Shown here piece by piece: positions 1-64,000 of a stretch of 64,000 nucleotides of DNA. The position numbers and the translations under genes are program-made. The stretch covers positions 3,167,694-3,231,693 of the forward strand of contig NZ_CH902583.1 in NCBI RefSeq assembly GCF_000152965.1. The letters are read 5' to 3'. The DNA is from Roseobacter sp. MED193. GTDB lineage: Bacteria; Pseudomonadota; Alphaproteobacteria; Rhodobacterales; Rhodobacteraceae. How positions within the stretch are numbered: the first letter of the stretch is position 1; each line of letters begins with the position of its first letter. The notes under the pieces are model-generated. The model had not been told where the DNA came from, did not search any database, and saw only the letters and a list, made by a program, of their open reading frames with translations.

Positions 1-438
1 GAGGACCGAGAGTGGTTTCCGGATCTCGCAGGTCATGCGGACTGGCGTGCGGTGCTGCGCGATGCCTGGGCCAACTACCGGGATGAGAGCTTCATCCAGC
101 AGTTCCTGTCGCCGCATTTGATGCGCAAGTTTAAGCTTTTTACCCTGGTGGATGATGCGGACCAAAAGGACCTGGTGGTGAGCCAGATCCACAACCGGGC
201 GGGGTACAAGGAAATCCGCCGTTCCTTGGCGCAGCAATATGATCTGGCCTATTTAGAACCTGATATCCAGGTCACAGATGCAGATTTGAGCGGGGATAGG
301 CGCCTGATCCTTTCCCATACGGTACGTGATGGGATCCAGTTGGAAGAGAAGAACAAGGAGGAGGTCCTGCGCCATCTTCGCACACTTTGGGGCTATGATG
401 TTTGCCTGAATGCGGTGGAAACCGTGGTCGAGCGTTAG
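1..438 (+). CDS. spoVR: SpoVR family protein, C-terminal part
   Basis: The reading frame is open from the first base of the window, so this is the last 145 codons of a gene that begins outside it. The translation carries the SpoVR/YcgB C-terminal signature: FIQQFLSP, MRKFKLFTL, a tract ending in QIHNRAGYKEIRR, and a final VNL-like segment around LWGYDV. SpoVR proteins are about 500 residues long, are widespread in proteobacteria and are usually found with the yeaG kinase and yeaH; their biochemical role is not settled. Those partners would lie to the left of this window. A strong hairpin terminator follows about 100 bp downstream, so this is the last gene of its transcription unit. Confidence 0.9.
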   Translation, partial: EDREWFPDLAGHADWRAVLRDAWANYRDESFIQQFLSPHLMRKFKLFTLVDDADQKDLVVSQIHNRAGYKEIRRSLAQQYDLAYLEPDIQVTDADLSGDRRLILSHTVRDGIQLEEKNKEEVLRHLRTLWGYDVCLNAVETVVER

Positions 439-540
439 TCGGTTTCGGGTGGCAAGCGGCGATTTGTTCTTCGATCACAATGGATTTTCTTGAATGGCAT
501 TCGACCCCTGACATTGGAAGCCAGGGGGCAGCGCAGAAAT

Positions 541-580
541 CAGGCGCGACCCCATTATTGGGTGTCGCGCCTGTTGTGTT
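541..580 (+). terminator. Rho-independent terminator after spoVR
   Basis: A 10-bp perfect stem (CAGGCGCGAC at 541-550 with GTCGCGCCTG at 564-573), extended inward by CCC/GGG, is followed by a T-rich tract (TTGTGTT). It sits between the spoVR stop and the convergent formaldehyde dehydrogenase stop and could serve both strands. Confidence 0.8.
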
Positions 581-615
581 CTAGGTTCTGTAGTATGGGA
601 AGGCTGCGCGGGCTT

Positions 616-1728
<1,113 letters not shown>

Positions 1729-2130
1729 CATCAATCCGATCCTTCGTCCTGTTTTGGCAGCTTGTTGAGGACATCGCCCCAAACGGTACCTATCATGTTT
1801 TGCCCAGGTGAGACGTAGGCCTGGTTTAACGCAGGGCTATGGACAGGAGAGCCTGTCCTGCCGCGCTGGGCTAACCCAGCGTTACAACCGCCTAAGCTCT
1901 CTCGCAAGGGCTTGCTTGATCTCTACAAAATACTGCGGTGCGCCAGGGTTCTAAAAACGACTAAAACGGCTATTCTGCGGCCTTCGCCCGCGTCAGCGGC
2001 AGCGAGCAGTTTAGACGCCGTTTTTGACCTTGTTGATGAAACGGCCAGAGTTGGCGACAGTTCAGAGAAGGCTTGGCAGCAGAACTTTAGGGGCTGTCGG
2101 AAAAGAAGGGTGTTTTTCTGGAGCTTGGGG
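1729..2130. other. Intergenic region with no supported gene
   Basis: About 400 bp between the dehydrogenase start and the copA promoter. It contains short direct and inverted GC-rich segments around 1810-1880 and an open frame on the minus strand (to 2342) that runs into copA and has no recognisable family. The stretch around 1912-2100 has the look of decayed sequence, but no gene or insertion sequence could be named. Confidence 0.5.
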
Positions 2131-2162
2131 CTTGACCTTCCCCTAACTGGAGGCCCCAAATG
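2131..2162 (+). promoter_or_regulatory. CueR-type promoter/operator of copA
   Basis: The sequence CTTGACCTTCCCCTAACTGG closely resembles the Escherichia coli copA promoter: a TTGACC -35 box (2132-2137), an imperfect inverted repeat ACCTTCC/GGAGGCC, and a long 19-bp spacer to a weak -10 near 2157-2162. An overlong spacer containing a dyad is the hallmark of MerR-family activated promoters. It lies 35 bp upstream of copA, whose downstream neighbour encodes the matching CueR regulator. Confidence 0.85.
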
Positions 2163-2196
2163 AGGTCCCAGACGAGGAAAATCACTGGATTTCGCT

Positions 2197-4698
2197 ATGC
2201 AAGATCGCCAAATATCGATGCAGATCACGGGGCTTAGTTGTGCGGGCTGTGTTGGTCGGGCCGAAAAAGCCCTGGCCGCATTACCGGGCGTAACTGAGGC
2301 CTCGGTCAATCTAGCGACCGCCAAGGGGCAGGTCCAGGCCATGCCGGATCTTGAACCAGCGGTGCTCGTTTCGGCACTCGAGCAGGCCGGCTATCCGGCG
2401 GCCTTGTCCCAGCTGAGCCTGGATATAGAAGGGCTGAGCTGTGCCTCCTGCGTGGGGCGGGCCGAGGCGGCCTTGAGGGCGGTGCCTGGCGTTGTTTCAG
2501 CAGAGGTAAACCTGGCCACTCAACGGGCTGAGATCCGTTACCTGACTGGGGCGACCCGCGCGGCAGACTTGCGTGCGGCCAGTACAAAGGCGGGCTATCC
2601 TGCTTCTTTGCGAGGCTCCGAAGCGGATGCTGCAGAACAGGCGCAACAGCGCCGGGGGCAAGAAATCACCGCCCTGAGCCGACAGCTGAGCCTTGCCGCC
2701 GTCTTGACCTTGCCCGTTTTCGTGATCGAAATGGGCAGCCACATGGTGCCTGCGATGCATCATTGGGTGATGGCCAATATCGGGCACAGCAATAGCTTTT
2801 TACTGCAGTTTGTCCTCGCTACCTTGGTGTTGATTGGCCCTGGGCGGCACTTCTACAGCAAGGGTGTGCCAGCTTTGCTGCGCGGTGCGCCAGATATGAA
2901 TGCGCTCGTGGCGCTGGGAACGGCTGCTGCTTATGGGTTCTCGGTGATCTCAACGTTCTTTCCGCAGGTATTGCCTGTGGGAACGGCCAATGTCTATTTT
3001 GAAGCCGCCTGTGTCATCGTGGTTCTGATCCTGGCCGGGCGCCTGCTGGAGGCCCGCGCCAAGGGGCGTACAGGGGCGGCGATCCGGAAACTGGTCTCTC
3101 TGCAGCCCAAAACGGCAGAACTGATCAGCGGCGACAGTGTGATCGAAACCCCGGTGGAAGAGATCGCGCCAGGTGATCTGATCCGGCTGCGTCCGGGTGC
3201 GCGCATTGCCGTGGATGGTGAGGTGACTTCTGGCAGCTCCTTTGTGGATGAGAGCATGTTGAGCGGCGAGGCTGTGCCAGTCGAAAAAGGCAAAGCAGCG
3301 CGTCTGTCGGCCGGGACCGTCAATGGCTCTGGGGTGCTGGAGTTTCGCGCCACCCATGTGGGGCGGGATACCGCGCTGGCGCAGATCATCCAGATGGTTG
3401 AGCAGGCACAGGGGGCAAAACTGCCGGTTCAGGGAATGGTCGATCGTATTACGCTTTGGTTTGTACCTGCTGTTTTGCTGGCGGCCTGTTTGACGGTGCT
3501 GGCTTGGCTGATCCTGGGGCCTGCGCCCGCGCTGCCCTTGGCGTTGGTGGCGGGGGTTTCGGTGCTGATTATTGCTTGCCCCTGCGCCATGGGGCTCGCG
3601 ACGCCCACCTCGATCATGGTGGGTATTGGCCGGGCAGCGCAGATGGGGGTGCTGTTTCGCAAAGGCGATGCCCTGCAAAAGCTGCAAGCGGTTCAGGTGG
3701 TGGCGCTAGATAAAACCGGCACCTTGACTGCTGGTCACCCGGCATTGACCAATCTTCAACCCGCAGAGGGCTTTGTGAGCGATGAGGTGCTGCGGCTTGT
3801 CGGTGCCGCGGAGGCACAGTCAGAGCATCCCATCGCCAAAGCCTTAGTTGCGGCTGCTGGCAAAGACCTGCCCAAGGCGCAAAGCGTCGAAGCGCTGCCG
3901 GGGTTTGGCCTGCGGGCGCAGGTGGAGGGTAACGAGGTGTTGGTCGGGGCTGCGCGTCTGATGCAGCGCGAAGGTATCGATGCTGTTGCACTGGCCGCTT
4001 TGGCGCAGAGCTGGGCGGCGGAGGGCGAGACGCCGTTTTATGTGGCGCTCAACGGTCAGCTCGCGGCGGTTCTAGCAGTTGCTGATCCTATCAAACAAGG
4101 CACCGCGCAGGCGATAGCAGCGCTACAGGCCCGGGGAATAAAAGTGGCGATGATCACCGGCGATGCCGAAGCAACAGCCCAGGCCATTGCCACGCGGCTA
4201 GGCATTGATGCCGTGCGCGCCGAGTGCCTACCAGGGGACAAGGTCGCGGCCATGAAGGAGCTGCAGGACAGTTTTGGGTCACTTGCCTTTGTTGGGGATG
4301 GCCTCAACGATGCACCAGCCCTGGCGGCTGCCGATGTGGGAGTTGCCATCGGCACCGGCACGGATGTCGCAATCGAGGCCGCAGATGTGGTGTTGGTCTC
4401 GGGTGATTTGCGCGGGGTGCAGGACGCGCTCACAATCAGTGGTGCTACGATGCGCAATATCCGCCAGAACCTTGGCTGGGCCTTTGGTTACAACGTTCTC
4501 CTGGTGCCGGTGGCTGCGGGCGTGCTCTATCCTTCTGGCGGGCCATTGCTGTCTCCGGTGTTGGCGGCGGGGGCAATGGCGCTGTCCAGCGTTTTCGTCC
4601 TCAGTAACGCGCTGCGCTTGCATCGGCTGAAATCCAGCTTAGATGAAAAGGCAGAGATGCCGAGGAACGGCACAGCTTCTCTTCGCCCCGCCACCTGA
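2197..4698 (+). CDS. copA: Cu(I)-exporting P1B-type ATPase CopA
   Basis: Inner-membrane ATP-driven export of monovalent copper. The 833-aa protein has two N-terminal heavy-metal-binding domains with CxxC motifs at residues 15-18 (GLSCAGCVGR) and 82-85 (GLSCASCVGR), hydrophobic membrane segments, the ion-path CPC motif at 461-463 (ACPCAMGLATP), the phosphorylation site DKTGTLT starting at D505, the SEHPIAKAL motif with the HP dipeptide, and the GDGLNDAPAL hinge. CPC with two CxxC domains fits Cu+/Ag+ rather than Zn/Cd/Pb pumps. It is preceded by a CueR-type operator and followed 20 bp later by cueR, so copper itself probably induces it. Confidence 0.97.
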   Translation: MQDRQISMQITGLSCAGCVGRAEKALAALPGVTEASVNLATAKGQVQAMPDLEPAVLVSALEQAGYPAALSQLSLDIEGLSCASCVGRAEAALRAVPGVVSAEVNLATQRAEIRYLTGATRAADLRAASTKAGYPASLRGSEADAAEQAQQRRGQEITALSRQLSLAAVLTLPVFVIEMGSHMVPAMHHWVMANIGHSNSFLLQFVLATLVLIGPGRHFYSKGVPALLRGAPDMNALVALGTAAAYGFSVISTFFPQVLPVGTANVYFEAACVIVVLILAGRLLEARAKGRTGAAIRKLVSLQPKTAELISGDSVIETPVEEIAPGDLIRLRPGARIAVDGEVTSGSSFVDESMLSGEAVPVEKGKAARLSAGTVNGSGVLEFRATHVGRDTALAQIIQMVEQAQGAKLPVQGMVDRITLWFVPAVLLAACLTVLAWLILGPAPALPLALVAGVSVLIIACPCAMGLATPTSIMVGIGRAAQMGVLFRKGDALQKLQAVQVVALDKTGTLTAGHPALTNLQPAEGFVSDEVLRLVGAAEAQSEHPIAKALVAAAGKDLPKAQSVEALPGFGLRAQVEGNEVLVGAARLMQREGIDAVALAALAQSWAAEGETPFYVALNGQLAAVLAVADPIKQGTAQAIAALQARGIKVAMITGDAEATAQAIATRLGIDAVRAECLPGDKVAAMKELQDSFGSLAFVGDGLNDAPALAAADVGVAIGTGTDVAIEAADVVLVSGDLRGVQDALTISGATMRNIRQNLGWAFGYNVLLVPVAAGVLYPSGGPLLSPVLAAGAMALSSVFVLSNALRLHRLKSSLDEKAEMPRNGTASLRPAT

Positions 4699-4718
4699 CG
4701 CCGCAGCATGAGGTTCGC

Positions 4719-5108
4719 ATGAATATCGGTGATGTATCAACCCGCTCGGGCCTGCCGGCCAAGACTATCCGCTATTATGAGGATATCGGCCTGATTAAAC
4801 CGCGGCGCAGCGAAAACGGCTATCGATGTTTTGTCGAGGCAGATCTTCACAAGCTGGCTTTTCTGGGCCGGGCGCGGGCCCTCGGGTTCACCATAGAAGA
4901 CTGCCGCATGTTGATGGCGCTATATGAGGATGAAAGCCGGGCCAGTGGTGACGTCAAACAATTGGCGCTGGAACATCTTAGCAAGATCGAGACCAAAATC
5001 GCAGACCTTGAGGCGATGCGGGATACCCTGACCGAGCTGGTGCATTGCTGTGCTGGTGACAGCCGCCCGGACTGCCCGATTTTGAAAGACCTGTCTGGCA
5101 AGGTGTGA
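4719..5108 (+). CDS. cueR: Copper-responsive MerR-family regulator CueR
   Basis: A 129-aa MerR protein: N-terminal winged helix (MNIGDVSTRSGLPAKTIRYY), a dimerisation coiled coil around residues 80-108, and a C-terminal metal-binding loop with C110/C111 and C119 (CCAGDSRPDCP), the two-cysteine spacing of monovalent-metal CueR/HmrR sensors. A GAGG ribosome-binding site precedes the ATG. It is co-directional with copA, and the CueR-type operator upstream of copA is its obvious target. It would activate by DNA distortion when Cu+ is bound. Confidence 0.93.
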   Translation: MNIGDVSTRSGLPAKTIRYYEDIGLIKPRRSENGYRCFVEADLHKLAFLGRARALGFTIEDCRMLMALYEDESRASGDVKQLALEHLSKIETKIADLEAMRDTLTELVHCCAGDSRPDCPILKDLSGKV

Positions 5109-5137
5109 CTGGGCGGACTGTGTTGGGTTAAATGCGG

Positions 5138-6058
5138 CTAGCGCCAGATTGGATTGGACCAGGCCCGCCTGCCAGCGCGATCAATCACCGTGACGCGCAG
5201 CCAGGCACTGTCTTTGAAACGGTCCAGAGGGATACGTGCCTGGGTCAGACTATCTCCGTGCTGCGACACGGCAGCAGACCCGTGCCCCTGAACGATAACG
5301 GTGGAAACCGCCGAACAGGCCAGATCAATAAAACTGTCATTCACGGCGAGAGCTTTGAGTTCAGGCCCCTGCGAAGAATAAAAATGCCCTGCCTTCAAGG
5401 CTTCGAGAAGCAGTTCGGGTTCATTGGCCTCGGCCTTGACCATGACCCAGCCGCCAAAATGGTCGGGGCCTGAAAAATGGGCATCATCAGTGGCGATGAA
5501 GGTCAAATCGCGCCCTTCGGACAGCAGCAGGTCCGCAACATGCAGACCCTCGCCGCGGTCACATTCCACGGCACAGCCATGGTTGTAGATTTCCACCGCA
5601 TGGGCGGCTTTGATCGAACGGGCATCAGCCAGAGTAAGCCCGGACCAATGGGGATGGGCCACGGCGACAAAGGCCCCGGCATCGCGGGCACGCTGCGCCA
5701 GCTCCGGCCCGGTTTCCTGCCCCTCGACGGGATGGAAGTCAGGGGAATTTGAGGGGGCGAAATCTGCGGGCAGGCCCACGGCAACGAGATGCCATAATTC
5801 GCCATTTTCCATCGCGCCGGAATGCACCTCAGCGCCGAGGATGGTGGTAAAGACCTCATCGCGGAAGGCGGCGGTATCTGTAATGGGGTATTCATAGCGG
5901 CCAACAAAGTGATCGGTCAGCGCGATAAAGTCATAGCCTTCGGATTTGTAGCGGCGGCAAACCTCAGCGGGATCCAATACCCCATCCGAACGGTTGGAAT
6001 GGGTATGCAGATTCCCACGAAAAAAAGTGCCGGGGGCGGCAAAGGTAGCGTGCAGCAT
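5138..6058 (-). CDS. PHP-domain metal-dependent phosphoesterase-like protein
   Basis: A 306-aa cytoplasmic protein with PHP (polymerase and histidinol phosphatase) motifs: NLHTHSNRSDG near residue 17, ALTDH near residue 47, VAHPHW near residue 160, and a late FIATDDAH. These His/Asp clusters form a multinuclear metal site in the family, which hydrolyses phosphate esters or related bonds. The specific substrate is unknown. It is the last gene on the strand of the pca block, 169 bp after the BKACE gene, and may be read with it. It converges with cueR with about 30 bp between the stops. Confidence 0.8.
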   Translation of the reverse strand: MLHATFAAPGTFFRGNLHTHSNRSDGVLDPAEVCRRYKSEGYDFIALTDHFVGRYEYPITDTAAFRDEVFTTILGAEVHSGAMENGELWHLVAVGLPADFAPSNSPDFHPVEGQETGPELAQRARDAGAFVAVAHPHWSGLTLADARSIKAAHAVEIYNHGCAVECDRGEGLHVADLLLSEGRDLTFIATDDAHFSGPDHFGGWVMVKAEANEPELLLEALKAGHFYSSQGPELKALAVNDSFIDLACSAVSTVIVQGHGSAAVSQHGDSLTQARIPLDRFKDSAWLRVTVIDRAGRRAWSNPIWR

Positions 6059-6227
6059 TGGCTATGTCTCCAGTTGGTTTGGAGGGCAGCTAGCGGTCAC
6101 CGGTAATGGATTTTTGACAGCAATGTTTGAGTTTCATGACGCTTGCCCAGTAGCGGATCGGCAGCGTTCCAAAATGGACGAGCGGCGAGGACTGATATGA
6201 GGATCAGCCCTTCGCCGCCCAGCTTGA

Positions 6228-7073
6228 TTATTGTGGGCGCAAACCTAGTATCTCGCGGGCCTGCTGCCAGCTGGCGACGGGGCGCTCGTATTTGTCGCAC
6301 AGATCAGCAGCACGCTGTACCAGAGCCGCGTTTGATGGCGCCAGGGTTTCACGGGTAAGGCGCAGGTTATCCTCAAGTCCGGTGCGGGTATGACCCCCTG
6401 CGGCAATTGCCCATTCATTGATCTGAATCTGGCCTGGACCGATTCCGGCCCCGCACCATTCCGCCTCAGGCGCCAGGCGCTCTACCGTTTTGATGTAGAA
6501 ATCAAAGGTTTCACTATCCACCGGCATGGCGTTTTTCACACCCATGACAAATTGAACATAGAGCTTGCCGGTAATACGCCCGTCATGGTTCATCTTCACC
6601 GCTTGGTGGATATGGCTCAGGTCAAAGGCCTCTATTTCGGGCTTAACCTCATATTGGCGCATCTCGCTGGCGAGCCAGTCCACGAGCTCCGGCGGGTTCT
6701 CATACACGCGGGTGGGGAAGTTGTTGGACCCTACAGATAGCGAAGCCATGTCGGGGCGCAAAGACAGCATGCCGCCGCGCTCCTTGCCTGCGCCAGAGCG
6801 CCCGCCAGTGGAGAGCTGCACAATCATCCCGGGGCAGTGCTTGTTCAGCCCTTCCAATAGGCGGCCAAACTTTTCTGGATCAGATGAGGGCGTTTGATCG
6901 TCATTGCGCACATGACAATGGGCAATCGAGGCACCAGCTTCAAACGCCGCTTGGGTGCTTTCAATCTGTTCGGAAATGGTGACGGGCACCGCCGGATTGT
7001 GCTCCTTGCGAGGCACGGATCCGGTGATGGCAACGCAGATGATACAGGGCTTTCCCTGGCTCGAGGTGTTCAT
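6228..7073 (-). CDS. BKACE family beta-keto acid cleavage enzyme (DUF849)
   Basis: A 281-aa TIM-barrel protein of the BKACE family, founded by 3-keto-5-aminohexanoate cleavage enzyme Kce, which condenses a beta-keto acid with acetyl-CoA to give acetoacetate and a new CoA ester. Visible family motifs are ITGSVPRKEHNPAVPVT at the N-terminus, GASIAHCHVR (metal-binding histidines), IVQLSTGGR and the C-terminal GAGIGPGQ segment with GGHTRTGLED. It lies 11 bp after pcaG and on the same strand, so it belongs to the pca transcription unit. In that setting it may act on a beta-ketoadipate-like acid instead of a CoA transferase; that assignment is inference. Confidence 0.88.
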   Translation of the reverse strand: MNTSSQGKPCIICVAITGSVPRKEHNPAVPVTISEQIESTQAAFEAGASIAHCHVRNDDQTPSSDPEKFGRLLEGLNKHCPGMIVQLSTGGRSGAGKERGGMLSLRPDMASLSVGSNNFPTRVYENPPELVDWLASEMRQYEVKPEIEAFDLSHIHQAVKMNHDGRITGKLYVQFVMGVKNAMPVDSETFDFYIKTVERLAPEAEWCGAGIGPGQIQINEWAIAAGGHTRTGLEDNLRLTRETLAPSNAALVQRAADLCDKYERPVASWQQAREILGLRPQ

Positions 7074-7084
7074 AGATGCTCCCT

Positions 7085-7711
7085 TTAAATGTCAAAAAAG
7101 ACGGTTTCATCGTCGCCCTGAAGGCGGATGTCGAAACGATACACCGTCTCACCGTCGCGTTCACTGCGTTTTGCAATCAACGTCTCGCGGCGTTTTTCCC
7201 ATTCAATCACATTGATGACCGGATCAGCCGCGTTGGCCTCTGCCTCATCGTCAAAATAAAGCCGGGTGTTGAGCCCCACATTAATGCCGCGGGCGACGAT
7301 CCACAGGTTGATATGCGGTGCCATCATCTGGCCATTGCGGCCCATCAGGGCGCCGGGTTTGACCGTATCAAACGCCCATTCGCCGGTTTCAAAATTGGTG
7401 ATCACCCGGCCCCAGCCGCGAAAGCCCTCTTCGACGCTCTCATGTCCGGCATGTTCTGGGTGTGGATAGACACCATCTGCATTGGCCTGCCAGACCTCTA
7501 GCAGCACGTCCTTGACCGGGGATCCGGTGCCGTCGATGACCAGGCCTTCGACACGGATGCGCTGGCCTTTGGCATTTGGGCCGGCGATGTCCTGGCCCAG
7601 TTCCTGATCGTAGATCTGAAACCCAGCCGCGCCAGGGGCGAGGCCGATATGCACATAGGGGCCAGCGGTCTGTGAAGGGGTTTCTTTCAGATACTCAAGT
7701 GATTGTGGCAT
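7085..7711 (-). CDS. pcaG: Protocatechuate 3,4-dioxygenase, alpha subunit
   Basis: Alpha chain of the intradiol ring-cleaving dioxygenase that converts protocatechuate to 3-carboxy-cis,cis-muconate. The 208-aa protein shows the family start SQTAGPYVHIGLAP, the intradiol core DGTGSPVKDVLLEVWQAN, and FVRAINVGLNTRLYF-like strand near residue 150. The alpha chain lacks the iron ligands, which are carried by the beta chain, as expected. Its ATG overlaps the pcaH stop by one base (TAATG), giving translational coupling of the two subunits. Confidence 0.95.
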   Translation of the reverse strand: MPQSLEYLKETPSQTAGPYVHIGLAPGAAGFQIYDQELGQDIAGPNAKGQRIRVEGLVIDGTGSPVKDVLLEVWQANADGVYPHPEHAGHESVEEGFRGWGRVITNFETGEWAFDTVKPGALMGRNGQMMAPHINLWIVARGINVGLNTRLYFDDEAEANAADPVINVIEWEKRRETLIAKRSERDGETVYRFDIRLQGDDETVFFDI

Positions 7712-8451
7712 TAGTTCCCCTCCAGACGGTTTTCAAACAGGGTTGAGCGGCGGCCGCGCAGCACGATGTCGAATTTATAGGCGATGGTATCCAGCGGAAT
7801 GGTGGCGTTCATGTCGAGCTTGGCAATCAGCTGCTCGACCGCTTCCGGGTCGGGAATTGTCGCCACGATGGGGCATGTTTTGACCAGCGGGTCGCCCTCA
7901 AAATACAGCTGGGTGATCAGGCGCTGGGCGAACCCTGTGCCAAAGACCGAAACATGGATATGCGCAGGCCGCCAGTCATTGACCCAGTTGCGCCAGGGAT
8001 AGGCGCCGGGTTTCACGGTGCGAAAGTAATAATAGCCATTCTCATCGGTCATGGTGCGGCCACAGCCACCAAAGTTGGGATCGATTGGCGCCAGATAGGT
8101 GTCTTTCTTATGGCGATACCGACCACCCGCATTGGCCTGCCAGATCTCGACCAAGGTGTTTGGTACTGGACGGGCGTTTTCGTCCAAAACCCGGCCATGC
8201 ACGATGATGCGCTCACCAATGGGGCTTTGGTCCGGCTGGGCATAGTTGGACAACAAATCGTTGTCGATCGGTGTCATGTCGCCGTGGCCAAAGCGGGGGC
8301 CGGTGATTTCGCTTGGAGTATTCTCCAAGCTTATCAGCGACAGTTTGGGCGAGCGCGCCACAGAGGTCTTGTAGTCCTTGTCAAAGGCCGGGGGGTGCCA
8401 ACGGCGGTCGCGCTGGTAGAACTCGCCCTGTTTCTTTGGTGTCTGGGTCAT
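7711..8451 (-). CDS. pcaH: Protocatechuate 3,4-dioxygenase, beta subunit
   Basis: Catalytic beta chain with the non-haem Fe(III) site. The 246-aa sequence contains the N-terminal PcaH segment ([20 protein letters not shown]), the intradiol signature [20 protein letters not shown] with the first Tyr ligand, [17 protein letters not shown] with the second Tyr ligand, and [11 protein letters not shown] plus [12 protein letters not shown] with the two His ligands. It is preceded by pcaC (14-bp gap) and overlaps pcaG, the usual pca gene order. Confidence 0.96.
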
Positions 8452-8465
8452 TGTGGTTTTCCTCC

Positions 8466-8864
8466 TCAGGCCTTGGCTGCGGCGGCGTCGGCTTCCATTT
8501 CCGCATAGGTTTGTTTGGCAAGTTTCAGGGCGTGGTTGGCGCGAGGCACGCCCGCATAGATGGCCACGTGCTGGAAGGCTTCCAGCACGTCGGTTTTGCT
8601 GGCGCCGGTCCGGGCGGTGGCGCGGATATGCATGGGGATCTCGTCAAAGTTCCCTAGGGCGGCCAGCAAGGCCAGAGTCAACATTGAACGTTCACGCGGT
8701 GCAATGGCATCTGATGACCAAACAGTGCCCCAAGCGCCTTCGGTAATCAGGGCTTGGAAGGCCTGATCCATATCTGTCTTGGCGGCTTCGGCCCGGTCCA
8801 CGTGGGCGTCGCCTAAAACGGCGCGACGGGTCACCATGCCCTGATCGTATCTGTTGTTGCTCAT
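8466..8864 (-). CDS. pcaC: 4-carboxymuconolactone decarboxylase
   Basis: Cytoplasmic enzyme of the beta-ketoadipate pathway that decarboxylates gamma-carboxymuconolactone. The 132-aa protein shows the CMD-family pattern: [57 protein letters not shown] read in successive segments. The start [10 protein letters not shown] at 8864 gives the normal family length and an N-terminal [13 protein letters not shown] match; a longer frame to 8912 adds a non-homologous 16 residues and crosses the likely promoter. First gene of the pca operon, divergent from pcaQ. No pcaB or pcaD is present in the window. Confidence 0.93.
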
Positions 8865-8901
8865 CCGGTGCTTTCCTTTGATTGGCAGCATGAGAAGAGT
8901 A

Positions 8902-8932
8902 TCACATATCAAAAATGCACTGTATAATGTGA
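8902..8932. promoter_or_regulatory. Candidate PcaQ operator between pcaC and pcaQ
   Basis: The 98-bp divergent intergenic region contains an inverted repeat TCACAT (8902-8907) and ATGTGA (8927-8932) bracketing an AT-rich core. Its position is right for a LysR-type activator site shared by pcaC and pcaQ. The match to published PcaQ sites was not tested. Confidence 0.45.
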
Positions 8933-8962
8933 AATTCTACATGTTTGCATTGCGAAAATGAT

Positions 8963-9886
8963 ATGCGTTTATCTGCCCACCTCAAGTTACGCCACCTCGA
9001 AGTCTTCGTTGAAGTGGCACGTCAAACCAGTGTCACCCAAGCGGCAGAGGCACTGGGCATGACACAGCCTGCAGTTACCCGCGCCCTCCGAGAGCTGGAG
9101 GGGGTCTGTGGCAAACCGCTGGTAGAGCGCCACGGTCGGGGCATTCGCCTGTCACCCTATGGTGAGATGTTTCGCCACCATGCAGGGCGCAGCCTGGCTT
9201 TGGCGCGAGACGGGGTGGCGATGTTGCAGGGGCTGGAGGCCGACGAGGGGCCGCAACTGCGTATCGGTGCCTTGCCGACGGTTTCGGCGACCCTGGTGCC
9301 CGATGCCTTGGCTGAGCTGGAGGCTGGCACGGGGCGACACCGGTTCTCAGTGACCACTGGGGAGAACCAATATCTGCTGGATCTGTTGCGCCGTGGGGAT
9401 TTGGATCTGGTTGTAGGGCGTTTGCCCGCGCCCGAACGTATGGTGGGGATCGATTTTGAACCGCTCTTTCACGAGCGCGTGGCCGTGGTTGTGGCAACGG
9501 GGCATCCCCTGGATCCTCTCAGCCACCTGCCATCGGGAGCCTTGCAGTCCTACCCGGTGCTGATGCCCTCAAAGGGGTCAATCATTCGTCCCTTGGTAGA
9601 ACATATGTTCCTTGAGCAGGGCCTGTCGATGCCGCAGGCCCCTATCGAGACGGTCTCGGCGACATTTGGGCGGCGCTTTGTGCTGGACCATCGCGCGATC
9701 TGGTTTATCAGCCAAGGGGTGGTCCGCGCTGATCTCGCAGCTGGGGCCATGCAGGAGCTGCCCCTGGATACCACGAGCACCCAGGGGCCGGTTGGGCTGT
9801 GTATTCGCAGTGAACACCAGCTGTCGGCAATGGGAGCCCGGTTTTGCGCTAGCCTGCGGGGGCTGTGTGGTAATCTGATTGAATAG
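8963..9886 (+). CDS. pcaQ: LysR-family pca operon activator PcaQ
   Basis: A 307-aa LysR-type regulator: N-terminal winged helix-turn-helix (LRHLEVFVEVARQTSVTQAAEALGMTQPAVTRALRELE split over residues 8-45) and a C-terminal periplasmic-binding-like effector domain from about residue 90. The N-terminal HLKLRHLEVF and the effector-domain features resemble PcaQ, which senses beta-carboxymuconate in alphaproteobacteria. Start ATG at 8963 preferred to an upstream TTG at 8945 because it gives the standard PcaQ beginning. Divergent transcription from pcaCHG supports the assignment. Confidence 0.9.
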   Translation: MRLSAHLKLRHLEVFVEVARQTSVTQAAEALGMTQPAVTRALRELEGVCGKPLVERHGRGIRLSPYGEMFRHHAGRSLALARDGVAMLQGLEADEGPQLRIGALPTVSATLVPDALAELEAGTGRHRFSVTTGENQYLLDLLRRGDLDLVVGRLPAPERMVGIDFEPLFHERVAVVVATGHPLDPLSHLPSGALQSYPVLMPSKGSIIRPLVEHMFLEQGLSMPQAPIETVSATFGRRFVLDHRAIWFISQGVVRADLAAGAMQELPLDTTSTQGPVGLCIRSEHQLSAMGARFCASLRGLCGNLIE

Positions 9887-9911
9887 GTTTCTGCGGAGGC
9901 AGAGCTATGCC

Positions 9912-10529
9912 CTAGGCCCTTAGGCTGGCCAGTGCCATGCTACTGATATCGCGGGCAATTGTGTCGATGAATTCTTGCGAGGCGCCGCGCTCTGGCCGAA
10001 ACCAGAACACGGGCGAGTTGAGGATCAACATTAGGCCAGCCACAGCCACAGACAGGTTTCGCTTTTCAAAGCTGCCTTCTGCAATACCGCGTGCGACTTC
10101 GGCCCGGAACAGCATTTCATACTGACGCTGTCCGGTGCGAATCTGGTCCTGCAGGTCTTGCTCGACACGGGACATTTTTTTGGCCTCTGTACCCCCCGTA
10201 TAGGTCTGCAAGATGACCTTATGGTACGCGAGCGAGTTCAACACTTCGTAGATATGCCCGCGGGCCATTTTGTCCAGCGACTGAACCGCTGGCAGGCTGG
10301 TATCAATCAGTTTGGCGACCGCGTGGTGCGTGAAACCCGCGGCTCGCAGTTGTACTGCTGCAAGCAAGGCGCCTTTAGAGGGGAAATGATGGTAGATTCG
10401 CCCTTTGGTGGAGCCCAGCCGAGCCGCGATATCATCAACCGAGGCGTTTTTGACCCCCAAAGTCATAAAACAATGGGCGGCGGCGTCCAAGATCTCGCTT
10501 TTTGAGCTGCTGATCTGTTCAAACATCAA
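9912..10529 (-). CDS. TetR/AcrR family transcriptional regulator
   Basis: A 205-aa repressor-type protein. The N-terminal helix-turn-helix (SEILDAAAHCFMTLGVKNAS, then DDIAARLGSTKGRIYHHFPSK) is standard TetR; the ligand-binding half follows. It is divergent from the liv-acyl-CoA ligase operon, with a 414-bp gap that contains a 26-bp palindrome, so it most likely represses that operon, with an acyl-CoA or aromatic-CoA as plausible effector by analogy with PaaR/FadR-type TetR proteins. Effector identity is inference. Confidence 0.88.
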   Translation of the reverse strand: MMFEQISSSKSEILDAAAHCFMTLGVKNASVDDIAARLGSTKGRIYHHFPSKGALLAAVQLRAAGFTHHAVAKLIDTSLPAVQSLDKMARGHIYEVLNSLAYHKVILQTYTGGTEAKKMSRVEQDLQDQIRTGQRQYEMLFRAEVARGIAEGSFEKRNLSVAVAGLMLILNSPVFWFRPERGASQEFIDTIARDISSMALASLRA

Positions 10530-10793
10530 AGGTCCGCCTGCGATTCAGAATGGATCTTGGCCTATCAGACAGCCCAGACGCGAGGCAATCCCTCGCCTTG
10601 ACTATCTCATTTTGGCGTCATGCATGGATCATCACAGTAGGGAGAGAGCCGCAGGCCATACAGAAGGGGCTGAAAACGTCGCCTTTTGAGGCCGCGTAAC
10701 GGGTCACGACCGGTTGGGGCCTAGAATCACCCTAGGGCGCCAGAGACGCAAAAAATAGGCACTTTTTGAGGGTTTGACGCTGGGTCTCGCCAA

Positions 10794-10829
10794 TTGACAG
10801 GTCAAAAACATACTCATTAGTCTGTTTTT
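10794..10829 (+). promoter_or_regulatory. Promoter with TetR-type palindrome upstream of livH
   Basis: A perfect -35 hexamer TTGACA (10794-10799) is followed by a near-perfect palindrome 10804-10829 with arms AAAAACATACT and AGTCTGTTTTT (10 of 11 positions paired) and a 4-bp centre CATT. The dyad covers the expected -10 region, so a bound repressor would block RNA polymerase. The rest of 10530-10943 shows no gene. Confidence 0.7.
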
Positions 10830-10943
10830 AGACGCTTGGGATTCCACGGCTTGAGGAGGCAGTGCGGAAACCCGCGAAAAAGCGCAAAGGCCCGGATGAA
10901 GACTGGGCAAGGAACCGTTCTTTAGGAGCGGGGGGAGGAAAAT

Positions 10944-11819
10944 TTGGAAGTATTGCAGCTCTTGGTCAGTGGGCTTGCGAATGGCTGTGTCTACGGCCTG
11001 ATCGCGCTTGGGTTCGTGTTGATCTACAAAGCCACTGAGGCGGTTAATTTCGCTCAGGGGGATTTCATGATGATCGGGGCATTTGTTAGTCTTGGTCTCA
11101 CAAATGCGGAACATATGAATTTACCATTCTGGATCGCCGCGCCCCTGACGATTTCAATCATGGCGGTGTTTGGCTATCTGCTGGATCTGTTTGTGTTGCG
11201 TCATCTCTTTGGCCAGAACCAGACAGCCGTGGTGATTTTGACAATTGCAATGGGCTTTGTCCTGCGTTTCATCGCGGGCATCATCTGGGGCCATGAACCG
11301 CAGACGCTGGAAAGTCCACTGGCCTTAGGGGATCTTCATATAGGTGGCGTTGTCCTGGGAATGGCTGATGTCGCTATCATCGTTGTTACCTTCCTATTGA
11401 CCTGGTTTCTGTATCAGTTCTTCCAGCGCACCAAGCTTGGGCTGGCGATGCAGGCGGCAAGTCAAAACCAGATGGCGGCCTATTTCATGGGTATCCCGGT
11501 GAAGCGGGTGCAGGGTCTGATCTGGGGCCTGTCCGGCGCCACCGCCGCAGTTGCGGGGATCCTGTTTGCCTCCAAAGGAGCGATTGATCCCAACGCAGGC
11601 CTTCTCGGGATTAAGGCCTTCGCCGCGGCGGTCATCGGCGGCTTTGGTTCGCTTCCTGGCGCCCTGGCAGGTGGTTTGATAGTTGGGGTGATCGAACCCT
11701 TTGCGGCACGCTACCTTGCTGCAGGTTATTCACAAATTGCGCCCTATGCCCTGTTGCTGGCCGTGCTGATCTTCAGACCTCATGGTTTGTTCAGCCAGGT
11801 CCGCGTGAAGAAGGTATAA
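10944..11819 (+). CDS. livH: Branched-chain-type ABC transporter permease LivH
   Basis: Inner-membrane permease of a HAAT-family importer. The 291-aa protein is hydrophobic throughout with about eight membrane segments and the LivH motifs GLANGCVYGLIALGF, AVNFAQGDFMMIGAF and the cytoplasmic loop AASQNQMAAYFMGI. The start is a TTG, supported by an exceptionally strong ribosome-binding site (GGGGGAGGAA at 10931-10940). First gene of an operon with livM, livG, livF, an acyl-CoA ligase and livK; the ligase suggests the imported solute is a carboxylic acid that is activated to a CoA ester rather than an amino acid. Confidence 0.93.
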   Translation: MEVLQLLVSGLANGCVYGLIALGFVLIYKATEAVNFAQGDFMMIGAFVSLGLTNAEHMNLPFWIAAPLTISIMAVFGYLLDLFVLRHLFGQNQTAVVILTIAMGFVLRFIAGIIWGHEPQTLESPLALGDLHIGGVVLGMADVAIIVVTFLLTWFLYQFFQRTKLGLAMQAASQNQMAAYFMGIPVKRVQGLIWGLSGATAAVAGILFASKGAIDPNAGLLGIKAFAAAVIGGFGSLPGALAGGLIVGVIEPFAARYLAAGYSQIAPYALLLAVLIFRPHGLFSQVRVKKV

Positions 11820-11823
11820 TCTC

Positions 11824-12909
11824 ATGCGTATTCACTTCAAAACATCCTACCAGCACGACATTCGACTGTTCCCCGACCGCTGGACGCTTTGCGTCTATGG
11901 GGCGCTATTGGCTCTGGCCTTTGCGCTGCCCTATCTGATTGGTGAGTTCTACCTGGGCGAAGTCACCAATGTGTTGATCTGGGCTATTGCAGGGCTTGGC
12001 CTGATGTTGCTCACCGGCCAAACCGGCCAGGCGAGCCTGGGACACGCCGCCTTTCTGGCGATCGGTTGCTACGCCAATACCATCCTGATCGAACAGGGCG
12101 TGCCCTTTATTATCGCCTTCCCACTCGCAGGTGTCATTACCGGCTTTGTGGGGCTGTTGATCGCAATTCCAGTGCTGCGCCTTCATGGGATCTATCTGGC
12201 CATTGCCACCATTGCTCTGTCGGTTCTGGCCGATGACATCATCGTACTGACAGAACACTGGAGCGGCGGAGTTTCAGGCAAATTCCCAGAGATGATCACC
12301 ATCTTCGGCTTTGAGATCGAGCGTTGGTCGATGCCATCGCGTTTCTACTACCTGGTTCTGGTGGTCACCATCATCTGCACGCTGTTTTACCGCAACTTGC
12401 TGCGCTCTCCCTTAGGGCGGGCCTTTGCGGCTGTGCGTGACAGCGAAGTCTCCGCCACCGCTATGGGCGTGCATATTGCCCGCACCAAAGGGAAGGCCTT
12501 TGGCCTGTCCTGCATGATCACCGGTTGGGCCGGGGCACTTATGGGCTACTACGCGGGCACCTTCAACAACGAGACCTTTAGCCTGGTGATTTCCATCACC
12601 CTGTTGATGATGATTGTGATTGGTGGGCTGGGATCCATCCATGGAGCCTTCTTTGGTGCCGTTGTCGTCGCTTTCCTGCCGCAGGCTCTGTCGATCCTAA
12701 AAGACAATGTCGTTGGGAGTGGAGTCGCTATTCCAGGGCTGGAGACCGGCGTCTTTGGCCTGATCCTGATTATGTTCATCCTGTTCGAGCCAATGGGGAT
12801 TTACGGGCGATGGCTTAAGATCCGCACCTGGTTCGAGCTGTTCCCCTTTGCGCGCAAGGATATGTTCCGCCGCCAGAAATCCTACCTGAAGACGGAGCGT
12901 CTGAGATGA
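11824..12909 (+). CDS. livM: Branched-chain-type ABC transporter permease LivM
   Basis: Second permease, 361 aa, with the LivM signature GLGLMLLTGQTGQASLGHAAF near residue 57 and the EAA-like loop GRAFAAVRDSEVSATAMGV near residue 200. Multiple hydrophobic segments. It begins 4 bp after livH and its stop overlaps the start of livG. Its partner LivH and the two ATPases form the complete importer. Confidence 0.93.
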   Translation: MRIHFKTSYQHDIRLFPDRWTLCVYGALLALAFALPYLIGEFYLGEVTNVLIWAIAGLGLMLLTGQTGQASLGHAAFLAIGCYANTILIEQGVPFIIAFPLAGVITGFVGLLIAIPVLRLHGIYLAIATIALSVLADDIIVLTEHWSGGVSGKFPEMITIFGFEIERWSMPSRFYYLVLVVTIICTLFYRNLLRSPLGRAFAAVRDSEVSATAMGVHIARTKGKAFGLSCMITGWAGALMGYYAGTFNNETFSLVISITLLMMIVIGGLGSIHGAFFGAVVVAFLPQALSILKDNVVGSGVAIPGLETGVFGLILIMFILFEPMGIYGRWLKIRTWFELFPFARKDMFRRQKSYLKTERLR

Positions 12910-13673
12910 GCCTTTTGGAAATCAACAATGCGACGCTCAAGTTCGGCGGGGTTGTGGCGGTCAATGATCTCAGCTTCTCGGTTGAGGAGGGCGAGGTCTA
13001 CGCCATCGTCGGTCCCAACGGGGCTGGAAAATCCACCGCCTTCAACTTGATCTCGCGCTTTTACGAACCCTTTGCCGGAACCTTTACCTTTGATGGCAAC
13101 AACCTGCTGGAGCGGGACGCGGATCAGGTGGCGGATCTTGGTATTGCCCGGACCTTTCAAAATATTGAGCTGTTTGAGCACGCTACAGTGCTACAGAACC
13201 TGCTTGTGGGACGGCACCGCCATCGCAAAACCACCCTGCTGGAGGAGATGTTCTTTACCCCGCGGGTACGGCGCGAAGAGGAGCGCCACCGAGAGGCGGT
13301 TGAGGAGGTGATTGATTTTCTCGACCTGCAACCCTACCGCAACAAGATGATCGCCGGGTTGCCTTACGGGGTGCGCAAGGTGGTGGAGCTGGGCCGTGCG
13401 CTTGCCTCAAAACCGCGTCTTCTCTTGCTGGATGAGCCCGCATCGGGCCTCTCGGTGGAGGAAACTCAGGACATGCGCTGGTGGATTGACGATATTCGCA
13501 AACAGATGGGGATCACCGTTTTGATGGTGGAACATGACATGGGTCTGGTCTCGGGTGTTTCCGATCGGGTGCTGGCCCTGGCAGATGGCGCCAAACTGGC
13601 TGAGGGAACCCCAGCGGAGGTACAGGCCAATCCTGCCGTTATCGAGGCCTATCTTGGCGCGGGGGCAGTCTAA
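12906..13673 (+). CDS. livG: Branched-chain-type ABC transporter ATP-binding protein LivG
   Basis: ABC ATPase of 255 aa: Walker A GPNGAGKST, LivG-specific IARTFQNIELFEHATVLQN, a signature region LPYGVRKVVELGRALA (the family's divergent LSGGQ), Walker B LLLLDEPASGL, and the H-loop in MVEHDM. The ATG overlaps the livM stop (ATGA). In LivG the signature is often degenerate, as here. Confidence 0.94.
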   Translation: MSLLEINNATLKFGGVVAVNDLSFSVEEGEVYAIVGPNGAGKSTAFNLISRFYEPFAGTFTFDGNNLLERDADQVADLGIARTFQNIELFEHATVLQNLLVGRHRHRKTTLLEEMFFTPRVRREEERHREAVEEVIDFLDLQPYRNKMIAGLPYGVRKVVELGRALASKPRLLLLDEPASGLSVEETQDMRWWIDDIRKQMGITVLMVEHDMGLVSGVSDRVLALADGAKLAEGTPAEVQANPAVIEAYLGAGAV

Positions 13674-14446
13674 TGGGTGAACCTTTGCTGGAAATCAAAA
13701 ACCTCGAGAGCTTTTACGGACCAATCATGGCAATCCGTGGTGTTTCGTTGAAAGTTGACAAGGGGCAAATCGTCACCGTTCTGGGCGCCAATGGGGCGGG
13801 TAAATCCACCCTGTTGAAAACCATCTCGGGTATCATGGACCCTGAAAAGGGTGAGGTGTTGTTCAACGGCAAGCCCATTCAGGGCCAAGAGCCGCACCGC
13901 ATCGTTGATCATGGCATCGTGCATGTCCCTGAGGGGCGCGAAGTCTTCCCGCTGCTCACGGTTGATGAGAACCTGAGCCTGGGCGCATACACCCGGTCGG
14001 ATAAGGCCGAAATTGAGCGCGACCGTGAGATGGTCTTTGACTATTTTCCCATTCTGGCGGAACGTCGGAACCAAGAGGCCGGCACGCTGTCAGGGGGGCA
14101 GCAGCAGATGCTGGCAATTGGGCGCGGCTTGATGCTGCGACCGCAGATCATGCTGCTGGACGAGCCAAGTCTGGGCCTGTCGCCGCTCTTGGTCCAGGAA
14201 ATCTTTGCTATTCTGCGGCGTCTCAACACCGAAGAGCATGTGACCATGATGCTGGTGGAGCAAAACGCCCGTATCGCCCTAGATCTGGCAGATGTGGGCT
14301 ATGTGATGGAGATCGGCCGCATCGTGATGGATGGATCGGCGGACCGACTGATGGAAAGCGAGGATATCAAATCCTTCTACCTGGGCCATCAAGAAGAAGG
14401 CCAGCGTGGCGAGAAACGCTGGAAACGCAAGAAAACATGGCGCTAG
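13673..14446 (+). CDS. livF: Branched-chain-type ABC transporter ATP-binding protein LivF
   Basis: Second ABC ATPase, 257 aa: Walker A GANGAGKST, the LivF hallmark VHVPEGREVFPLLTVDENL, signature LSGGQQQMLAIGR, Walker B IMLLDEPSLGLSP. It starts at the last base of the livG stop codon. The C-terminus carries a basic extra tail (GEKRWKRKKTWR) beyond the family core. Confidence 0.94.
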   Translation: MGEPLLEIKNLESFYGPIMAIRGVSLKVDKGQIVTVLGANGAGKSTLLKTISGIMDPEKGEVLFNGKPIQGQEPHRIVDHGIVHVPEGREVFPLLTVDENLSLGAYTRSDKAEIERDREMVFDYFPILAERRNQEAGTLSGGQQQMLAIGRGLMLRPQIMLLDEPSLGLSPLLVQEIFAILRRLNTEEHVTMMLVEQNARIALDLADVGYVMEIGRIVMDGSADRLMESEDIKSFYLGHQEEGQRGEKRWKRKKTWR

Positions 14447-14456
14447 GAGGGGAAAG

Positions 14457-16352
14457 ATGAATATGCATGTCGGCAACCAAACCGGACCCGCTCAGATTGA
14501 AATCAACGGCGTCTCGTATAACGCAGATCCGGGCCAGCGCCCGGTTTTGGTAGATGGCTGTGACACCATTCCAAAGCTGTTCCAGGCCCGCTGTATGAGC
14601 CTGCAAGAGCGCACGGCACATCGCGAAAAGGACATGGGGATCTGGAAATCCTTCTCTTGGACCACCTACTGGGAGCAGGCCAAGTGGATCGGGCTGGGCC
14701 TGCTCTCATTGGGGATGCAGCGCGGCGAGGTCGTCTCGATCCTGAGTGAAGACCGCCGTGAATGGCTTTATACGGATATGGGCGTGCAGGGCGTTGGTGG
14801 CATTGCATCGGGCGTTTATACCACTGATTCTGCATCCCAACTGGCCTATCTCGTTAATGACAGTGGCAGCCGGTTTCTGTTTGTCGAAAATGATGAGCAG
14901 CTGGATAAGTACCTGGAAATTGCCGATCAGGTGCCAGGTCTTGCCAAGGTCATCATCTATGATCGCGATGGCTTGCATGATCTGCAGCAGGAGAAATGTA
15001 TCTTCATCGAAGATCTTGTTGCCATGGGGCAGGCCTATGAGGCCAAAATCCCCGGTGCCTTTGAGACGGAGATCGCAAAGTCTAAGCCCGAAGATACCGC
15101 GATGTTGATCTATACCTCTGGCACCACTGGCATGCCTAAGGGCGCTATGTTGGGGCATGAAAATGTGCTGGCCTCAATGGAGGCAGGCGCGCGCGCCTTG
15201 GCCGTGGATCCAAATGATGAGCAACTTTGCTTTTTGCCGCTTTGTCATATTCTAGAACGCAATGTTTCAGTTTACTTCCCACTTGGTGCCTCAAGCACTG
15301 TGAATTTTGCCGAAAGCCCCGAGACGGTTTTTGACAATATGCAGGAAGTCTCTCCGGCAACATTTTTTGCGGTGCCGCGGGTCTGGGAAAAAATCTACTC
15401 ACGGGTTTTGGTCCTAGCACAAGAAGCCACAACAATGGGGCGCTGGGCCTTTCAGCAGGCAATCAAGGCCGGGCAAGCGCGGGCAGAATATGTGATGGTG
15501 GGCAAGGAGCCCCCTGCGGCTATTGCCGCAACATACGCCTTTTGGGACTTTATGGTGCTGCGCAATCTGCGTCGGATGCTGGGCATGGATAAGATGCGCC
15601 GCGGCGGCACCGGGGCAGCCCCCATCTCTCCTGAGTTGCTGAAATGGTACTGGTCAATTGGTGTCCCTCTGATTGAGGGATACGGCATGACTGAAAACGC
15701 CGGCATTGCGACCATCAACACCCTAGAGCAGAACGTGCCGGGGACCGTTGGTCACCCGGTGCCAGGTGTGCAGTTGCGCATTGCCGAGGATGGCGAAATT
15801 CAGACCCTGGGATTGAACAATTTCCAGGGCTACTGGCGCAACAACGAAAAAACTGCCGAGACCTTTACGGCAGATGGCTGGTTGCGGACCGGGGATGTTG
15901 GTCGCGTCGATGAGGCCGGCAATCTGACCATTACCGGCCGCATCAAAGATATTATCATCACGGCGGGCGGCAAAAACATTACCCCTGCTGAAATCGAGAG
16001 CAGGCTGAAGTTTAGCCATTATATTTCAGATGCGGTGGTGATTGGGGATCAGCGTAAATATCTCAGCTGTCTGATCATGATTGATCAGGAAAATGTTGAA
16101 AAATTCGCGCAAGACCGGAAGATACCATTTAGTGACTTTGCGTCGCTCTGTGCCGCGGAGGAGGTGGTCAAGCAGATTGGCGAAGAGGTCGAAGCGGTGA
16201 ACAAGGATTTTGCCCGGGTGGAACAAATCAAAGATTTTCGCCTGATAAATGTCTTGTTGACTGCTGAGGACGATGAGCTGACGGCGACGATGAAGTTGAA
16301 ACGCAGTTTTGTGGAGAAGAAGCATAAGGCACTGATCGACGACATGTATTGA
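14457..16352 (+). CDS. AMP-dependent acyl-CoA synthetase (long-chain fatty acid/aromatic acid CoA ligase type)
   Basis: Adenylate-forming enzyme that activates a carboxylic acid to its CoA thioester. The 631-aa protein has the P-loop YTSGTTGMPKGAMLGHENV, the A5 motif EGYGMTENAG, DGWLRTGDVG (A7), GRIKDIIITAGGKNITPAEIE (A8/A9 region, split over about residues 510-530) and a long-chain ligase-like insert. Start at MNMHVGNQTG follows the AGGAGGGG ribosome-binding site at 14445-14452; a longer frame to 14406 only overlaps livF. Being embedded in the liv operon, it probably activates what the transporter brings in. The exact acid is unknown. Confidence 0.9.
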   Translation: MNMHVGNQTGPAQIEINGVSYNADPGQRPVLVDGCDTIPKLFQARCMSLQERTAHREKDMGIWKSFSWTTYWEQAKWIGLGLLSLGMQRGEVVSILSEDRREWLYTDMGVQGVGGIASGVYTTDSASQLAYLVNDSGSRFLFVENDEQLDKYLEIADQVPGLAKVIIYDRDGLHDLQQEKCIFIEDLVAMGQAYEAKIPGAFETEIAKSKPEDTAMLIYTSGTTGMPKGAMLGHENVLASMEAGARALAVDPNDEQLCFLPLCHILERNVSVYFPLGASSTVNFAESPETVFDNMQEVSPATFFAVPRVWEKIYSRVLVLAQEATTMGRWAFQQAIKAGQARAEYVMVGKEPPAAIAATYAFWDFMVLRNLRRMLGMDKMRRGGTGAAPISPELLKWYWSIGVPLIEGYGMTENAGIATINTLEQNVPGTVGHPVPGVQLRIAEDGEIQTLGLNNFQGYWRNNEKTAETFTADGWLRTGDVGRVDEAGNLTITGRIKDIIITAGGKNITPAEIESRLKFSHYISDAVVIGDQRKYLSCLIMIDQENVEKFAQDRKIPFSDFASLCAAEEVVKQIGEEVEAVNKDFARVEQIKDFRLINVLLTAEDDELTATMKLKRSFVEKKHKALIDDMY

Positions 16353-16399
16353 CGGCGTGATCCAAACGCGCTGCGAAATATTCTAGGGAGGAAATGGAA

Positions 16400-17575
16400 A
16401 TGAAGAAACTTACATCCAAGGTGATGGCGGGCACGCTGATGGCTGGCGCACTGGCTCTGACGGCGGCTTCTGCTGTGCAGGCTGACAGCCAGGGCGTGAC
16501 CGACAGCGAAGTAGTGTTTGGCTCGGTCAATGACCTGAGCGGCATCTTTGCAGCAGTTGGCGTTCCCGCCACCAACGGTGCGAATATGCGCTTTGAAGAG
16601 GCCAATGCGGCGGGCGGCGTACATGGTCGCCAGATCCGTTTCGTGGTCGAGGATAACGGCTATCAGATTCCCCGCGCGATGCAGGGCTATAACAAGCTGT
16701 TGAACCGTGATAAGGTCTTTGGCATGTTGCTGTCTTTGGGGACGCCGATGAATATCGCCGGCTTCAAGCTCTTGGATCCTAAGGGTATTCCAAACGTTGG
16801 GCCACTTTCTTCTGCGCGCCAGATGCTTCAGGACCCGGTCGAGAATAAGTTCATCGGTTTCTCCAGCTACTATGATCAGGTGGATGCCGGTGTGACCTAT
16901 CTGGCAGGCGAATTCGATGCCAAAGAAGTCTGCAGCATGTATATTCCTTCGGATTTTGGTAAAGAAATCCAGGAAAGCGCTGTGGCTACCGCTGAAAAGC
17001 TGGGTTTGACCTATGCGGCGGAAACCAGCCACAAGCCGGATGAACTCGATTTTGTTGGTTCTCTGACCAAGCTGAAAGCGGCAGGCTGTGATATCGTCGC
17101 TATGGCACTGGGCGTACGGCAAGGCATTACGGTTGTTGGTACCGCCAAGAAACTGGGTTGGACAGACGTTAAGTTCCTCAACACCTCGGCTGGTTTCCTT
17201 GATGTTGTTGCCGCTGTACCAGGTGGTGTGACTGAGGGGCTTTATGCTGCTGCAGGTTGGGTAGACCTTATTGCCCGCGCTGAGGACGAGGCTCCAGCTA
17301 AGTTCATTGCGGATTATCAGGCCAAATTTGGTCAGCCAGCCGGTGGCTTTGCCATGTTGGGCTATTCTGCCGCGGATACAGTGGTCCGCGCGCTTGAGGC
17401 CGCAGGCCAGGACTTGACCCAGGAATCCTTCATTAAGGGTATGGAAACTCTGTCATATTTCGATGCCCTCACTGATACTCAGATCTCCTACAGCGGCGAT
17501 GATCACCGCGGTGCAGATGATATTGTGATTTCGGTTGTCGAATCCGGCAAATGGAAAGAGCTGAGCCGTCAGTAA
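16400..17575 (+). CDS. livK: Branched-chain-type ABC transporter substrate-binding protein LivK-like
   Basis: Periplasmic solute receptor of 391 aa with a Sec signal peptide (MKKLTSKVMAGTLMAGALAL, cleavage near AVQA-DSQG) and the type I periplasmic-binding fold pattern: GVTDSEVVFGSVNDLSG, GGVHGRQIRFVVEDNGY, and YDQVDAGVTYLAGEF. The ATG at 16400 is 8 nt from GGGAGG and preferred over the ATG at 16394, which is only 2 nt away. It lies 47 bp after the CoA ligase and is followed by a strong terminator, closing the operon. Confidence 0.92.
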   Translation: MKKLTSKVMAGTLMAGALALTAASAVQADSQGVTDSEVVFGSVNDLSGIFAAVGVPATNGANMRFEEANAAGGVHGRQIRFVVEDNGYQIPRAMQGYNKLLNRDKVFGMLLSLGTPMNIAGFKLLDPKGIPNVGPLSSARQMLQDPVENKFIGFSSYYDQVDAGVTYLAGEFDAKEVCSMYIPSDFGKEIQESAVATAEKLGLTYAAETSHKPDELDFVGSLTKLKAAGCDIVAMALGVRQGITVVGTAKKLGWTDVKFLNTSAGFLDVVAAVPGGVTEGLYAAAGWVDLIARAEDEAPAKFIADYQAKFGQPAGGFAMLGYSAADTVVRALEAAGQDLTQESFIKGMETLSYFDALTDTQISYSGDDHRGADDIVISVVESGKWKELSRQ

Positions 17576-17629
17576 TTTGGTACGGTAACGGCTGCCTCCC
17601 TTCATCGGGAGGGGCCATGAGGAGGGAGG

Positions 17630-17662
17630 CCCGGCGCATGGTAAATGCGCCGGGTCTTTTTT
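17630..17662 (+). terminator. Rho-independent terminator of the liv operon
   Basis: Perfect 10-bp stem CCCGGCGCAT (17630-17639) with ATGCGCCGGG (17645-17654), a 5-nt loop, and TTTTTT at 17657-17662. It lies 55 bp after the livK stop. Confidence 0.95.
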
Positions 17663-17730
17663 GTGGTGAAAGGCACAGATCTTTTGCGCAGGGCGGTGCT
17701 AAATCTTGCCAAACACCGAGATCTATATAA

Positions 17731-17746
17731 ATTCACATCTGTGAAT
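17731..17746. promoter_or_regulatory. Perfect 7-bp inverted repeat, ATTC-N8-GAAT operator
   Basis: ATTCACATCTGTGAAT is a perfect dyad of 7-bp arms around TC, 31 bp before the metallo-hydrolase start and directly after a TATATAA stretch that could be the -10 box. The half-sites fit ATTC-N8-GAAT, the site reported for the sulfide-responsive ArsR-type repressor SqrR of Rhodobacter and close to BigR sites. No ArsR gene is nearby in this window. Confidence 0.6.
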
Positions 17747-17776
17747 ATGGATGTGCGAGATCTGGAGGGGAAAGAT

Positions 17777-18703
17777 ATGACATTGAATCGTCGAGAGTTT
17801 GTTGCGGGGCTCGTGGCCAGTGCGTCGGCGCCGACAGCCAGCTTGGCAAAGGCAGTGGGCTCAGGGCAGCTCACGCTGGGGGACATGCAAGTTATGACCC
17901 TGTCTGATGGTCATTTGACCCTGCCACGCGCCATGCTTTTTGCCGGGCTGGAGCCCGATGCCGTCGACCAGATCCTTCAGAGCCGCGGGGTACCTGATGG
18001 GCCGATACATCCGCCAATCAATGTGACGCTGCTGCGCCACGCGGGCAGGGTGGTGCTGTTTGATGCCGGGTCCGGGCCTGGCTTTCAAAACACCGCCGGG
18101 CAATTGACGAGCGCGCTGGATGCGGCTGGGGTTGCCCCGGAGGAGGTGAGCCATGTGGTCTTTACTCATTGTCACCCCGACCATCTTTGGGGGGTATTGG
18201 ATGATTTTGATGACCCCCTGTTTCCCAATGCTGAATATCTGATGGGCGAGGCCGAATGGGCCTATTGGTTTGATCCAAACACGGCCTCGACGATCTCTGG
18301 TGACCGAGCTTCGATGGCGGTAGGGGCGCGCCGACGTCTGGAGGTCATGGAAGAGCGCCTGAGCAGGTTCAAAGATGGTCAGGAGGTTTTGCCAGGCGTC
18401 GCAGCCCATGCGAGTTATGGGCACACCCCAGGCCACATGTCGTTTGAGCTGCGCGATGGGCAGAAAAGCCTTCTGATCGGCGGTGACGCAATTGGAAACC
18501 ACCATGTGAGTTTTGCAAAACCAGAATGGTCAATCGGTACGGATCAGGATGGTGAACTAGCGGGGAAAACGCGGGCCCGCCTACTCGACATGTTGGCCCA
18601 TGAACAGATGCAATTGATCGGATATCACTTTCCAGATGGTGGAATCGGACGGGTAGAAGCCGTGCAGGGTGCCTATAGGTTTGTTCCGTCCTATGGTGAG
18701 TAG
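17777..18703 (+). CDS. Tat-exported metallo-beta-lactamase-fold hydrolase
   Basis: A 308-aa protein beginning with a twin-arginine signal (MTLNRREFVAGLVASASAPT), hence probably exported folded to the periplasm. The MBL zinc motif HCHPDH is at residues 131-136, a further His in GHTPGHMSF and an Asp/His set in GGDAIGNHH complete the dinuclear site. The family includes lactonases, persulfide dioxygenases and SoxH-like proteins; the fold is certain and the substrate is not. Start at 17777 is set by GGAGGGG at 17764-17770; a longer frame would run into the liv terminator. A perfect operator-like dyad precedes it, so it has its own promoter. Confidence 0.85.
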   Translation: MTLNRREFVAGLVASASAPTASLAKAVGSGQLTLGDMQVMTLSDGHLTLPRAMLFAGLEPDAVDQILQSRGVPDGPIHPPINVTLLRHAGRVVLFDAGSGPGFQNTAGQLTSALDAAGVAPEEVSHVVFTHCHPDHLWGVLDDFDDPLFPNAEYLMGEAEWAYWFDPNTASTISGDRASMAVGARRRLEVMEERLSRFKDGQEVLPGVAAHASYGHTPGHMSFELRDGQKSLLIGGDAIGNHHVSFAKPEWSIGTDQDGELAGKTRARLLDMLAHEQMQLIGYHFPDGGIGRVEAVQGAYRFVPSYGE

Positions 18704-19123
18704 AGGGATGGCGGCTACTGGCCTCATTAGATCTCGAACTCGATAGGCGGCTATATTGTCTTGGGGAGTATTTTGGCAGAGATATGGCAGGTAATATACC
18801 GTATTTGGTCTGTTTTCATGAGTGGGTTTTTTTGGCCCTAATTGACCAAATTCGAATATGATTCTCAGCCATCATGTTCAGTTTTCACATTGTTTTATGG
18901 GGGGAGCGACTGAAGGGTCGGTCTTTAAGTGTTGTTGTTGTTGGTATTTTGATTGGGGCTAAGTGTCAGTTATTTAACAAATATAACCGAAGGTTGCAAA
19001 AATGTTAATTGAAGTATTTTTCCGTTAACATTATTTGCCAAAACTTTATTGGTTTTTTTTATTTACAATTAAGGGGTGTGTTGTTGTAATTTAATCATGC
19101 TTTAGTCTTTCTGGGTGTGTATC
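18704..19123. other. AT-rich intergenic region
   Basis: About 420 bp of markedly AT-rich DNA (runs such as TTTTTTTATTTACAATTAA near 19050) in a GC-rich window. No reading frame or RNA structure could be supported. It probably holds the promoter of the downstream regulator gene and may be horizontally acquired or bound by a silencing protein. Confidence 0.6.
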
Positions 19124-20779
19124 ATGACTGTATTGTTGCGTATTGGTCAATTTGGAGCTTTTAGTGTCGCCCGGGGCGACGGGACACCGATCTCTTTGGG
19201 GGCAAAGCATCAGGCGCTGCTGGCTTTGCTCTGCATGGCCGAGTCTGGGGTCCGCACACGTGCATTTCTGGAGCAGACCCTGTGGAGCTTGGCGCAGCCG
19301 GAACAGGCCAAGGCCAGCCTGAGGACGGCGTTGTCAACCTTGAGGCGCCATTTGGGACCCGCTATCGCCAAGGTGATAAATGCAAATAGGGAAAGGGTTA
19401 CCTTAGACCTGAGCAGAATTTCCTTTGAGGACTGCACCCGTGATGCCGAGTTTATGGAGGGGTTTGAACTGCCCTACGAGGCAAACTTTGCCCGCTGGTT
19501 GCAGCAAACCCGGATAGAAATTGGCCGCAGCTCTGCTCGTAGTGGATATCCAGCTCAGCAAGATCGGCGGACACGCGCTGAAGCACTGTTGCCACTGATC
19601 GCAGTTCTTCCCTTTGTGCAACTGGCTCCCGGAGAAGACACTTCCCCCCTGGGCTCCCTGATATCAGAGGAATTGTCACGCAGTCTGGCCCGCAGCCAGG
19701 CTTTCACTGTGACCTCTTATTTGGCATCCCGTCAGTTTGACCTCAATCGGGTGAGACCATCAGAAGTTTCGGCCGTCGCTGGGGTGAAATACCTCGTCTC
19801 TGGCTCTGTACGTGCAAATGGGCAGCTTATAGCTGCTGAGATCGAATTACATGATGCAGAGCGCGAGCAGGTGATCTGGTCGCGTCACTTTGAAGGGCCA
19901 TTGCCAGACTTGATGTCCGGGCGGAGTGAGGCCCTACGTGAAGCAACGCGGCAAATTGGCCAGACCCTGGTGGGAGAGGCGGTCCGGGTGGCAGCCTTTA
20001 AACCGCTACCCAGCCCGGAAGGCCATGTGTTGCTTATGGCGGCCATCTCCATGATGCAGGAAATGACACCTGACCGCTTTGGGCGCGCTCGTGAAATCCT
20101 GAAGGTTCTGCAAGACCGCGATCCAAAACATCCCGTAGTGTTGACATGGCTAGGGTTCTGGCATGTGCTGCGGGTTCAAAAAGGGTTCTCTAGTGATCGC
20201 CGGATAGATGCTGGGTTGGCAGAAAAATATGCAGCCTCCGCGCTGGAGACGGATCCTTGTTTTTCCTTGGCGCATACATTGAAAGGGGCGATTGCCAGTC
20301 ATCTGTTGTTTGATTTCGATCAGGCACTAAACTCCTACGACTTGGCATTGAAGGATAACCCGAATGAGGCATTGGCCATCCTCCTAAAAGGCGCGACCTG
20401 GGCCTATCAAGGGCGGCCAATTGAGGCGGTCGCGCTCACCGATGCGGCGCGGCGACTTACGCCCCTTGGACCGCAAAAGTACTACTTCGATTCCGTGTCC
20501 GCTTCGGCGAACCTATCCGCCCATAACTATGACCGTGCAATCGAACTGGCCGAGCGATCGCTCCAGGCAAATGCGGCCTATCCAGCCAGTCTGCGCACCA
20601 AGGCTATCGCGCTGCAACTTTCCGGCCGCCCAGGAGAGGCACGTAAGGCAGTTCAAAACCTGATGGCGGCCTCGCCCCAGTTTAATTTGACTAAGTATCA
20701 CCGGGAATACCCAGGAGCGGCCTCGCGAGAAGGCAACGAATGGGCCGATGCATTGAAACAAGCGGGTGTGCCAGCCTGA
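19124..20779 (+). CDS. Winged-helix regulator with TolB-like and TPR domains
   Basis: A 551-aa cytoplasmic protein with three parts. Residues 1-95 resemble the N-terminal winged-helix domain of SARP/BTAD regulators (RIGQFGAFSVARGDG, KHQALLALLCMAESG, SLRTALSTLRRHLG). Residues about 165-280 resemble the TolB-N-like domain that follows such domains in CadC/adenylate-cyclase-type proteins (IAVLPFVQLAPGEDTSPLG, VKYLVSGSVR). The rest is helical TPR-like repeats (LAHTLKGAIASHLLFDFDQA, YDLALKDNPNEALAI). There is no clear transmembrane segment. ATG 19124 is preferred to GTG 19115. The target genes and signal are not known; it may control the adjacent oxidoreductase. Confidence 0.75.
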   Translation: MTVLLRIGQFGAFSVARGDGTPISLGAKHQALLALLCMAESGVRTRAFLEQTLWSLAQPEQAKASLRTALSTLRRHLGPAIAKVINANRERVTLDLSRISFEDCTRDAEFMEGFELPYEANFARWLQQTRIEIGRSSARSGYPAQQDRRTRAEALLPLIAVLPFVQLAPGEDTSPLGSLISEELSRSLARSQAFTVTSYLASRQFDLNRVRPSEVSAVAGVKYLVSGSVRANGQLIAAEIELHDAEREQVIWSRHFEGPLPDLMSGRSEALREATRQIGQTLVGEAVRVAAFKPLPSPEGHVLLMAAISMMQEMTPDRFGRAREILKVLQDRDPKHPVVLTWLGFWHVLRVQKGFSSDRRIDAGLAEKYAASALETDPCFSLAHTLKGAIASHLLFDFDQALNSYDLALKDNPNEALAILLKGATWAYQGRPIEAVALTDAARRLTPLGPQKYYFDSVSASANLSAHNYDRAIELAERSLQANAAYPASLRTKAIALQLSGRPGEARKAVQNLMAASPQFNLTKYHREYPGAASREGNEWADALKQAGVPA

Positions 20780-20995
20780 GGCTTATCAGCGGTGGGGCAA
20801 AGTTACCCAATAGCGTTTTGATACGTGGTGTCCGGTTGCAGCGTAACTTGGTGCGGTGGCATTGCTACGCGCCCACTGTCCTTTCTGAAAATGCGCTGTA
20901 TCCTGTAGTGAACGCCCGAAGGCGCTTGGCTGCTCTTGCAGGCTGCTAGATTGCCGGCTGCCTGCGGGGGAGCACTACACAAGGAATACACGACA

Positions 20996-22000
20996 ATGAA
21001 AGCCATTACATACCGCGCCTTTGGCGCTGCTTCTGAGGTTTTACGGGTTGAAGACCTGCCTTCTCCCAGCCCTGCCGTAGGAGAGGTACTGATAGATGTA
21101 GCTTTCTCGGGTGTGAACCCATCGGATGTCAAAACCCGCACAAGAGGGCAACCTGGTTTGCAAGGCTTTCCCTGGGACTACATCACTCCCCATAGCGACG
21201 GATCTGGGGTGATTTGCGCTGTGGGGGAGGGGGTCTCAAGCAGCCGCATCGGCGAACGGGTCTGGATCTGGAACGGACAATTCCGCCGTGCCTGCGGAAC
21301 CGCGGCACAACAGATTGCGCTCCCTTCGGAGCAAGCGATCGCTTTGCCGGATGGGGTGAGCCTGGAAGTTGGCGCCATCCTAGGCATTCCCGGGCTCACG
21401 GCCTGCAATGCAGTTTTTGGCCAGGGGGATGTGGCAGGCAAGACTGTTCTGGTTCAAGGTGGTGCAGGGACGGTTGGCATCCTCGCTGTGCAGCTTGCTA
21501 AATGGGGCGGTGCCCGCGTTATCGCGACCTGCAATCCAAAGGCTGGCAGTCGCGTCCTCTCAGCGGGGGCAGATGTTGTATTGGACTACCGTTCCAAAGA
21601 TCTGGCAGAGCAGATTCTACAGGCCAATGGCGCAAGCCCCGTCGATCTCATTGTTGAGGTTGAATTTGGTCTCAATATTGAAACGGATGCCCAGGTGATC
21701 GCGGAAAATGGTTGCATTGCGGCCTATGGCTCAGCACAGGAAATGTCACCGAACCTTCCCTTTATGCCGCTTCTTTTTAAGGCGGTACGGTTGGAAATCA
21801 TCCTCGTCTATTTGCTCTCGGAAACGGAAAGGGCAGCGGCAATCTTGCGTTTGAACCAAGCTTTGAAGGCCGGTGCACTGAGCTTTGATATTGAAAAGGT
21901 CTACGCTGTTTCAGAGGCTTGTCGTGCCCACGAGGCAGTAGAGGCTGGAAATCGGCAAGGCGCAATATTGATCCAGATAGGAGAATCTGCAGTCCCGTAG
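20996..22000 (+). CDS. NADPH:quinone oxidoreductase (zinc-free MDR family)
   Basis: A 334-aa medium-chain reductase of the QOR/zeta-crystallin type. N-terminal MKAITYRAFGAASEVL, the NADPH-binding loop VLVQGGAGTVGILAVQLAKW near residue 150, and lack of the zinc-ligand cysteines of alcohol dehydrogenases. It would reduce quinones or enones with NADPH in the cytoplasm. The ATG at 20996 has an AAGGAA ribosome-binding site; the longer frame from 20936 is not supported. It is the last gene before tRNA-Gln. Confidence 0.88.
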   Translation: MKAITYRAFGAASEVLRVEDLPSPSPAVGEVLIDVAFSGVNPSDVKTRTRGQPGLQGFPWDYITPHSDGSGVICAVGEGVSSSRIGERVWIWNGQFRRACGTAAQQIALPSEQAIALPDGVSLEVGAILGIPGLTACNAVFGQGDVAGKTVLVQGGAGTVGILAVQLAKWGGARVIATCNPKAGSRVLSAGADVVLDYRSKDLAEQILQANGASPVDLIVEVEFGLNIETDAQVIAENGCIAAYGSAQEMSPNLPFMPLLFKAVRLEIILVYLLSETERAAAILRLNQALKAGALSFDIEKVYAVSEACRAHEAVEAGNRQGAILIQIGESAVP

Positions 22001-22063
22001 GGGAAGCATTGGAGGGCGCGAGAAGTGGTATGGAAAAAGTTTTGTTTTTTTCGACAATCCCCC

Positions 22064-22092
22064 TTGCGCCCCCCTGAAACTCACACTAGAAC
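22064..22092 (+). promoter_or_regulatory. Promoter of tRNA-Gln
   Basis: TTGCGC (22064-22069) and TAGAAC (22087-22092) are separated by exactly 17 bp, with a GC-rich spacer, and the tRNA begins 12 bp after the -10. This is the expected layout of a stable-RNA promoter. Confidence 0.65.
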
Positions 22093-22104
22093 GCCGCTCA
22101 CTGA

Positions 22105-22179
22105 TGGGGTGTGGCCAAGTGGTAAGGCAACAGTTTTTGGTACTGAAGATCGTAGGTTCGAATCCTACCACCCCAGCCA
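22105..22179 (+). tRNA. tRNA-Gln (anticodon TTG)
   Basis: Full cloverleaf: acceptor TGGGGTG pairs with CACCCCA, D-arm GCC/GGC, anticodon loop TTTTGGT with anticodon TTG, T-arm GTAGG-TTCGAAT-CCTAC, and an encoded CCA (22177-22179). The top pair of the anticodon stem is an A-A mismatch. The last 20 bases are repeated at 39,422-39,441, marking it as an integration target. Confidence 0.95.
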
Positions 22180-22673
22180 GTACTTTCCAGCCATAGACGT
22201 AAGAGCGACGGAGCGCCGACTGGCCCCAATCGCCCCAGGTCCGGCCCCAGTGATTTCGGGTCGTCTGGGTGGCTCTGGCGAGGCTCTGAAGCCCCCCCCT
22301 TGGTGATGTACTTGGATGTGCCTTTACCGCCTGCTTGAGTTGCCCCCTCCCGCTGTGGGAGAGGCCGTCAGCGTTATGCCTGAGTATAGTGGGGCAGAGA
22401 GAGCCCCCCCCTGAGACGACCCGGTTTCCCCTATCTCGTTGAAGCACCGCTGACGCACCTCTTCCCTCTCTGTTACCTAGGGTCTAGGAGGGGGAAGGGA
22501 ATAGGTATAAGTAATGAATAGAAGGCGGAGGGGAGAGACCCCCGGTTCTTCCTTCCTTACCCAGAAGAAAGGTCACCTATGGGAGACATAGAGAACCCCT
22601 GGCACTCCCGCCCCATAGACGTCCACCGCTGGTCAGACCATCCTGAGGTCGCGGCCCTGTGCGATCGCATCTG
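22160..22673. repeat. Direct repeat, left copy (tRNA-Gln 3' end plus element end)
   Basis: From the T-arm of tRNA-Gln through the noncoding region into the first 32 codons of the downstream gene, about 510 bp is closely similar to 39,422-39,925 in the same orientation, with scattered substitutions and small length differences in C-tracts. Between the tRNA and 22,579 there is no gene. The repeat contains several C/G homopolymer runs and a dyad-rich segment. Confidence 0.92.
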
Positions 22674-23238
22674 GGACGAGTACCTGCCGAGTGATAAGAC
22701 GTCCGGGCCGAAGCCGAAGACCGCCTTCAGGCACCAGCTTCGAGTGCTTGTTCTAGATCTCTACGTGGCTTGGCTTGAAGATCCTGAGCTGTGCATCGGC
22801 ATGTCGATGTCCTCAAATTACTGGGATACGACCTCTCGCTACAACGCTCTGCATATTTCCAAGAAGATCATCCCGATTATCCGCACCCTTGACGAGGCTG
22901 GCCTGCTGGACCTCGCGAAGGGAAGCTACTCAGGTCCTTATGTTCGGGGAAACAGAACAACGAGGATCCGGGCCTCTGAGGCCCTACAGGGCTGGTTCGC
23001 TGAAGCTGCTTTTCAGCGCGACGACGTTGGGCGGGCCGCTGGCGAAGAACTGATTGTCCTACGGGACACAAACGAGGGGAACGTCGAATACGAAGACACC
23101 GATGAAACGATCAGGATGCGGGAAGAAGTGCGGCGCTACAACGAGGTCACCGTCGCCGCGCTGCCACAAGTCGGCTTTGAGCCCATAGTGCGGAATGCTG
23201 TGCTGCGCCTGAATGTCAGCTTATACCGTCGACGCTAA
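22579..23238 (+). CDS. Element-specific protein, N-terminal winged-helix part; probably truncated
   Basis: A 219-aa protein that I do not recognise by name. Residues about 45-145 are helical with a winged-helix-like look (LRVLVLDLYVAWLEDPELCI, HISKKIIPIIRTLDEAGLLD, then a basic RGNRTTRIRAS), which suggests DNA binding. The related broken copies at 39,831 and 62,530-63,362 show it belongs to a repeated family; the latter preserves a second, C-terminal domain absent here, so this gene probably ends prematurely at a recombination junction near 23,190. It sits immediately inside the tRNA-Gln attachment site, a place where replication or excision genes of integrated elements are usual. AGAAAGG precedes the ATG. 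Confidence 0.6.
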   Translation: MGDIENPWHSRPIDVHRWSDHPEVAALCDRIWDEYLPSDKTSGPKPKTAFRHQLRVLVLDLYVAWLEDPELCIGMSMSSNYWDTTSRYNALHISKKIIPIIRTLDEAGLLDLAKGSYSGPYVRGNRTTRIRASEALQGWFAEAAFQRDDVGRAAGEELIVLRDTNEGNVEYEDTDETIRMREEVRRYNEVTVAALPQVGFEPIVRNAVLRLNVSLYRRR

Positions 23239-23385
23239 GAATCGACAGTTACATAAGCGGTATTGCCAATGAAGCGTCCGGCCTTATTGCCTGAAGCAAG
23301 GGACGCGATGTCAGGATTTCGCCAGAAGATAGATGCGCTGGTCCTCCCCTGGGCACGCCACAGGAGAAGACCGGCAGGCTTGAGC

Positions 23386-25386
23386 CTAGCCATCGACGAT
23401 GACGCGGCCATCCAGTTTAGCGCCCGTGGCTTCGCTGATCGAGCCCATCTTGCGGATCGCGGCGATGACTTCGTTGCGGTAGACTAGCCCGGTGTGGTTC
23501 CAGGGCAAACCGCGCACGTCGGTGCTTACTATCTCGCCGTCGACACCGCCGCCGATGGCGTTGCCGTTCCAGGTTTCACCGAAGGCGCCGAGCGAAATGT
23601 ACGTCGGGAAAACCATGGTGAATTCCTTGTCTAACACATCTTCGACCGGCGTCCCGTTTAGCGTGATGTCCACAGCCTTGGCCTCAGCCGCCGACGCACC
23701 CGGAACGATCCGATAGCGGATGCCCGATGAGAAATGCAGGAAGCCGCGCGACACGAAGCCGCCAAGATCGGTGCCTTCAACCTCTTCCGCGCGTAGCAAA
23801 CGCTTGGCGTTGGAATTCAGGATGTCGCGGATCTGGGTGCCGGTGAGTGTGGCCACGTCAACCAGATCTGCATAGGGCATCACGTCGAACCACTCGCGGA
23901 AGGTCAGCGGGCCCTTGCCGATGCCATTGCTCAGGCCGGTGGCGTTGAACAATGAGAAATCGACCTTGCCGCCCGGAAAGGTCCCAGACTGTTTTACCAG
24001 CGTGTCGTTCATGAAGTTGGCCAGCGCCACTTCACCGACATACCGGTCGGCGCGGGTCCGGTCACTGTTGACCAGCGTGTCATCGGCCACGTCACCGATC
24101 ACTTCCGACATCTTTTCATCCAGAGCGGCGATCATCGGCGCCATGATTTCGGTTTCGAACGCGGCGTCATAGTCGCCGTCATGCTCAAGCCCGGCATATT
24201 TCTCGTCATCGACCGACACGCGATCATCGCGCTTTTTGATGGCGTGCAGGGACACGTTTGAGAACCACGCATCACGACCCTGACCGGCGGCGACCGACAT
24301 TGCAATTTCGCCCAAGAATTTGCCGTTGGCCGATGCCTGAGTCAGCAGCAATCCGTCGACCATATTGTCGGCTTCGATGCCGTCTTGGTTCAGAGTGGTG
24401 TGCGAATGGCCACCAATCAGTACGCAAGGCTTGGTCCCCATCGGGCCGATTGCCTCCGCGATAGCAAAGTCGCCTTCACCGATCTTGCGCGCGGTCGCGG
24501 CTTTGCCCGATGCGTGCATGTCGCGGCCATACCCACAATGCGACAGCACAACGACAACATCGGAAACGGCCTCGACGGCCTTGTATACGTTGGTCGCAGC
24601 CATAACCGGGCTTGAGACGTTCAGTGTCGGATCGGTTTCGATGCCCACGCGCGTATCCACGGCGGTTGTCAGGCCAATGAAGCCGATGCGCAGGCCTTTG
24701 ATTTCACCCACTGCGGCAGCCACATAGTCTTTGTCGCGGTGCACATGGCCCGAGCCGTGGATATTAGCCGACAACACCGGGAAGTCCGCGTCGCGGTCGA
24801 TACCCATCTTGAGCATTTCGCCGCCGCGGTCGAATTCGTGGTTGCCCAATACGGCCAGATCGACGCCCGCCGCGGAAGCGGCACGATACCCGGCATCTGC
24901 CACGAACTCCTCCGGCGACCAACCCAGAAGCTCGTCAAACACCGAGCCCGTGTGATCGTCACCAGCCGACAGAAACAGCACGATTTCATGGTCGGCGGCG
25001 GCGGCTTTGGTCTCTTTCACCTTCTTGACCATCTGCGCCATGCGGTGGGTATCGCCCTTTTTGCTGTGCATGTCGGTCATGTGGTTGTGCATGTCGTTGA
25101 AATGCATCATGCGAACAACGCGGCGAGTCCCTACCTTCAGGTTGCGTTCGGGAACCTCGATGCCTTCACCGGTGACGATTGTGGTGATCGGCTGAGACAG
25201 CGCATCGCCTTTCAGCAGGAACAGTCGCTCGAAAGCGCCTTTGGGGTTCGGGGTCGTGGTCACCAATTGCAACTCGCCAGCACCGGGGGTGGCGTTTGCC
25301 CGGGTAACAAAAACTGGTGAGCTCGCGGCAATTGCGGCCATGCCAGCCGTTGACGCCATAAACTGCCTGCGTGAAATCTTGGTCAT
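23386..25386 (-). CDS. Tat-exported 5'-nucleotidase / metallophosphoesterase (UshA-like)
   Basis: A 666-aa protein with a twin-arginine signal (SRRQFMASTAGMAAIAASSP). The calcineurin-like phosphoesterase domain shows MMHFNDMHNH, LSAGDDHTGS, GNHEFDRGG, and GGHSHT, the metal-binding blocks of the UshA/5'-nucleotidase family. A C-terminal 5'-nucleotidase domain follows (NFMNDTLV, NATGLSNGIGKGPLTFREWF, YADLVDVATLTGTQIRDIL). An insert of about 100 residues separates the signal from the catalytic domain. It would release phosphate and nucleosides in the periplasm. The ATG at 25386 directly precedes the Tat motif; a longer frame to 25590 is unsupported. Island cargo. Confidence 0.9.
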   Translation of the reverse strand: MTKISRRQFMASTAGMAAIAASSPVFVTRANATPGAGELQLVTTTPNPKGAFERLFLLKGDALSQPITTIVTGEGIEVPERNLKVGTRRVVRMMHFNDMHNHMTDMHSKKGDTHRMAQMVKKVKETKAAAADHEIVLFLSAGDDHTGSVFDELLGWSPEEFVADAGYRAASAAGVDLAVLGNHEFDRGGEMLKMGIDRDADFPVLSANIHGSGHVHRDKDYVAAAVGEIKGLRIGFIGLTTAVDTRVGIETDPTLNVSSPVMAATNVYKAVEAVSDVVVVLSHCGYGRDMHASGKAATARKIGEGDFAIAEAIGPMGTKPCVLIGGHSHTTLNQDGIEADNMVDGLLLTQASANGKFLGEIAMSVAAGQGRDAWFSNVSLHAIKKRDDRVSVDDEKYAGLEHDGDYDAAFETEIMAPMIAALDEKMSEVIGDVADDTLVNSDRTRADRYVGEVALANFMNDTLVKQSGTFPGGKVDFSLFNATGLSNGIGKGPLTFREWFDVMPYADLVDVATLTGTQIRDILNSNAKRLLRAEEVEGTDLGGFVSRGFLHFSSGIRYRIVPGASAAEAKAVDITLNGTPVEDVLDKEFTMVFPTYISLGAFGETWNGNAIGGGVDGEIVSTDVRGLPWNHTGLVYRNEVIAAIRKMGSISEATGAKLDGRVIVDG

Positions 25387-26091
25387 GTTCGTATCTTTCG
25401 TGTATCGGAGTAAGTTCCTTTCAAACGCGCTTAGATGCTTTTGAAGACAGTCATGCGTCAGGGAGATGTCAGTGATATAAAGGTGGTGTGAGAGCAAGTG
25501 GCTGCGGGGCTCGGACGCAAGAGAAGTGCGAAGGCAAAAACTCGTGGCGGCAAACCGACAAGAGCAAACCAGCAAAGCTGACTGTGCCACTGTTGTGTGG
25601 CGGCGTATGGTTCAACACCTCGGGCGGAGCCTCTCATTTCTTGGCCGAGCGCCTGTGCGCGGACACAAACCAATGATCTTGCCCAGGCCTAAAGCGGACA
25701 TCGGCAGAGCTGCATCGTAAGCCCCCTCCGTCTCTGGCCAACAAAAATGCTGCACAATGTGTCGAACGACTGCTTTAGGGAAGCTGCAACGCAGCGCTTG
25801 GACATCTGGCCAATGGCTGGTGTGGGCCGAACGCGCATCTGTTCGGGATCATTCGCAGCGCCACGAGGCTCAGGCTATCATTGCTGGCATAGGACCGCGG
25901 CTTCGAAGGCCGCGCCATCGCCGCAGAGGATTTGCGAGACGCTGTTCTCGAACCTGTCGTTCACCTCTGAATTGCCGCCGCCCACAATATCCTGCCCGCG
26001 CTGGGAGGGAATGCCGTAGAGCTTAGGTGGCTGCTCGCCAGGAGACAATGCCGCGACGAGCGCGGCATTTGAGAGCTTGCGACAGACGTGG
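25387..26091. other. Gene-free, decayed region
   Basis: About 700 bp between the nucleotidase start and the end of the hydrolase pseudogene. Short open frames on both strands (for example 25,878-26,177) have no recognisable family, no good ribosome-binding sites and overlap each other. The first 100 bp should contain the nucleotidase promoter. I see no RNA gene or intact mobile element. Confidence 0.55.
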
Positions 26092-27292
26092 CTACGCCCC
26101 CTCTTCATAAGAGATCGTCCGCGAGTAGAGGACGACATTGACCCCGGCCTCGAGCATCTGCCGAGCGAAGTTCGCAAAATTCGTGTCGCGGTGGATCAAA
26201 TCGTCGCGGTTGTCGGCGTTCAACTCGAAACAGGAATAGTGGACAACCAGAAATTGTGGCGGGTGCTCGGCCCAGAGTTCGTCGGTCGACTGCCCTCGTG
26301 TCCAATTGCGCGGCATCGGCCGTGTAACGCCGACGGAGAGACCGCCTGACACGCTGGTAACGATTGCGCGGATGTTGCTGACTACTTCTGACGTATAGCG
26401 GGAGTCGCCCGGACAGCTTGCTATCGCTACGTCCCTTGCGTCGTATCGCTCCGGCCCCTCGACGAGATAGCCGCGGTCCGCGAGGACCTCGACAATCCAT
26501 CGCTCGACAAGTTCCTGTGCGTTCAGCCCCTCGCGCCCGCCGCGTTCGGCCGAGGGCTGAACGATCTGGTTGTGGCTGCCCGTAACCTCGACGAGGCTGT
26601 CGGTGCAGAGCGGCTCCACCCCAGCGCGGTCGACGATGCGTTCATCGGATTCAAAGGCGCAGAAGGTTGGAATGCGAATCCGCCTGTTGAGCCATTCTGT
26701 CTTCAGGACCGTCTGCACCTCGTCGCCGTCATTGTCGCGTTGGCGCAGGGCACTGACTAGTGGCCTGCTTTCCTTTAGGCGGCTACCGAGATTTGCTAGG
26801 GCCGAGCCGCCGGTAGGGCTGGCGAAGAGAAAGAGACCTGCCGTGCGGACGCGCAGGCCCGGATCGTCCAGCAGAGCCCGTCGCAATACGAGGCCGCCGA
26901 GGCTGTGGCCGATGAAATAGATTTCGCTGTAACGGTCAATGCCGTCGGCCCCTGAGTTGCCGCGCTAGATCGCCTGAGACGCTGGTGAAGCTGCGGCCGT
27001 TCCAGGCGTCGCTGTCATAATTGGCGACGTAGATGTCCTGATCGCGGAAGATCTCCGAAAGCGTGAGGAGAAGTGGCCAGGGCAGGCCCTCCTCGGGTGT
27101 CCAGGTCGAGACTGCGTTATCGCCATTGCGCGAACTGAGGCCATGGACGAAGACTACGACCCGATTTGCAGCCGCGTCGGGTGCCGCGTCGCGGCGGACA
27201 TAGCCGGGGGCGTGCAGTTCCTGCGCGATGCCGGACGAGGCAGTTACGAGGAGGAGTATAGCCAGCATCCGGCTCGCGCGTCTGAAGATCAT
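26092..27292 (-). pseudogene. Secreted alpha/beta hydrolase, frameshifted
   Basis: Two frames together make one alpha/beta hydrolase. The 5' part (27,292 down to about 26,945) starts with a Sec signal (MIFRRASRMLAILLLVTASS) and contains the oxyanion segment VVVFVHGLSSRNG and IYVANYDSD; it stops at 26,936. The 3' part resumes one frame over with YSEIYFIGHSLGG (nucleophile elbow), LFLFASPTGGSAL and a long C-terminal region with VTGSHNQIVQP carrying the likely catalytic His. The break lies in a GGGG run near 26,955, so a single-base indel explains it; a sequencing error is possible. If intact it would be a roughly 400-aa lipase/esterase-like protein (PGAP1/DUF676-like). Confidence 0.75.
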
Positions 27293-27688
27293 TTCGTCCC
27301 CGTCGATTCGGTATCTCCCAAGTGATCGCCTTTGAAGGCAATTCAACAGTCCCAGGTGCCATCTGACAAGGCCTGTCAAACGGAAACGTCCTTTGCACTT
27401 TACTTCGGATTGCGCGGAGGCACATTTTATGATGTGGTGCCCCCGACGGCATTTATGTCCTAAGGTGGGTCTGCGAAGAACCACAGCAGCTAGGAATAGC
27501 GTCCGTCACCATTCGTCAATGTCAGCTTCCGGAATGCCGCAATGCGGCATCTGACCGGACAACCAGTGTTCGCTCTGGGCCGTTTACGTCGACCAAATCC
27601 GGTTTGCAATTTTCATGTAAGCCATTGTTCTCCATGTGAGTGAAACGCACACAGTTTACAATTTTTCTGTTTGTTTTCAGCGATACTC
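27293..27688. other. Intergenic region with no supported gene
   Basis: About 400 bp upstream of the hydrolase pseudogene. No coding frame, repeat or RNA structure could be supported. It ends at the tRNA-Cys fragment. Confidence 0.5.
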
Positions 27689-27734
27689 GTGGATTGCAAA
27701 TCCGCGTACATCGGTTCGATTCCGGTACTCGCCT
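27689..27734 (+). pseudogene. tRNA-Cys (GCA) 3' fragment
   Basis: The anticodon arm (GTGGA-TTGCAAA-TCCGC, anticodon GCA), T-arm (ATCGG-TTCGATT-CCGGT) and 3' acceptor strand ACTCGCC of a tRNA-Cys are present, but there is no 5' acceptor strand (GGCGAGT would be expected) or D-arm upstream. Such 3' tRNA pieces arise as the distal attachment site of an element integrated in a tRNA gene. The sequence after the fragment reads TCAACA instead of CCA. Confidence 0.8.
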
Positions 27735-27843
27735 CAACAAAATCTCGCGCTAGCTATGTAAATATGACTATTCGAAAACATGCGCCGGAAGCGCACGCTC
27801 TAAAAATCTGAGGACGAGAGGCAGCTGCCTTGGCCAAGCCGTA

Positions 27844-28233
27844 TCACCCGGATTGCCGCTCACTCAGGACTTTGTGCGCAATGCGAAAGCACTCCAGCGC
27901 CTGAGGGACGCCGCAATAGATGCCGATGACGTGGATGATCGCGCGGATCTCGTCTTGGGTAACGCCGTTGGTGATGGCGCCGCGGCAGTGAGTTTCCCAT
28001 TCTGCCATTTTGCCCAATGCTCCGATCATCGACAGGTTCATCATCGACCTTGTCTTTGCGTCGATCACATCATCGCCCCAACCAAAACCCCAACACCAAG
28101 CAGTCATCGCTTCCTGAAACGGACGGGTGAAATCATCTGCGGCGGCGAGGTTTTTTTCGACATACTCGGCCCCGAGCGTCGCCTTGCGTTGCTCAAGCCC
28201 TATTAGAAAGAGGTCTTCGTCAAATGTGCTCAT
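27844..28233 (-). CDS. Carboxymuconolactone decarboxylase family protein
   Basis: A 129-aa helical protein of the CMD/AhpD-like family. It shows WCWGFGWGDDVIDAKTRSMMNLSMIGALG and HCRGAITNGVTQDEIRAIIH in successive blocks, and YCGVPQALECF near the C-terminus. It differs from the pcaC product at 8466 and may be a decarboxylase, lactonase or peroxidase-type protein. It starts 5 bp after the aldehyde dehydrogenase stop and is the last gene of the leftward cluster, so it should act in the same pathway. Actual substrate unknown. Confidence 0.85.
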   Translation of the reverse strand: MSTFDEDLFLIGLEQRKATLGAEYVEKNLAAADDFTRPFQEAMTAWCWGFGWGDDVIDAKTRSMMNLSMIGALGKMAEWETHCRGAITNGVTQDEIRAIIHVIGIYCGVPQALECFRIAHKVLSERQSG

Positions 28234-28237
28234 GTGC

Positions 28238-29689
28238 TTATCCCTTCAGTTTGACGGCAACGTTTTTGGTCTGAACGTAGTTCCAAAGCGCCTCGCGCCC
28301 TTTTTCGCGGCCATGGCCGGATTTTCCGTAGCCTCCAAAGGGGGTTTCGACGCCGCCCGCATACCATTCGTTGACAAAAACCTGCCCCGCTCGCAGGGCC
28401 CGTGCAGCACTGGTGGCGCGGTCCAAATCGGCGGTAAAGACCCCCGCGACAAGGCCAAAATCGGTCCCGTTGGCGATCTCGATCGCCTCGGCGTCACTGC
28501 GAAAGGGCATGACCGACAGAACTGGGCCAAAGACCTCTTGCTGCGCAATTTCCATGTCAGGTGCTACAGATAGCACGGTTGGCTCCATAAAGGCGCCGAC
28601 GTGGTTGAGCGCATGGCCACCCGCCACAAGTTGCGCTTTCTGGTCTTGGGCCGCCGCCACCATTTGAACGGCGTGGTCGCGCTGAGCGTTCGAAACCATC
28701 GCGCCCATGTTGGCCCCAAATGTGTCCCGTTCGACCCCCGGCCCGACAGACAGGCCGCGCGCGACGGCTTCGGCGCGTTCCAGCATCTCGGCGTGGCGGC
28801 TTTCGTGCACGATCACGCGGGACATGGCAGAACAGACTTGGCCTGCGTTGAAGTAGATGCCCCAGCGGATGTCAGCCTCGAACGCTTCAAGGTCCGCGTC
28901 TGCATGAACGATGGCTGCGGATTTGCCGCCGAGTTCCAGTACGCAGGGCACCACGTTGCCAGCGGCGGTCTTTGCAATCGCAATCCCGGTCGGAACTGAG
29001 CCAGTGAAGACGATCTGGTTCACATCCGGGTGCGCCGATAGGGCGGCACCTGCCTCGTGGCCTAATCCGCACAGGATGTTGACCGCTCCTCTGGGCAATC
29101 CAACTGCTTCGGCTGCATGGGCGAACCAGGCATTCGTTAGCGGTGTTAGCTCTGGCGTTTTGACCACGCAGGCGTTGCCCGTCGCCAGTGCAGCAGACAG
29201 GGACCGTGCGGTCATTTCAAGCGGGTAGTTCCACGGGATGATCTGGCCTGAGACGCCAAGGGGTTCGTGTTCCGTCCAGTCGAAATAGCCCGCACCCAGC
29301 GGGATTGATCGGCCTTCAACGGTGCTGGCCTGATTGCCGTAATATTCAAAATAAAGGGCGGCCCCTTCGACCTCGATTATTGCCTCCCAAAGAGGTTTCC
29401 CTTGTTCAAGTGTCAGCAGACGGGCGATGTCGTCTTTGTGGTCCAGCAGATAGCGGCCCATGGCTTGGACCAGGCGGCCCCGTTCAATCGGGCGCATATC
29501 GCGCAGAGCGCCTGACAGGTGAATGCGTTTTGCAGCCTGCACCGCGCGGTCCACGTCGCCTGCATCTGCCAGCGCATGAGCGGCAAGGACGGTCCCCGTC
29601 GCCGGATCGACCACATCAATCCGACCCGCGCTGCCATCGACCCATGCGCCATCGATATAGTTCTGCCAATAGTCTTTGATCTCAGCCAT
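28238..29689 (-). CDS. NAD(P)-dependent aldehyde dehydrogenase
   Basis: A 483-aa ALDH-superfamily enzyme with all catalytic parts: the Asn in IIPWNYPLEM (about N153), LELGGKSAAI with the general-base Glu (about E252), and FNAGQVCSAMSR with the nucleophile Cys (about C286), plus EVFGPVLSVMPF. The overall look is of betaine/aminoaldehyde-type ALDHs. The ATG at 29689 follows AGAGG and is preferred over the TTG at 29692; the coding region overlaps the Rieske oxygenase stop. It would oxidise an aldehyde generated in the pathway, such as a semialdehyde left after N-dealkylation or deamination. Confidence 0.92.
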   Translation of the reverse strand: MAEIKDYWQNYIDGAWVDGSAGRIDVVDPATGTVLAAHALADAGDVDRAVQAAKRIHLSGALRDMRPIERGRLVQAMGRYLLDHKDDIARLLTLEQGKPLWEAIIEVEGAALYFEYYGNQASTVEGRSIPLGAGYFDWTEHEPLGVSGQIIPWNYPLEMTARSLSAALATGNACVVKTPELTPLTNAWFAHAAEAVGLPRGAVNILCGLGHEAGAALSAHPDVNQIVFTGSVPTGIAIAKTAAGNVVPCVLELGGKSAAIVHADADLEAFEADIRWGIYFNAGQVCSAMSRVIVHESRHAEMLERAEAVARGLSVGPGVERDTFGANMGAMVSNAQRDHAVQMVAAAQDQKAQLVAGGHALNHVGAFMEPTVLSVAPDMEIAQQEVFGPVLSVMPFRSDAEAIEIANGTDFGLVAGVFTADLDRATSAARALRAGQVFVNEWYAGGVETPFGGYGKSGHGREKGREALWNYVQTKNVAVKLKG

Positions 29690-30770
29690 CAATTGCCTCT
29701 CGCATCCAGCGTTGCAGATGCATCACCGAATGTTCAGAATTCACACCACAATTCGGATCGACAACCAGCGGCCCAGGCACATAGCCCCGCGATTTCAGCC
29801 CGCGCTGGACACTTTCCACAAGGTGGATATCTTCCTCGACCGTGGTGGCCCGGTCCTGTTGTGCCATGCGGCGCACGGTTTCGTCGTCATAACCGCCAAT
29901 CGAATACCAGCCGCGCCAGACGACGACGTGATCGGCATCAATCGCGCGCCAGTGGTAGGTGTTCAGCAGATTCCCGGGATAGACTTGGAACGAGAACATC
30001 GGCCAAATGAACCAGCTTGAGTATTTGTCATTATTCTCAAAGCCGCTGTTGATGTCATAGCTCATCTGATCCAGCGGGCCGGATTCAGTTGTGTGGCGCA
30101 GGCAGTAGCCTTGGGGCTGGATATCGTAGGTTTCGGGCTTTATCACGCCAGTGGAAAAGGTTGGGTGGTTCAAGCTGCAATGATAGCATTCGGAATAATT
30201 CTCGACCGAGACCTTCCAGTTGCAATTCTCTGGGATATCGACCCATTCCAGCGGCTTCAGCTCCGCCCAATGAGGCAAGAAGCTTTCCAGTTCGGCACGT
30301 GCACCCGGAAACCAATCGTCCATAGGCTTGGCGCCCGCGTCGAGGTTGACGAAGATGAAACCCAGAAATTCTTCTGTGCGCACTTCGGTCAGGCAGATTT
30401 TGGACTTGTCGAACCCATCGACAGATTTGGTGTTGGGTGCCGCCCGTAAGCCGCCTGTTAGCTCATACGTCCATGCGTGATACGGACAGACAACGACGCG
30501 GGTTGATCCTTCGCCGCTGACAAGCTGATGGGCGCGGTGTTGGCAGACGTTGTAGAAGGTGCGGATCACCCCATCACGGCCCTTGATGCAAAACAGGCTC
30601 TCATCCGCGATGTCGAAGGCGAAATAATCGCCCGCGTTCTCCAACTGACTGGCGTGGCCCGCAAATTGCCATGTGCGCGCCAGAACACCTGCTTTTTCAG
30701 CAGCAAAGACGGTTGGGTCAGTGTAGTAGCGGGCTGCAAGCGACCGGACAGGTTCCGATATTGTGTTCAT
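29682..30770 (-). CDS. Rieske non-haem iron oxygenase, YeaW/CntA type (quaternary amine oxygenase)
   Basis: A 362-aa terminal oxygenase. The Rieske cluster ligands are C76 and H78 (NVCQHRAHQ) and C95 and H98 (VVCPYHAW). The mononuclear iron site is in VENYSECYHCSLNHP (H197, H202, with E194 before them). The C-terminal block VESVQRGLKSRGY is shared with YeaW and carnitine monooxygenase CntA, which act on quaternary ammonium compounds; GbcA and Stc2 are more distant relatives that demethylate glycine betaine and stachydrine. The likely reaction is oxidative C-N cleavage or N-demethylation of a betaine. No CntB/YeaX-type reductase is encoded nearby, so electrons must come from elsewhere. Its ATG overlaps the RpiR stop (ATGA). 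Confidence 0.9.
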   Translation of the reverse strand: MNTISEPVRSLAARYYTDPTVFAAEKAGVLARTWQFAGHASQLENAGDYFAFDIADESLFCIKGRDGVIRTFYNVCQHRAHQLVSGEGSTRVVVCPYHAWTYELTGGLRAAPNTKSVDGFDKSKICLTEVRTEEFLGFIFVNLDAGAKPMDDWFPGARAELESFLPHWAELKPLEWVDIPENCNWKVSVENYSECYHCSLNHPTFSTGVIKPETYDIQPQGYCLRHTTESGPLDQMSYDINSGFENNDKYSSWFIWPMFSFQVYPGNLLNTYHWRAIDADHVVVWRGWYSIGGYDDETVRRMAQQDRATTVEEDIHLVESVQRGLKSRGYVPGPLVVDPNCGVNSEHSVMHLQRWMREAIDG

Positions 30771-31663
30771 TCCGGCTCCTCCAAATAGATGCCAAGCTTG
30801 TGGCGGCGTTGATGGAATTTTTCGACACGCTCGACGATTTCCTCGGAGGCGACGGCGATGACAAAGCTGAGCAGTGTTTCCAGCAGAGCAATCGCGGAGA
30901 CTGATGACGGAAAGAACTGAGGTGTATCGACGGCGACTACAAACCCGTGGTCTGCCGCGCGGATGATCGGGCTGGCGGGGCTGTCACTGAGGCCGATGAT
31001 TGTCATGCCTTGTTCGCGGGCAACCTCAAGTGCCGCAATAACCTCAGAGCGATAGGGGCGCATCGACATCGCGATCAGAACATCGCGATTGTCGGCCCAG
31101 GCCAGATCATCCACGGCCGTGGAACCGGGGCGCGGGATGGCATGGAACTGTGTCATGCCGGTAGAGGCCAAATAGGTGAAATTGCGGGCATTGGCGTTGT
31201 TCACGCCGACGCCCAGCGTGAAGACTTGTCGACTGCCCCAGATGGCCTCAGCGGCCAGCTTCATGGCCTCGGCATCAATGCCTGAAAAGGTGTCTTCAAG
31301 ATTGCGGATCGCAGCCTCTGCCATATCGGCATAGAGCCCGCCGAGATCACCAGACTTGCGGATGTCTTGCAGCCAGCGGGCGCGGTCGGGAAAGCTGGCA
31401 GTGCCTTGCCGAATCGCATCTCGGAAGGGGGCGCGGAAATCATCGTAGCCCTCAAATCCCACTTGGCGGGCCATTCGCACGAAGGTGTTCGGCTTGACGC
31501 TTGCGGCTTCGGCAATCTCGCGCACGGTCGACACCCCCACGTCGTTTGGGTTCTCAAGCACATAGCGTGCTGCCTTTTGCGCCTCCGGTGTGAGAGCTTC
31601 CCATTCTTCGGTCAGCCGGTCCAGAACTTGCGATGATACATTTGTGCCATTCATGATTGACAT
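30767..31663 (-). CDS. RpiR-family (HTH_6 + SIS) transcriptional regulator
   Basis: A 298-aa regulator: N-terminal HTH_6 domain (LDRLTEEWEALTPEAQKAAR, STVREIAEAASVKPNTFVRM) and a C-terminal SIS phosphosugar-type domain from about residue 120 (GSRQVFTLGVGVNNANARNF, ADNRDVLIAMSMRPYRSEVI). It heads the leftward operon (regulator-oxygenase-ALDH-CMD) with overlapping genes, and faces the flavoprotein operon across only about 62 bp, so it probably controls both arms. Start MSIMNG at 31663 is chosen; MNGTNV at 31654 is possible, and a frame to 31714 would use up the divergent promoter. Confidence 0.87.
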   Translation of the reverse strand: MSIMNGTNVSSQVLDRLTEEWEALTPEAQKAARYVLENPNDVGVSTVREIAEAASVKPNTFVRMARQVGFEGYDDFRAPFRDAIRQGTASFPDRARWLQDIRKSGDLGGLYADMAEAAIRNLEDTFSGIDAEAMKLAAEAIWGSRQVFTLGVGVNNANARNFTYLASTGMTQFHAIPRPGSTAVDDLAWADNRDVLIAMSMRPYRSEVIAALEVAREQGMTIIGLSDSPASPIIRAADHGFVVAVDTPQFFPSSVSAIALLETLLSFVIAVASEEIVERVEKFHQRRHKLGIYLEEPE

Positions 31664-31725
31664 TGGTACATACGTTCTCCTAGCCTGTCCACACATTTTG
31701 CGACTCCCAGACAAAGGAAGCGACC

Positions 31726-34182
31726 ATGTCGGAAAAAATCTTTCCCACCCAGGCCCGCGTGGTCATCGTCGGCGGCGGAGTCATGGGGGTCGGGTTGGCC
31801 TACCATCTGGCGCATGAAGGGTGGGGCGATGACGTGGTCCTGCTGGAAAAAGCGGAGCTGACCTCTGGTAGCACTTGGCATGCGGCGGGGCAGATCACCC
31901 ACTCAACCTCCAGCTTTAGCCTTGGCAAATGCGTTGATTACAACATTGGCCTCTATTCCGGCGGGCTTGAGGCCGAGACGGGTCAAGCGGTGACGTGGCA
32001 TGGCTGCGGCTCGTTCAGACTGGCCTATACCGAGGATGAAATGGACTGGCTGCGCCACACGCTGTCTGTCGGACGCACGTTGGGGTTCAATATTGAATTG
32101 GTCGGGCCTGAGAAGGTGGCTGAATTGCATCCATTCTACAATCTCGAAGGTGTTCTGGGGGCACTGCACACACCCGATGACGGCCACGTGGATCCGACGA
32201 ATGTGACCATGGCCATGGCGGCGGGCGCCCGGGCCAAGGGCGCCCGGATCATCCGCCGTTGTCGCGCCACGAACATCACCCAAGCCGAAAGCGGCGAATG
32301 GGTGGTCGAAACCGAGAAGGGCACAATCACCTGCGAACATGTGGTCAACGCTGGCGGCACCTATGCCCGCCAGATGGGGGAATGGTCTGGGCTGCAACTG
32401 CCCATGACATCAATGACGCACCATTATTTTGTCACAGACGAGGTGCCGGAATTCCAGAATTTGGAACGCGAACTGCCCGTTATTCGCGATGATCGCAAAG
32501 TCTCTGGTTACATCCGGATGGAGCAGAAGAAGGGGCTGATTGGTATCTATGAGAAGGCCAACCCCAACACGGTCTGGGAAGATCACTGCCCGTGGGAGGC
32601 AGAGAACGAGCTGTTCGATGCTGACTATGATCGCGTCATGCCATGGCTTGAAGAGAGCCTCAATCGTATGTCGATCTTTGCCGATCTGGGCATCGCCCGC
32701 GATGTGCACGGCGCGATCTCGCATCCCCCCGATGGCAATCCGCTGATCGGCCCTGCTCCGGGTGTGCGCAATTACTGGTGCTGTTGCGGCACGCAGATCG
32801 GCATTGGTTGGGGGCCGGGTCTTACGCGAGAGTTAGCGCGCTGGATGGTCCATGGGGCTGCGGATATTTCGATGCGCGATTACGATCCACGCCGTTTTGG
32901 CAGCTATGCCACCAAGGAGTGGCAGGTGGTGAAGGCCCGCGAGGATTACTGTTTGCGGCATGAAATCCCGTTCCCGCATTTCAACCGTCTTGCAGGGCGA
33001 CCGATCAAACCCTCGCCCTTGCATGAGACACTGAAAGCCAAGGGAGCGGTGCACGAAGAGGTTTACGGCTTTGAACGCCCCCGCTGGTTTGCCCGTAATG
33101 GCGTCGCGCAAGAGGATCACTACTCCTTCCGCCGGACGGTTGTTGATGACATGGTGGCGACTGAGGTCAAGGCCGTGCGCGAAAGCGTGGGGATCATGGA
33201 TGTCACCGCCTTCACCAAGATTGAAGTGGCTGGCCCCGATGCCTACGCCCTGCTGGATCGGCTCACCGCGAACCGGATGCCGCAGAAGGTCGGGTCCATC
33301 ACGCTCACTCATATGTTGAACCGTGCGGGCCGGATCGAGTTGGAGACCACCATCGTGCGCATGGCTGAGGATCGCCTTTACTTGGTCTGCGCCGCCTTCT
33401 TTGAACAGCGCTTGCTGGATCATCTGGAAGCGCACCGCGATGGCGCTGATGCCATCGTGACTGCCTTGTCCAGCACATGGGGCGCGCTGTCACTGAACGG
33501 GCCAAGGTCCCGCGATGTGCTGGGTGCTTGCACCGATGCGGCGCTGGACAATGCGTCTTTCCGCTGGCTATCCGCGCAGAAAATCACCATCGCCGGCCAC
33601 AAGGTCTGGGCCTTGCGTGTGTCCTATGCTGGCGAGTTGGGCTGGGAATTGCACATGCCATATGCCGCGATGGTCGATGTTTACAGCGCGCTTTGGTCCG
33701 CAGGCCAGGCGTATGGCATAACGGATTACGGCAGCTTTGCGATGAACGCGATGCGGATGGAAAAGGGCTTCAAAGGTGCGGGCGAGCTGACTAACGAGGT
33801 GACACTGGTCGAGGCCGATGTGCTTCGCTTTGCGCGCACGGACAAGGACTACCTTGGCCGCGACAAGACGCTCAATAGCGAAATGGCATGGATCTGCGCC
33901 TACCTTGAGATTGAGCCGGATGGCGAGATTGACGGCCATGGTGGTGAGGCGATCTTGCTGAATGGCACCGTTGTCGGGTCTACCGCTTCAGTAGCATACG
34001 GCCCGACCGTGGGCAAAATCCTTGCCTTTGCCTATATCAAACCGCAGGCGGCTGACCCCGGCACGGCGCTTGAGGTTGTTATCCATGGCTCGCCCCGAAA
34101 GGCACGCGTGCTGGGCGAGCCCGCGTATGATCCGCAAAGTTTGCTGCCACGCACGGATGCCGTGCTGGAGCCAGCACCGTGA
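31726..34182 (+). CDS. Dimethylglycine/sarcosine dehydrogenase-like flavoprotein with GcvT domain
   Basis: An 818-aa two-module enzyme. The N-terminal DAO module has the FAD motif VVIVGGGVMGVGLAYHLA and GSTWHAAGQ with W51-H52, the position of covalent FAD attachment in dimethylglycine dehydrogenase. A central FAO_M-type linker precedes a C-terminal GcvT-like aminomethyltransferase module (about residues 430-810; SYAGELGWELHMP, MRMEKGFKG). Enzymes of this build oxidatively demethylate N-methyl amino acids and pass the C1 unit to tetrahydrofolate. Here it would act after the Rieske oxygenase. AAGGA precedes the ATG. The next gene overlaps its stop (GTGA). Confidence 0.9.
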   Translation: MSEKIFPTQARVVIVGGGVMGVGLAYHLAHEGWGDDVVLLEKAELTSGSTWHAAGQITHSTSSFSLGKCVDYNIGLYSGGLEAETGQAVTWHGCGSFRLAYTEDEMDWLRHTLSVGRTLGFNIELVGPEKVAELHPFYNLEGVLGALHTPDDGHVDPTNVTMAMAAGARAKGARIIRRCRATNITQAESGEWVVETEKGTITCEHVVNAGGTYARQMGEWSGLQLPMTSMTHHYFVTDEVPEFQNLERELPVIRDDRKVSGYIRMEQKKGLIGIYEKANPNTVWEDHCPWEAENELFDADYDRVMPWLEESLNRMSIFADLGIARDVHGAISHPPDGNPLIGPAPGVRNYWCCCGTQIGIGWGPGLTRELARWMVHGAADISMRDYDPRRFGSYATKEWQVVKAREDYCLRHEIPFPHFNRLAGRPIKPSPLHETLKAKGAVHEEVYGFERPRWFARNGVAQEDHYSFRRTVVDDMVATEVKAVRESVGIMDVTAFTKIEVAGPDAYALLDRLTANRMPQKVGSITLTHMLNRAGRIELETTIVRMAEDRLYLVCAAFFEQRLLDHLEAHRDGADAIVTALSSTWGALSLNGPRSRDVLGACTDAALDNASFRWLSAQKITIAGHKVWALRVSYAGELGWELHMPYAAMVDVYSALWSAGQAYGITDYGSFAMNAMRMEKGFKGAGELTNEVTLVEADVLRFARTDKDYLGRDKTLNSEMAWICAYLEIEPDGEIDGHGGEAILLNGTVVGSTASVAYGPTVGKILAFAYIKPQAADPGTALEVVIHGSPRKARVLGEPAYDPQSLLPRTDAVLEPAP

Positions 34183-35261
34183 GCTTGCCAGCAACGATGC
34201 GCGCTGTGGTCACGATGGGACACGGCGATCTGGATCAACTGGTGTTGCATCCCGACTGGCCGCGCCCCGATCCTGAGCCGGGTGAGGTGCTTATCCGCGT
34301 CGGCGCTTGCGGGCTGAACAACACCGATGTGAACACGCGCTCTGGCTGGTACTCCAAGACAGTGACGGATGCCACAACGGGCGGTGCCTTTGACGAGGTG
34401 GGCGAAGATGACCCGACATGGGGCGGCGCACCGATCACCTTTCCGCGCATTCAGGGGGCTGATGTCTGCGGCACCATCGTTGCCGTGGGCGCAGGTGTCG
34501 ATGCCGCGCGTATTGGCGAGCGCGTCATCACGGACGGCTGGCTGAGAGACGCAGACGCGCCTGAGGACATGAACAAGACCGGATATTTCGGGTCAGAGCG
34601 CAATGGTGGCTTTGCCGAATATACGACCATACCGTCCAGCAATGCCCTGGACGTGAATTCCACGCTGAGCGACGCCGAACTGGCGACATTTTCTTGCTCT
34701 TATTCTACGGCTGAAGGCATGTTGACCCGCGCCCGGGTTACGGCGGACGATACAGTGCTCATCCCCGGCGCGTCCGGCGGTGTAGGCGGTGCGCTGGTGC
34801 AACTGGCCAAACGCCGTGGTGCGCGGGTTATCGCAATAGCATCAGAGGGGAAACACAGCGATGTGGCGGCCCTTGGTCCGGATATGATCCTGCCGCGCGC
34901 GCCTGCCCATCTGCGCAGTGCTTTGGGCGATGAACGCATTACGGTCGTGGCCGATGTTGTCGGTGGCCCGTATTGGCCCAGCTTGATCGACATCCTGGAA
35001 CGGGGCGGGCGCTACACCTGCTCGGGCGCGATTGCAGGGCCGATGGTGTCCCTTGATCTGCGCACCTTCTATCTGCGTGATCTGACGTTCACAGGCTCGA
35101 CCGTCATTGATCTGGAAGTCATGCCCAACATCGTGCGCTATATTGAGGAAGGCGCGATCAAGCCCTCCCTCGCCGCCACCTATCCACTTGAGGATTTGCG
35201 CGCTGCCCAGAGCGCTTTCATCGCCAAAGAGCACACTGGCAACATCGTCGTGACGCCATGA
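34179..35261 (+). CDS. MDR-family zinc-free oxidoreductase (quinone reductase-like)
   Basis: A 360-aa medium-chain dehydrogenase/reductase: CGLNNTDVNTRSGWYS at the substrate end, a GSERNGGFAEYTTIP block, and the nucleotide-binding VLIPGASGGVGGALVQLAKRRG. No catalytic-zinc cysteine pair is evident, which fits the quinone-oxidoreductase or crotonyl-CoA-reductase-like branch. The start is a GTG overlapping the flavoprotein stop; an ATG lies at 34,197. It is unrelated in close sequence to the reductase at 20,996. Its role in the pathway is not clear: reduction of an enone or unsaturated intermediate would fit the enolase-superfamily partners. Confidence 0.85.
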   Translation: MSLPATMRAVVTMGHGDLDQLVLHPDWPRPDPEPGEVLIRVGACGLNNTDVNTRSGWYSKTVTDATTGGAFDEVGEDDPTWGGAPITFPRIQGADVCGTIVAVGAGVDAARIGERVITDGWLRDADAPEDMNKTGYFGSERNGGFAEYTTIPSSNALDVNSTLSDAELATFSCSYSTAEGMLTRARVTADDTVLIPGASGGVGGALVQLAKRRGARVIAIASEGKHSDVAALGPDMILPRAPAHLRSALGDERITVVADVVGGPYWPSLIDILERGGRYTCSGAIAGPMVSLDLRTFYLRDLTFTGSTVIDLEVMPNIVRYIEEGAIKPSLAATYPLEDLRAAQSAFIAKEHTGNIVVTP

Positions 35262-36364
35262 AGATCACCCGCATCACCGTCTATCAGATTGCCTTACCGC
35301 TGGAGCATCCTTATTGGCTGTCCGGTGGGCGGCTCAAGTTCGAGGTTCTCGATGCCACGCTGGTGAAAATCGAAACCGGTACGGGACTCACGGGCTGGGG
35401 CGAAGGCACGCCCTGGGGACATACCTATGTGCCTGCCCATGGTCCGGGCATCCGCGCAGGGATCGAGACGATGGCCCCCTTCATCATTGGCCTTGATCCG
35501 CGCCGGGGACTGGAAATCGAGCGGGCGATGGACCTTGCGCTGCCGGGGCATCTCTATGCCAAATCCCCCATCGACATGGCCTGTTGGGACATCGCAGGCC
35601 AAGCGGCGGGCCTTTCGATTGCTGATCTGATGGGCGGCGGATCGCGCACGCCGCGACCGATCGCGTCGTCTGTCGGGGCAAAGACCGTGGAAGAAACCCG
35701 CGCCGTTATCGAGCGTTACCGCCAGCGCGGCTATGTTGCCCATTCGGTTAAAATCGGCGGCGATATAGAACGCGATATCGCACGCGTGCGTGATGTGGAA
35801 AGTCTGCGTCGCGATGGCGAAATCGTCCTCTATGACGTCAATCGCGGCTGGACCCGCCAGCAGGCCTTACGTGTTATGTCCGCAACCGAAGACCTGAACG
35901 TGATGTTTGAGCAACCCTGCGAAAGCCTTGACGACATCGCGGCGATCGCAGGCAAATATGCGGCGCCTGTGTCTGTCGATGAAAGCCTTGTGACATTGCA
36001 AGACGCCGCCCGCATTGCGAGGGACGGATTGGCTGAGGTGTTTGGCATCAAGTTGAACCGCGTGGGTGGCCTGACCAAGGCAGCACGTATGCGCGACATC
36101 GCCTTGGCACACGGTATCGATATGTTTGTCATGGCGACGGGCGGGTCTGTGCTGGCCGACGCTGAGGCGCTGCATCTGGCCGCGACTATTCCGGATGCAA
36201 ACTGCCACGCGGTCTGGGCGTGCCAGGATATGATCACGCTGGACATCGCAGGCGGGCGTGGCCCACGCAATATTGACGGCCACCTCCACCTAACGGAAGC
36301 GCCGGGTCTCGGCGTGCATCCCGACGAAGATGTCTTGGGCGATCCGGTGGGGGTGTACGGATGA
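35258..36364 (+). CDS. Enolase-superfamily enzyme (MLE subgroup) 1
   Basis: A 368-aa mandelate racemase/muconate lactonising enzyme family protein. Acid-base and metal residues can be placed: K165 (HSVKIGG), D193 (LYDVNRGW), E218 (MFEQPC), D241/E242 (SVDESL) and K265 (GIKLNRVGG). The KxGG instead of KxK and the EQPC block recall the proline-betaine 2-epimerase HpbD and cis-3-hydroxyproline dehydratase branch. It would abstract the alpha proton of a carboxylate substrate, giving epimerisation or dehydration. ATGA overlaps on both sides couple it to its neighbours. The exact reaction is inferred from family and context. Confidence 0.86.
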   Translation: MKITRITVYQIALPLEHPYWLSGGRLKFEVLDATLVKIETGTGLTGWGEGTPWGHTYVPAHGPGIRAGIETMAPFIIGLDPRRGLEIERAMDLALPGHLYAKSPIDMACWDIAGQAAGLSIADLMGGGSRTPRPIASSVGAKTVEETRAVIERYRQRGYVAHSVKIGGDIERDIARVRDVESLRRDGEIVLYDVNRGWTRQQALRVMSATEDLNVMFEQPCESLDDIAAIAGKYAAPVSVDESLVTLQDAARIARDGLAEVFGIKLNRVGGLTKAARMRDIALAHGIDMFVMATGGSVLADAEALHLAATIPDANCHAVWACQDMITLDIAGGRGPRNIDGHLHLTEAPGLGVHPDEDVLGDPVGVYG

Positions 36365-37464
36365 AGATCAAACGCCTCTCTCTTTGGCATGTGCCGCTGA
36401 CCAGTCACACGGCCTATTACATGGCAGAAGGCAAAACCTGCGACACGGTTGAAACAGCGGTGCTTTGCATTGAAACCGACACAGGCCTGACCGGCTGGGG
36501 CGAGGTTTGCCCGATCCCGCATTACCTGCCTGCCTACGCGCGCGGTGTGGGGCCGGCGTTGTCCGAGCTTGCACCGGTTATTCTTAGCGCTGATCCCATC
36601 GGGCCAGAGGCGCTCATGGCCAAAGCAGACGCCTATTTACCCGATCATCGTTATGCTAAATCGGCGCTTGATATCGCCCTTTGGGATCTTACCGGGCAAG
36701 CCGCGGGGCTTCCACTTCATGCGCTTCTCGGTGGGCAAAGGCAGGCTGATTTGCCGCTGTATCATTCGATTACCTGTATTGAGCCTGACGAAATGGCTCG
36801 CATCGCAATTGAGGCACAGGCGCAGGGTATGACCCAGTTTCAAGCGAAATTGGGTGCGTCGGGTGACTGGCAAACGGATGTCGAGAGATTGATCAAGGTG
36901 CGCGAGGCCGTTGGCAGTGGGCCCATTCTTTATGGCGACTGGAACTGTGGCTCGACCTCACTGGATGCAACGCGCACGGGCCGCGCAGTGGCACATCTGG
37001 ATATCATGCTGGAACAGCCCTGCGCCACGATCGAAGATTGCGCGCGTGTGCACAGTGCCACAGGCCTTCCCATGAAGCTTGACGAATTGGTCCACGACAC
37101 GGCCAGCCTCCTGAAGGCGCATCAGTTGGGGCTAATGGACGTTGCCGCACTCAAACTGTCAAAGTTTGGGGGACTATCGGCCACCCGGCGTGCGCGTGAT
37201 CTTTGCCTGCATCTGGGGGCCAAGATGTGCGTTGAGGACACGTGGGGAAGCGACATCACAACAGCAGCCGTCCTGCATCTTGGTGCCGCCACTGATCCTG
37301 CAAGGGTGCTGAATGTCTGTGACCTGTCTGGCTACGTCTCGCCGCGTCTTGCCCAGGATGCGCCCACGCGCGCACAGGGCCGCATCGCCCCACCCCAAGC
37401 GGCGGGCCTTGGCATCGCCGTTGACAAAACCGCCCTGGGCCAACCTGAACTAATACTGGACTGA
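36361..37464 (+). CDS. Enolase-superfamily enzyme (MLE subgroup) 2
   Basis: A 367-aa paralogue of the preceding gene, well diverged from it. Catalytic residues fall at the same positions: K163 (QAKLGAS), D193 (LYGDWNCG), E218 (MLEQPC), D241/E242 (KLDELV) and K265 (ALKLSKFGG). KLGA matches the form seen in hydroxyproline-betaine epimerase HpbD. The third ligand region has DELV instead of DESL, so substrate preference should differ from copy 1. Two tandem members in one operon suggest either two successive proton-abstraction steps or handling of two stereoisomers. Confidence 0.86.
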   Translation: MKIKRLSLWHVPLTSHTAYYMAEGKTCDTVETAVLCIETDTGLTGWGEVCPIPHYLPAYARGVGPALSELAPVILSADPIGPEALMAKADAYLPDHRYAKSALDIALWDLTGQAAGLPLHALLGGQRQADLPLYHSITCIEPDEMARIAIEAQAQGMTQFQAKLGASGDWQTDVERLIKVREAVGSGPILYGDWNCGSTSLDATRTGRAVAHLDIMLEQPCATIEDCARVHSATGLPMKLDELVHDTASLLKAHQLGLMDVAALKLSKFGGLSATRRARDLCLHLGAKMCVEDTWGSDITTAAVLHLGAATDPARVLNVCDLSGYVSPRLAQDAPTRAQGRIAPPQAAGLGIAVDKTALGQPELILD

Positions 37465-37468
37465 GAAT

Positions 37469-38761
37469 ATGCAAAAACTGACCACCCAAGCCGAATGGAC
37501 CCAACGCGCCCGCGCGGTTTTGCCCGCTGCGGGGTTCGGAAATTTTGACGCCAGTATCGTGATCGCCCGCGGTGAGGGCAGTCATGTCTGGGATGAGGAT
37601 GGCAATGAATACATCGATTACCTGATCGGATCGGGTCCGATGTTGCTGGGTCATGGCGATGATGAAGTCATGGAGGCCGTACTTGAGCAGCTGCCAAAGG
37701 GTATGACCTTTTTCGCCAATAACGCGCAAGGCATCGCGCTGGCCGAGGCGATAGTGGATGCGGTGCCCTGCTGCGAACAGGTGCGCTTTGTGACCTCGGG
37801 GGGGGAAGCGGACATGTATGCGATCCGACTGGCTCGCGCCTATACAGGCAAGAGCAAGATCCTGAAATTCGAAGGTGGCTACCACGGGATGAGCGCCGAA
37901 GCTCAGATGAGCCTTGCCCCTGCAAGGGCCGTGAACTTTCCCACTGCTGTTCCGGACAGCGCGGGCATTCCGCAAGGTGTCGCTGACGAGATGCTGATAG
38001 CACCCTTCAACGACCTTGAGGCCGTGGCATTGCTTTTGTCAGAGCATGACGATATCGCCGCAATCATTGCAGAGCCTTTGCAGCGGATTATCCCGGCGGC
38101 CCCCGGCTTTTTGCAAGGGCTTCGCGCTTTGTGCGACAAACACGGCGTTTTGTTGATCTTTGACGAGATCGTAACCGGCTTTCGCCTTGCCTATGGCGGG
38201 GCACAGGAACGCTACGGCGTGACGCCGGATATCTGCACGTTGGGCAAAATCATCGGCGGCGGGTTCCCTTTGGCGGCCCTCGGAGCCAGCGTTGAAATCA
38301 TGGCGCATTTTGATAAGACTCACGTGGGGGCTGAGAAGTGGCTGATGCAACTGGGCACATTGTCTGGCAATCCGGTTGCGGCAGCTGCGGGCCTAAAGAC
38401 GATGGAAATCCTGCGCCGTCCTGGCCAATATGATCGCTTGCGCGCGCTCGGCCAAAGCTTGATGGACATGCAGACTATGGCGCTAACTGAGGCGGGAATT
38501 GCCCACCGAGTTTGCGGTGATCCGACCCTGTTTGATATCTATTTCACCAGCCACGACGTCAAAGATTACCGCAGTGCGAAACATCTGGACCCACAAGACA
38601 ACGCGACCTGGAACGCAAGCTTGCGGGAGCAAGGTATCTTCAAATCACCCGGTAAGCTGTATCCGTCACTTGCCTTGACTGAATCTGACCTGCACCAGAC
38701 CAAAGAAGCTTTCAGGAATGCCGCGGTAGCACTCGAGAGCAGCAAGTCGGTTAACGCGTGA
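37469..38761 (+). CDS. Class III aminotransferase, glutamate-1-semialdehyde aminomutase-like
   Basis: A 430-aa PLP enzyme of fold type I. It has YIDYLIGSGPMLLGH, the PLP phosphate region TSGGEADMYAIRLAR, YHGMSAEAQ, LIFDEIVTGFR and the Schiff-base Lys in CTLGKIIGGGFPLAA. The family includes HemL and also beta-amino-acid and omega-amino-acid aminotransferases. In a catabolic operon far from tetrapyrrole genes, a transaminase or aminomutase acting on a demethylated amino acid is more likely than HemL. It starts 4 bp after the second enolase and ends the rightward operon. No terminator is evident. Confidence 0.88.
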   Translation: MQKLTTQAEWTQRARAVLPAAGFGNFDASIVIARGEGSHVWDEDGNEYIDYLIGSGPMLLGHGDDEVMEAVLEQLPKGMTFFANNAQGIALAEAIVDAVPCCEQVRFVTSGGEADMYAIRLARAYTGKSKILKFEGGYHGMSAEAQMSLAPARAVNFPTAVPDSAGIPQGVADEMLIAPFNDLEAVALLLSEHDDIAAIIAEPLQRIIPAAPGFLQGLRALCDKHGVLLIFDEIVTGFRLAYGGAQERYGVTPDICTLGKIIGGGFPLAALGASVEIMAHFDKTHVGAEKWLMQLGTLSGNPVAAAAGLKTMEILRRPGQYDRLRALGQSLMDMQTMALTEAGIAHRVCGDPTLFDIYFTSHDVKDYRSAKHLDPQDNATWNASLREQGIFKSPGKLYPSLALTESDLHQTKEAFRNAAVALESSKSVNA

Positions 38762-39421
38762 AAGGTGCGGCATTCAAATAATTTGGTTCGTAAAGAAAAC
38801 AGAATAAGGAAAGCAGCCGTTGCGCTACGTTAGGTCTATGACCGCTCACTGGCCACTCGGCTTGGCCCAGATTATGCAGCTGCAGCGAAAGTCCGGAATG
38901 ACGGGACGCACCGCAGCGTCAGGTTGTAGTCGCGAACGGCGACGCTGGGCCGTACAGACCCAACGGATCAATCCGCAACATCGACTTTGTAAATGTGGCT
39001 TTCTGCGCCTAGCTGTCGCTGATGTTGACTGCAGCAGTGGCAATCCAATGCTAGGGTGTTTCAATGACCGTATTCGAGCAACTGACTCTCAAACCTCGCA
39101 TTTGCGGTGTAGATGGTTTGGCACTCAGTGTTGGCGATCCCTTAGGCTTGTGAGCGGTCGTTACAATCATCCTCAAAGCTGTTTTCGAATTTCGCTAGGT
39201 CGTCAGCTGGGCCTTGTTCGCGTTGGTATCGATCAAGTTTGCCGGTGTTCCGAACCGCCTCTTGGCCTGAAGCAGTAGCTCGTTTCTTGGTGTCCTAATG
39301 CGTCGCAGGACTTGATTGGAAGAGGATTGGCAACGTTTCGCAATCCATAAACTTTTTGATCAACGGTGCATCTCGAAAATCCATCTATTACATTGATTTT
39401 GATTGATTTATTTTTCCCCCT
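38762..39421. other. Intergenic region with no supported gene
   Basis: About 660 bp between the aminotransferase and the right repeat. The open frame 38,820-39,278 shows no family, poor initiation signals and a codon pattern unlike its neighbours. The last 60 bp are AT-rich and end exactly at the copied tRNA-Gln 3' sequence. Confidence 0.5.
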
Positions 39422-39925
39422 GAATCCTACCACCCCAGCCAGTACTTTCCAGCCATAGACGTAAGAGCGGCGGAGCGCCGACTGGCCCCAATCGCCCCCG
39501 TTTCTGCCCCAGTGGTTTCGGTTCGTCTGAGTGGCTCTGGCGAGGCTCTGAAGCCCCCCCCCCCTTGATGTGCCTTTACCGCCTGCTTGAGTTGACCCCT
39601 CCCGCTGTGGGAGAGGCCGTCAGCGTTATGCCTGAGTATAGTGGGGCAGAGGGAGCCCCCCCCCCTGAGACGATCCGGTTCCCCCATCTCGTTGAAGCAC
39701 CGGTGACGCACCTCCTCCCCTCTGTTACCTAGGGTCTAGGAGGGGGAAGGAAATAGGTATAAGTAATGAATAGAAGGCGGAGGGGAGAGACCCCCGGTTC
39801 ATCCTTCCTTACCCAGAGGAAAGGTCACCTATGGGAGACATAGAGAACCCCGGGCACTCCCGCCCCATAGACGTCCATCGCTGGTCCGACCATCCAGAGG
39901 TCGCCGGGTTATGCGATCGGATCTG
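39422..39925. repeat. Direct repeat, right copy (tRNA-Gln 3' end plus element end)
   Basis: The copy begins sharply with GAATCCTACCACCCCAGCCA, the last 20 bases of tRNA-Gln, and continues with about 480 bp matching the DNA downstream of the tRNA at 22,180-22,673. The similarity ends at ATCTG (39,921-39,925), inside the element-specific reading frame. There is no tRNA 5' part here. Confidence 0.92.
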
Positions 39926-39926
39926 A
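39831..39926 (+). pseudogene. Element-specific protein, 5' remnant
   Basis: The first 31 codons match the gene at 22,579 (MGDIENPGHSRPIDVHRWSD), then the frame meets TGA at the exact end of the repeat. The rest of the gene is gone, replaced by an unrelated AT-richer stretch. Confidence 0.8.
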
Positions 39927-39932
39927 CTAGCT

Positions 39933-40343
39933 CTAATCAGATACCAGTCCCTGGCGCCAAGGCTTACTATTTCGTCTGGGTGCTTTGGGTCTCCATAAGT
40001 TGATAACCTCGAACTCCTTTTTTGAGACCAGATACTTCCAAGTTTCACCTGTATAGGTGACGTGCTCATTGGAAAGAGGGGAGAACGTTGCCAGGTAATT
40101 CCGCTTACACTCCAGGAGAACATAGGTGTTCATCTCCAGATGACGCTCCATTGTATACTTGAAACCATCGCTGGGTCTTTCAAACTCTTCATAGGGGCGA
40201 ACAGCTTCGACGACTTGTCTCCTAATTTCACGATCTTCGACCGGATTACAATTTGACTCAGACAAGTACAAACTCTGGCATGATGCACATACTAAGAGCG
40301 CAGCCATAGATAGATTTTTTATGCTAGTCCCCGTACCTTCCAT
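39933..40343 (-). CDS. Small putative lipoprotein/secreted protein of unknown function
   Basis: A 136-aa product with an N-terminal hydrophobic signal (MEGTGTSIKNLSMAALLVCA) followed by Cys-containing CASC, which could be a non-standard lipobox. The mature part is polar with two further cysteines (SNC and LECKRN). AGAGG lies about 8 nt before the ATG at 40343. Base composition is lower in GC than the neighbours, which fits recent transfer. No family recognised. It immediately adjoins the truncated right repeat. Confidence 0.55.
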   Translation of the reverse strand: MEGTGTSIKNLSMAALLVCASCQSLYLSESNCNPVEDREIRRQVVEAVRPYEEFERPSDGFKYTMERHLEMNTYVLLECKRNYLATFSPLSNEHVTYTGETWKYLVSKKEFEVINLWRPKAPRRNSKPWRQGLVSD

Positions 40344-40377
40344 TCTAGTACCTCTTTTGAAATTCAATCTTTTAAAT

Positions 40378-40584
40378 TCACTTCAGCCTCAACGGCTCAA
40401 CAGGCCGACCAGTCCGCTGCTCATGCTCAGCCATCCGTCGCAGATACCCCTCTGACCTAGCAACCTGCCTGAAGGCCACATAATCTTGGACGTACTCCGC
40501 CCCCGGATCAACTTCATCCAGCCCATAGAAGTGGTTCGCTGTTGGCAGCGCCACCCCGCAGACGCGCTCCGAAGCCACGGCCAT
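40378..40584 (-). CDS. Short hypothetical protein, possibly a gene fragment
   Basis: A 68-aa frame with a protein-like composition (FYGLDEVDPGAEYVQDYVAF, then a basic/acidic helix ending VEPLRLK). No family recognised and no convincing ribosome-binding site. It may be the C-terminal end of a longer gene cut off when the region recombined. Confidence 0.35.
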   Translation of the reverse strand: MAVASERVCGVALPTANHFYGLDEVDPGAEYVQDYVAFRQVARSEGYLRRMAEHEQRTGRPVEPLRLK

Positions 40585-40614
40585 TAAGGCGCTGAGAACC
40601 GCCCGCTTATGATT

Positions 40615-41097
40615 TCACTGGGTGCCTGCTGGGCGAATTTCACCGGTCGCCAGAACAGGAGACGCGTCCAGGTCTTCAGCGTCCAACATGGTTGCCACCC
40701 GTTCCAAGTTGGCAACCAGCATCGCCTGCTCCCAATCCTCCATGGCCCGAAATTTGCGTACAAATCGTTGCTGTAGTGGGTCGGGCGCATCAACAAGAGT
40801 TTCACGCCCCGCATCGGTCAGCAAAATATGAATTTGTCGCCGATCTTCACTGGATTTCTGCCGCAAAGCCAGACCATCCCGGACAAGCTTATCAACCAGA
40901 GAAGTAACTGTCCCTTGCGAGACCTGCATGCGCATTGAAATTGTCTTTGCCGTCACAAAGCCACTCTCCGAAATGATCTGGAGAACGCGGAACTGGGCAG
41001 GGGTGACGCCAGTAGCTTGACGGATTTCGCGCCCGAATAATTCAGTTGTTCGAATAATGCGGCGCAGCGCGATCAGGCTGCTGTCGATACGGTCCAT
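40615..41097 (-). CDS. ectR: MarR-family regulator of ectoine genes (EctR-like)
   Basis: A 160-aa MarR protein: LFGREIRQATGVTPAQFRVL, winged helix TAKTISMRMQVSQGTVTSLV and wing LALRQKSSEDRRQIHILLTD. Divergently placed 218 bp from ectA, the usual position of EctR1/CosR-type repressors of ectABC. It would repress the ectoine genes at low salinity. The gap contains AT-rich dyads around 41,140-41,190 and TTGACT at 41,251 that could be operator and -35, but no site is certain. Confidence 0.82.
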   Translation of the reverse strand: MDRIDSSLIALRRIIRTTELFGREIRQATGVTPAQFRVLQIISESGFVTAKTISMRMQVSQGTVTSLVDKLVRDGLALRQKSSEDRRQIHILLTDAGRETLVDAPDPLQQRFVRKFRAMEDWEQAMLVANLERVATMLDAEDLDASPVLATGEIRPAGTQ

Positions 41098-41315
41098 AAA
41101 ATCTCCGATAGTTCAGACATCAAAGCATACAGCGGTAAATAGGTGATTTCAATTCTCAAATAACTTCCACTTTCGAAGCAATTACTGGTCATTTTGCGAC
41201 CTTCACCGCCGAATAGCGTCAAAAATCCGCGTTACCTAGGTGAATTTGCTTTGACTGTTGAAGTTTTGTCGGTTGCCTGATACTTCGACATTTAAAGCGA
41301 TAGGAGAAACCCAAC

Positions 41316-41846
41316 ATGCAACACCCCATTGACCCAATGCGCATCGATCTCCCCTCAGTTCGTAAGCCCGTCGCTGAAGACGGAGCCAAGGTTTGGGAGC
41401 TGGTGCAGGCTTGCAAGCCGCTTGATGAGAACTCCATGTACTGCAATCTCTTGCAGAGCGATCATTTTGCCGGCACCTGCTGTCTGGCAGAATTGTCCCA
41501 AGAGATGGTGGGCTGGGTCTCTGCTTATGTATTGCCCAATGATCCTGAAACGCTGTTTGTTTGGCAGGTCGCCGTGGCCGAAAATGCGCGTGGACGCGGG
41601 CTGGGCTCCATGATGTTGCAATCCATTCTGCGGCGACCTCAGTGCAAAGACGTAAACCGCCTGCAAACCACTATCACCGCTGACAATAATGCTTCCTGGT
41701 CCTTGTTTCGCAGGTTCGCGAGTTTTCAAGACAGCCAGATGGACATCCAACCCTACTACACGCAGGCCCTGCATTTCCAAGAACGGCACAAGACGGAAAA
41801 CCTCGTCACTATTCCTCTGACAAGGCAGCAGGCGCTCGCAGCCTGA
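41316..41846 (+). CDS. ectA: L-2,4-diaminobutyrate acetyltransferase
   Basis: GNAT-fold enzyme that acetylates 2,4-diaminobutyrate with acetyl-CoA, the second step of ectoine synthesis. The 176-aa protein has DENSMYCNLLQSDHFAGTC, typical of EctA, and the acetyl-CoA loop ENARGRGLGS. TAGGAG precedes the ATG. First gene of ectABC; the ectB start follows 66 bp after its stop. Confidence 0.95.
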   Translation: MQHPIDPMRIDLPSVRKPVAEDGAKVWELVQACKPLDENSMYCNLLQSDHFAGTCCLAELSQEMVGWVSAYVLPNDPETLFVWQVAVAENARGRGLGSMMLQSILRRPQCKDVNRLQTTITADNNASWSLFRRFASFQDSQMDIQPYYTQALHFQERHKTENLVTIPLTRQQALAA

Positions 41847-41912
41847 GCGATGCGTATGCCGTTTTTTGCCAGCCAGTTCTTCCTGCCCCCTCTCAAATCT
41901 GAAAGAAACCCT

Positions 41913-43199
41913 ATGTCTACACAGCTTGCCAGCAAGGCCATTTTTGGTCGTCGGGAATCCGAAGCCCGCAGCTATTGCCGCGGGTTTGATACAGTCTTCA
42001 CGTCCGCCACGGGCTCCGAGATGATCGACCAAAGCGGACGGCGATACATTGACTTTCTTGCTGGGTGTTCGTCTTTGAACTACGGGCACAATGATCCGGA
42101 CATGAAACGCGCCCTGATAGCGCATTTGGAAGCCGATGGTGTTGCCCATGGTTTGGACATGCACACAGCAGCAAAGGCCCGGTTTCTAGAAGTTTTTGAG
42201 CAGTTTATCTTGCAGCCACGTGAGGTGGATCACAGGGTGATGTTTACCGGACCGACGGGAGCAAATGCTGTTGAGGCGGCGATGAAAATCGCCCGCAAGG
42301 CCACTGGACGCAGCAATATCATCTCCTTCACCAATGGGTTTCATGGTGTCACCCAGGGCGCCCTGGCAGCAACTGGCAACAGCTATCACCGTGGCGGTGC
42401 CGGAGTGACGCTCAACAATGTGACGCGGATGCCCTATGACGGCTTTATGGGACAGTCCTGTGACACAACTGATTTTCTGGAGGCCATGCTTAAGGATCGC
42501 TCTTCGGGCCTGGACGCACCTGCCGCAATTTTGCTGGAAACAGTTCAGGGTGAAGGCGGGTTGAATGCCGCCACGACGGATTGGTTGCAGCGCGTTGCAG
42601 AGCTGGCGAAGGAGGCCGGTGCTCTATTGATCGTCGATGACATTCAGGCAGGCTGTGGGCGCACGGGTGGGTTCTTTTCCTATGAAGAGTCTGGCATCAG
42701 CCCTGATATCGTGACCCTGGCAAAATCAATATCTGGCTTTGGCCTGCCCATGGGGCTGGTGCTCGTTAAGCCAGAACATGATGTCATGGGGCCGGCCGAG
42801 CATAACGGGACATTTCGGGGCAATACTCATGCCTTTGTGACTGCCACCGTTGCCATTGAAAAGTTCTGGTCAGATGACAGTTTGCAGAAGGATATTCTGC
42901 GCCGTTCAGAGATCATTGCGCGGGGGCTGCAAGCCCTTGCTGAGATGGTTCCTGATGCGCGCCTTAAGGGGCGCGGCATGATGCGGGGCGTGGACCTGCG
43001 ATGTGGTGATCTGGCAGGCAAGATCTGCGCGCGGGCTTTTGAGCAGGGCCTCATTATTGAGACTTCGGGCTCCGAAGATCAGGTGGTCAAGATCCTTGCG
43101 CCCCTTACAACGCCTGACAGCATGCTTGAGGCCGGGCTCACTATTCTCATCAACGCCGCACAGGATGTGATTGGCGCCCAAAAATTTGCCGCGGAGTAA
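41913..43199 (+). CDS. ectB: Diaminobutyrate-2-oxoglutarate transaminase
   Basis: PLP class III aminotransferase of 428 aa that forms 2,4-diaminobutyrate from aspartate semialdehyde. Typical EctB features: [20 protein letters not shown]-type start, [47 protein letters not shown] and the Lys in [13 protein letters not shown]. Start at MSTQLASK after GAAAGAAA; the frame extends back to 41,850 without support. Confidence 0.95.
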
Positions 43200-43203
43200 G
43201 GCT

Positions 43204-43602
43204 ATGATTGTACGAGACTTCAACGAAATCATTAAAAGCGAGCGGGGCCGCGTCGTATCAGACGCCAAGTGGAGCAGCGTGCGGATGCTGCTGGCAGAAG
43301 ATCAAATGGGGTTTTCTTTCCATATCACATTCCTCGAGGCTGGCTCCGAGCACACATTTGAGTACAAAAATCACTTTGAGAGTGTCTATTGCATGCAGGG
43401 AACCGGTTCGATCACGGACCTCGCGACAGGTGAGATCCACCTCATTCGCCCAGGGGTTATGTATGCTTTGGATAAACACGACCGTCATACTCTTGTTGCT
43501 GAAGAAGAACTGGTCATGGCCTGTTGTTTCAATCCGCCCGTAACCGGAAATGAAACCCATCGAGAGGATGGATCCTACGCCTTAGAGGCTGAAAATGCCT
43601 GA
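43204..43602 (+). CDS. ectC: L-ectoine synthase
   Basis: Cupin-fold enzyme of 132 aa that cyclises N-gamma-acetyl-diaminobutyrate to the compatible solute ectoine. Family motifs are [36 protein letters not shown] and [12 protein letters not shown]. It starts 4 bp after ectB. No ectD hydroxylase or ectoine-specific aspartokinase follows, so the product is ectoine unless those genes are elsewhere. Confidence 0.96.
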
Positions 43603-43613
43603 TTTTTTCCAGC

Positions 43614-43652
43614 GGAGGCAGGTGTGATTTCTTGAAAGTCTTGCCTCCTTTA
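43614..43652 (+). terminator. Candidate terminator after ectC
   Basis: GGAGGCA (43,614-43,620) pairs perfectly with TGCCTCC (43,642-43,648), followed by TTTAA. The loop is long (21 nt) and the T-tract short, so it may terminate weakly. Confidence 0.45.
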
Positions 43653-43687
43653 AGGGCAGCAGGCACGCCATCGCCAGGAGACTGGAT

Positions 43688-44353
43688 ATGAATAAGCTGG
43701 TCAAAACACTGGAGGCCGCGGAAGGTGTTCAGGATCGATTGAGCATCATGTACAACACTCTTCGGCATCGTATTTGCACGCTGCACTACCCGCCAGGTAT
43801 GCGCCTGTCGGAAGCGGATTTGGCAAAGGAGTTCGCCTGTAGTCGCACGCCCCTGCGCCGCGTTTTGGCCTGGCTAGAGAGAGAAGAGCTCATCGCATCG
43901 CGCCAAGGGGTTGGTACATTTGTGACGACAATGAATGCCGCCTCCCTTGCGCAAAACTTTGTCGTACGAGCAACACTGGAACGCGCGATTGTTGAAATTG
44001 ACCCTACAACGGATCTGGTGACATCTTTACAACGTTTTGAAGCCTTGAATGGGCGTTGTGCTGAGTTGAACGCAAAACCGAACGTGGTCGACTTTGCGCG
44101 GCTTGATATGGAGGCATTTGATGCCTTTGTCGAGATTACCGAAAACCTCGCCCTGCGGGCCAGCGGAAAAAGCTACTACGGCCGTACCACGCGGCATCAA
44201 CTGCATAGTTTGGCGAAAGACATAGATTGGTTCAATGCTGCTTGTGAAAACCTTGGCGCGCATGTCAACAATATCCACTCAGCAATAGCGGTGAAGAACT
44301 TGGAAGCCGCAGCGTACTACCAAATCGCTTACACCAGAATGCTAGCACCCTAA
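43688..44353 (+). CDS. GntR-family transcriptional regulator (FCD type)
   Basis: A 221-aa regulator: winged helix (NTLRHRICTLHYPPGMRLSE, DLAKEFACSRTPLRRVLAWL, QGVGTFVTTM) then an all-helical FCD-like ligand domain. CCAGGAG precedes the ATG. It follows ectC by 85 bp in the same direction; GntR regulators are common beside ectoine or ectoine-degradation genes (EnuR is a MocR-type GntR, a different build), so a link with ectABC is possible but not shown. It is the last gene before the IS30 remnant. Confidence 0.8.
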   Translation: MNKLVKTLEAAEGVQDRLSIMYNTLRHRICTLHYPPGMRLSEADLAKEFACSRTPLRRVLAWLEREELIASRQGVGTFVTTMNAASLAQNFVVRATLERAIVEIDPTTDLVTSLQRFEALNGRCAELNAKPNVVDFARLDMEAFDAFVEITENLALRASGKSYYGRTTRHQLHSLAKDIDWFNAACENLGAHVNNIHSAIAVKNLEAAAYYQIAYTRMLAP

Positions 44354-44508
44354 ATTAGCTCTCCTGAACGGTGTGCTGCTCAGTTCCACGTGATTGACTT
44401 CCAGCGCCAAATGAGTTGCCTTTCCAGCCAAGAGAAATCAGAAGAAAACACTCACAACGAATGCCTGCTGGTTCTTTGAAATCACGCAGTCAGTTGGTCT
44501 GCTCTACA

Positions 44509-44890
44509 CTGTGGTTTCAACGGGTCGTCGCAACACTCTAGTCTTTTTGGAAGGATGGAGTGTTAGGCATGAAGTATCGGACGCGGACATTTTACACTGA
44601 TAATCAGAAGTCGGAGATGTGGGATCGCTGGCAGCGTGGAGAGTCGATGAGTTCGATTGGGCGTTGCTTTAATCGCGCGTCATCATCGATTTTCCCGCAC
44701 CTTGCGGTAACCGGCGGCATTCGTCCGCCAGCCCGCACCAGATCCCGCCTTGCTCTGACCTTAATGGAACGAGAAGAGATTTCTCGTGGCCTCGCTGCCA
44801 AGAGTTCGTTTCGCGCGATTGCGCGGGTCTTGCAGCGGTCACCTTCGACGATCAGTCGGGAAGTTCATCGCAACGGTGGTCGGAATGCGC
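44509..44890 (+). mobile_element. IS30-family element, 5' fragment
   Basis: Terminal repeat CTGTGGTTTCAACGGGTCG at 44,509, followed by a transposase 5' part (44,569 to about 44,885; MKYRTRTFYTDNQKSEMWDR, helix-turn-helix in SMSSIGRCFNRASSSI and FRAIARVLQRSPSTISREVH). The homology to the copy at 56,557-57,335 stops after REVHR, where unrelated DNA with an integrase fragment begins, so the catalytic part and the right end are lost. The copy points rightward, opposite to the second copy. Confidence 0.85.
44569..44885 (+). pseudogene. IS30-family transposase, N-terminal fragment
   Basis: Only the DNA-binding N-terminal 105 codons remain. No DDE residues. The open frame runs on to 44,949 into non-IS sequence, so any product would be a fusion without transposase activity. 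Confidence 0.85.
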
Positions 44891-44894
44891 ATCT

Positions 44895-45246
44895 GAAAGG
44901 TCAGACATGGCTTTATGCCCCGTTTCTGCTCGTCACTGATCCCAGCTGAATAGATCCCGTAGGTCAGCCCGTTCTCTGACCGTGCCGATTGGTGGCCGAC
45001 CAGAGACGCAGTCCAATGCTCAGGAACGCCGGTTCGCTCGCACTGGGTCACGAACCACTTTCTTGTTGAATGGAACATCAGCCCGGGCCGCTCCAGTCTC
45101 AAGCGTCGTCTGAGCACTGCGAACCCCTTGGTCACATGAGCGACTGTCAGGTCAGGGAACAGCGGGCCTGCTGACCCGGTGTGGTTCAGAATGCCCCTCG
45201 TAATGCCCCCACCTGTATGTGGGTCGATCAGGCTCCGGTAGTAGCG
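44895..45246 (-). pseudogene. Tyrosine recombinase (phage-type integrase), C-terminal fragment
   Basis: The frame preserves the catalytic C-terminal boxes HSTRKWFVTQCERTGVPEHW (HxxR box), LVGHQSARSE and LTYGIYSAGIS, preceded by SLIDPHTGGG and VTKGFAVLRRRL. An in-frame stop lies upstream at 45,247, so only about 115 residues are left and the N-terminal binding domain is absent. The 3' end abuts the IS30 fragment. It may be the lost integrase of one of the tRNA-targeted elements of this window. Confidence 0.8.
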
Positions 45247-45442
45247 CTATATACGATCAGTCCTCCAGCAGAATGGGCAACTAGATGACCGCCAGCATTG
45301 AGCGCAGCAACAACGGGTACCATTGTGTCAAATTTGCCAGCTGCTGCGACGCAATGCATGGTGGCAATGGATAATCCGCGATGCATTCTAAGCGCCGAAA
45401 AAATATCAATTTCTGGATTTCAGGATCATTTAATCACCTGCA

Positions 45443-45471
45443 AAAAGCCCGCCCCAACAAGCTCGGGGCGG
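45443..45471 (-). terminator. Rho-independent terminator of the BMP transporter operon
   Basis: Read on the minus strand, CCGCCCC (45,471-45,465) pairs with GGGGCGG (45,455-45,449) and is followed by GCTTTTTG. It lies about 15 bp after the stop of the substrate-binding gene. Confidence 0.88.
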
Positions 45472-45486
45472 TAGTTCAGGGAGGTG

Positions 45487-46440
45487 CTATTGTGGTTCAA
45501 CAACCAATGCCCCGGACTTCATGGCATCGATCAGTTTTGCGACCTCGTCAACAACTTCGACCGGGATATCCGGGTGGAAGGACCCGATACGCATTGCCAA
45601 CTCGTTGCTCATGGTTGCCCGATAAAGCTCGCCGTCCAGCTCACTTGCGGCCGCCCGCTCCAGGTAGGAGCGCATGTTACCGCGCACATCCAAGATCGCG
45701 GACTGAAGAATTTCCGGCCATTCATTGATTGCATCACGGTAGATCCCAATGCCGTAGACGCCCTTTTCCTGCACGGCCTGCATAGCCCCGAGCGTTGCGC
45801 TGTCCATGGTCGGCCAAACAACATCCGCGCCCTGCGAAATCTGATTCAAAGCGGCCTCCTTACCTTTGGCAATGTCGTCCCAGTCGCCCGTCCAGGTCAC
45901 CAGTACACTGACGTCAGGGTTTGCAGCCTTGGCGCCTGCCTCATAGCCCGCCACAGTATCCGTGGTGAACTTGAACTTTTGCGCGGCGATGATGCCAATC
46001 GTGTCGGATTGTGTCATCGAACCGGCAATATAGCCCATGAGATAGGCAATCTGACTGAAGTAAAAATCAGCATTGGCAACGTTCTCCTTGGTGCCAAGGC
46101 CATTGTTGACCATGAACATGGTTTCCGGAAACCGGCTTGCGACACGTTCCACGGCGTCCTGGAATTCACCACCATGGCCGATCACCAGGTCATATCCGCG
46201 ACGGGCGTAGTCGCTGAGCACTTCGATCTGCTCGGGCTGGTGCACGCTTTCGGAAAAGGTGGTTTCAAAACCAAGGGCCTCACCGGCCTGCGTCAAACCT
46301 TCAAACCCTGCCTGGTTCCAACCATTGTCAGAAATTGAACCTGGCATCACAATAGCGGCCCGTTCAAAGTCATCGGACGCTGCAGGACCGGCCAACATCA
46401 GTGCCGCAAGTCCTGCTAAGATGTTATGTTTCAGTGTCAT
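45487..46440 (-). CDS. BMP-family ABC transporter substrate-binding protein
   Basis: A 317-aa periplasmic receptor with a Sec signal (MTLKHNILAGLAALMLAGPA, mature from about SDDFERAA). BMP/PnrA-type blocks: IVMPGSISDNGWNQAGFEGL, VIGHGGEFQDAV, IGIIAAQKF and VWPTMDS. The family binds purine and pyrimidine nucleosides or related bases (BmpA/PnrA, NupN, RbsB-like fold). It is the last gene of an operon with two permeases and a duplicated ATPase, 89 bp after the second permease. No lipobox Cys is visible, unlike many BMP lipoproteins. Confidence 0.9.
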   Translation of the reverse strand: MTLKHNILAGLAALMLAGPAASDDFERAAIVMPGSISDNGWNQAGFEGLTQAGEALGFETTFSESVHQPEQIEVLSDYARRGYDLVIGHGGEFQDAVERVASRFPETMFMVNNGLGTKENVANADFYFSQIAYLMGYIAGSMTQSDTIGIIAAQKFKFTTDTVAGYEAGAKAANPDVSVLVTWTGDWDDIAKGKEAALNQISQGADVVWPTMDSATLGAMQAVQEKGVYGIGIYRDAINEWPEILQSAILDVRGNMRSYLERAAASELDGELYRATMSNELAMRIGSFHPDIPVEVVDEVAKLIDAMKSGALVVEPQ

Positions 46441-46529
46441 TTATCTTCCTCCCGAGTTGATATGTTGTCAAAGTTTGCAGGGGGAAGCCGGACGTGAAAA
46501 GCGATGGTTTCTCACGTCACGGCTGAGTT

Positions 46530-47462
46530 TTATCTATGCTCACGATCATAAGGCAGTCCCACACTGGCCGGGGCACTGGCCTTGGCCCCTAGGATCACCA
46601 AAGCGATCAAAGAAGCGATGTAGGGCAGGATTAGGAACAGCTGATAGGGCACTTCCGGCGATGAGAACTGCAGTTTGAACTGGGCCGCGTCACAGAAGCC
46701 AAAAAACAGAGCTGCACAAACAGCACCGATCGGTGACCAGCGTCCCAAGATAATGGCAGCCAGAGCGATGAACCCTTTGCCGGCACTCATGCCTTCAGCA
46801 AAGACATAGACCTGTGAAAGGACCAAATGCGCCCCCGCCAGAGCTGCCAAGGCGCCGCTAATCGAGATCGCAAGATACTGCAGACGAAAGACCGGGACAC
46901 CGGCCAGGTCGGCGGCTTTTGGGTTTTCACCCACCGCACGCAAATCCAGCCCCTTATGCGACTTCATGAGCCAATACCAAGCAAGGACGGCGATGCCGAT
47001 CAGCAGGTAGAACAGCGGGTCTTGTGAAAACAGCGATGGGCCTAGGACCGGGATGTCTGACAGCAGCGGTATGCGGACTTGGGTGAACCCTTCAACGCGC
47101 GCACCACCGGCTTGCGCTCCGAAAATCTGGCGGGAGAGAAAGGCGGTCAGCCCGGCCAATAGTAAATTGAGGGCAATCCCTCCGACCAGTTGATTGATGC
47201 GCAGTCGAATGGACATGTAGCCGAGAAAAAGCCCCGAGACCAGACCGCAGATGACGCCGCAGCCGAGCCCGATCAGAGCAGAGCCCGTCGCAAAGGAACC
47301 TGCCGCTGCCCCCAGGGCACCGGCCAAGATCTGGCCCTCCAGACCAATGTTGTACAACCCGCTTCTTTCCGCGATCACGCCACCAAGGGCGGCAAAGGCG
47401 ATAGGGGTGCCCAAACGTGCGGTTCCGGCCAGGACGTCGCCCAATAAAACAAGATCAACCAT
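46530..47462 (-). CDS. Nucleoside/purine-type ABC transporter permease 2
   Basis: A 310-aa hydrophobic permease of the BPD_transp_2 family (NupQ/YufQ-like): AALGGVIAERSGLYNIGLEGQ near residue 25, LSRQIFG, KSHKGLDLRAVGENPKAADLAG cytoplasmic loop, and GKGFIALAAIILGRWSPIGA. The paired N-terminal ERSGLYNIGLEGQ motif is diagnostic for this family. It lies 3 bp after permease 1. Confidence 0.9.
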   Translation of the reverse strand: MVDLVLLGDVLAGTARLGTPIAFAALGGVIAERSGLYNIGLEGQILAGALGAAAGSFATGSALIGLGCGVICGLVSGLFLGYMSIRLRINQLVGGIALNLLLAGLTAFLSRQIFGAQAGGARVEGFTQVRIPLLSDIPVLGPSLFSQDPLFYLLIGIAVLAWYWLMKSHKGLDLRAVGENPKAADLAGVPVFRLQYLAISISGALAALAGAHLVLSQVYVFAEGMSAGKGFIALAAIILGRWSPIGAVCAALFFGFCDAAQFKLQFSSPEVPYQLFLILPYIASLIALVILGAKASAPASVGLPYDREHR

Positions 47463-47465
47463 GGG

Positions 47466-48551
47466 CTAAGCCTCTTTCTTTTTACTGTGCTTCTGGCGGC
47501 CAAACAGGCCCCCGATCAGCAGGTTTTTCAGGATGGATTTTGATGAACTTCGTGGTGCAACAAGGGCAGCAGCAACAAAGACGACGACAAGCCCCTCGAC
47601 CACTTCGATGACAGAGCTGTCAACACCGATAGCGCGTTGCATCGTACCGGCCCCCGCGGACAACCCGGCCAAAAACAGAGCAGTCAATGGCGCGACAATC
47701 GGGTTGAGAGCTGCAAGAAAGGCGACAACAATGCCGTCGTAGCCATATCCGTCACTGAACAAGTGGAAGAGCCGATACTTCAAACCGATTACTTCGATTG
47801 CCCCGGCCATTCCCGCGAGGCTCCCGCCGATCAACATGGCGCGGATGATGGTCTTCTTTTGATCCACTCCGGCGTAGGCAGCTGCCCGGGCATTGCGGCC
47901 AACCAGGTCTAGCTGGAACCCAGAAGGCGTGAACCGCAGCCAGAAATACAGAATGAGCGCCAGGGACAGCCCAAACACGAACCCGGCATGGGCATCTGAA
48001 CGGGGCATCACAATCGGCAAACGATAGGCTTCAGCGACCTCCTTCGAATAGGGATAGGGAGCCCCCTCTGCCAAGAGTGGTCCGGCGACAGCATAGCTAA
48101 CGATGTGGATCGCCACGAAGTTCATCAAAAGCGTCACAATGACTTCGTTGGTGCCGCGATAGGCCTTTAGATAAGCTGGTATCGCGGCCCATAAGGCTCC
48201 GCCAATGGCGGCGGCCAGAAAGATCAGCGGCACCCCCAGCACAGCGGGTAGGTCCGGGGCGGCTAATGCAAAGACCGTGCCAAAAAGCCCGCCTATGTAT
48301 ATCTGGCCTTCGCCTCCGATGTTAAACACGCCCGCGCGCATCGGAATGATTACAGCGAGGCCAGCCAAAAGCATGGGCGAGGCTTTCACCAGGGTGTTGG
48401 AAAACCCCCAATAGTTCAGGAAGGATTCAAAAAACAGAACCTTGTAGGCCGCAAAAGGATTGTGCCCGTCGAACAGGATCAAAAAGCCACCTACAGTCAA
48501 TGCAAGAAGTAGGGCTACTGCAACTCTGCGCTGCATGACCAAGCTATTCAT
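47466..48551 (-). CDS. Nucleoside/purine-type ABC transporter permease 1
   Basis: A 361-aa NupP/YufP-like permease with about ten membrane segments: MRAGVFNIGGEGQIYIGGLFG, GTNEVIVTLLMNFVAIHI and FQLDLVGRNARAAAYAGV. Its start overlaps the ATPase stop (ATGA). Together with permease 2 it forms the heteromeric membrane channel. Confidence 0.9.
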   Translation of the reverse strand: MNSLVMQRRVAVALLLALTVGGFLILFDGHNPFAAYKVLFFESFLNYWGFSNTLVKASPMLLAGLAVIIPMRAGVFNIGGEGQIYIGGLFGTVFALAAPDLPAVLGVPLIFLAAAIGGALWAAIPAYLKAYRGTNEVIVTLLMNFVAIHIVSYAVAGPLLAEGAPYPYSKEVAEAYRLPIVMPRSDAHAGFVFGLSLALILYFWLRFTPSGFQLDLVGRNARAAAYAGVDQKKTIIRAMLIGGSLAGMAGAIEVIGLKYRLFHLFSDGYGYDGIVVAFLAALNPIVAPLTALFLAGLSAGAGTMQRAIGVDSSVIEVVEGLVVVFVAAALVAPRSSSKSILKNLLIGGLFGRQKHSKKKEA

Positions 48552-50077
48552 ACTACCTCCTCCGGCGATGCCGTCATTAAAAGCCCAATGTTCTGAAGCG
48601 TGGTGTTCTGTGGATTGACAACTCCGGTGATGCGTCCAAACGCCATGACGGCCACGCGATCCGAGATCTCCAGAACATGTTCCAACTCTGTCGAGATATA
48701 GAGCACCCCGACGCCGCTCTGGGCGACGGCGCGGATCTGGTCCTGAACGAATTGCGTTGCCCCGACATCAAGACCTTTGGTCGGTTGCACGACCACCAAA
48801 AGGTTCCGTGCTCGCGCGACTTCGCGGGCCATAACGATCTTTTGCTGATTGCCGCCGGACAGGGCTGAGGCATTCAATTTTGGGTTGGACGGACGGATGT
48901 CATAGGCTTTGACGGCGTCTTCGGCGATTTTGCCGATGGCACGCCTTGAAATCATCCCACCGGACATGAACTTGTCCTCACCAATCGAGCGAAAGGCGAA
49001 ATTCTCTTCGACGCTCAGTGACAGGACTAGCCCCTCTGCGTGGCGATCTTCGGGCACAAATCCGATGCCATCAGCGATGCGCGCAGCGATGGAACTACTG
49101 GAAATCTCCTTGTCGCCGAGAAGGATTGTCCCGCTCGTCTGCCGCTTCAACCCCGTGATCACTTCGCTGAGTTCGGTTTGTCCATTGCCGTCAATGCCCG
49201 CAATCCCAAGGATCTCCCCTGCGTGCAGAGTTAGATCAACCTCCTTCAAAATCTCAGCACCGCTGGAGGTCGTGAGGCTGACATCAGAAACAACCAACGC
49301 TTTCGCGGCTCGCGTCGTATCCAGGCGCATCTCTTTGGTGTTTGGTTTCTCCGTGGGTTGGTCAGCATCAGCTTGCCCCATCATCAGGGCCGACATCTGG
49401 GCCATGGGTGTGCTGGCCACTGGCAGAATGCCTTCAACACGGCCATGGCGCATGATCATGACGCGATCCGCAATCTCTCGGATTTCGTCGAGTTTATGGC
49501 TGATGAAAAAGACCAGGCACCCAGTGGCAACAAGCTTGCGTACCCCCTGCAGGAAAGGCGCCACTTCGGTTGGAGCAAGAACACTGGTGGGTTCATCCAG
49601 GATCAGGATCGACACGTCGCGAAACAGAGCCTTCAGGATTTCCACCCGCTGCTTCATGCCGACGGCCATTTTGGCCACAGGCACATTGAAATCCACGGTG
49701 AAGTCGAAATCATCACATAGCTGACGAATGCGCGCGCGCGCCGCTGGGCCACGTTTTTCACGAGGAAGCCCGATCAGAATGTTTTCCTCTGCGGTCATGG
49801 CGTCAACCAGGCTGAAATGCTGGTGGATCATGCCAATTCCGTGCTCGATCGCCGCTGCGGGACTGGTGACAGAAATCTGCACCCCATCCAGTACTATTTG
49901 GCCACTGTCAGGCTGATAGAGACCGATTAAGACGCTGGCGAGCGTCGTTTTTCCTGCACCGTTCTCGCCCAAAATCGCGATGCACTCTCCCTTTGAGGCA
50001 AGTAAATTGACATCATTTAGTGCGCGCACAGCACCGAAGGTTTTTCCCACCCCGGTAACTTTTAAGAATTCTTCCAA
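48548..50077 (-). CDS. ABC transporter ATP-binding protein, two fused ATPase domains (NupO/YufO-like)
   Basis: A 509-aa protein with tandem ABC domains. Domain 1: Walker A ILGENGAGKTTLASVLIG, IGMIHQHFSLVDAMTAEENI, Walker B ILILDEPTSVLAP. Domain 2: degenerate Walker A GIAGIDGNGQTELSEVI, GFVPEDRHAEGLVLSLSVEE, signature LSGGNQQKIVMAREV. This is the sugar/nucleoside-importer (RbsA-like) build. The start is taken as TTG at 50,077 because GGGAGG lies 5 nt upstream and MEEFLKVTGVGKTF gives the standard beginning; the open frame to 50,125 has no such signal. First gene of the operon. Confidence 0.9.
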   Translation of the reverse strand: MEEFLKVTGVGKTFGAVRALNDVNLLASKGECIAILGENGAGKTTLASVLIGLYQPDSGQIVLDGVQISVTSPAAAIEHGIGMIHQHFSLVDAMTAEENILIGLPREKRGPAARARIRQLCDDFDFTVDFNVPVAKMAVGMKQRVEILKALFRDVSILILDEPTSVLAPTEVAPFLQGVRKLVATGCLVFFISHKLDEIREIADRVMIMRHGRVEGILPVASTPMAQMSALMMGQADADQPTEKPNTKEMRLDTTRAAKALVVSDVSLTTSSGAEILKEVDLTLHAGEILGIAGIDGNGQTELSEVITGLKRQTSGTILLGDKEISSSSIAARIADGIGFVPEDRHAEGLVLSLSVEENFAFRSIGEDKFMSGGMISRRAIGKIAEDAVKAYDIRPSNPKLNASALSGGNQQKIVMAREVARARNLLVVVQPTKGLDVGATQFVQDQIRAVAQSGVGVLYISTELEHVLEISDRVAVMAFGRITGVVNPQNTTLQNIGLLMTASPEEVV

Positions 50078-50239
50078 AACGACCTCCCAACTTTCGCACA
50101 ATTTGACGGGAGAACGCCGAACCACCTCAACCGATATGTTTTCATTCGACAGCTGAGAAATTCATACTCACGCGGTCGGAAAAATGGGCTACGATGCAGG
50201 GGCGGCAAACTGATCCAAAGGAAAACAAAACAGCGCGAT

Positions 50240-51166
50240 ATGGCAAAGGTACCATCTTTAAAAAGCATTCAGACCTTTGAGGCAGCCTGTCGGCACCTGA
50301 GCTTCAAGGACGCCGCCGATGAATTGTGCGTAACGCCCACCGCAGTCTCCCATCAAATAAAGTCGCTAGAAGAACAGCTCGGTGTTCCCCTGTTTCACAG
50401 GCTAACGCGTGCTTTGAAGCTGACGGAGGATGGGGCGCGTTACGCGCCGTTTATCATTGAAGCTTTCAAGAACTTTGAGGCTGCGTCTCTTGCGCTAGAA
50501 GAGGATGTGCTTGAGGGGACCCTGACCATATCCACAACCGGCTCCTTTGCTGCAAACTGGCTGAGCCCAAGGTTGCGCAGTTTCTATGAAAAATACCCCG
50601 ATATATCGGTGCGTGTCCTGTCCAGCGATCAATTGGTGGACTTTAAAACAAGCAACGTGGATGTAGCCATTCGCTATGGCTCTGGAGACTATGCAGACAG
50701 CAATGTTGTATGGGTTTTGAATGACAAGGTTGCGCCGGTTTGTAGCTTGGAAAAGGCGAAAACGCTTGTAAACGCTACAGACTTGCTTGGATCCAAACTC
50801 ATTGAGTACAAATGGAGCGGGTTTTCAGAAACAGACCCGAGCTGGGCAAGCTGGATGAACGCGGTTGGACTCGCGGACAGAAAAGTCGAGCCCTATGTCA
50901 CCTATTCCGAAGAACACATCTGCTTGTTGACGGCAAGTGATGGGCATGGCGTTGCTTTGGTCAGCCTGCTGGCCGCAGCACGCTTTCTGGAAAGGCAGAT
51001 GCTTGTAGCCCCCTTTGACACAGCACTGGACAACAAAAGCTACTTTCTCGTTTGCCCGGAAACATATGCCAACCGGGCGCGTGTGCGGGTCTTCCGCGAT
51101 TGGTTGCTTGATCAGGCCGATGAGTTTCGGGAAAGCGCAGTTGGTCAAAGGTTCTTTGAAGACTGA
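50240..51166 (+). CDS. LysR-family transcriptional regulator (GcvA-like)
   Basis: A 308-aa LysR regulator of the GcvA type: PSLKSIQTFEAACRHLSFKD, AADELCVTPTAVSHQIKSLE, LFHRLTRALKLTEDG, then an effector domain beginning LTISTTGSFAANWLSPRL. It is divergent from the BMP transporter operon (162-bp gap) and directly upstream of the DUF1989-amidohydrolase gene set on its own strand, so it is well placed to control both uptake and degradation. Effector unknown. Confidence 0.86.
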   Translation: MAKVPSLKSIQTFEAACRHLSFKDAADELCVTPTAVSHQIKSLEEQLGVPLFHRLTRALKLTEDGARYAPFIIEAFKNFEAASLALEEDVLEGTLTISTTGSFAANWLSPRLRSFYEKYPDISVRVLSSDQLVDFKTSNVDVAIRYGSGDYADSNVVWVLNDKVAPVCSLEKAKTLVNATDLLGSKLIEYKWSGFSETDPSWASWMNAVGLADRKVEPYVTYSEEHICLLTASDGHGVALVSLLAAARFLERQMLVAPFDTALDNKSYFLVCPETYANRARVRVFRDWLLDQADEFRESAVGQRFFED

Positions 51167-51274
51167 CACTGCAACCGGGCGCCTTTGGTGAGTTCATTCG
51201 TCGGGTGAATTCTTGTCATTTTTAAACTGCGCGGGGTCATGCGTTTCTGGACATCCAATCTGGAGTTTCAGCGC

Positions 51275-51958
51275 ATGCAAAAATATGACCCTTCGAATCC
51301 TGATGGCCTTAACCAAAGCTTGGAGAACGCCATTTCTGGCAACGGCGTTCCCGTACTCTCGTGGCGCTATACCATTCCGGCGCGCTGCGGAGCCGCGGTG
51401 CGACTGGATGCGGGGCAATGCCTGACGATCACCAATCCCAGCGGCTGGCAGGTCTGTGATTTCTGGGCGTTCAAAGCCAGTGATCTGGGCGAGTTCATGT
51501 CCATGGAGCATGTGCACACAGACCTCCTATCGGTGTCTCCAAAAGTCGGGGATCGGCTGGTCAGCAATCTGCGCAATCCCTTGCTGTCTCTAACCCAGGA
51601 CAGTTCGCCGGGTGTACATGATACTCTGATCGCCAGTTGTGATTGGAACCGCTACAAACAGCTGGGCTGCACGGAATACCACGACAACTGCGCGGATAAC
51701 CTGCGGCAAGCATTGCTCGCGATCGGTCAAAAAGCACCGCATGTGCCTGCGCCGTTTAATCTATGGATGAATGTCCCGATCAAAGCAGACGGGGCGCTTG
51801 ATTGGGAGCCGCCAGTTTCCAAGCCGGGGGAAACGATCACCTTTCAGGCGGAGATGTCGGTCTACGCAGTGATGTCAGCCTGCCCGCAGGACATCACTCC
51901 GGTAAACGGGTCCGAAGGCAAACCGGCAACATTAGAATTTGTTGTACATGATGGGTGA
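51275..51958 (+). CDS. DUF1989 / urea carboxylase-associated family protein
   Basis: A 227-aa protein of the DUF1989 family. Blocks seen: IPARCGAAVRLDAGQCLTIT, VCDFWAFKASDLGEFMSMEH, ASCDWNRYKQLGCTEYHDNC and NLWMNVPIKADGALDWEPP. DUF1989 proteins are found beside urea carboxylase; the paired CgdA/CgdB proteins of this family act as carboxyguanidine deiminase in guanidine degradation. Here a single member occurs with an amidohydrolase and an amidase, with no carboxylase, so a related C-N hydrolysis or deimination is likely but unproven. ATG 51,275 has GGAG 9 nt upstream. Overlaps the next gene by about 11 nt. Confidence 0.82.
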   Translation: MQKYDPSNPDGLNQSLENAISGNGVPVLSWRYTIPARCGAAVRLDAGQCLTITNPSGWQVCDFWAFKASDLGEFMSMEHVHTDLLSVSPKVGDRLVSNLRNPLLSLTQDSSPGVHDTLIASCDWNRYKQLGCTEYHDNCADNLRQALLAIGQKAPHVPAPFNLWMNVPIKADGALDWEPPVSKPGETITFQAEMSVYAVMSACPQDITPVNGSEGKPATLEFVVHDG

Positions 51959-53459
51959 CGGTGGAAGCATTTTCTCGGCCCGTTGGGTTCTTGTTGATGC
52001 GTTTCACAGCCGCAAAGATTGTGCGATCCATGTCCAGGATGGGAAGATAGGTGAAATTGCCCCCCTACAAGACCTGACCTCGCGGTTTCCTGCGGCCGAG
52101 GTCCACATTGGCGAGAATGTCGCGATCCTGCCTGGCTTTGTGAACGCACATCACCATTGTTTCGGGGTGAATCTGGTCAATCAGGGTATCTCTGACGACC
52201 TGCTGGAGCCATGGATATTCGCCACGGCTGGTGCGGCTGCTATCTCGACAAAAACATCGACTGAATATGCTGCTCTACGCCTGCTGAAAAATGGTGTGAC
52301 GGCTGTCGTTGATGCCTGCACTGCTGGAGAAACAGCGAGGCTCGCGGAGATGAAAGTCCGCGAAAAACTAGAGATCTATACCGGCCTGGGCATATCCTGC
52401 GCCGTTGCTCCAGGAGAGCGCTGGCAAAATCGTATTGTTCATCAATCAGGGCAGGACCATGCCTTCCTAACGAAATTGCCAGAGCCTCTGCGTGATAAGC
52501 TGGAGCATCAGCACCTTACCCGTGCGCGGTTGAACCCGGCCGAATACTTGGATCTCATTCTTCGCCTGGCGGAAGAACACGCGCAGGCCGAAACATCAGA
52601 CGTCTGGTTCGGGCCGACAGCTCCCCATTGGACCAGCCCGCAACTCCTGAAAGAAATCGCCTGCGCGGTAAGAGAACGAGGCCTGCGTATGCAGACCCAT
52701 GTAGAGGAATCCCTGCTACAGCATCTATCCGCTGGAAGGCCTGACAATAAAAACCCCGTCGCAGAACTGGCCGATATCGGTTTGCTGGGCGAAAAGCTGT
52801 CCTTGGCCCATATGGTTTGGGCGGACGAATATGCTCTTCGGGAAGTGGCCGACACAGGGGCGCATATCGTGTGCAATCCAAGTTCAAATTTGCGGCTTCG
52901 CTCTGGAATTGCGCCCGCTTGGAAAATGAAACGCCTCGGCATCAATCTCGCGTTGGGGATGGATGGAACCAGCCTCGCGGGTGACGACGATATGTTTGCT
53001 GAGATGCGGCTGGCGCGGAACCTATATGGGTCTGCTGATCCCTTAGGGCCTGGCCTGACGGCGCCGGATGTCTTTGACATGGCCACAATGGGCGGCGCGC
53101 GATTGATGGGAATGGATCAAAGTATCGGCAGTCTAAATGACGGCAAGCGTGCAAATTTCATAGTTGTCAGCTTGGACCGTCTTCAGGGCCCTTGGTTGGC
53201 GGAAAGTGTTGACCCCGTCGAGCTGCTCGTCAGCAGCGCCAAGACTTCGGATATCCAGTCTGTCTATGTCGGTGGCTCCTTGACCGTATCGCAAGGCAAA
53301 GTCTGCAATCGAAACGAACACGATGTCCTTGAAAACATAAACGAAGAAATGCAGCGCGCGGCTGATCAAAGGCTAAGCACACAAGACTATGCAATCGTCA
53401 GGTCCGCCTTGCTGCGGTGGTATGACAATTGGCTGACGCATAGCGCCCAACTCAGGTGA
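51948..53459 (+). CDS. Amidohydrolase-superfamily deaminase (TrzN/8-oxoguanine deaminase-like)
   Basis: A 503-aa metal-dependent hydrolase. Metal ligands can be placed: FVNAHHHCFG (HxH), MQTHVEES (His), LAHMVWAD (His) and GMDGTSLAGDDD (Asp), the arrangement of subtype III amidohydrolases that deaminate or dechlorinate purines, pterins and s-triazines. NPSSNLRLRSGIAP is typical for the AtzA/TrzN/guanine-deaminase branch. It would remove an amino or other leaving group from a nitrogen heterocycle. Start is ATG 51,948 or 51,951, overlapping the DUF1989 gene; translational coupling is likely. Confidence 0.86.
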   Translation: MMGDGGSIFSARWVLVDAFHSRKDCAIHVQDGKIGEIAPLQDLTSRFPAAEVHIGENVAILPGFVNAHHHCFGVNLVNQGISDDLLEPWIFATAGAAAISTKTSTEYAALRLLKNGVTAVVDACTAGETARLAEMKVREKLEIYTGLGISCAVAPGERWQNRIVHQSGQDHAFLTKLPEPLRDKLEHQHLTRARLNPAEYLDLILRLAEEHAQAETSDVWFGPTAPHWTSPQLLKEIACAVRERGLRMQTHVEESLLQHLSAGRPDNKNPVAELADIGLLGEKLSLAHMVWADEYALREVADTGAHIVCNPSSNLRLRSGIAPAWKMKRLGINLALGMDGTSLAGDDDMFAEMRLARNLYGSADPLGPGLTAPDVFDMATMGGARLMGMDQSIGSLNDGKRANFIVVSLDRLQGPWLAESVDPVELLVSSAKTSDIQSVYVGGSLTVSQGKVCNRNEHDVLENINEEMQRAADQRLSTQDYAIVRSALLRWYDNWLTHSAQLR

Positions 53460-53474
53460 CAAGGAGCAAAGTAA

Positions 53475-54362
53475 ATGCAGAAGAAAATCACATGGCCTAA
53501 TGGCGCTCGATGCGCCTGTGCGATCACTTTCGATATTGATGCCGACAGTTTGATCCATATCTCCAAACCAGCAGACGGACATGACCGGTTGTACCCCATA
53601 TCGATGGGCCGATACGGCCCGACAGTTGCCATCCCGCGGATATTGGAAACATACAAAAGACTGGGTTTGAAGCAGTCCTTTTTCGCGCCAGGTTGGGTCG
53701 TCGAACAATACCCGGATGTTATGGAATCCATCCTGAAGGAGGGTCATGAAATCGGGCACCATGGGTATTTGCACGAAGACCCAACGAGCCATAGCCCTTC
53801 AGAGCAGGAATACTGGTTTGAACGTGCGCTGGTGTCCCACGCGCGCATCCTTGGCAACAAACCAAAAGGCTATCGCGCGCCAGTTTATAACGTGACACAG
53901 GGTGTTATTGATCTGTTGAACAAACATGAGTTTGAATACGATAGTTCGCTAATGGCCGACGACCTTCCGTATATTATGCGGTCAAAGGGTCGATCACTTA
54001 TCGAGCTGCCAGTGCATTGGGGCACAGATGACTGGCCGCAATTCGCCCACTATGATGAGATCGGTTATATGATGCCTGTTGCCGGACCTACTGCGGGACT
54101 CTCGCCTTTTTGGGAAGAATTCGAAGCCCAATATGAGGCCGACGGCTTTTGGATTGGTATCTGGCATCCGTTTCTGACCGGGCGCTTGGCGCGCTGGCGG
54201 CAAGTCGAAAAATGGCTGGAGTCGGTCTTGGATCGGGGAGACGTCTGGTTTGCGTCACTCGAAGAGATAGCGCGACATGTCCGGTCGCAATATGGCGCCG
54301 ATGCCGAGAGTGTTCGCGTTGAAGAGCTGCCTTACTATAGCGCCCCGGTCTTGACCAAATGA
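53475..54362 (+). CDS. NodB-type polysaccharide deacetylase-fold hydrolase (PuuE/PgdA-like)
   Basis: A 295-aa carbohydrate-esterase-4-fold protein without a signal peptide, hence cytoplasmic. Metal-site blocks: ITFDIDADS (Asp pair), HEIGHHGYLHED (His residues) and a late GIWHPFLTGRLARW (His). Signal-less members include the uric-acid-pathway allantoinase PuuE and Helicobacter PgdA-type enzymes, which open cyclic amides or hydrolyse amides, so a ring-opening or deformylating role suits this operon better than cell-wall deacetylation. ACAAGGAG precedes the ATG by 8 nt, and the stop overlaps the amidase start (ATGA). Confidence 0.84.
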   Translation: MQKKITWPNGARCACAITFDIDADSLIHISKPADGHDRLYPISMGRYGPTVAIPRILETYKRLGLKQSFFAPGWVVEQYPDVMESILKEGHEIGHHGYLHEDPTSHSPSEQEYWFERALVSHARILGNKPKGYRAPVYNVTQGVIDLLNKHEFEYDSSLMADDLPYIMRSKGRSLIELPVHWGTDDWPQFAHYDEIGYMMPVAGPTAGLSPFWEEFEAQYEADGFWIGIWHPFLTGRLARWRQVEKWLESVLDRGDVWFASLEEIARHVRSQYGADAESVRVEELPYYSAPVLTK

Positions 54363-55630
54363 CAATAGAACAACGGGCGCAGGATTTTTTGGCGGCTCTG
54401 AATGCGCATCCAAACATTTTTACCGATGTGCTAGAAGACAGGCTACTGGCGGATGCTCGTGCAGCGGACGCTAGGCAAGAGCGTGGAACCCCATTAAGCC
54501 CGCTTGACGGGCAGTTCTTGGCGGTAAAGGCCAATATCGATATTCAGGGCTTACGCAGCCACTCGGGATCGCGACTTTACCGTCCTGAGCCAGCGCAAAG
54601 TGACGCACCAATCGTGGCCCGGATGCGGGCGGCAGGGCTCATCGTCATTGGGCATACGAATATGTCTGAGTTTGCCTTCTCAGGACTGGGCCTCAACCCG
54701 CACTTTGGCACCCCGCCCAATGCTTTGAGGCAGGATTTGGTGCCTGGCGGATCATCAAGCGGCTCGGCCACGGCGGTTGCATTGGGACTGGCGGATTTAG
54801 CCCTAGGTACGGACACTTCCGGTTCCGTCCGCATCCCAGCCGCCTGCCAGGGGATCATCGGGTTTCGTCCCTCTATTGGTCGCTATGACGACATCGGAAT
54901 TTTTCCACTGGCCCCTTCGCTGGACACGCCGGGCCCTCTTGCCCGACGTGTTGAATCGATCAGATCACTGGATAGCTTACTCACCCGAGATCGTAACCCC
55001 GGACAAAATTGCAAGCGCATAATATGCCTAGATGAGAAGTCATTGGACGACTACGCGCCCGAAATAGGAGCCATGTACCGCATAGTCGTAGAGCAACTGG
55101 CGGACACTGAATTTGATTTAGAGGTCCGGACCATCCACAGTTTTGCGCGGGTCAACGATCTGTTTCATACACACGGGACACTTGTCGGGGCCGAAGCCTA
55201 CCGCCTGCTAAAAAATGTAGTCCAGGCAGATCATATCGCCCTAGACCCCAGAGTAAGAGATCGCCTCTCTCACTCTGCGACAATCAGCGATGAAAACATG
55301 CGCACATTGCTTGCCGCGAGGCGGATGATGATTGAAACCTTTGAGGCCGAACTACAAGGTGGCATGCTGCTCTACCCAACTCTTCCGTCTCCCCCTCCGT
55401 CCATTCAGGACGTCATAGGCGATCCGACCATATTCGCGCGGGAGAATGCACATATCCTTTCAGTGTCGATGAAAGCCGCATTCCTGAATGCGCCGACGAT
55501 TACTTTACCGGTTGGATCAGGGGTACCAGGATGCAGTCTCTCGCTGACGTCTAGCACGGGTGCAGATAAAGATTTGCTCACCACCGCGGTCCGGTTGGAG
55601 CCAATTTTTAGGGCGATCTGTGACAGATGA
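54359..55630 (+). CDS. Amidase-signature family enzyme
   Basis: A 423-aa amidase with the Ser-cisSer-Lys triad: Lys in FLAVKANIDI, cis-Ser in GGSSSGSATAVALGLADLAL and nucleophile Ser in GTDTSGSVRIPA. The family hydrolyses linear amides; AtzE, AtzF (allophanate hydrolase) and GatA belong here. It lacks the C-terminal extra domain of AtzF. In this operon it would cleave the ring-opened or carbamoylated product of the upstream hydrolases. ATGA overlap with the deacetylase gene shows coupled translation. Specific substrate not determined. Confidence 0.86.
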   Translation: MTIEQRAQDFLAALNAHPNIFTDVLEDRLLADARAADARQERGTPLSPLDGQFLAVKANIDIQGLRSHSGSRLYRPEPAQSDAPIVARMRAAGLIVIGHTNMSEFAFSGLGLNPHFGTPPNALRQDLVPGGSSSGSATAVALGLADLALGTDTSGSVRIPAACQGIIGFRPSIGRYDDIGIFPLAPSLDTPGPLARRVESIRSLDSLLTRDRNPGQNCKRIICLDEKSLDDYAPEIGAMYRIVVEQLADTEFDLEVRTIHSFARVNDLFHTHGTLVGAEAYRLLKNVVQADHIALDPRVRDRLSHSATISDENMRTLLAARRMMIETFEAELQGGMLLYPTLPSPPPSIQDVIGDPTIFARENAHILSVSMKAAFLNAPTITLPVGSGVPGCSLSLTSSTGADKDLLTTAVRLEPIFRAICDR

Positions 55631-55724
55631 ACTTCTTTAAAAGTTGGCGAAATTCTCTTCATTTGTAAGATGTTCACCCAGGCTTCACCTTCAAGGAGAC
55701 CATTCAATCCATAAAGGTGAAGAC

Positions 55725-56387
55725 ATGACCACAATCCTTAGAATTGACGCGAGTGTGCGTCGAACCGACAATTCTGTTGCTGCCTATAACTCTATTTCCA
55801 GGAGCCTTGCGGACAGTTTTGTAGCGCAGTGGGAAGAGGCTGAACCCGAAGTAGAAGTTATCCTGAGGGATGTTGGCATGACCCCACCGGACTTCATTTG
55901 TAATGACTGGATTGCTTCGGTGTTTACGCCTGACGCCGAGCGCACTGAACAGCAAAAGAAGCTGGTGAGCCTCTCTGATACTCTGATTGACGAGCTTGAC
56001 CGCGCTGATGTTCTTCTGATTTCCACCCCGATGTACAACTATGGCATGCCCGCTGCGCTGAAGGCCTGGTTTGATCAGATCATCCGGATAAACAAGACTT
56101 TTACTTTTGATCTTGGTCGTGGTGATTTTCCCTTAGAACCCATCATGTCTGGTAAAACTCTTGTTCTGCTGACATCGGCAGGTGAATTTGGGTTCGAAAC
56201 AGGTGGAATCCGTGATGGGTCCGGTCACCTCTCCGCGCATATCAACACACTTCGAAACTACCTTGGCGCCGAGCACATGTTTGAGGCTGCTGCAGAATAT
56301 CAGGAATTTGCGGACGAACGTCACGATTCATCGGTCGCTTCCGCACATGCCCGCGCCCAGGAAATTGCGCGGGACCTTTCTTCATAG
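55725..56387 (+). CDS. azoR: FMN-dependent NADH-azoreductase
   Basis: A 220-aa flavodoxin-fold oxidoreductase of the AzoR family: ILRIDASVRRTDNSVAAYNS (FMN phosphate loop), ISTPMYNYGMPAALKAWFDQ and VLLTSAGEFGFETGG. AzoR enzymes reduce quinones and azo compounds with NADH. ATG 55,725 follows AAAGGTGAAG. A 94-bp gap separates it from the amidase, so it may have a separate promoter. It is the last gene before the second IS30 copy. Confidence 0.92.
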   Translation: MTTILRIDASVRRTDNSVAAYNSISRSLADSFVAQWEEAEPEVEVILRDVGMTPPDFICNDWIASVFTPDAERTEQQKKLVSLSDTLIDELDRADVLLISTPMYNYGMPAALKAWFDQIIRINKTFTFDLGRGDFPLEPIMSGKTLVLLTSAGEFGFETGGIRDGSGHLSAHINTLRNYLGAEHMFEAAAEYQEFADERHDSSVASAHARAQEIARDLSS

Positions 56388-56556
56388 GCCCTACACAACA
56401 TTTAAGAGGAACCCGCTGATGAATGTGGGTTCCCAAAATCTTATTAGCCTCTAGGAGTTCTATTCTCAGCGATAGCGCAGTTTCAATGGAGCACGACGTA
56501 GCAGGGGGCTGCGCGGCTGGCGCCGGTCCGTCCAGGTTGCGGATGACTGCTGTCAG

Positions 56557-57335
56557 CTGCGGTTTCAACGGGTCGCTGCAACACAGGCTTCAAATTTCTC
56601 TGCTGGGGTCTGGTATTGCAAGGTCTTTCTGGGGCGCTCGTTGAGCTGGCGTGCAACGGCGCTGAGTTTAGCTTGACTGAAGCCTGATATATCAGTGCCT
56701 TTGGGGAAGTATTGTCTGCGAAGACGGTTGGTATTTTCGTTACTGCCTCTCTGCCATGGAGACTGAGGATCACAAAAGTAAACTTCGATCTTGGTGGCCA
56801 TAGTGAACTTCGCATGACTGGCCATCTCGGACCCACGATCCCAAGTCAGCAATTTGTAGAGGTCCTTGGGAAACTTGCGCGCCTGCTTGATGAGGGCGGT
56901 GATGACGCTTTGTGTGTCCTTGTTTTCGATCTTCGCCAGCATCACAAAGCGGGAATGGCGTTCTACCAGCGTGGCGATGAACCTCCCGACTGATCGTCGA
57001 AGGTGACCGCTGCAAGACCCGCGCAATCGCGCGCAACGAACTCTTGGAAGCGAGGCCACGAGAATTCTCTTCTCGTTCCATTAAGGTCAGAGCAAGGCGG
57101 GATCTGGTGCGGGCTGGCGGACGAATGCCGCCGGTTACCGCAAGGTGCGGGAAAATCGATGATGACGCGCGATTAAAGCAACGCCCAATCGAACTCATCG
57201 ACTCTCCACGCTGCCAGCGATCCCACATCTCCGACTTCTGATTATCAGTGTAAAATGTCCGCGTCCGATACTTCATGCCTAACACTCCATCCTTCCAAAA
57301 AGACTAGAGTGTTGCGACGACCCGTTGAAACCACA
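56557..57335 (-). mobile_element. IS30-family element, internally deleted
   Basis: Both terminal repeats are present: CAGCTGCGGTTTCAACGGGT near 56,555-56,574 and, on the other strand, the same type of end at 57,335-57,309 (TGTGGTTTCAACGGGTCG). At about 780 bp it is well short of a full IS30 element (about 1.1 kb). The 5' half matches the fragment at 44,509. It lies in inverted orientation to it, and the two bracket the purine/amide-hydrolase segment. Confidence 0.87.
56565..57276 (-). pseudogene. IS30-family transposase with internal deletion
   Basis: From 57,276 the N-terminal DNA-binding part is intact to REVHR. The sequence then jumps, with a frame change, to IATLVERHSRFVMLAKIENK and the C-terminal catalytic part (LLTWDRGSEMASH with one Asp; CDPQSPWQRGSNENTN with the Glu; LNERPRKTLQYQTPAEKF). 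The region with the first catalytic Asp is missing. The two remaining pieces overlap in different frames (56,565-57,059 and 56,770-57,285), so no active enzyme can be made. Confidence 0.85.
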
Positions 57336-57794
57336 GCTCAGTGCCGACATTGAGGGCAAAAAGCCGCGTTTGACAGCTTGAATGTCCGCTTCCGGGAAGT
57401 CGAGACGCAATTTGTGCATGTGCGGCAATGAGAGTCAGCCTCCCTTCGCACTGGTCCGCTTTGGGCTGGGAGCTGTCATCCACGATTCTAGAAGGTTCGC
57501 GTGACAATCGCGGCGCATGGGCAACGGCGGCTATGCGCAGGTAGCGGAATTTGCAAAGTCAGTTCGAGCCGGTGTCTTGGCCGCCACGAACGGCCTATTT
57601 CGCTCAGAGTGGGCTTTCGGCTCTTCGCCACCATTCACTCACTATTCACCTATCGATCGCTCTCCCGCTGCTAAACTGTGAAGTTAAACACATCGCGCGG
57701 CAAAATCTTCCCCCCTTGCAATCAGCGCAAATTCTGACATAAGCGCCGCCATCCGGTCGCAGCCTACCCGGACATCAAAACAAGGGCCCCAAAT
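57336..57794. other. Intergenic region upstream of queC
   Basis: About 460 bp with no supported gene. I looked for a preQ1 riboswitch before queC and did not see one. A possible promoter TTGCAA near 57,716 with an AT-rich segment about 17 bp later precedes queC, but it is weak. Confidence 0.45.
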
Positions 57795-58496
57795 ATGAAA
57801 ACACTTGTCATCTGCTCAGGCGGACTCGATTCCGTGTCGCTTGCGCATATCACCGCCAATGAGCACCAGCTCACCCGGCTTGTCTCTTTTGACTATGGCC
57901 AACGCCACCGCAAAGAGATTTACTTTGCAGAAGCCGCCGCCAAACGCCTGGGCGTTCCGTTCCACCTGATCGACATGCGCGGTGTCGGCGCGTCGCTGAC
58001 CGGCTCCGCCTTGACCGACGACATCGATGTGCCCGACGGACATTACGAAGAGGAGACGATGCGTGCCACCGTGGTGCCCAACCGCAATGCAATTATGCTG
58101 TCGATTGGCTTTGGCATCGCAGCCGCAAAGGGGGATGAGGCTGTAGCCACGGCCGTCCATGGCGGCGATCACTTTATCTATCCCGACTGCCGCCCCAGCT
58201 TTACCCGTGCCTTTGACGCGATGCAGCAGGCGGCGCTGGACGGATATGCCGAGGTGCGCCTGCACACGCCATTTGTCGAACACAGTAAGGCCGAAATCGT
58301 GCGGCAAGGCGCCAAGCACGACACTCCTTTTGCCCAGACTTGGTCCTGCTACAAGGGTAACAAGGTGCATTGTGGACGCTGCGGTACCTGCGTGGAACGG
58401 CGCGAGGCCTTTCATCTCGCTGGGATCAGTGACCCCACGATCTATGCCGATCCGGACTATTGGACCCTGGCCCTGGCCACGCAAGGGGCAGGCTGA
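57795..58496 (+). CDS. queC: 7-cyano-7-deazaguanine synthase
   Basis: ATP-dependent enzyme converting 7-carboxy-7-deazaguanine to preQ0 in queuosine synthesis. The 233-aa protein has the PP-loop CSGGLDSVSLA near residue 8, FDYGQRHRKEI, VVPNRNAIMLSIG and the zinc-binding cysteines in SCYKGNKVHCGRCGTCVERR. The stop overlaps the queD start (ATGA). Note the downstream queE is interrupted. Confidence 0.96.
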   Translation: MKTLVICSGGLDSVSLAHITANEHQLTRLVSFDYGQRHRKEIYFAEAAAKRLGVPFHLIDMRGVGASLTGSALTDDIDVPDGHYEEETMRATVVPNRNAIMLSIGFGIAAAKGDEAVATAVHGGDHFIYPDCRPSFTRAFDAMQQAALDGYAEVRLHTPFVEHSKAEIVRQGAKHDTPFAQTWSCYKGNKVHCGRCGTCVERREAFHLAGISDPTIYADPDYWTLALATQGAG

Positions 58497-58849
58497 TGTT
58501 TCGCATTCGCAAGGAGTTCCATTTTTCCGCCTCTCACCAACTGTCCCACCTGCCAAAGGATCACCAATGCGCACGGCTGCATGGACACAATTATATTGTC
58601 GTGGTCGAACTGGCGGCTAAGCAGCTGAATGCGGATGGCTTTGTGCGGGACTACCACGACCTAAAATCGCTCAAGTCCTATATCGACGATCATCTTGACC
58701 ACCGGCATCTGAATGATGTGATGGACGGGCCTTCGACCGCCGAAAACATGGCCCGCCATTTTTATGATTGGTGTGCCGCGCGCTGGCCTGAAACCACAGC
58801 GGTGTTGGTCAGCGAGACCCCTAAGACCTGGGCGGAATACCGGCCATGA
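58496..58849 (+). CDS. queD: 6-carboxy-5,6,7,8-tetrahydropterin synthase
   Basis: T-fold enzyme of 117 aa that makes 6-carboxytetrahydropterin from dihydroneopterin triphosphate. Zinc His ligands are in FHFSASHQL and [30 protein letters not shown] and [14 protein letters not shown] are standard. The ATG overlaps the queC stop and the next gene overlaps its stop, so queC-D-E form one tightly coupled unit. Confidence 0.95.
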
Positions 58850-59383
58850 CCCTGCGCATTGCCGAAATCTTCGGCCCGACGATACAGGGCGAAGGCGCCT
58901 TGATCGGGGAGCCAACTGTCTTTGTCCGCGCGGGCGGCTGCGATTTCCGGTGCAATTGGTGTGACAGCCTGCATGCGGTGGACAGCGAATACCGCCACAG
59001 CTGGGCGCCGATGACCGCAGAGGCGGTTTGGGACCGGGTACGCCAGCTTTCTGGCGATAGGCCCCTGACGGTCTCCTTGTCTGGCGGCAACCCAGCCATT
59101 CAGGACTTTGGCCCATTGATCGCGATGGGTCGCGCCGCTGGCTATCGCTTTGCCTGCGAGACGCAAGGCTCGATCGCGCGCCCATGGTTTGCCGATCTGG
59201 ACACGCTGGTACTCTCTCCCAAGCCACCATCAAGCGGAGAGCAGGTGGACTGGGCGGGTTTTGACGCCTGTCGCAAGCTTGGTTCCCGCGCACGCCAGCA
59301 GGTTATGAAAATCGTGATTTTTGACGAGGCTGACTACCAATGGGCACAAGAGGTCCATGCGCGTTACAGCGACCTTCTGGACC
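58846..59383 (+). pseudogene. queE: 7-carboxy-7-deazaguanine synthase, C-terminus lost to an IS3 element
   Basis: Radical-SAM enzyme that makes carboxydeazaguanine. The first about 178 residues are normal: [33 protein letters not shown] with the CX3CX2C cluster motif, VSLSGGNPA and [12 protein letters not shown]. After HARYSDLL the reading frame runs into the terminal repeat of an IS3 element and stops at 59,466, so the final 50-60 residues of the family (about 230-240 aa) are missing. The lost part is not on the other side of the insertion, so this is more than a simple insertion. All key N-terminal catalytic motifs remain, but activity is doubtful. Confidence 0.85.
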
Positions 59384-59415
59384 TGTCGCGTTTTAGTGCC
59401 GCCCCAAGTGCTCGT

Positions 59416-60273
59416 TTAAGCCACCTTTCGTTCGAAGGCGACAGGGCTTTTCCAGCCCAGTGCTGAGTGACGGCGGCGTGGATTGTAGAACCCGTTTATG
59501 TATTCGAAGATCGCCATTTCAGCCTTCCGACGGGTCTCCCAAGGATGCCGCCAGATCAGTTCAGCTTTGATGGTCTTGAAGAACGTCTCGACGGCGGCGT
59601 TGTCGTAACAATTACCCTTACCGCTCATCGATACTTTGAAGCCGTTCTGGCGCAGGATTTTCTGGTAGTCATGGGAACAATATTGCGACCCGCGATCCGT
59701 ATGATGGATGCAGCCTTTGGGCGGCTGCCGGAACGCGATGGCCATATTCAACGCCCGGATCGCCAAGTCGCGTTTCATCCGATTGCTCACGGCCCAGCCG
59801 ATAACACGCCTTGAATGCAGATCGAGGATCACGGCCAGATACAGCCAGCCTTCGCGGGTCCAGACATAGCTGATATCCCCCGCCCACTTTTGATTTGGCA
59901 GGTCAGCTGAGAAGTTTCGATCCAGCAAGTTCGGCGCGATATTGAACTTGTGGTCACTGTCTGTCGTGACCTTGTGTTTGCGTGTTCTGACAACAGATAT
60001 CCCGTTCTGGCGCATCAACCTGCCAACACGACGGTGGCCCACGTTCAAACCGATCTCCTTCAACTCTTCGGTCATTCGTGGGCGGCCATAGCTCCCCAAA
60101 CTAAGCCGCGACTGCTCTTTGATATGAGCCAGCGTGACCAGATCAGATCGCTGCCTACGACTGGCTGGGCGACTGCGGAATGCGCGTAACCCGCGTGCGC
60201 TGACACCGACGACCTCGCACAACCGGGCGGCTGGAAAGCTGCCCCTGTGTTCTTCGACAAACCTAAATCTCAT
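59416..60273 (-). CDS. IS3-family transposase OrfB
   Basis: A 285-aa integrase-core transposase with the DDE triad in [20 protein letters not shown] and [17 protein letters not shown]_21-type N-terminal region ([20 protein letters not shown]). Overlaps orfA by 4 bp in a different frame. The minus-strand run AAAAAAAG at 60,309-60,302, upstream of the orfA stop, is a fitting -1 frameshift site to give the OrfAB fusion. Confidence 0.95.
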
Positions 60274-60545
60274 TGCTTTAGGCCCGCAAAGAACTGGGTG
60301 GCTTTTTTTAAGATCTCCCTCTCCTCCTTCAGGAGCCGGTTCTCCCGTCGAAGTCGATCATTCTCTTGAGCCAGGCTCAAATCCTCTTTGGAAACCACGT
60401 CTGTGTCTCGGTGTGCAGTGATCCATTTGTTCAACGTCGACATGCCAACACCCAGATCGTCAGCCACCTGCTTACGCGTCAGCCCACTGGTTAATGCGAT
60501 GCGCACCGCATCTTGTCGAAATTCGTCTGTCCGTTTCAGTCCCAT
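60270..60545 (-). CDS. IS3-family transposase OrfA
   Basis: A 91-aa helix-turn-helix protein (FRQDAVRIALTSGLTRKQVA, DDLGVGMSTLNKWI) with a leucine-zipper-like tail (ENDRLRRENRLLKEEREILK). It ends at the A-run that serves as frameshift signal in this family. AAGGAG lies upstream of the ATG. Confidence 0.95.
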   Translation of the reverse strand: MGLKRTDEFRQDAVRIALTSGLTRKQVADDLGVGMSTLNKWITAHRDTDVVSKEDLSLAQENDRLRRENRLLKEEREILKKATQFFAGLKQ

Positions 60546-60602
60546 AGTTCATCTCCTTTGTTGCAGTAAATGCTATCAAAGGAGCGGCATCAAACCGTGA
60601 CA

Positions 60603-61194
60603 GGTCCAGGGTGATCGAGAGTTTCGGGAAGGGCTCCTCAGCAAAGGGAACCGCAAGACTTTGATAGCCTTCCTCGACGTGACGCCGGCCTTCGGGCCAG
60701 TGTCGGTGAATATCTTGCCAATAGAATCTCAATAGTCGTTCACCAATGTCACCCTCCATTTTTGGCACACCGTAGTAAATCAATGCCAGAACGGCATCGG
60801 TGCGAACAACGCGGCGCACTTCCTCGTAGAACACTTCGAGATCGAACCAGTGAGCGGCTTGCGCCGCTGTAACCAAATCAATTGACCTGTCAGGCAGGCT
60901 TATCCGCTCTGCCGGTTCCGCTCGATAGGTGGCGTGTTTGTGTTCAGCGACATTCCCGAGCTGCGTGTCGCTGGGGTCTGTTGCCGTGACGTGATCAAAA
61001 CGGTTCGCCAACAGGACAGATAACTGGCCACTCCTGCACCCGACGTCTAACGCCTGTTCTCTACTGGCACACCGATCTGCCAGTGCGTCGGCTAGGGCCG
61101 CCGGATAGGTAGGGCGGCTGGCGGCGTAGGCGGCTCCGCCCGACAAGAAGTGATTACTGCCGCCGTATGATGTGGGAGTGTTGTCCTTAGTCAT
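60603..61194 (-). pseudogene. Class I SAM-dependent methyltransferase, C-terminus cut by IS3
   Basis: The start [20 protein letters not shown] is followed by the SAM-binding motif ALDVGCRSGQLSVLLANRFD and later TAAQAAHWFDLEVFYEEVRR. The profile fits the UbiE/Tam-like Methyltransf_11 family. The coding sequence enters the terminal repeat of the IS3 element around 60,609 and would continue in the IS to a stop at 60,472. A full-length relative should be about 250 residues; about 195 remain. Start 61,194 is chosen over 61,212 because GGGAG lies upstream. Its beginning overlaps the end of a short upstream frame. Confidence 0.8.
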
Positions 61195-61310
61195 TGGCCG
61201 TCTCCCGAGCAATGCGGCTTAGGCGATCCGCGAAGCTCTCGCGCTCAAGAGCTTCAACCTTCGCCTTCAGCATGGATCGCAGTGGTGCATCAATGAGCGG
61301 CCTCATCTGA
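61187..61310 (-). pseudogene. C-terminal remnant of an unidentified gene upstream of the methyltransferase
   Basis: About 38 codons ([20 protein letters not shown], then [13 protein letters not shown]) end with a TAA that overlaps the methyltransferase ATG, as in a coupled gene pair. Upstream the frame continues into an IS3 remnant, so the original 5' part has been replaced. The family is not recognised; the helical basic/acidic pattern would fit a small DNA-binding or antitoxin-like protein. Confidence 0.4.
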
Positions 61311-61567
61311 CTGGTCCAATTTGATTGTTCGTGCATGATCGGCCTGTGATCCATCGAGGTGATGGTTTCCGGGGCCGGTGGGCGGTAACCCAGTGCACTG
61401 TGTGGTCGCTTTGTGTTGTAGTGTTTCCTCCATTGCTCGATCATGATTTGTGCTTCTCGCAAGCTGTAGAAGACCTCGCCGTTGAGCAGTTCGTCCCGGA
61501 ACCGGCCATTGTAGCTTTCGCAATATCCGTTCTCCCAAGGTGATCCTGGCTCAATGTAGGCGGTCAT
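61311..61567 (-). pseudogene. IS3-family OrfB, C-terminal fragment
   Basis: Only the last part of the integrase core remains, containing the final catalytic Glu region ([20 protein letters not shown]) and the conserved [20 protein letters not shown] end. The frame reads on through the IS end into host DNA to 61,187. Confidence 0.82.
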
Positions 61568-61766
61568 TCTCCCTCTGGAGCCGCTTCAGTTCCTTCAATT
61601 GATCCACGCCCATTCCCCCATATTGCTTGCGCCAACGGTAATAGGCTTGCTCAACAACGCCGATCTGTCTGATTGCATCCAGACGAGACATGCCTTGCCC
61701 CATCAAAACTTCAACCTGCCGTAACTTCGAGACAATCTCTTCGGGCTTCGGTCGCTTGTTTGCCAT
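61551..61766 (-). pseudogene. IS3-family OrfA, truncated
   Basis: The first about 70 residues of an IS407/ISRj2-like OrfA with its helix-turn-helix (QGMSRLDAIRQIGVVEQAYY) and the WRKQYGGM block, then ending where the internal deletion joins orfB sequence. Confidence 0.82.
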
Positions 61767-61804
61767 TCTTGGTCCTCCGTCTACTAAACATAGCGGTGGA
61801 CCAG

Positions 61805-62525
61805 TTCAGTTGGGGAGGCTCAGGATCATGTCGGCGATGTACCGCGCCGTTCCGTCAATACGGTACTGGTGGATGACGATCGCATCGAGAAAGTGCTGGA
61901 GGACATGCGTTGGTTCTATGGAGCCAGTGACTGGTACGCGGAACGTGGTGTTCCCTAGCGTCGGGGGTATCTGTTTTACGGCTCTCCGGGCCCGGGAAAG
62001 TCGAGCCTCATTCGCGGGTTAGCCTCTGAGTTGTCATTGGATATTGCGTCGCTGGATATAGGGCGCGCGACGTTGACGGATGGTGATCTGCGTGAGGCGA
62101 TGACGTGTGCCCCCAAGGGGTCGCTGATCATAATCGAGGATGTGGACGCCGTGTTTACGCAGCGCGAAGGTGGCGAGAAACGTTCGGGCGTCAGCTTTTC
62201 AGGTTTGCTCAATGCCATCGATGGCGTCGCGGCTCAGGAAGGGCGTGCGCTGGTTATGACAACGAACCGCAAGGAAAGATCGGACCCAGCCCTGGTTCGA
62301 CCCGGTCGTGCCGATGTGCACACCGCACTTGGATTGGTAAGCGCAGCAACGGCCCGTCGACTGACCGAAGTTTTGCAACTGAAATCAGGTGACCTGATTT
62401 GGCACGAAGATGGCGTTTTTTGTCTTCGCTTTGCCGAAGTGCGGGCGACGGCTCAGACCGTGCTGTATGCCCCAGAGAGCAACGCTAGCGTCCTGGATGG
62501 GCAGGAGAGCCCGACTCGCCCTTAA
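61805..62525 (+). pseudogene. BCS1-like AAA ATPase, 5'-truncated with a nonsense codon
   Basis: One frame reads RWFYGASDWYAERGVP, then TAG at 61,956-61,958, then RRGYLFYGSPGPGKSSLIRG (Walker A), LIIIEDVDAVFT (Walker B), LLNAIDGVAAQEGRALVMTT and DPALVRPGRADV. This is the Bcs1/AAA pattern, in which the residue at the stop is normally aromatic (…GVPYRRGYLLYG), so a Tyr codon has probably become TAG. The 5' end is lost at the IS3 remnant. The C-terminal part ends at 62,525. No function expected. Confidence 0.8.
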
Positions 62526-62529
62526 TCAC

Positions 62530-63362
62530 CTACGGGCCACTCTGGAGCACTCTGGGGCTGTTAGAGCCGTGCCCGGCTTTCAGCGATTGACTGCGCCTGA
62601 GAAGATCCCAGTCCGGGACCAGGGCAGAGAGTACCTTCATCAACGGAGCAAGGAGCTTCGGCCCGGTGGGTTCAAGTCGGTGTGGTAAGGGGGCACTGTG
62701 GTGTGGCTGATGGCGCTGGTGCATCTCCTTGACCAGCACGGCATGTACCGGGTGACGCTGGATGCTGGGTGAGAGGTCCGGAAGCATGTGGAAGGCTGTC
62801 AGGTCACCCAGCAGACTTTCAGACAGATCGTAGGGATCGCCGCTGAGTTCAACGCCCGCCTCCAGGCTCAACAACGAAACATGCATCCCGAGAAAGTCGA
62901 CCTCGACCACTGTAGTGTCGTTGATGAAGATCCTGGAGCGCCAGTCGCTGTTCAGGCTCTGTACCAGCCCCCATAGAACCTACCATTCAAGCCCCAGTCA
63001 GAGCGGCTAAAGTCCCGGCGGGTCGCGAGGTCCGGCAGGTCAGCCACATCAAGGGCAGGGATGATCGGGATGATCTTCTTGGAAATGTGAAGAGCGTTGT
63101 ATCGGGAGGACGTATTCCAGTAGTTCGAGGACATCGACACGCCGATGCACAGCTCAGGATCTTCCAACCAAGCCACGTAGAGATCCAGGATCAGTACTCG
63201 AAGCTGGTGTCTGAACGCGGTCTTTGGCTTCGGCCCCGATGTCTTATCACTCGGAAGCTACTCGTCCCAGATGCGATCGCACAGGGTCGCGACCTCAGGG
63301 TGATCTGACCAGCGGTGGACATCTATGGGGCGGGAGTGTCAGGGGGTCGCTATGTCCCCCAT
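62530..63362 (-). pseudogene. Element-specific protein, third and degraded copy with C-terminal domain
   Basis: From 63,362 it aligns with the gene at 22,579, including about 60 bp of 5' flank, but has in-frame stops (TGA at codon 8 where the intact copy has Trp; a TAG where it has Tyr), an internal deletion after LPDLATRRD and a frameshift near 62,955. In the next frame it continues with SDWRSRIFINDTTVVEVDFL, GMHVSLLS and SGDPYDL, a C-terminal domain the copy at 22,579 lacks. The family is not recognised by name. The copy is in opposite orientation to the other two. Confidence 0.75.
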
Positions 63363-63493
63363 TGTTTCCCTTTCTTCTGGTAAGGGAGGAAGAACCTGGG
63401 GGCTTTCCCCCCGCCTTATAGCTGTCGTTGGTGTTGACCGCAGGTGCAATGACGGGCTCTCGGCTAACTTGTGCGCCGAAATCAAGTGAGCAT

Positions 63494-64000
63494 CTAAACG
63501 GCAAGCAAAGGCGTAAGGTCGCGCCGTTTCAGGCTACGCCGCGCCAGCTCACCATAGACCTGGCTCACCTGGCTACGGCCTTGTGCACCGGCCAGTCCGA
63601 ATACCTTGGTCAGTTCTGGGAACAGCTCAAACAATTCCTGCATGCCTTTCCCTGACAATCCTCGTATTGCCTCAGGACCTGGCCAAAACGTTTCTGAGGC
63701 TATGCCCTCGGCAAAAACTACTTCATGGTGCTCCGTCATAAGGTGGACATAGGTGATCTCCTGATGAGGAAAGATCACCTGCCTGCTGCTTTCATCAATC
63801 TCTGCTAGCATCTTGGCTGAGATAAAGCTCTCACTGAACGGGGTTTCCCGATCAAAATGCTTGCGATTCACCAAGAGACGATGTTGCGGCGACAGTAACA
63901 TAGGGCGTTCCGGTGCCAGTATCCCGCCAGGGGTAATGCAGTAGGGTCTCAGGTGGGGCTTTTGACTGAGCTCAGAGGGGGCGAGGGTCCGTTTCCCAAC
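63494..64000 (-). CDS. Hint-domain protein, C-terminal part
   Basis: The frame is open to the right edge of the window, so the gene begins outside. The visible 168 residues contain MLLSPQHRLLV, a SAKML segment, ITYVHLMTEHHEVVFAEGIA and ETFWPGPEA, the pattern of the Hedgehog/intein-type (Hint_2) domain common in large secreted proteins of Rhodobacteraceae, where it is near the C-terminus and thought to self-process. The last 45 residues (GLAGAQGRSQVSQVYGELAR) are family-typical tail. Role of the full protein unknown. Confidence 0.8.
   Translation of the reverse strand, partial: VGKRTLAPSELSQKPHLRPYCITPGGILAPERPMLLSPQHRLLVNRKHFDRETPFSESFISAKMLAEIDESSRQVIFPHQEITYVHLMTEHHEVVFAEGIASETFWPGPEAIRGLSGKGMQELFELFPELTKVFGLAGAQGRSQVSQVYGELARRSLKRRDLTPLLAV

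Follow-up and report, generated by a model that had tools for sequence, protein, structure and literature searches.

Among the group V Rieske oxygenases, the members of clade Va (CntA, choline monooxygenase and OxyBAC) carry a tyrosine at CntA position 203, whereas the demethylating clade Vb has an asparagine there; in CntA itself, Tyr203 is assigned the cation-pi contact and Glu205 the bridging role (PMC7948474). A Cys-X-X-Cys motif has been found in some group V enzymes (PMC10952381), and the demethylation of glycine betaine is treated elsewhere (PMC12478193). Another close known system is the dddQ operon of Ruegeria and Roseovarius (SPO1593-SPO1596 region; ISM_14095 with dddQ1/dddQ2), in which dddQ and an MDR gene probably share a transcript (PMC3338564). 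The literature treats dddQ as part of DMSP metabolism; DddQ has a Km of 22 mM, and in a marine metagenome the bacterial DMSP lyase genes of greatest abundance were reported to be DddP and DddQ (PMC5395565). Concerning the other genes of the dddQ operon, no paper describing them was found. The original dddQ paper is reportedly that of Todd et al. (2011).

The locus presented here is located at 27844-38761 of the window, i.e., the whole 64,000-nucleotide stretch of the Roseobacter sp. MED193 genome (contig NZ_CH902583.1) to which all positions refer. It had been described from the letters alone as a nine-gene divergent cluster, and all nine ORFs were recovered as predicted, with no internal stops; Pfam placed them in the families Rieske with Ring_hydroxyl_A, RpiR, ALDH, MDR, CMD, DAO+GcvT, MR_MLE (twice) and Aminotran_3 (Table 1). 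ORF coordinates showed 4-nt overlaps for RpiR/Rieske, flavoprotein/MDR, MDR/enolase-1 and enolase-1/enolase-2, an 11-nt overlap for Rieske/ALDH, and 4-nt gaps for ALDH/CMD and enolase-2/aminotransferase. The start of the RpiR gene is ambiguous: with the 315-aa form the two operons are 11 nt apart, while the 295-aa form, which starts about 60 nt downstream and is predicted in several orthologues, would give an intergenic region of about 71 nt (31655-31725). The sole recurrent word tried as a conserved operator in the divergent promoter, TAGCCTGTC, presented no excess over shuffled sequence and was rejected, and predictions of sigma-70 promoters and terminators were no better than the shuffle level.

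Table 1. Features of the divergent cluster of Roseobacter sp. MED193 (positions in the window).
Feature	Position	Strand	Evidence
CMD-family protein, PcaC-like	27844..28233	-	Pfam CMD 63 bits; TIGR02425 115 bits
Aldehyde dehydrogenase, nearest betaine-aldehyde type	28238..29692	-	Pfam Aldedh 502 bits; TIGR01804 406 bits
Rieske oxygenase, predicted group V (quaternary-ammonium type)	29682..30770	-	PDB 6Y8J CntA 5.6e-62
RpiR-type regulator	30767..31714	-	Pfam HTH_6 + SIS
Divergent intergenic region	31715..31725	.	ORF coordinates
Dimethylglycine-dehydrogenase-like FAD/folate flavoprotein	31726..34182	+	PDB 5L46 1.4e-153
MDR-family reductase	34179..35261	+	Pfam ADH_N + ADH_zinc_N
Enolase-1, PDB 3EEZ orthologue type	35258..36364	+	88% identity to 3EEZ
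Enolase-2, 4MGG/HpbD-like loop	36361..37464	+	39% to 4MGG, 35% to HpbD
Class-III aminotransferase, nearest glutamate-1-semialdehyde aminomutase	37469..38761	+	NF000818 377.7 bits, TIGR00713 352.4 bits

The best solved relative of the Rieske protein is CntA (6Y8J, residues 14-355, E-value = 5.6e-62), with 114 of the 339 aligned residues identical (34%). It is followed by stachydrine demethylase (1.8e-33), the uncharacterised 3N0Q (1.1e-31), which was deposited as a 'putative aromatic-ring hydroxylating dioxygenase', and cinnamate dioxygenase (2.8e-26). Carnitine monooxygenase and stachydrine demethylase outrank every characterised aromatic-ring oxygenase, so that the YeaW/CntA-type assignment of the original prediction stands and the grouping with aromatic-ring oxygenases, named there as a refuting outcome, did not occur. 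Residues Y192, E194, H197, H202 and D314 align with CntA Y203, E205, H208, H213 and D323; E194, H197, H202 and D314 (bridging Glu and 2-His-1-Asp iron ligands) are kept in 20/20 orthologues, and the cation residue Tyr192, in the clade Va state, in 19 of them, the remaining one having His. The protein also carries ECYHC, a Cys-X-X-Cys motif, and its predicted substrate class is that of the quaternary-ammonium type (group V). Judged by a sequence alignment to CntA at 34% identity, all six other substrate contacts differ (Y225T, F258Y, N270Q, Y295R, Y315D and F319T), and the new pocket residues are common to the orthologues (T214 in 19/20; Y250, Q262, R286, D306 and T310 each in 20/20). No gene for a CntB-type reductase, or for another reductase partner of the oxygenase, was detected in the cluster or in the seven flanking ORFs scanned.

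The flavoprotein contains the DAO, FAO_M, GCV_T and GCV_T_C domains of Pfam and aligns at residues 6-800 with human DMGDH (5L46), a full-length FAD (DAO) and GcvT architecture which upholds its description as dimethylglycine-dehydrogenase-like with a GcvT domain. The genome bears four paralogues elsewhere with 34-38% identity, five such proteins in all, and the substrate of this one need not be dimethylglycine. Concerning the enolases, the HpbD-like character claimed for both was retained for enolase-2, which has the E-D-T-W-G loop of the HpbD/4MGG type, but not for enolase-1, which has M-A-T-G-G there. Among curated models, that of cis-3-hydroxyproline dehydratase scores highest with each of them (NF043002; 315.1 and 319.1 bits, well below the cut-off of 500), while sugar-acid dehydratase models reach about 82 bits or less, and the assignment of both to sugar-acid dehydratases, the other refuting outcome, was not observed either. 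The two catalytic lysines and the Asp-Glu-Asp metal ligands are present in both enolases, in 49/49 orthologues of enolase-1 (K, K, D, E, D) and in 75/75 of enolase-2. Some loci have a third, optional enolase, three tested members of which score 396-425 of 500 with NF043002, and relatives of the solved enolases 2QDD and 2PCE occur in the same operon. Three further proteins also score below the curated cut-offs: the aminotransferase with NF000818 (cut-off 398) and the HemL equivalog TIGR00713 (527.3), the ALDH with TIGR01804 (668.6) and the CMD protein, although PcaC-like, with TIGR02425 (155.7).

Of the 394 genomes of the family, 63 contain a Rieske orthologue, which also occurs in Rhizobiales, Gammaproteobacteria and on plasmids. 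In 39/39 of these genomes whose loci were fetched, the core genes adjoin the orthologue. The Rieske, RpiR and flavoprotein genes lie together in 39 of 40 family loci fetched, and this recurrence indicates that the cluster is not a chance assembly. Among 50 named loci, each 19 kb or longer, in counts that ignore relatedness, RpiR (46/50) and the flavoprotein (44/50) are the most constant partners of the Rieske gene, followed by the aminotransferase (40), MDR (39), CMD (37) and ALDH (21). The aminotransferase is paired with enolase-2, the two agreeing in 44 loci (36 both, 8 neither, 6 discordant), and MDR is in step with enolase-1, with agreement in 47 (36 both, 11 neither, 3 MDR alone). The cluster is modular, consisting of a Rieske/RpiR/flavoprotein core, an enolase-2 and aminotransferase pair, an MDR and enolase-1 pair, and add-ons; comparison of loci shows the core, both pairs and the optional nature of dddQ. 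The nine genes are consequently not the fixed set that had been assumed, as smaller forms without MDR, enolase-1 or ALDH exist. Halomonas smyrnensis has Rieske, ALDH and MDR but lacks the flavoprotein and RpiR, and in Mesorhizobium the aminotransferase gene has next to it the genes for a Rieske-type ferredoxin reductase and for the two ETF subunits. Proteins of the GFA (formaldehyde-activating) family, which are often not formaldehyde enzymes, occur in 13/50 loci, and an optional gene in some loci resembles the Asp/Glu-racemase/arylmalonate-decarboxylase superfamily. ABC importers flank some copies: Roseovarius THAF8 has a PotABCD-like one, with a substrate-binding protein gene next to the operon (6300-7331 of the locus, minus strand), and Mesorhizobium one of the Opp/Nik type. 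The two importer types are unrelated and have few homologues near other copies. No cluster-wide transporter was seen, recurrent neighbour families beyond the optional modules reaching at most 5/80 loci, and no betaine-specific transporter was found for the Roseobacter sp. MED193 cluster.

We lean toward reading the locus as two inducible operons for the catabolism of a betaine-type (quaternary-ammonium) compound that bears a carboxylate and, probably, a further polar group such as a hydroxyl. Betaine-like catabolism, as originally predicted, is supported in outline by the group V Rieske protein and the DMGDH-like flavoprotein, but carnitine and proline betaine are unlikely substrates; the remark that the combination matches no pathway that can be named also holds, and the literature searches turned up no paper on this one as judged from titles and abstract openings. 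The two coupled pairs, the ferredoxin reductase and ETF subunits of Mesorhizobium, the GFA proteins and the ABC importers also count in favor of the betaine-type reading. The usual ligands of RpiR regulators are sugar phosphates, which counts against it, as does the Halomonas smyrnensis locus that lacks the flavoprotein and RpiR. In the series of steps that we infer, the Rieske enzyme would grip the cation via Tyr192 and an anionic group via Arg286 and oxidize the carbon next to the nitrogen, with electrons from a reductase presumably encoded elsewhere. N-demethylation is slightly favored over C-N cleavage or alcohol oxidation; Tyr192, being the mark of clade Va and setting the enzyme apart from the demethylating Vb, argues against demethylation as the first step. 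The flavoprotein would then strip further N-methyls to give methylene-folate, and enolase-2 followed by the aminotransferase could act on the demethylated acid through epimerization or dehydration and subsequent nitrogen removal. Enolase-1 and the MDR reductase may serve hydroxylated or stereo-variant substrates, which they would process by elimination followed by reduction, and ALDH and CMD would finish the carbon skeleton. A TMAO-demethylase match (E <= 1e-100) is present in 14 of the 44 Rieske-orthologue genomes tested (of 63), 10 of the 44 being over the curated cut-off, and is absent from Roseobacter sp. MED193; this patchiness argues against trimethylamine as the product normally formed and makes its release by the pathway less likely. 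The cluster gives a functional setting to solved enolases deposited without tested function (3EEZ directly; 2QDD and 2PCE via relatives) and points to a nitrogen-osmolyte sink in coastal bacteria.

The original prediction missed a link of the cluster to dddQ. The crystallised DddQ of Ruegeria lacuscaerulensis is encoded inside this operon type, and dddQ lies no more than 12 kb from the Rieske gene in 19 of the 63 orthologue-bearing genomes; PF16867 proved too broad as a DddQ marker in the family (165/394 genomes), and the dddQ counts come from a search repeated with the DddQ protein itself as query. Where present in other species, dddQ usually follows the MDR gene, and the MDR gene of Roseobacter sp. 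MED193 corresponds by position to the dddQ-adjacent MDR gene of R. pomeroyi and R. nubinhibens. In Roseobacter sp. MED193 the usual site of dddQ is taken up by a 4-nt overlap of enolase-1 with MDR, and no protein of the genome matches PF16867, hence no dddQ-type cupin by that model. As a tentative and on balance doubtful extension, DddQ may not be a DMSP enzyme at root: it could have arisen or been recruited in a betaine-type operon as a beta-eliminating lyase with an amine leaving group, passing an unsaturated acid to downstream enzymes, usually the MDR reductase, with DMSP cleavage (millimolar Km) as a side activity useful because the hosts of the operon are DMSP-rich; Roseobacter sp. MED193 would then have the dddQ-less form of a new pathway. 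An operon common, gene for gene, to bacteria without dddQ offers a concrete alternative natural role for DddQ and a panel of substrates to try with it, and may show what DddQ is really for.

Of the other explanations, we hold as unlikely a variant proline-betaine/hydroxyproline-betaine pathway consisting of a Rieske demethylase, an HpbD-like epimerase and a 3-hydroxyproline dehydratase. The top model of both enolases is indeed cis-3-hydroxy-L-proline dehydratase and enolase-2 has the same D-x-W loop as HpbD and 4MGG, but both score just 315-319 of 500 against 396-425 for the optional third enolase, the Rieske protein has Tyr where stachydrine demethylase has Asn, and an aminotransferase is paired with enolase-2, although proline catabolism needs none; membership of that pathway was rejected on the residues and the NF043002 cut-off. 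Very unlikely in our view is a sulfonium (DMSP-type) operon, as dddQ in relatives suggests. Apart from the position of the crystallised DddQ, the six active-site residues are kept in 24/24 in-cluster DddQ relatives examined, an R. pomeroyi dddQ mutant released 97% less DMS (PMC5395565) and the cation-pi site would fit a sulfonium too. However, dddQ is near the Rieske gene in a minority of the genomes and missing here, the core enzymes are of amine-oxidizing and demethylating types, the MDR of the R. nubinhibens dddQ cluster did not restore acrylate tolerance (PMC3338564), and DMSP induced dddQ 1-4 fold vs. 40-fold for dddW (PMC4437653). Equally improbable is the breakdown of an N-methylated pyridine acid (homarine, trigonelline), with MLE-like and PcaC-like proteins on the ring-cleavage product; it would suit the PcaC-like CMD protein and the optional racemase/decarboxylase-like gene, and both compounds are often named in a marine metabolome paper (PMC8269262). 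The cluster, however, has no ring-cleavage enzyme, and a class III aminotransferase fits poorly. The make-up of the homarine operon, which we take to be unlike this cluster, also counts against it. Least likely of all is a carnitine/gamma-butyrobetaine pathway round a CntA orthologue, where C-N cleavage would yield trimethylamine and an aldehyde oxidized by ALDH: CntA is the best solved relative, its Tyr203 is kept and the ALDH and Rieske genes overlap by 11 nt, but membership was rejected on the six replaced contacts, common to 19-20 of 20 orthologues, no CntB-type reductase is among the flanking genes examined and TMAO demethylase is in just 14/44 genomes.

Compared with known systems, the Rieske protein shares with CntA the bridging Glu, the cation Tyr, the 2-His-1-Asp ligands and Cys-X-X-Cys, but differs in its 34% identity, its replaced contacts, its other partner enzymes and in that no CntB neighbour was found. 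The hydroxyproline-betaine (Hpb) cluster likewise combines a Rieske protein with an MLE-subgroup enolase and has the loop motif of enolase-2, whereas here the enolases are 31-36% identical to HpbD (2PMQ) and the Paracoccus relative 4E8G, two to three enolases, a flavoprotein and an aminotransferase are present, and the Rieske pocket has Tyr for Asn. Mitochondrial dimethylglycine dehydrogenase has the same full-length FAD and GcvT architecture as the flavoprotein, which is however one of five such proteins in its genome, the others being 34-38% identical. Finally, the Roseobacter sp. MED193 cluster lacks dddQ, unlike the Ruegeria/Roseovarius operon, but it has the divergent layout and the order flavoprotein, MDR, enolase-1, enolase-2, aminotransferase of the R. 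lacuscaerulensis dddQ operon, and in roseobacters the operon that carries dddQ appears to serve betaine-type catabolism, with dddQ as an optional member.

The cluster of the window is the version without DddQ of an operon in which this DMSP lyase resides. Nine ORFs occupy it in two tightly packed divergent runs, confirming the predicted layout, and a Pfam scan of the nine proteins agrees with the domain content claimed in the original prediction. Among the NCBIfam models listed (the best 25 each for the ALDH, flavoprotein and aminotransferase), none was matched at its curated cut-off, so no cluster protein is nameable by a known isofunctional family. The betaine-type gene cluster is real, and the claim that no nameable pathway matches it is upheld, as no pathway could be named. 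A search of the window's genome with the Pfam DMSP lyase family (PF16867) gave no match. Near the cluster, the two hydrolase-like ORFs listed below had no Pfam match at E ≤ 0.001; HGLSS and ASPTGG stretches were seen by eye, and they may represent an interrupted gene. The downstream aminotransferase is just 29% alike to that of the cluster.

Coordinates of features in the window and in loci of relatives (L-numbers)
Feature	Location	Strand	Observation
Nine-gene cluster	window 27844-38761		divergent runs
Hydrolase-like ORFs	window 26936-27484, 26092-26886	minus	consecutive; resemble two parts of one alpha/beta-hydrolase-type protein
Downstream genes	window 41316-44353		just downstream of cluster; GNAT acetyltransferase, second class III aminotransferase, GntR regulator
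Another catabolic island	window 46530-55630		BPD_transp_2-type ABC transporter, LysR regulator, amidohydrolase, amidase
DddP-like M24	L150:16079-17314, L154:7145-8416		adjoins MDR in gammaproteobacterial versions
MttB family (trimethylamine methyltransferase-like)	L105:1312-2862, L134:16279-17868, L149:11554-13101		close to cluster or to enolase/flavoprotein relative

The Rieske orthologue was not found in the 11 other genomes of the genus searched, where the best match was a 34% paralogue. Of 394 genomes of the family, 81 gave a match at E ≤ 1e-60, and 63, including that of the window, carry the orthologue (≥51% identity); below this group identity falls to 40%. Forty family loci of 11-20 kb were retrieved, and the Rieske, RpiR and flavoprotein genes occur together in all 39 that bear the orthologue, whereas the remaining 40% case (L063) lacks this grouping. 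A separate scan of named genomes gave at least 585 relatives among 596 candidate stretches, with 80 loci kept; the named loci (at least 80) come from Roseovarius, Ruegeria, Leisingera, Shimia, Nitratireductor, Mesorhizobium, Halomonas and Gammaproteobacteria, the Halomonas locus showing only Rieske, ALDH and MDR. The operon is also present on four plasmid records, one typed conjugative. The patchy distribution and the plasmid copies point to spread by horizontal transfer. On the conjugative-type plasmid of Sulfitobacter sp. SK012 (L185) the operon has sulfatases and a tripartite tricarboxylate transporter nearby; on a plasmid of Ruegeria sp. SCSIO 43209 (L186) it lies near a C-P lyase (phosphonate) operon, with no RpiR gene annotated between the divergent operons.

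Gene content is modular. Of the 80 named loci kept, 50 span at least 19 kb; in these, at preset identity thresholds, we detected RpiR in 46, flavoprotein in 44, enolase-2 in 41, aminotransferase in 40, MDR in 39, CMD in 37, 3EEZ-type enolase-1 in 28, ALDH and a third enolase in 21 each, DddQ in 18, sulfotransferase-like and Asp/Glu-racemase-like genes in 15 each, GFA in 13 and 2QDD-type enolase-1 in 8. MDR and enolase-1 are paired (36 both, 11 neither, three MDR alone, none enolase-1 alone), as are enolase-2 and the aminotransferase (36 both, eight neither, six discordant). The 3EEZ and 2QDD types never share a locus (0/50), as would be expected of alternatives for one slot. Ten of the 40 family loci retain the core and lack both MDR and enolase-1 (L049, L053, L059, L064, L069, L070, L074, L080, L081 and L083); L071 also lacks them, but its contig ends there and it is not among the ten. 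The most divergent named clusters (L159-L162, Rieske identity 45-48%) all have the flavoprotein and RpiR, and three of the four an aminotransferase at 40-43%.

Twelve of the 40 family loci carry an in-operon gene family; two scanned members are Pfam DMSP_lyase and one matches DddQ structures (6e-22). Across 20 named loci dddQ directly follows MDR in 15 and comes after enolase-1 in two; in the other three no MDR was detected in the operon, which counts against a fixed DddQ-MDR pair. The operon of Silicibacter (Ruegeria) lacuscaerulensis ITI-1157 runs flavoprotein, MDR, dddQ, enolase-1, enolase-2, aminotransferase, with ~5-15 bases between matched stretches, and its DddQ is identical to PDB 4LA2 at 192/192 residues. 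The 24 DddQ relatives that lie inside clusters of the named loci all retain the six residues reported as essential (PMC4437653). The DddP-like M24 proteins score 261-270 of 600 bits, below cut-off, and would be a second DMSP-lyase-like family in the system, unrelated to DddQ.

Searching the family with the R. lacuscaerulensis DddQ (E ≤ 1e-12) gave 78 matches in 63 of the 394 genomes, 25 of them within 12 kb of a Rieske orthologue: 4/4 at ≥60% identity, 6/12 at 45-60%, 2/11 at 40-45%, 11/30 at 35-40% and 2/21 below 35%. A dddQ-like gene lies within 12 kb in 19 of the 63 orthologue-bearing genomes, and anywhere in 31 of them vs 32 of the 331 others (Fisher odds 9.1, p 4e-12; 394 genomes, kinship ignored). 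Most dddQ-like genes (53/78) are outside the full cluster; of 20 such places fetched, nine have a cluster orthologue (≥60%) near dddQ and 11 have none. The stretches fetched for L174 and L175 each showed a single cluster gene, a CMD gene 83-86% identical to that of the window, and dddQ is beside it. When the presence of dddQ was mapped on a Rieske tree of 80 proteins (52 loci scored, 19 of them carrying dddQ), it took nine changes, at least six forced by well-supported branches, against 15.8 on average for shuffled labels; dddQ is therefore an accessory of the operon, gained or lost several times and not at random.

CntA is the best solved relative of the Rieske protein (5.6e-62, residues 14-355, 34% identity), followed by stachydrine demethylase (1.8e-33), 3N0Q (1.1e-31; deposited as a putative aromatic-ring hydroxylating dioxygenase, uncharacterised) and a cinnamate dioxygenase (2.8e-26). 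Aligned with CntA, it retains the iron ligands, bridging Glu and cation Tyr. All six other contacts named in PMC7948474 are altered (Y225 to T214, F258 to Y250, N270 to Q262, Y295 to R286, Y315 to D306, F319 to T310), and the replacements are common to the orthologues (T214 in 19/20, the other five in 20/20). Judged from the alignment with the distant CntA, the pocket would suit one substrate, common to the orthologues and other than carnitine, that combines a cation with an anion (Arg286) and another polar or cationic group (Asp306).

Both window enolases retain the catalytic lysine pair and the Asp-Glu-Asp metal ligands, as do all 49 enolase-1 and 75 enolase-2 orthologues. The enolase-2 loop is E-D-T-W-G-S vs D-D-A-W-G-G in HpbD (2PMQ, 4H2H), its Asp being replaced by Cys in 35/75 orthologues; the enolase-1 loop is M-A-T-G-G in 49/49. 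Window enolase-1 shares 88% identity with 3EEZ, the alternative in its slot 65-79% with 2QDD, and an enolase in four loci 63-77% with 2PCE.

Besides RpiR, the DMGDH-like FAD/folate protein is the most constant Rieske partner, and in Mesorhizobium the operon also encodes ETF alpha and beta and a ferredoxin reductase (HcaD/AndAa-like, 313 of 450 bits), consistent with electrons being delivered to the Rieske protein and taken from the flavoprotein. The nearest relatives of this reductase in the window's genome (42% and 40%) lie elsewhere on the same contig. Because of this constant partner and these additions, we favor an order in which the Rieske protein would attack beside a quaternary nitrogen, a methyl would pass to folate, and transamination would follow. 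Demethylation by the Rieske protein itself is spoken against by its clade Va tyrosine (clades as in PMC7948474). The pairing of MDR and enolase-1, which DddQ often joins, suggests an elimination followed by reduction. Importers found were PotABCD-like and Opp/Nik-like, neither type named for glycine betaine. The MttB-family proteins score 234-274 of 525 bits.

In both R. pomeroyi and R. nubinhibens, dddQ and an MDR gene are reported as probably co-transcribed; an E. coli yhdH mutant remained sensitive to acrylate when given the R. nubinhibens MDR gene (PMC3338564). DMSP induction was 40-fold for dddW and 1-4 fold for dddP and dddQ (PMC4437653). DddQ has a Km of 22 mM, DMSP induced dddP and dddQ, and dddQ mutants lost 97% (R. 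pomeroyi) and 20% (R. nubinhibens) of DMS production (PMC5395565). Given this loss and induction, a real DMSP role of DddQ is not denied.
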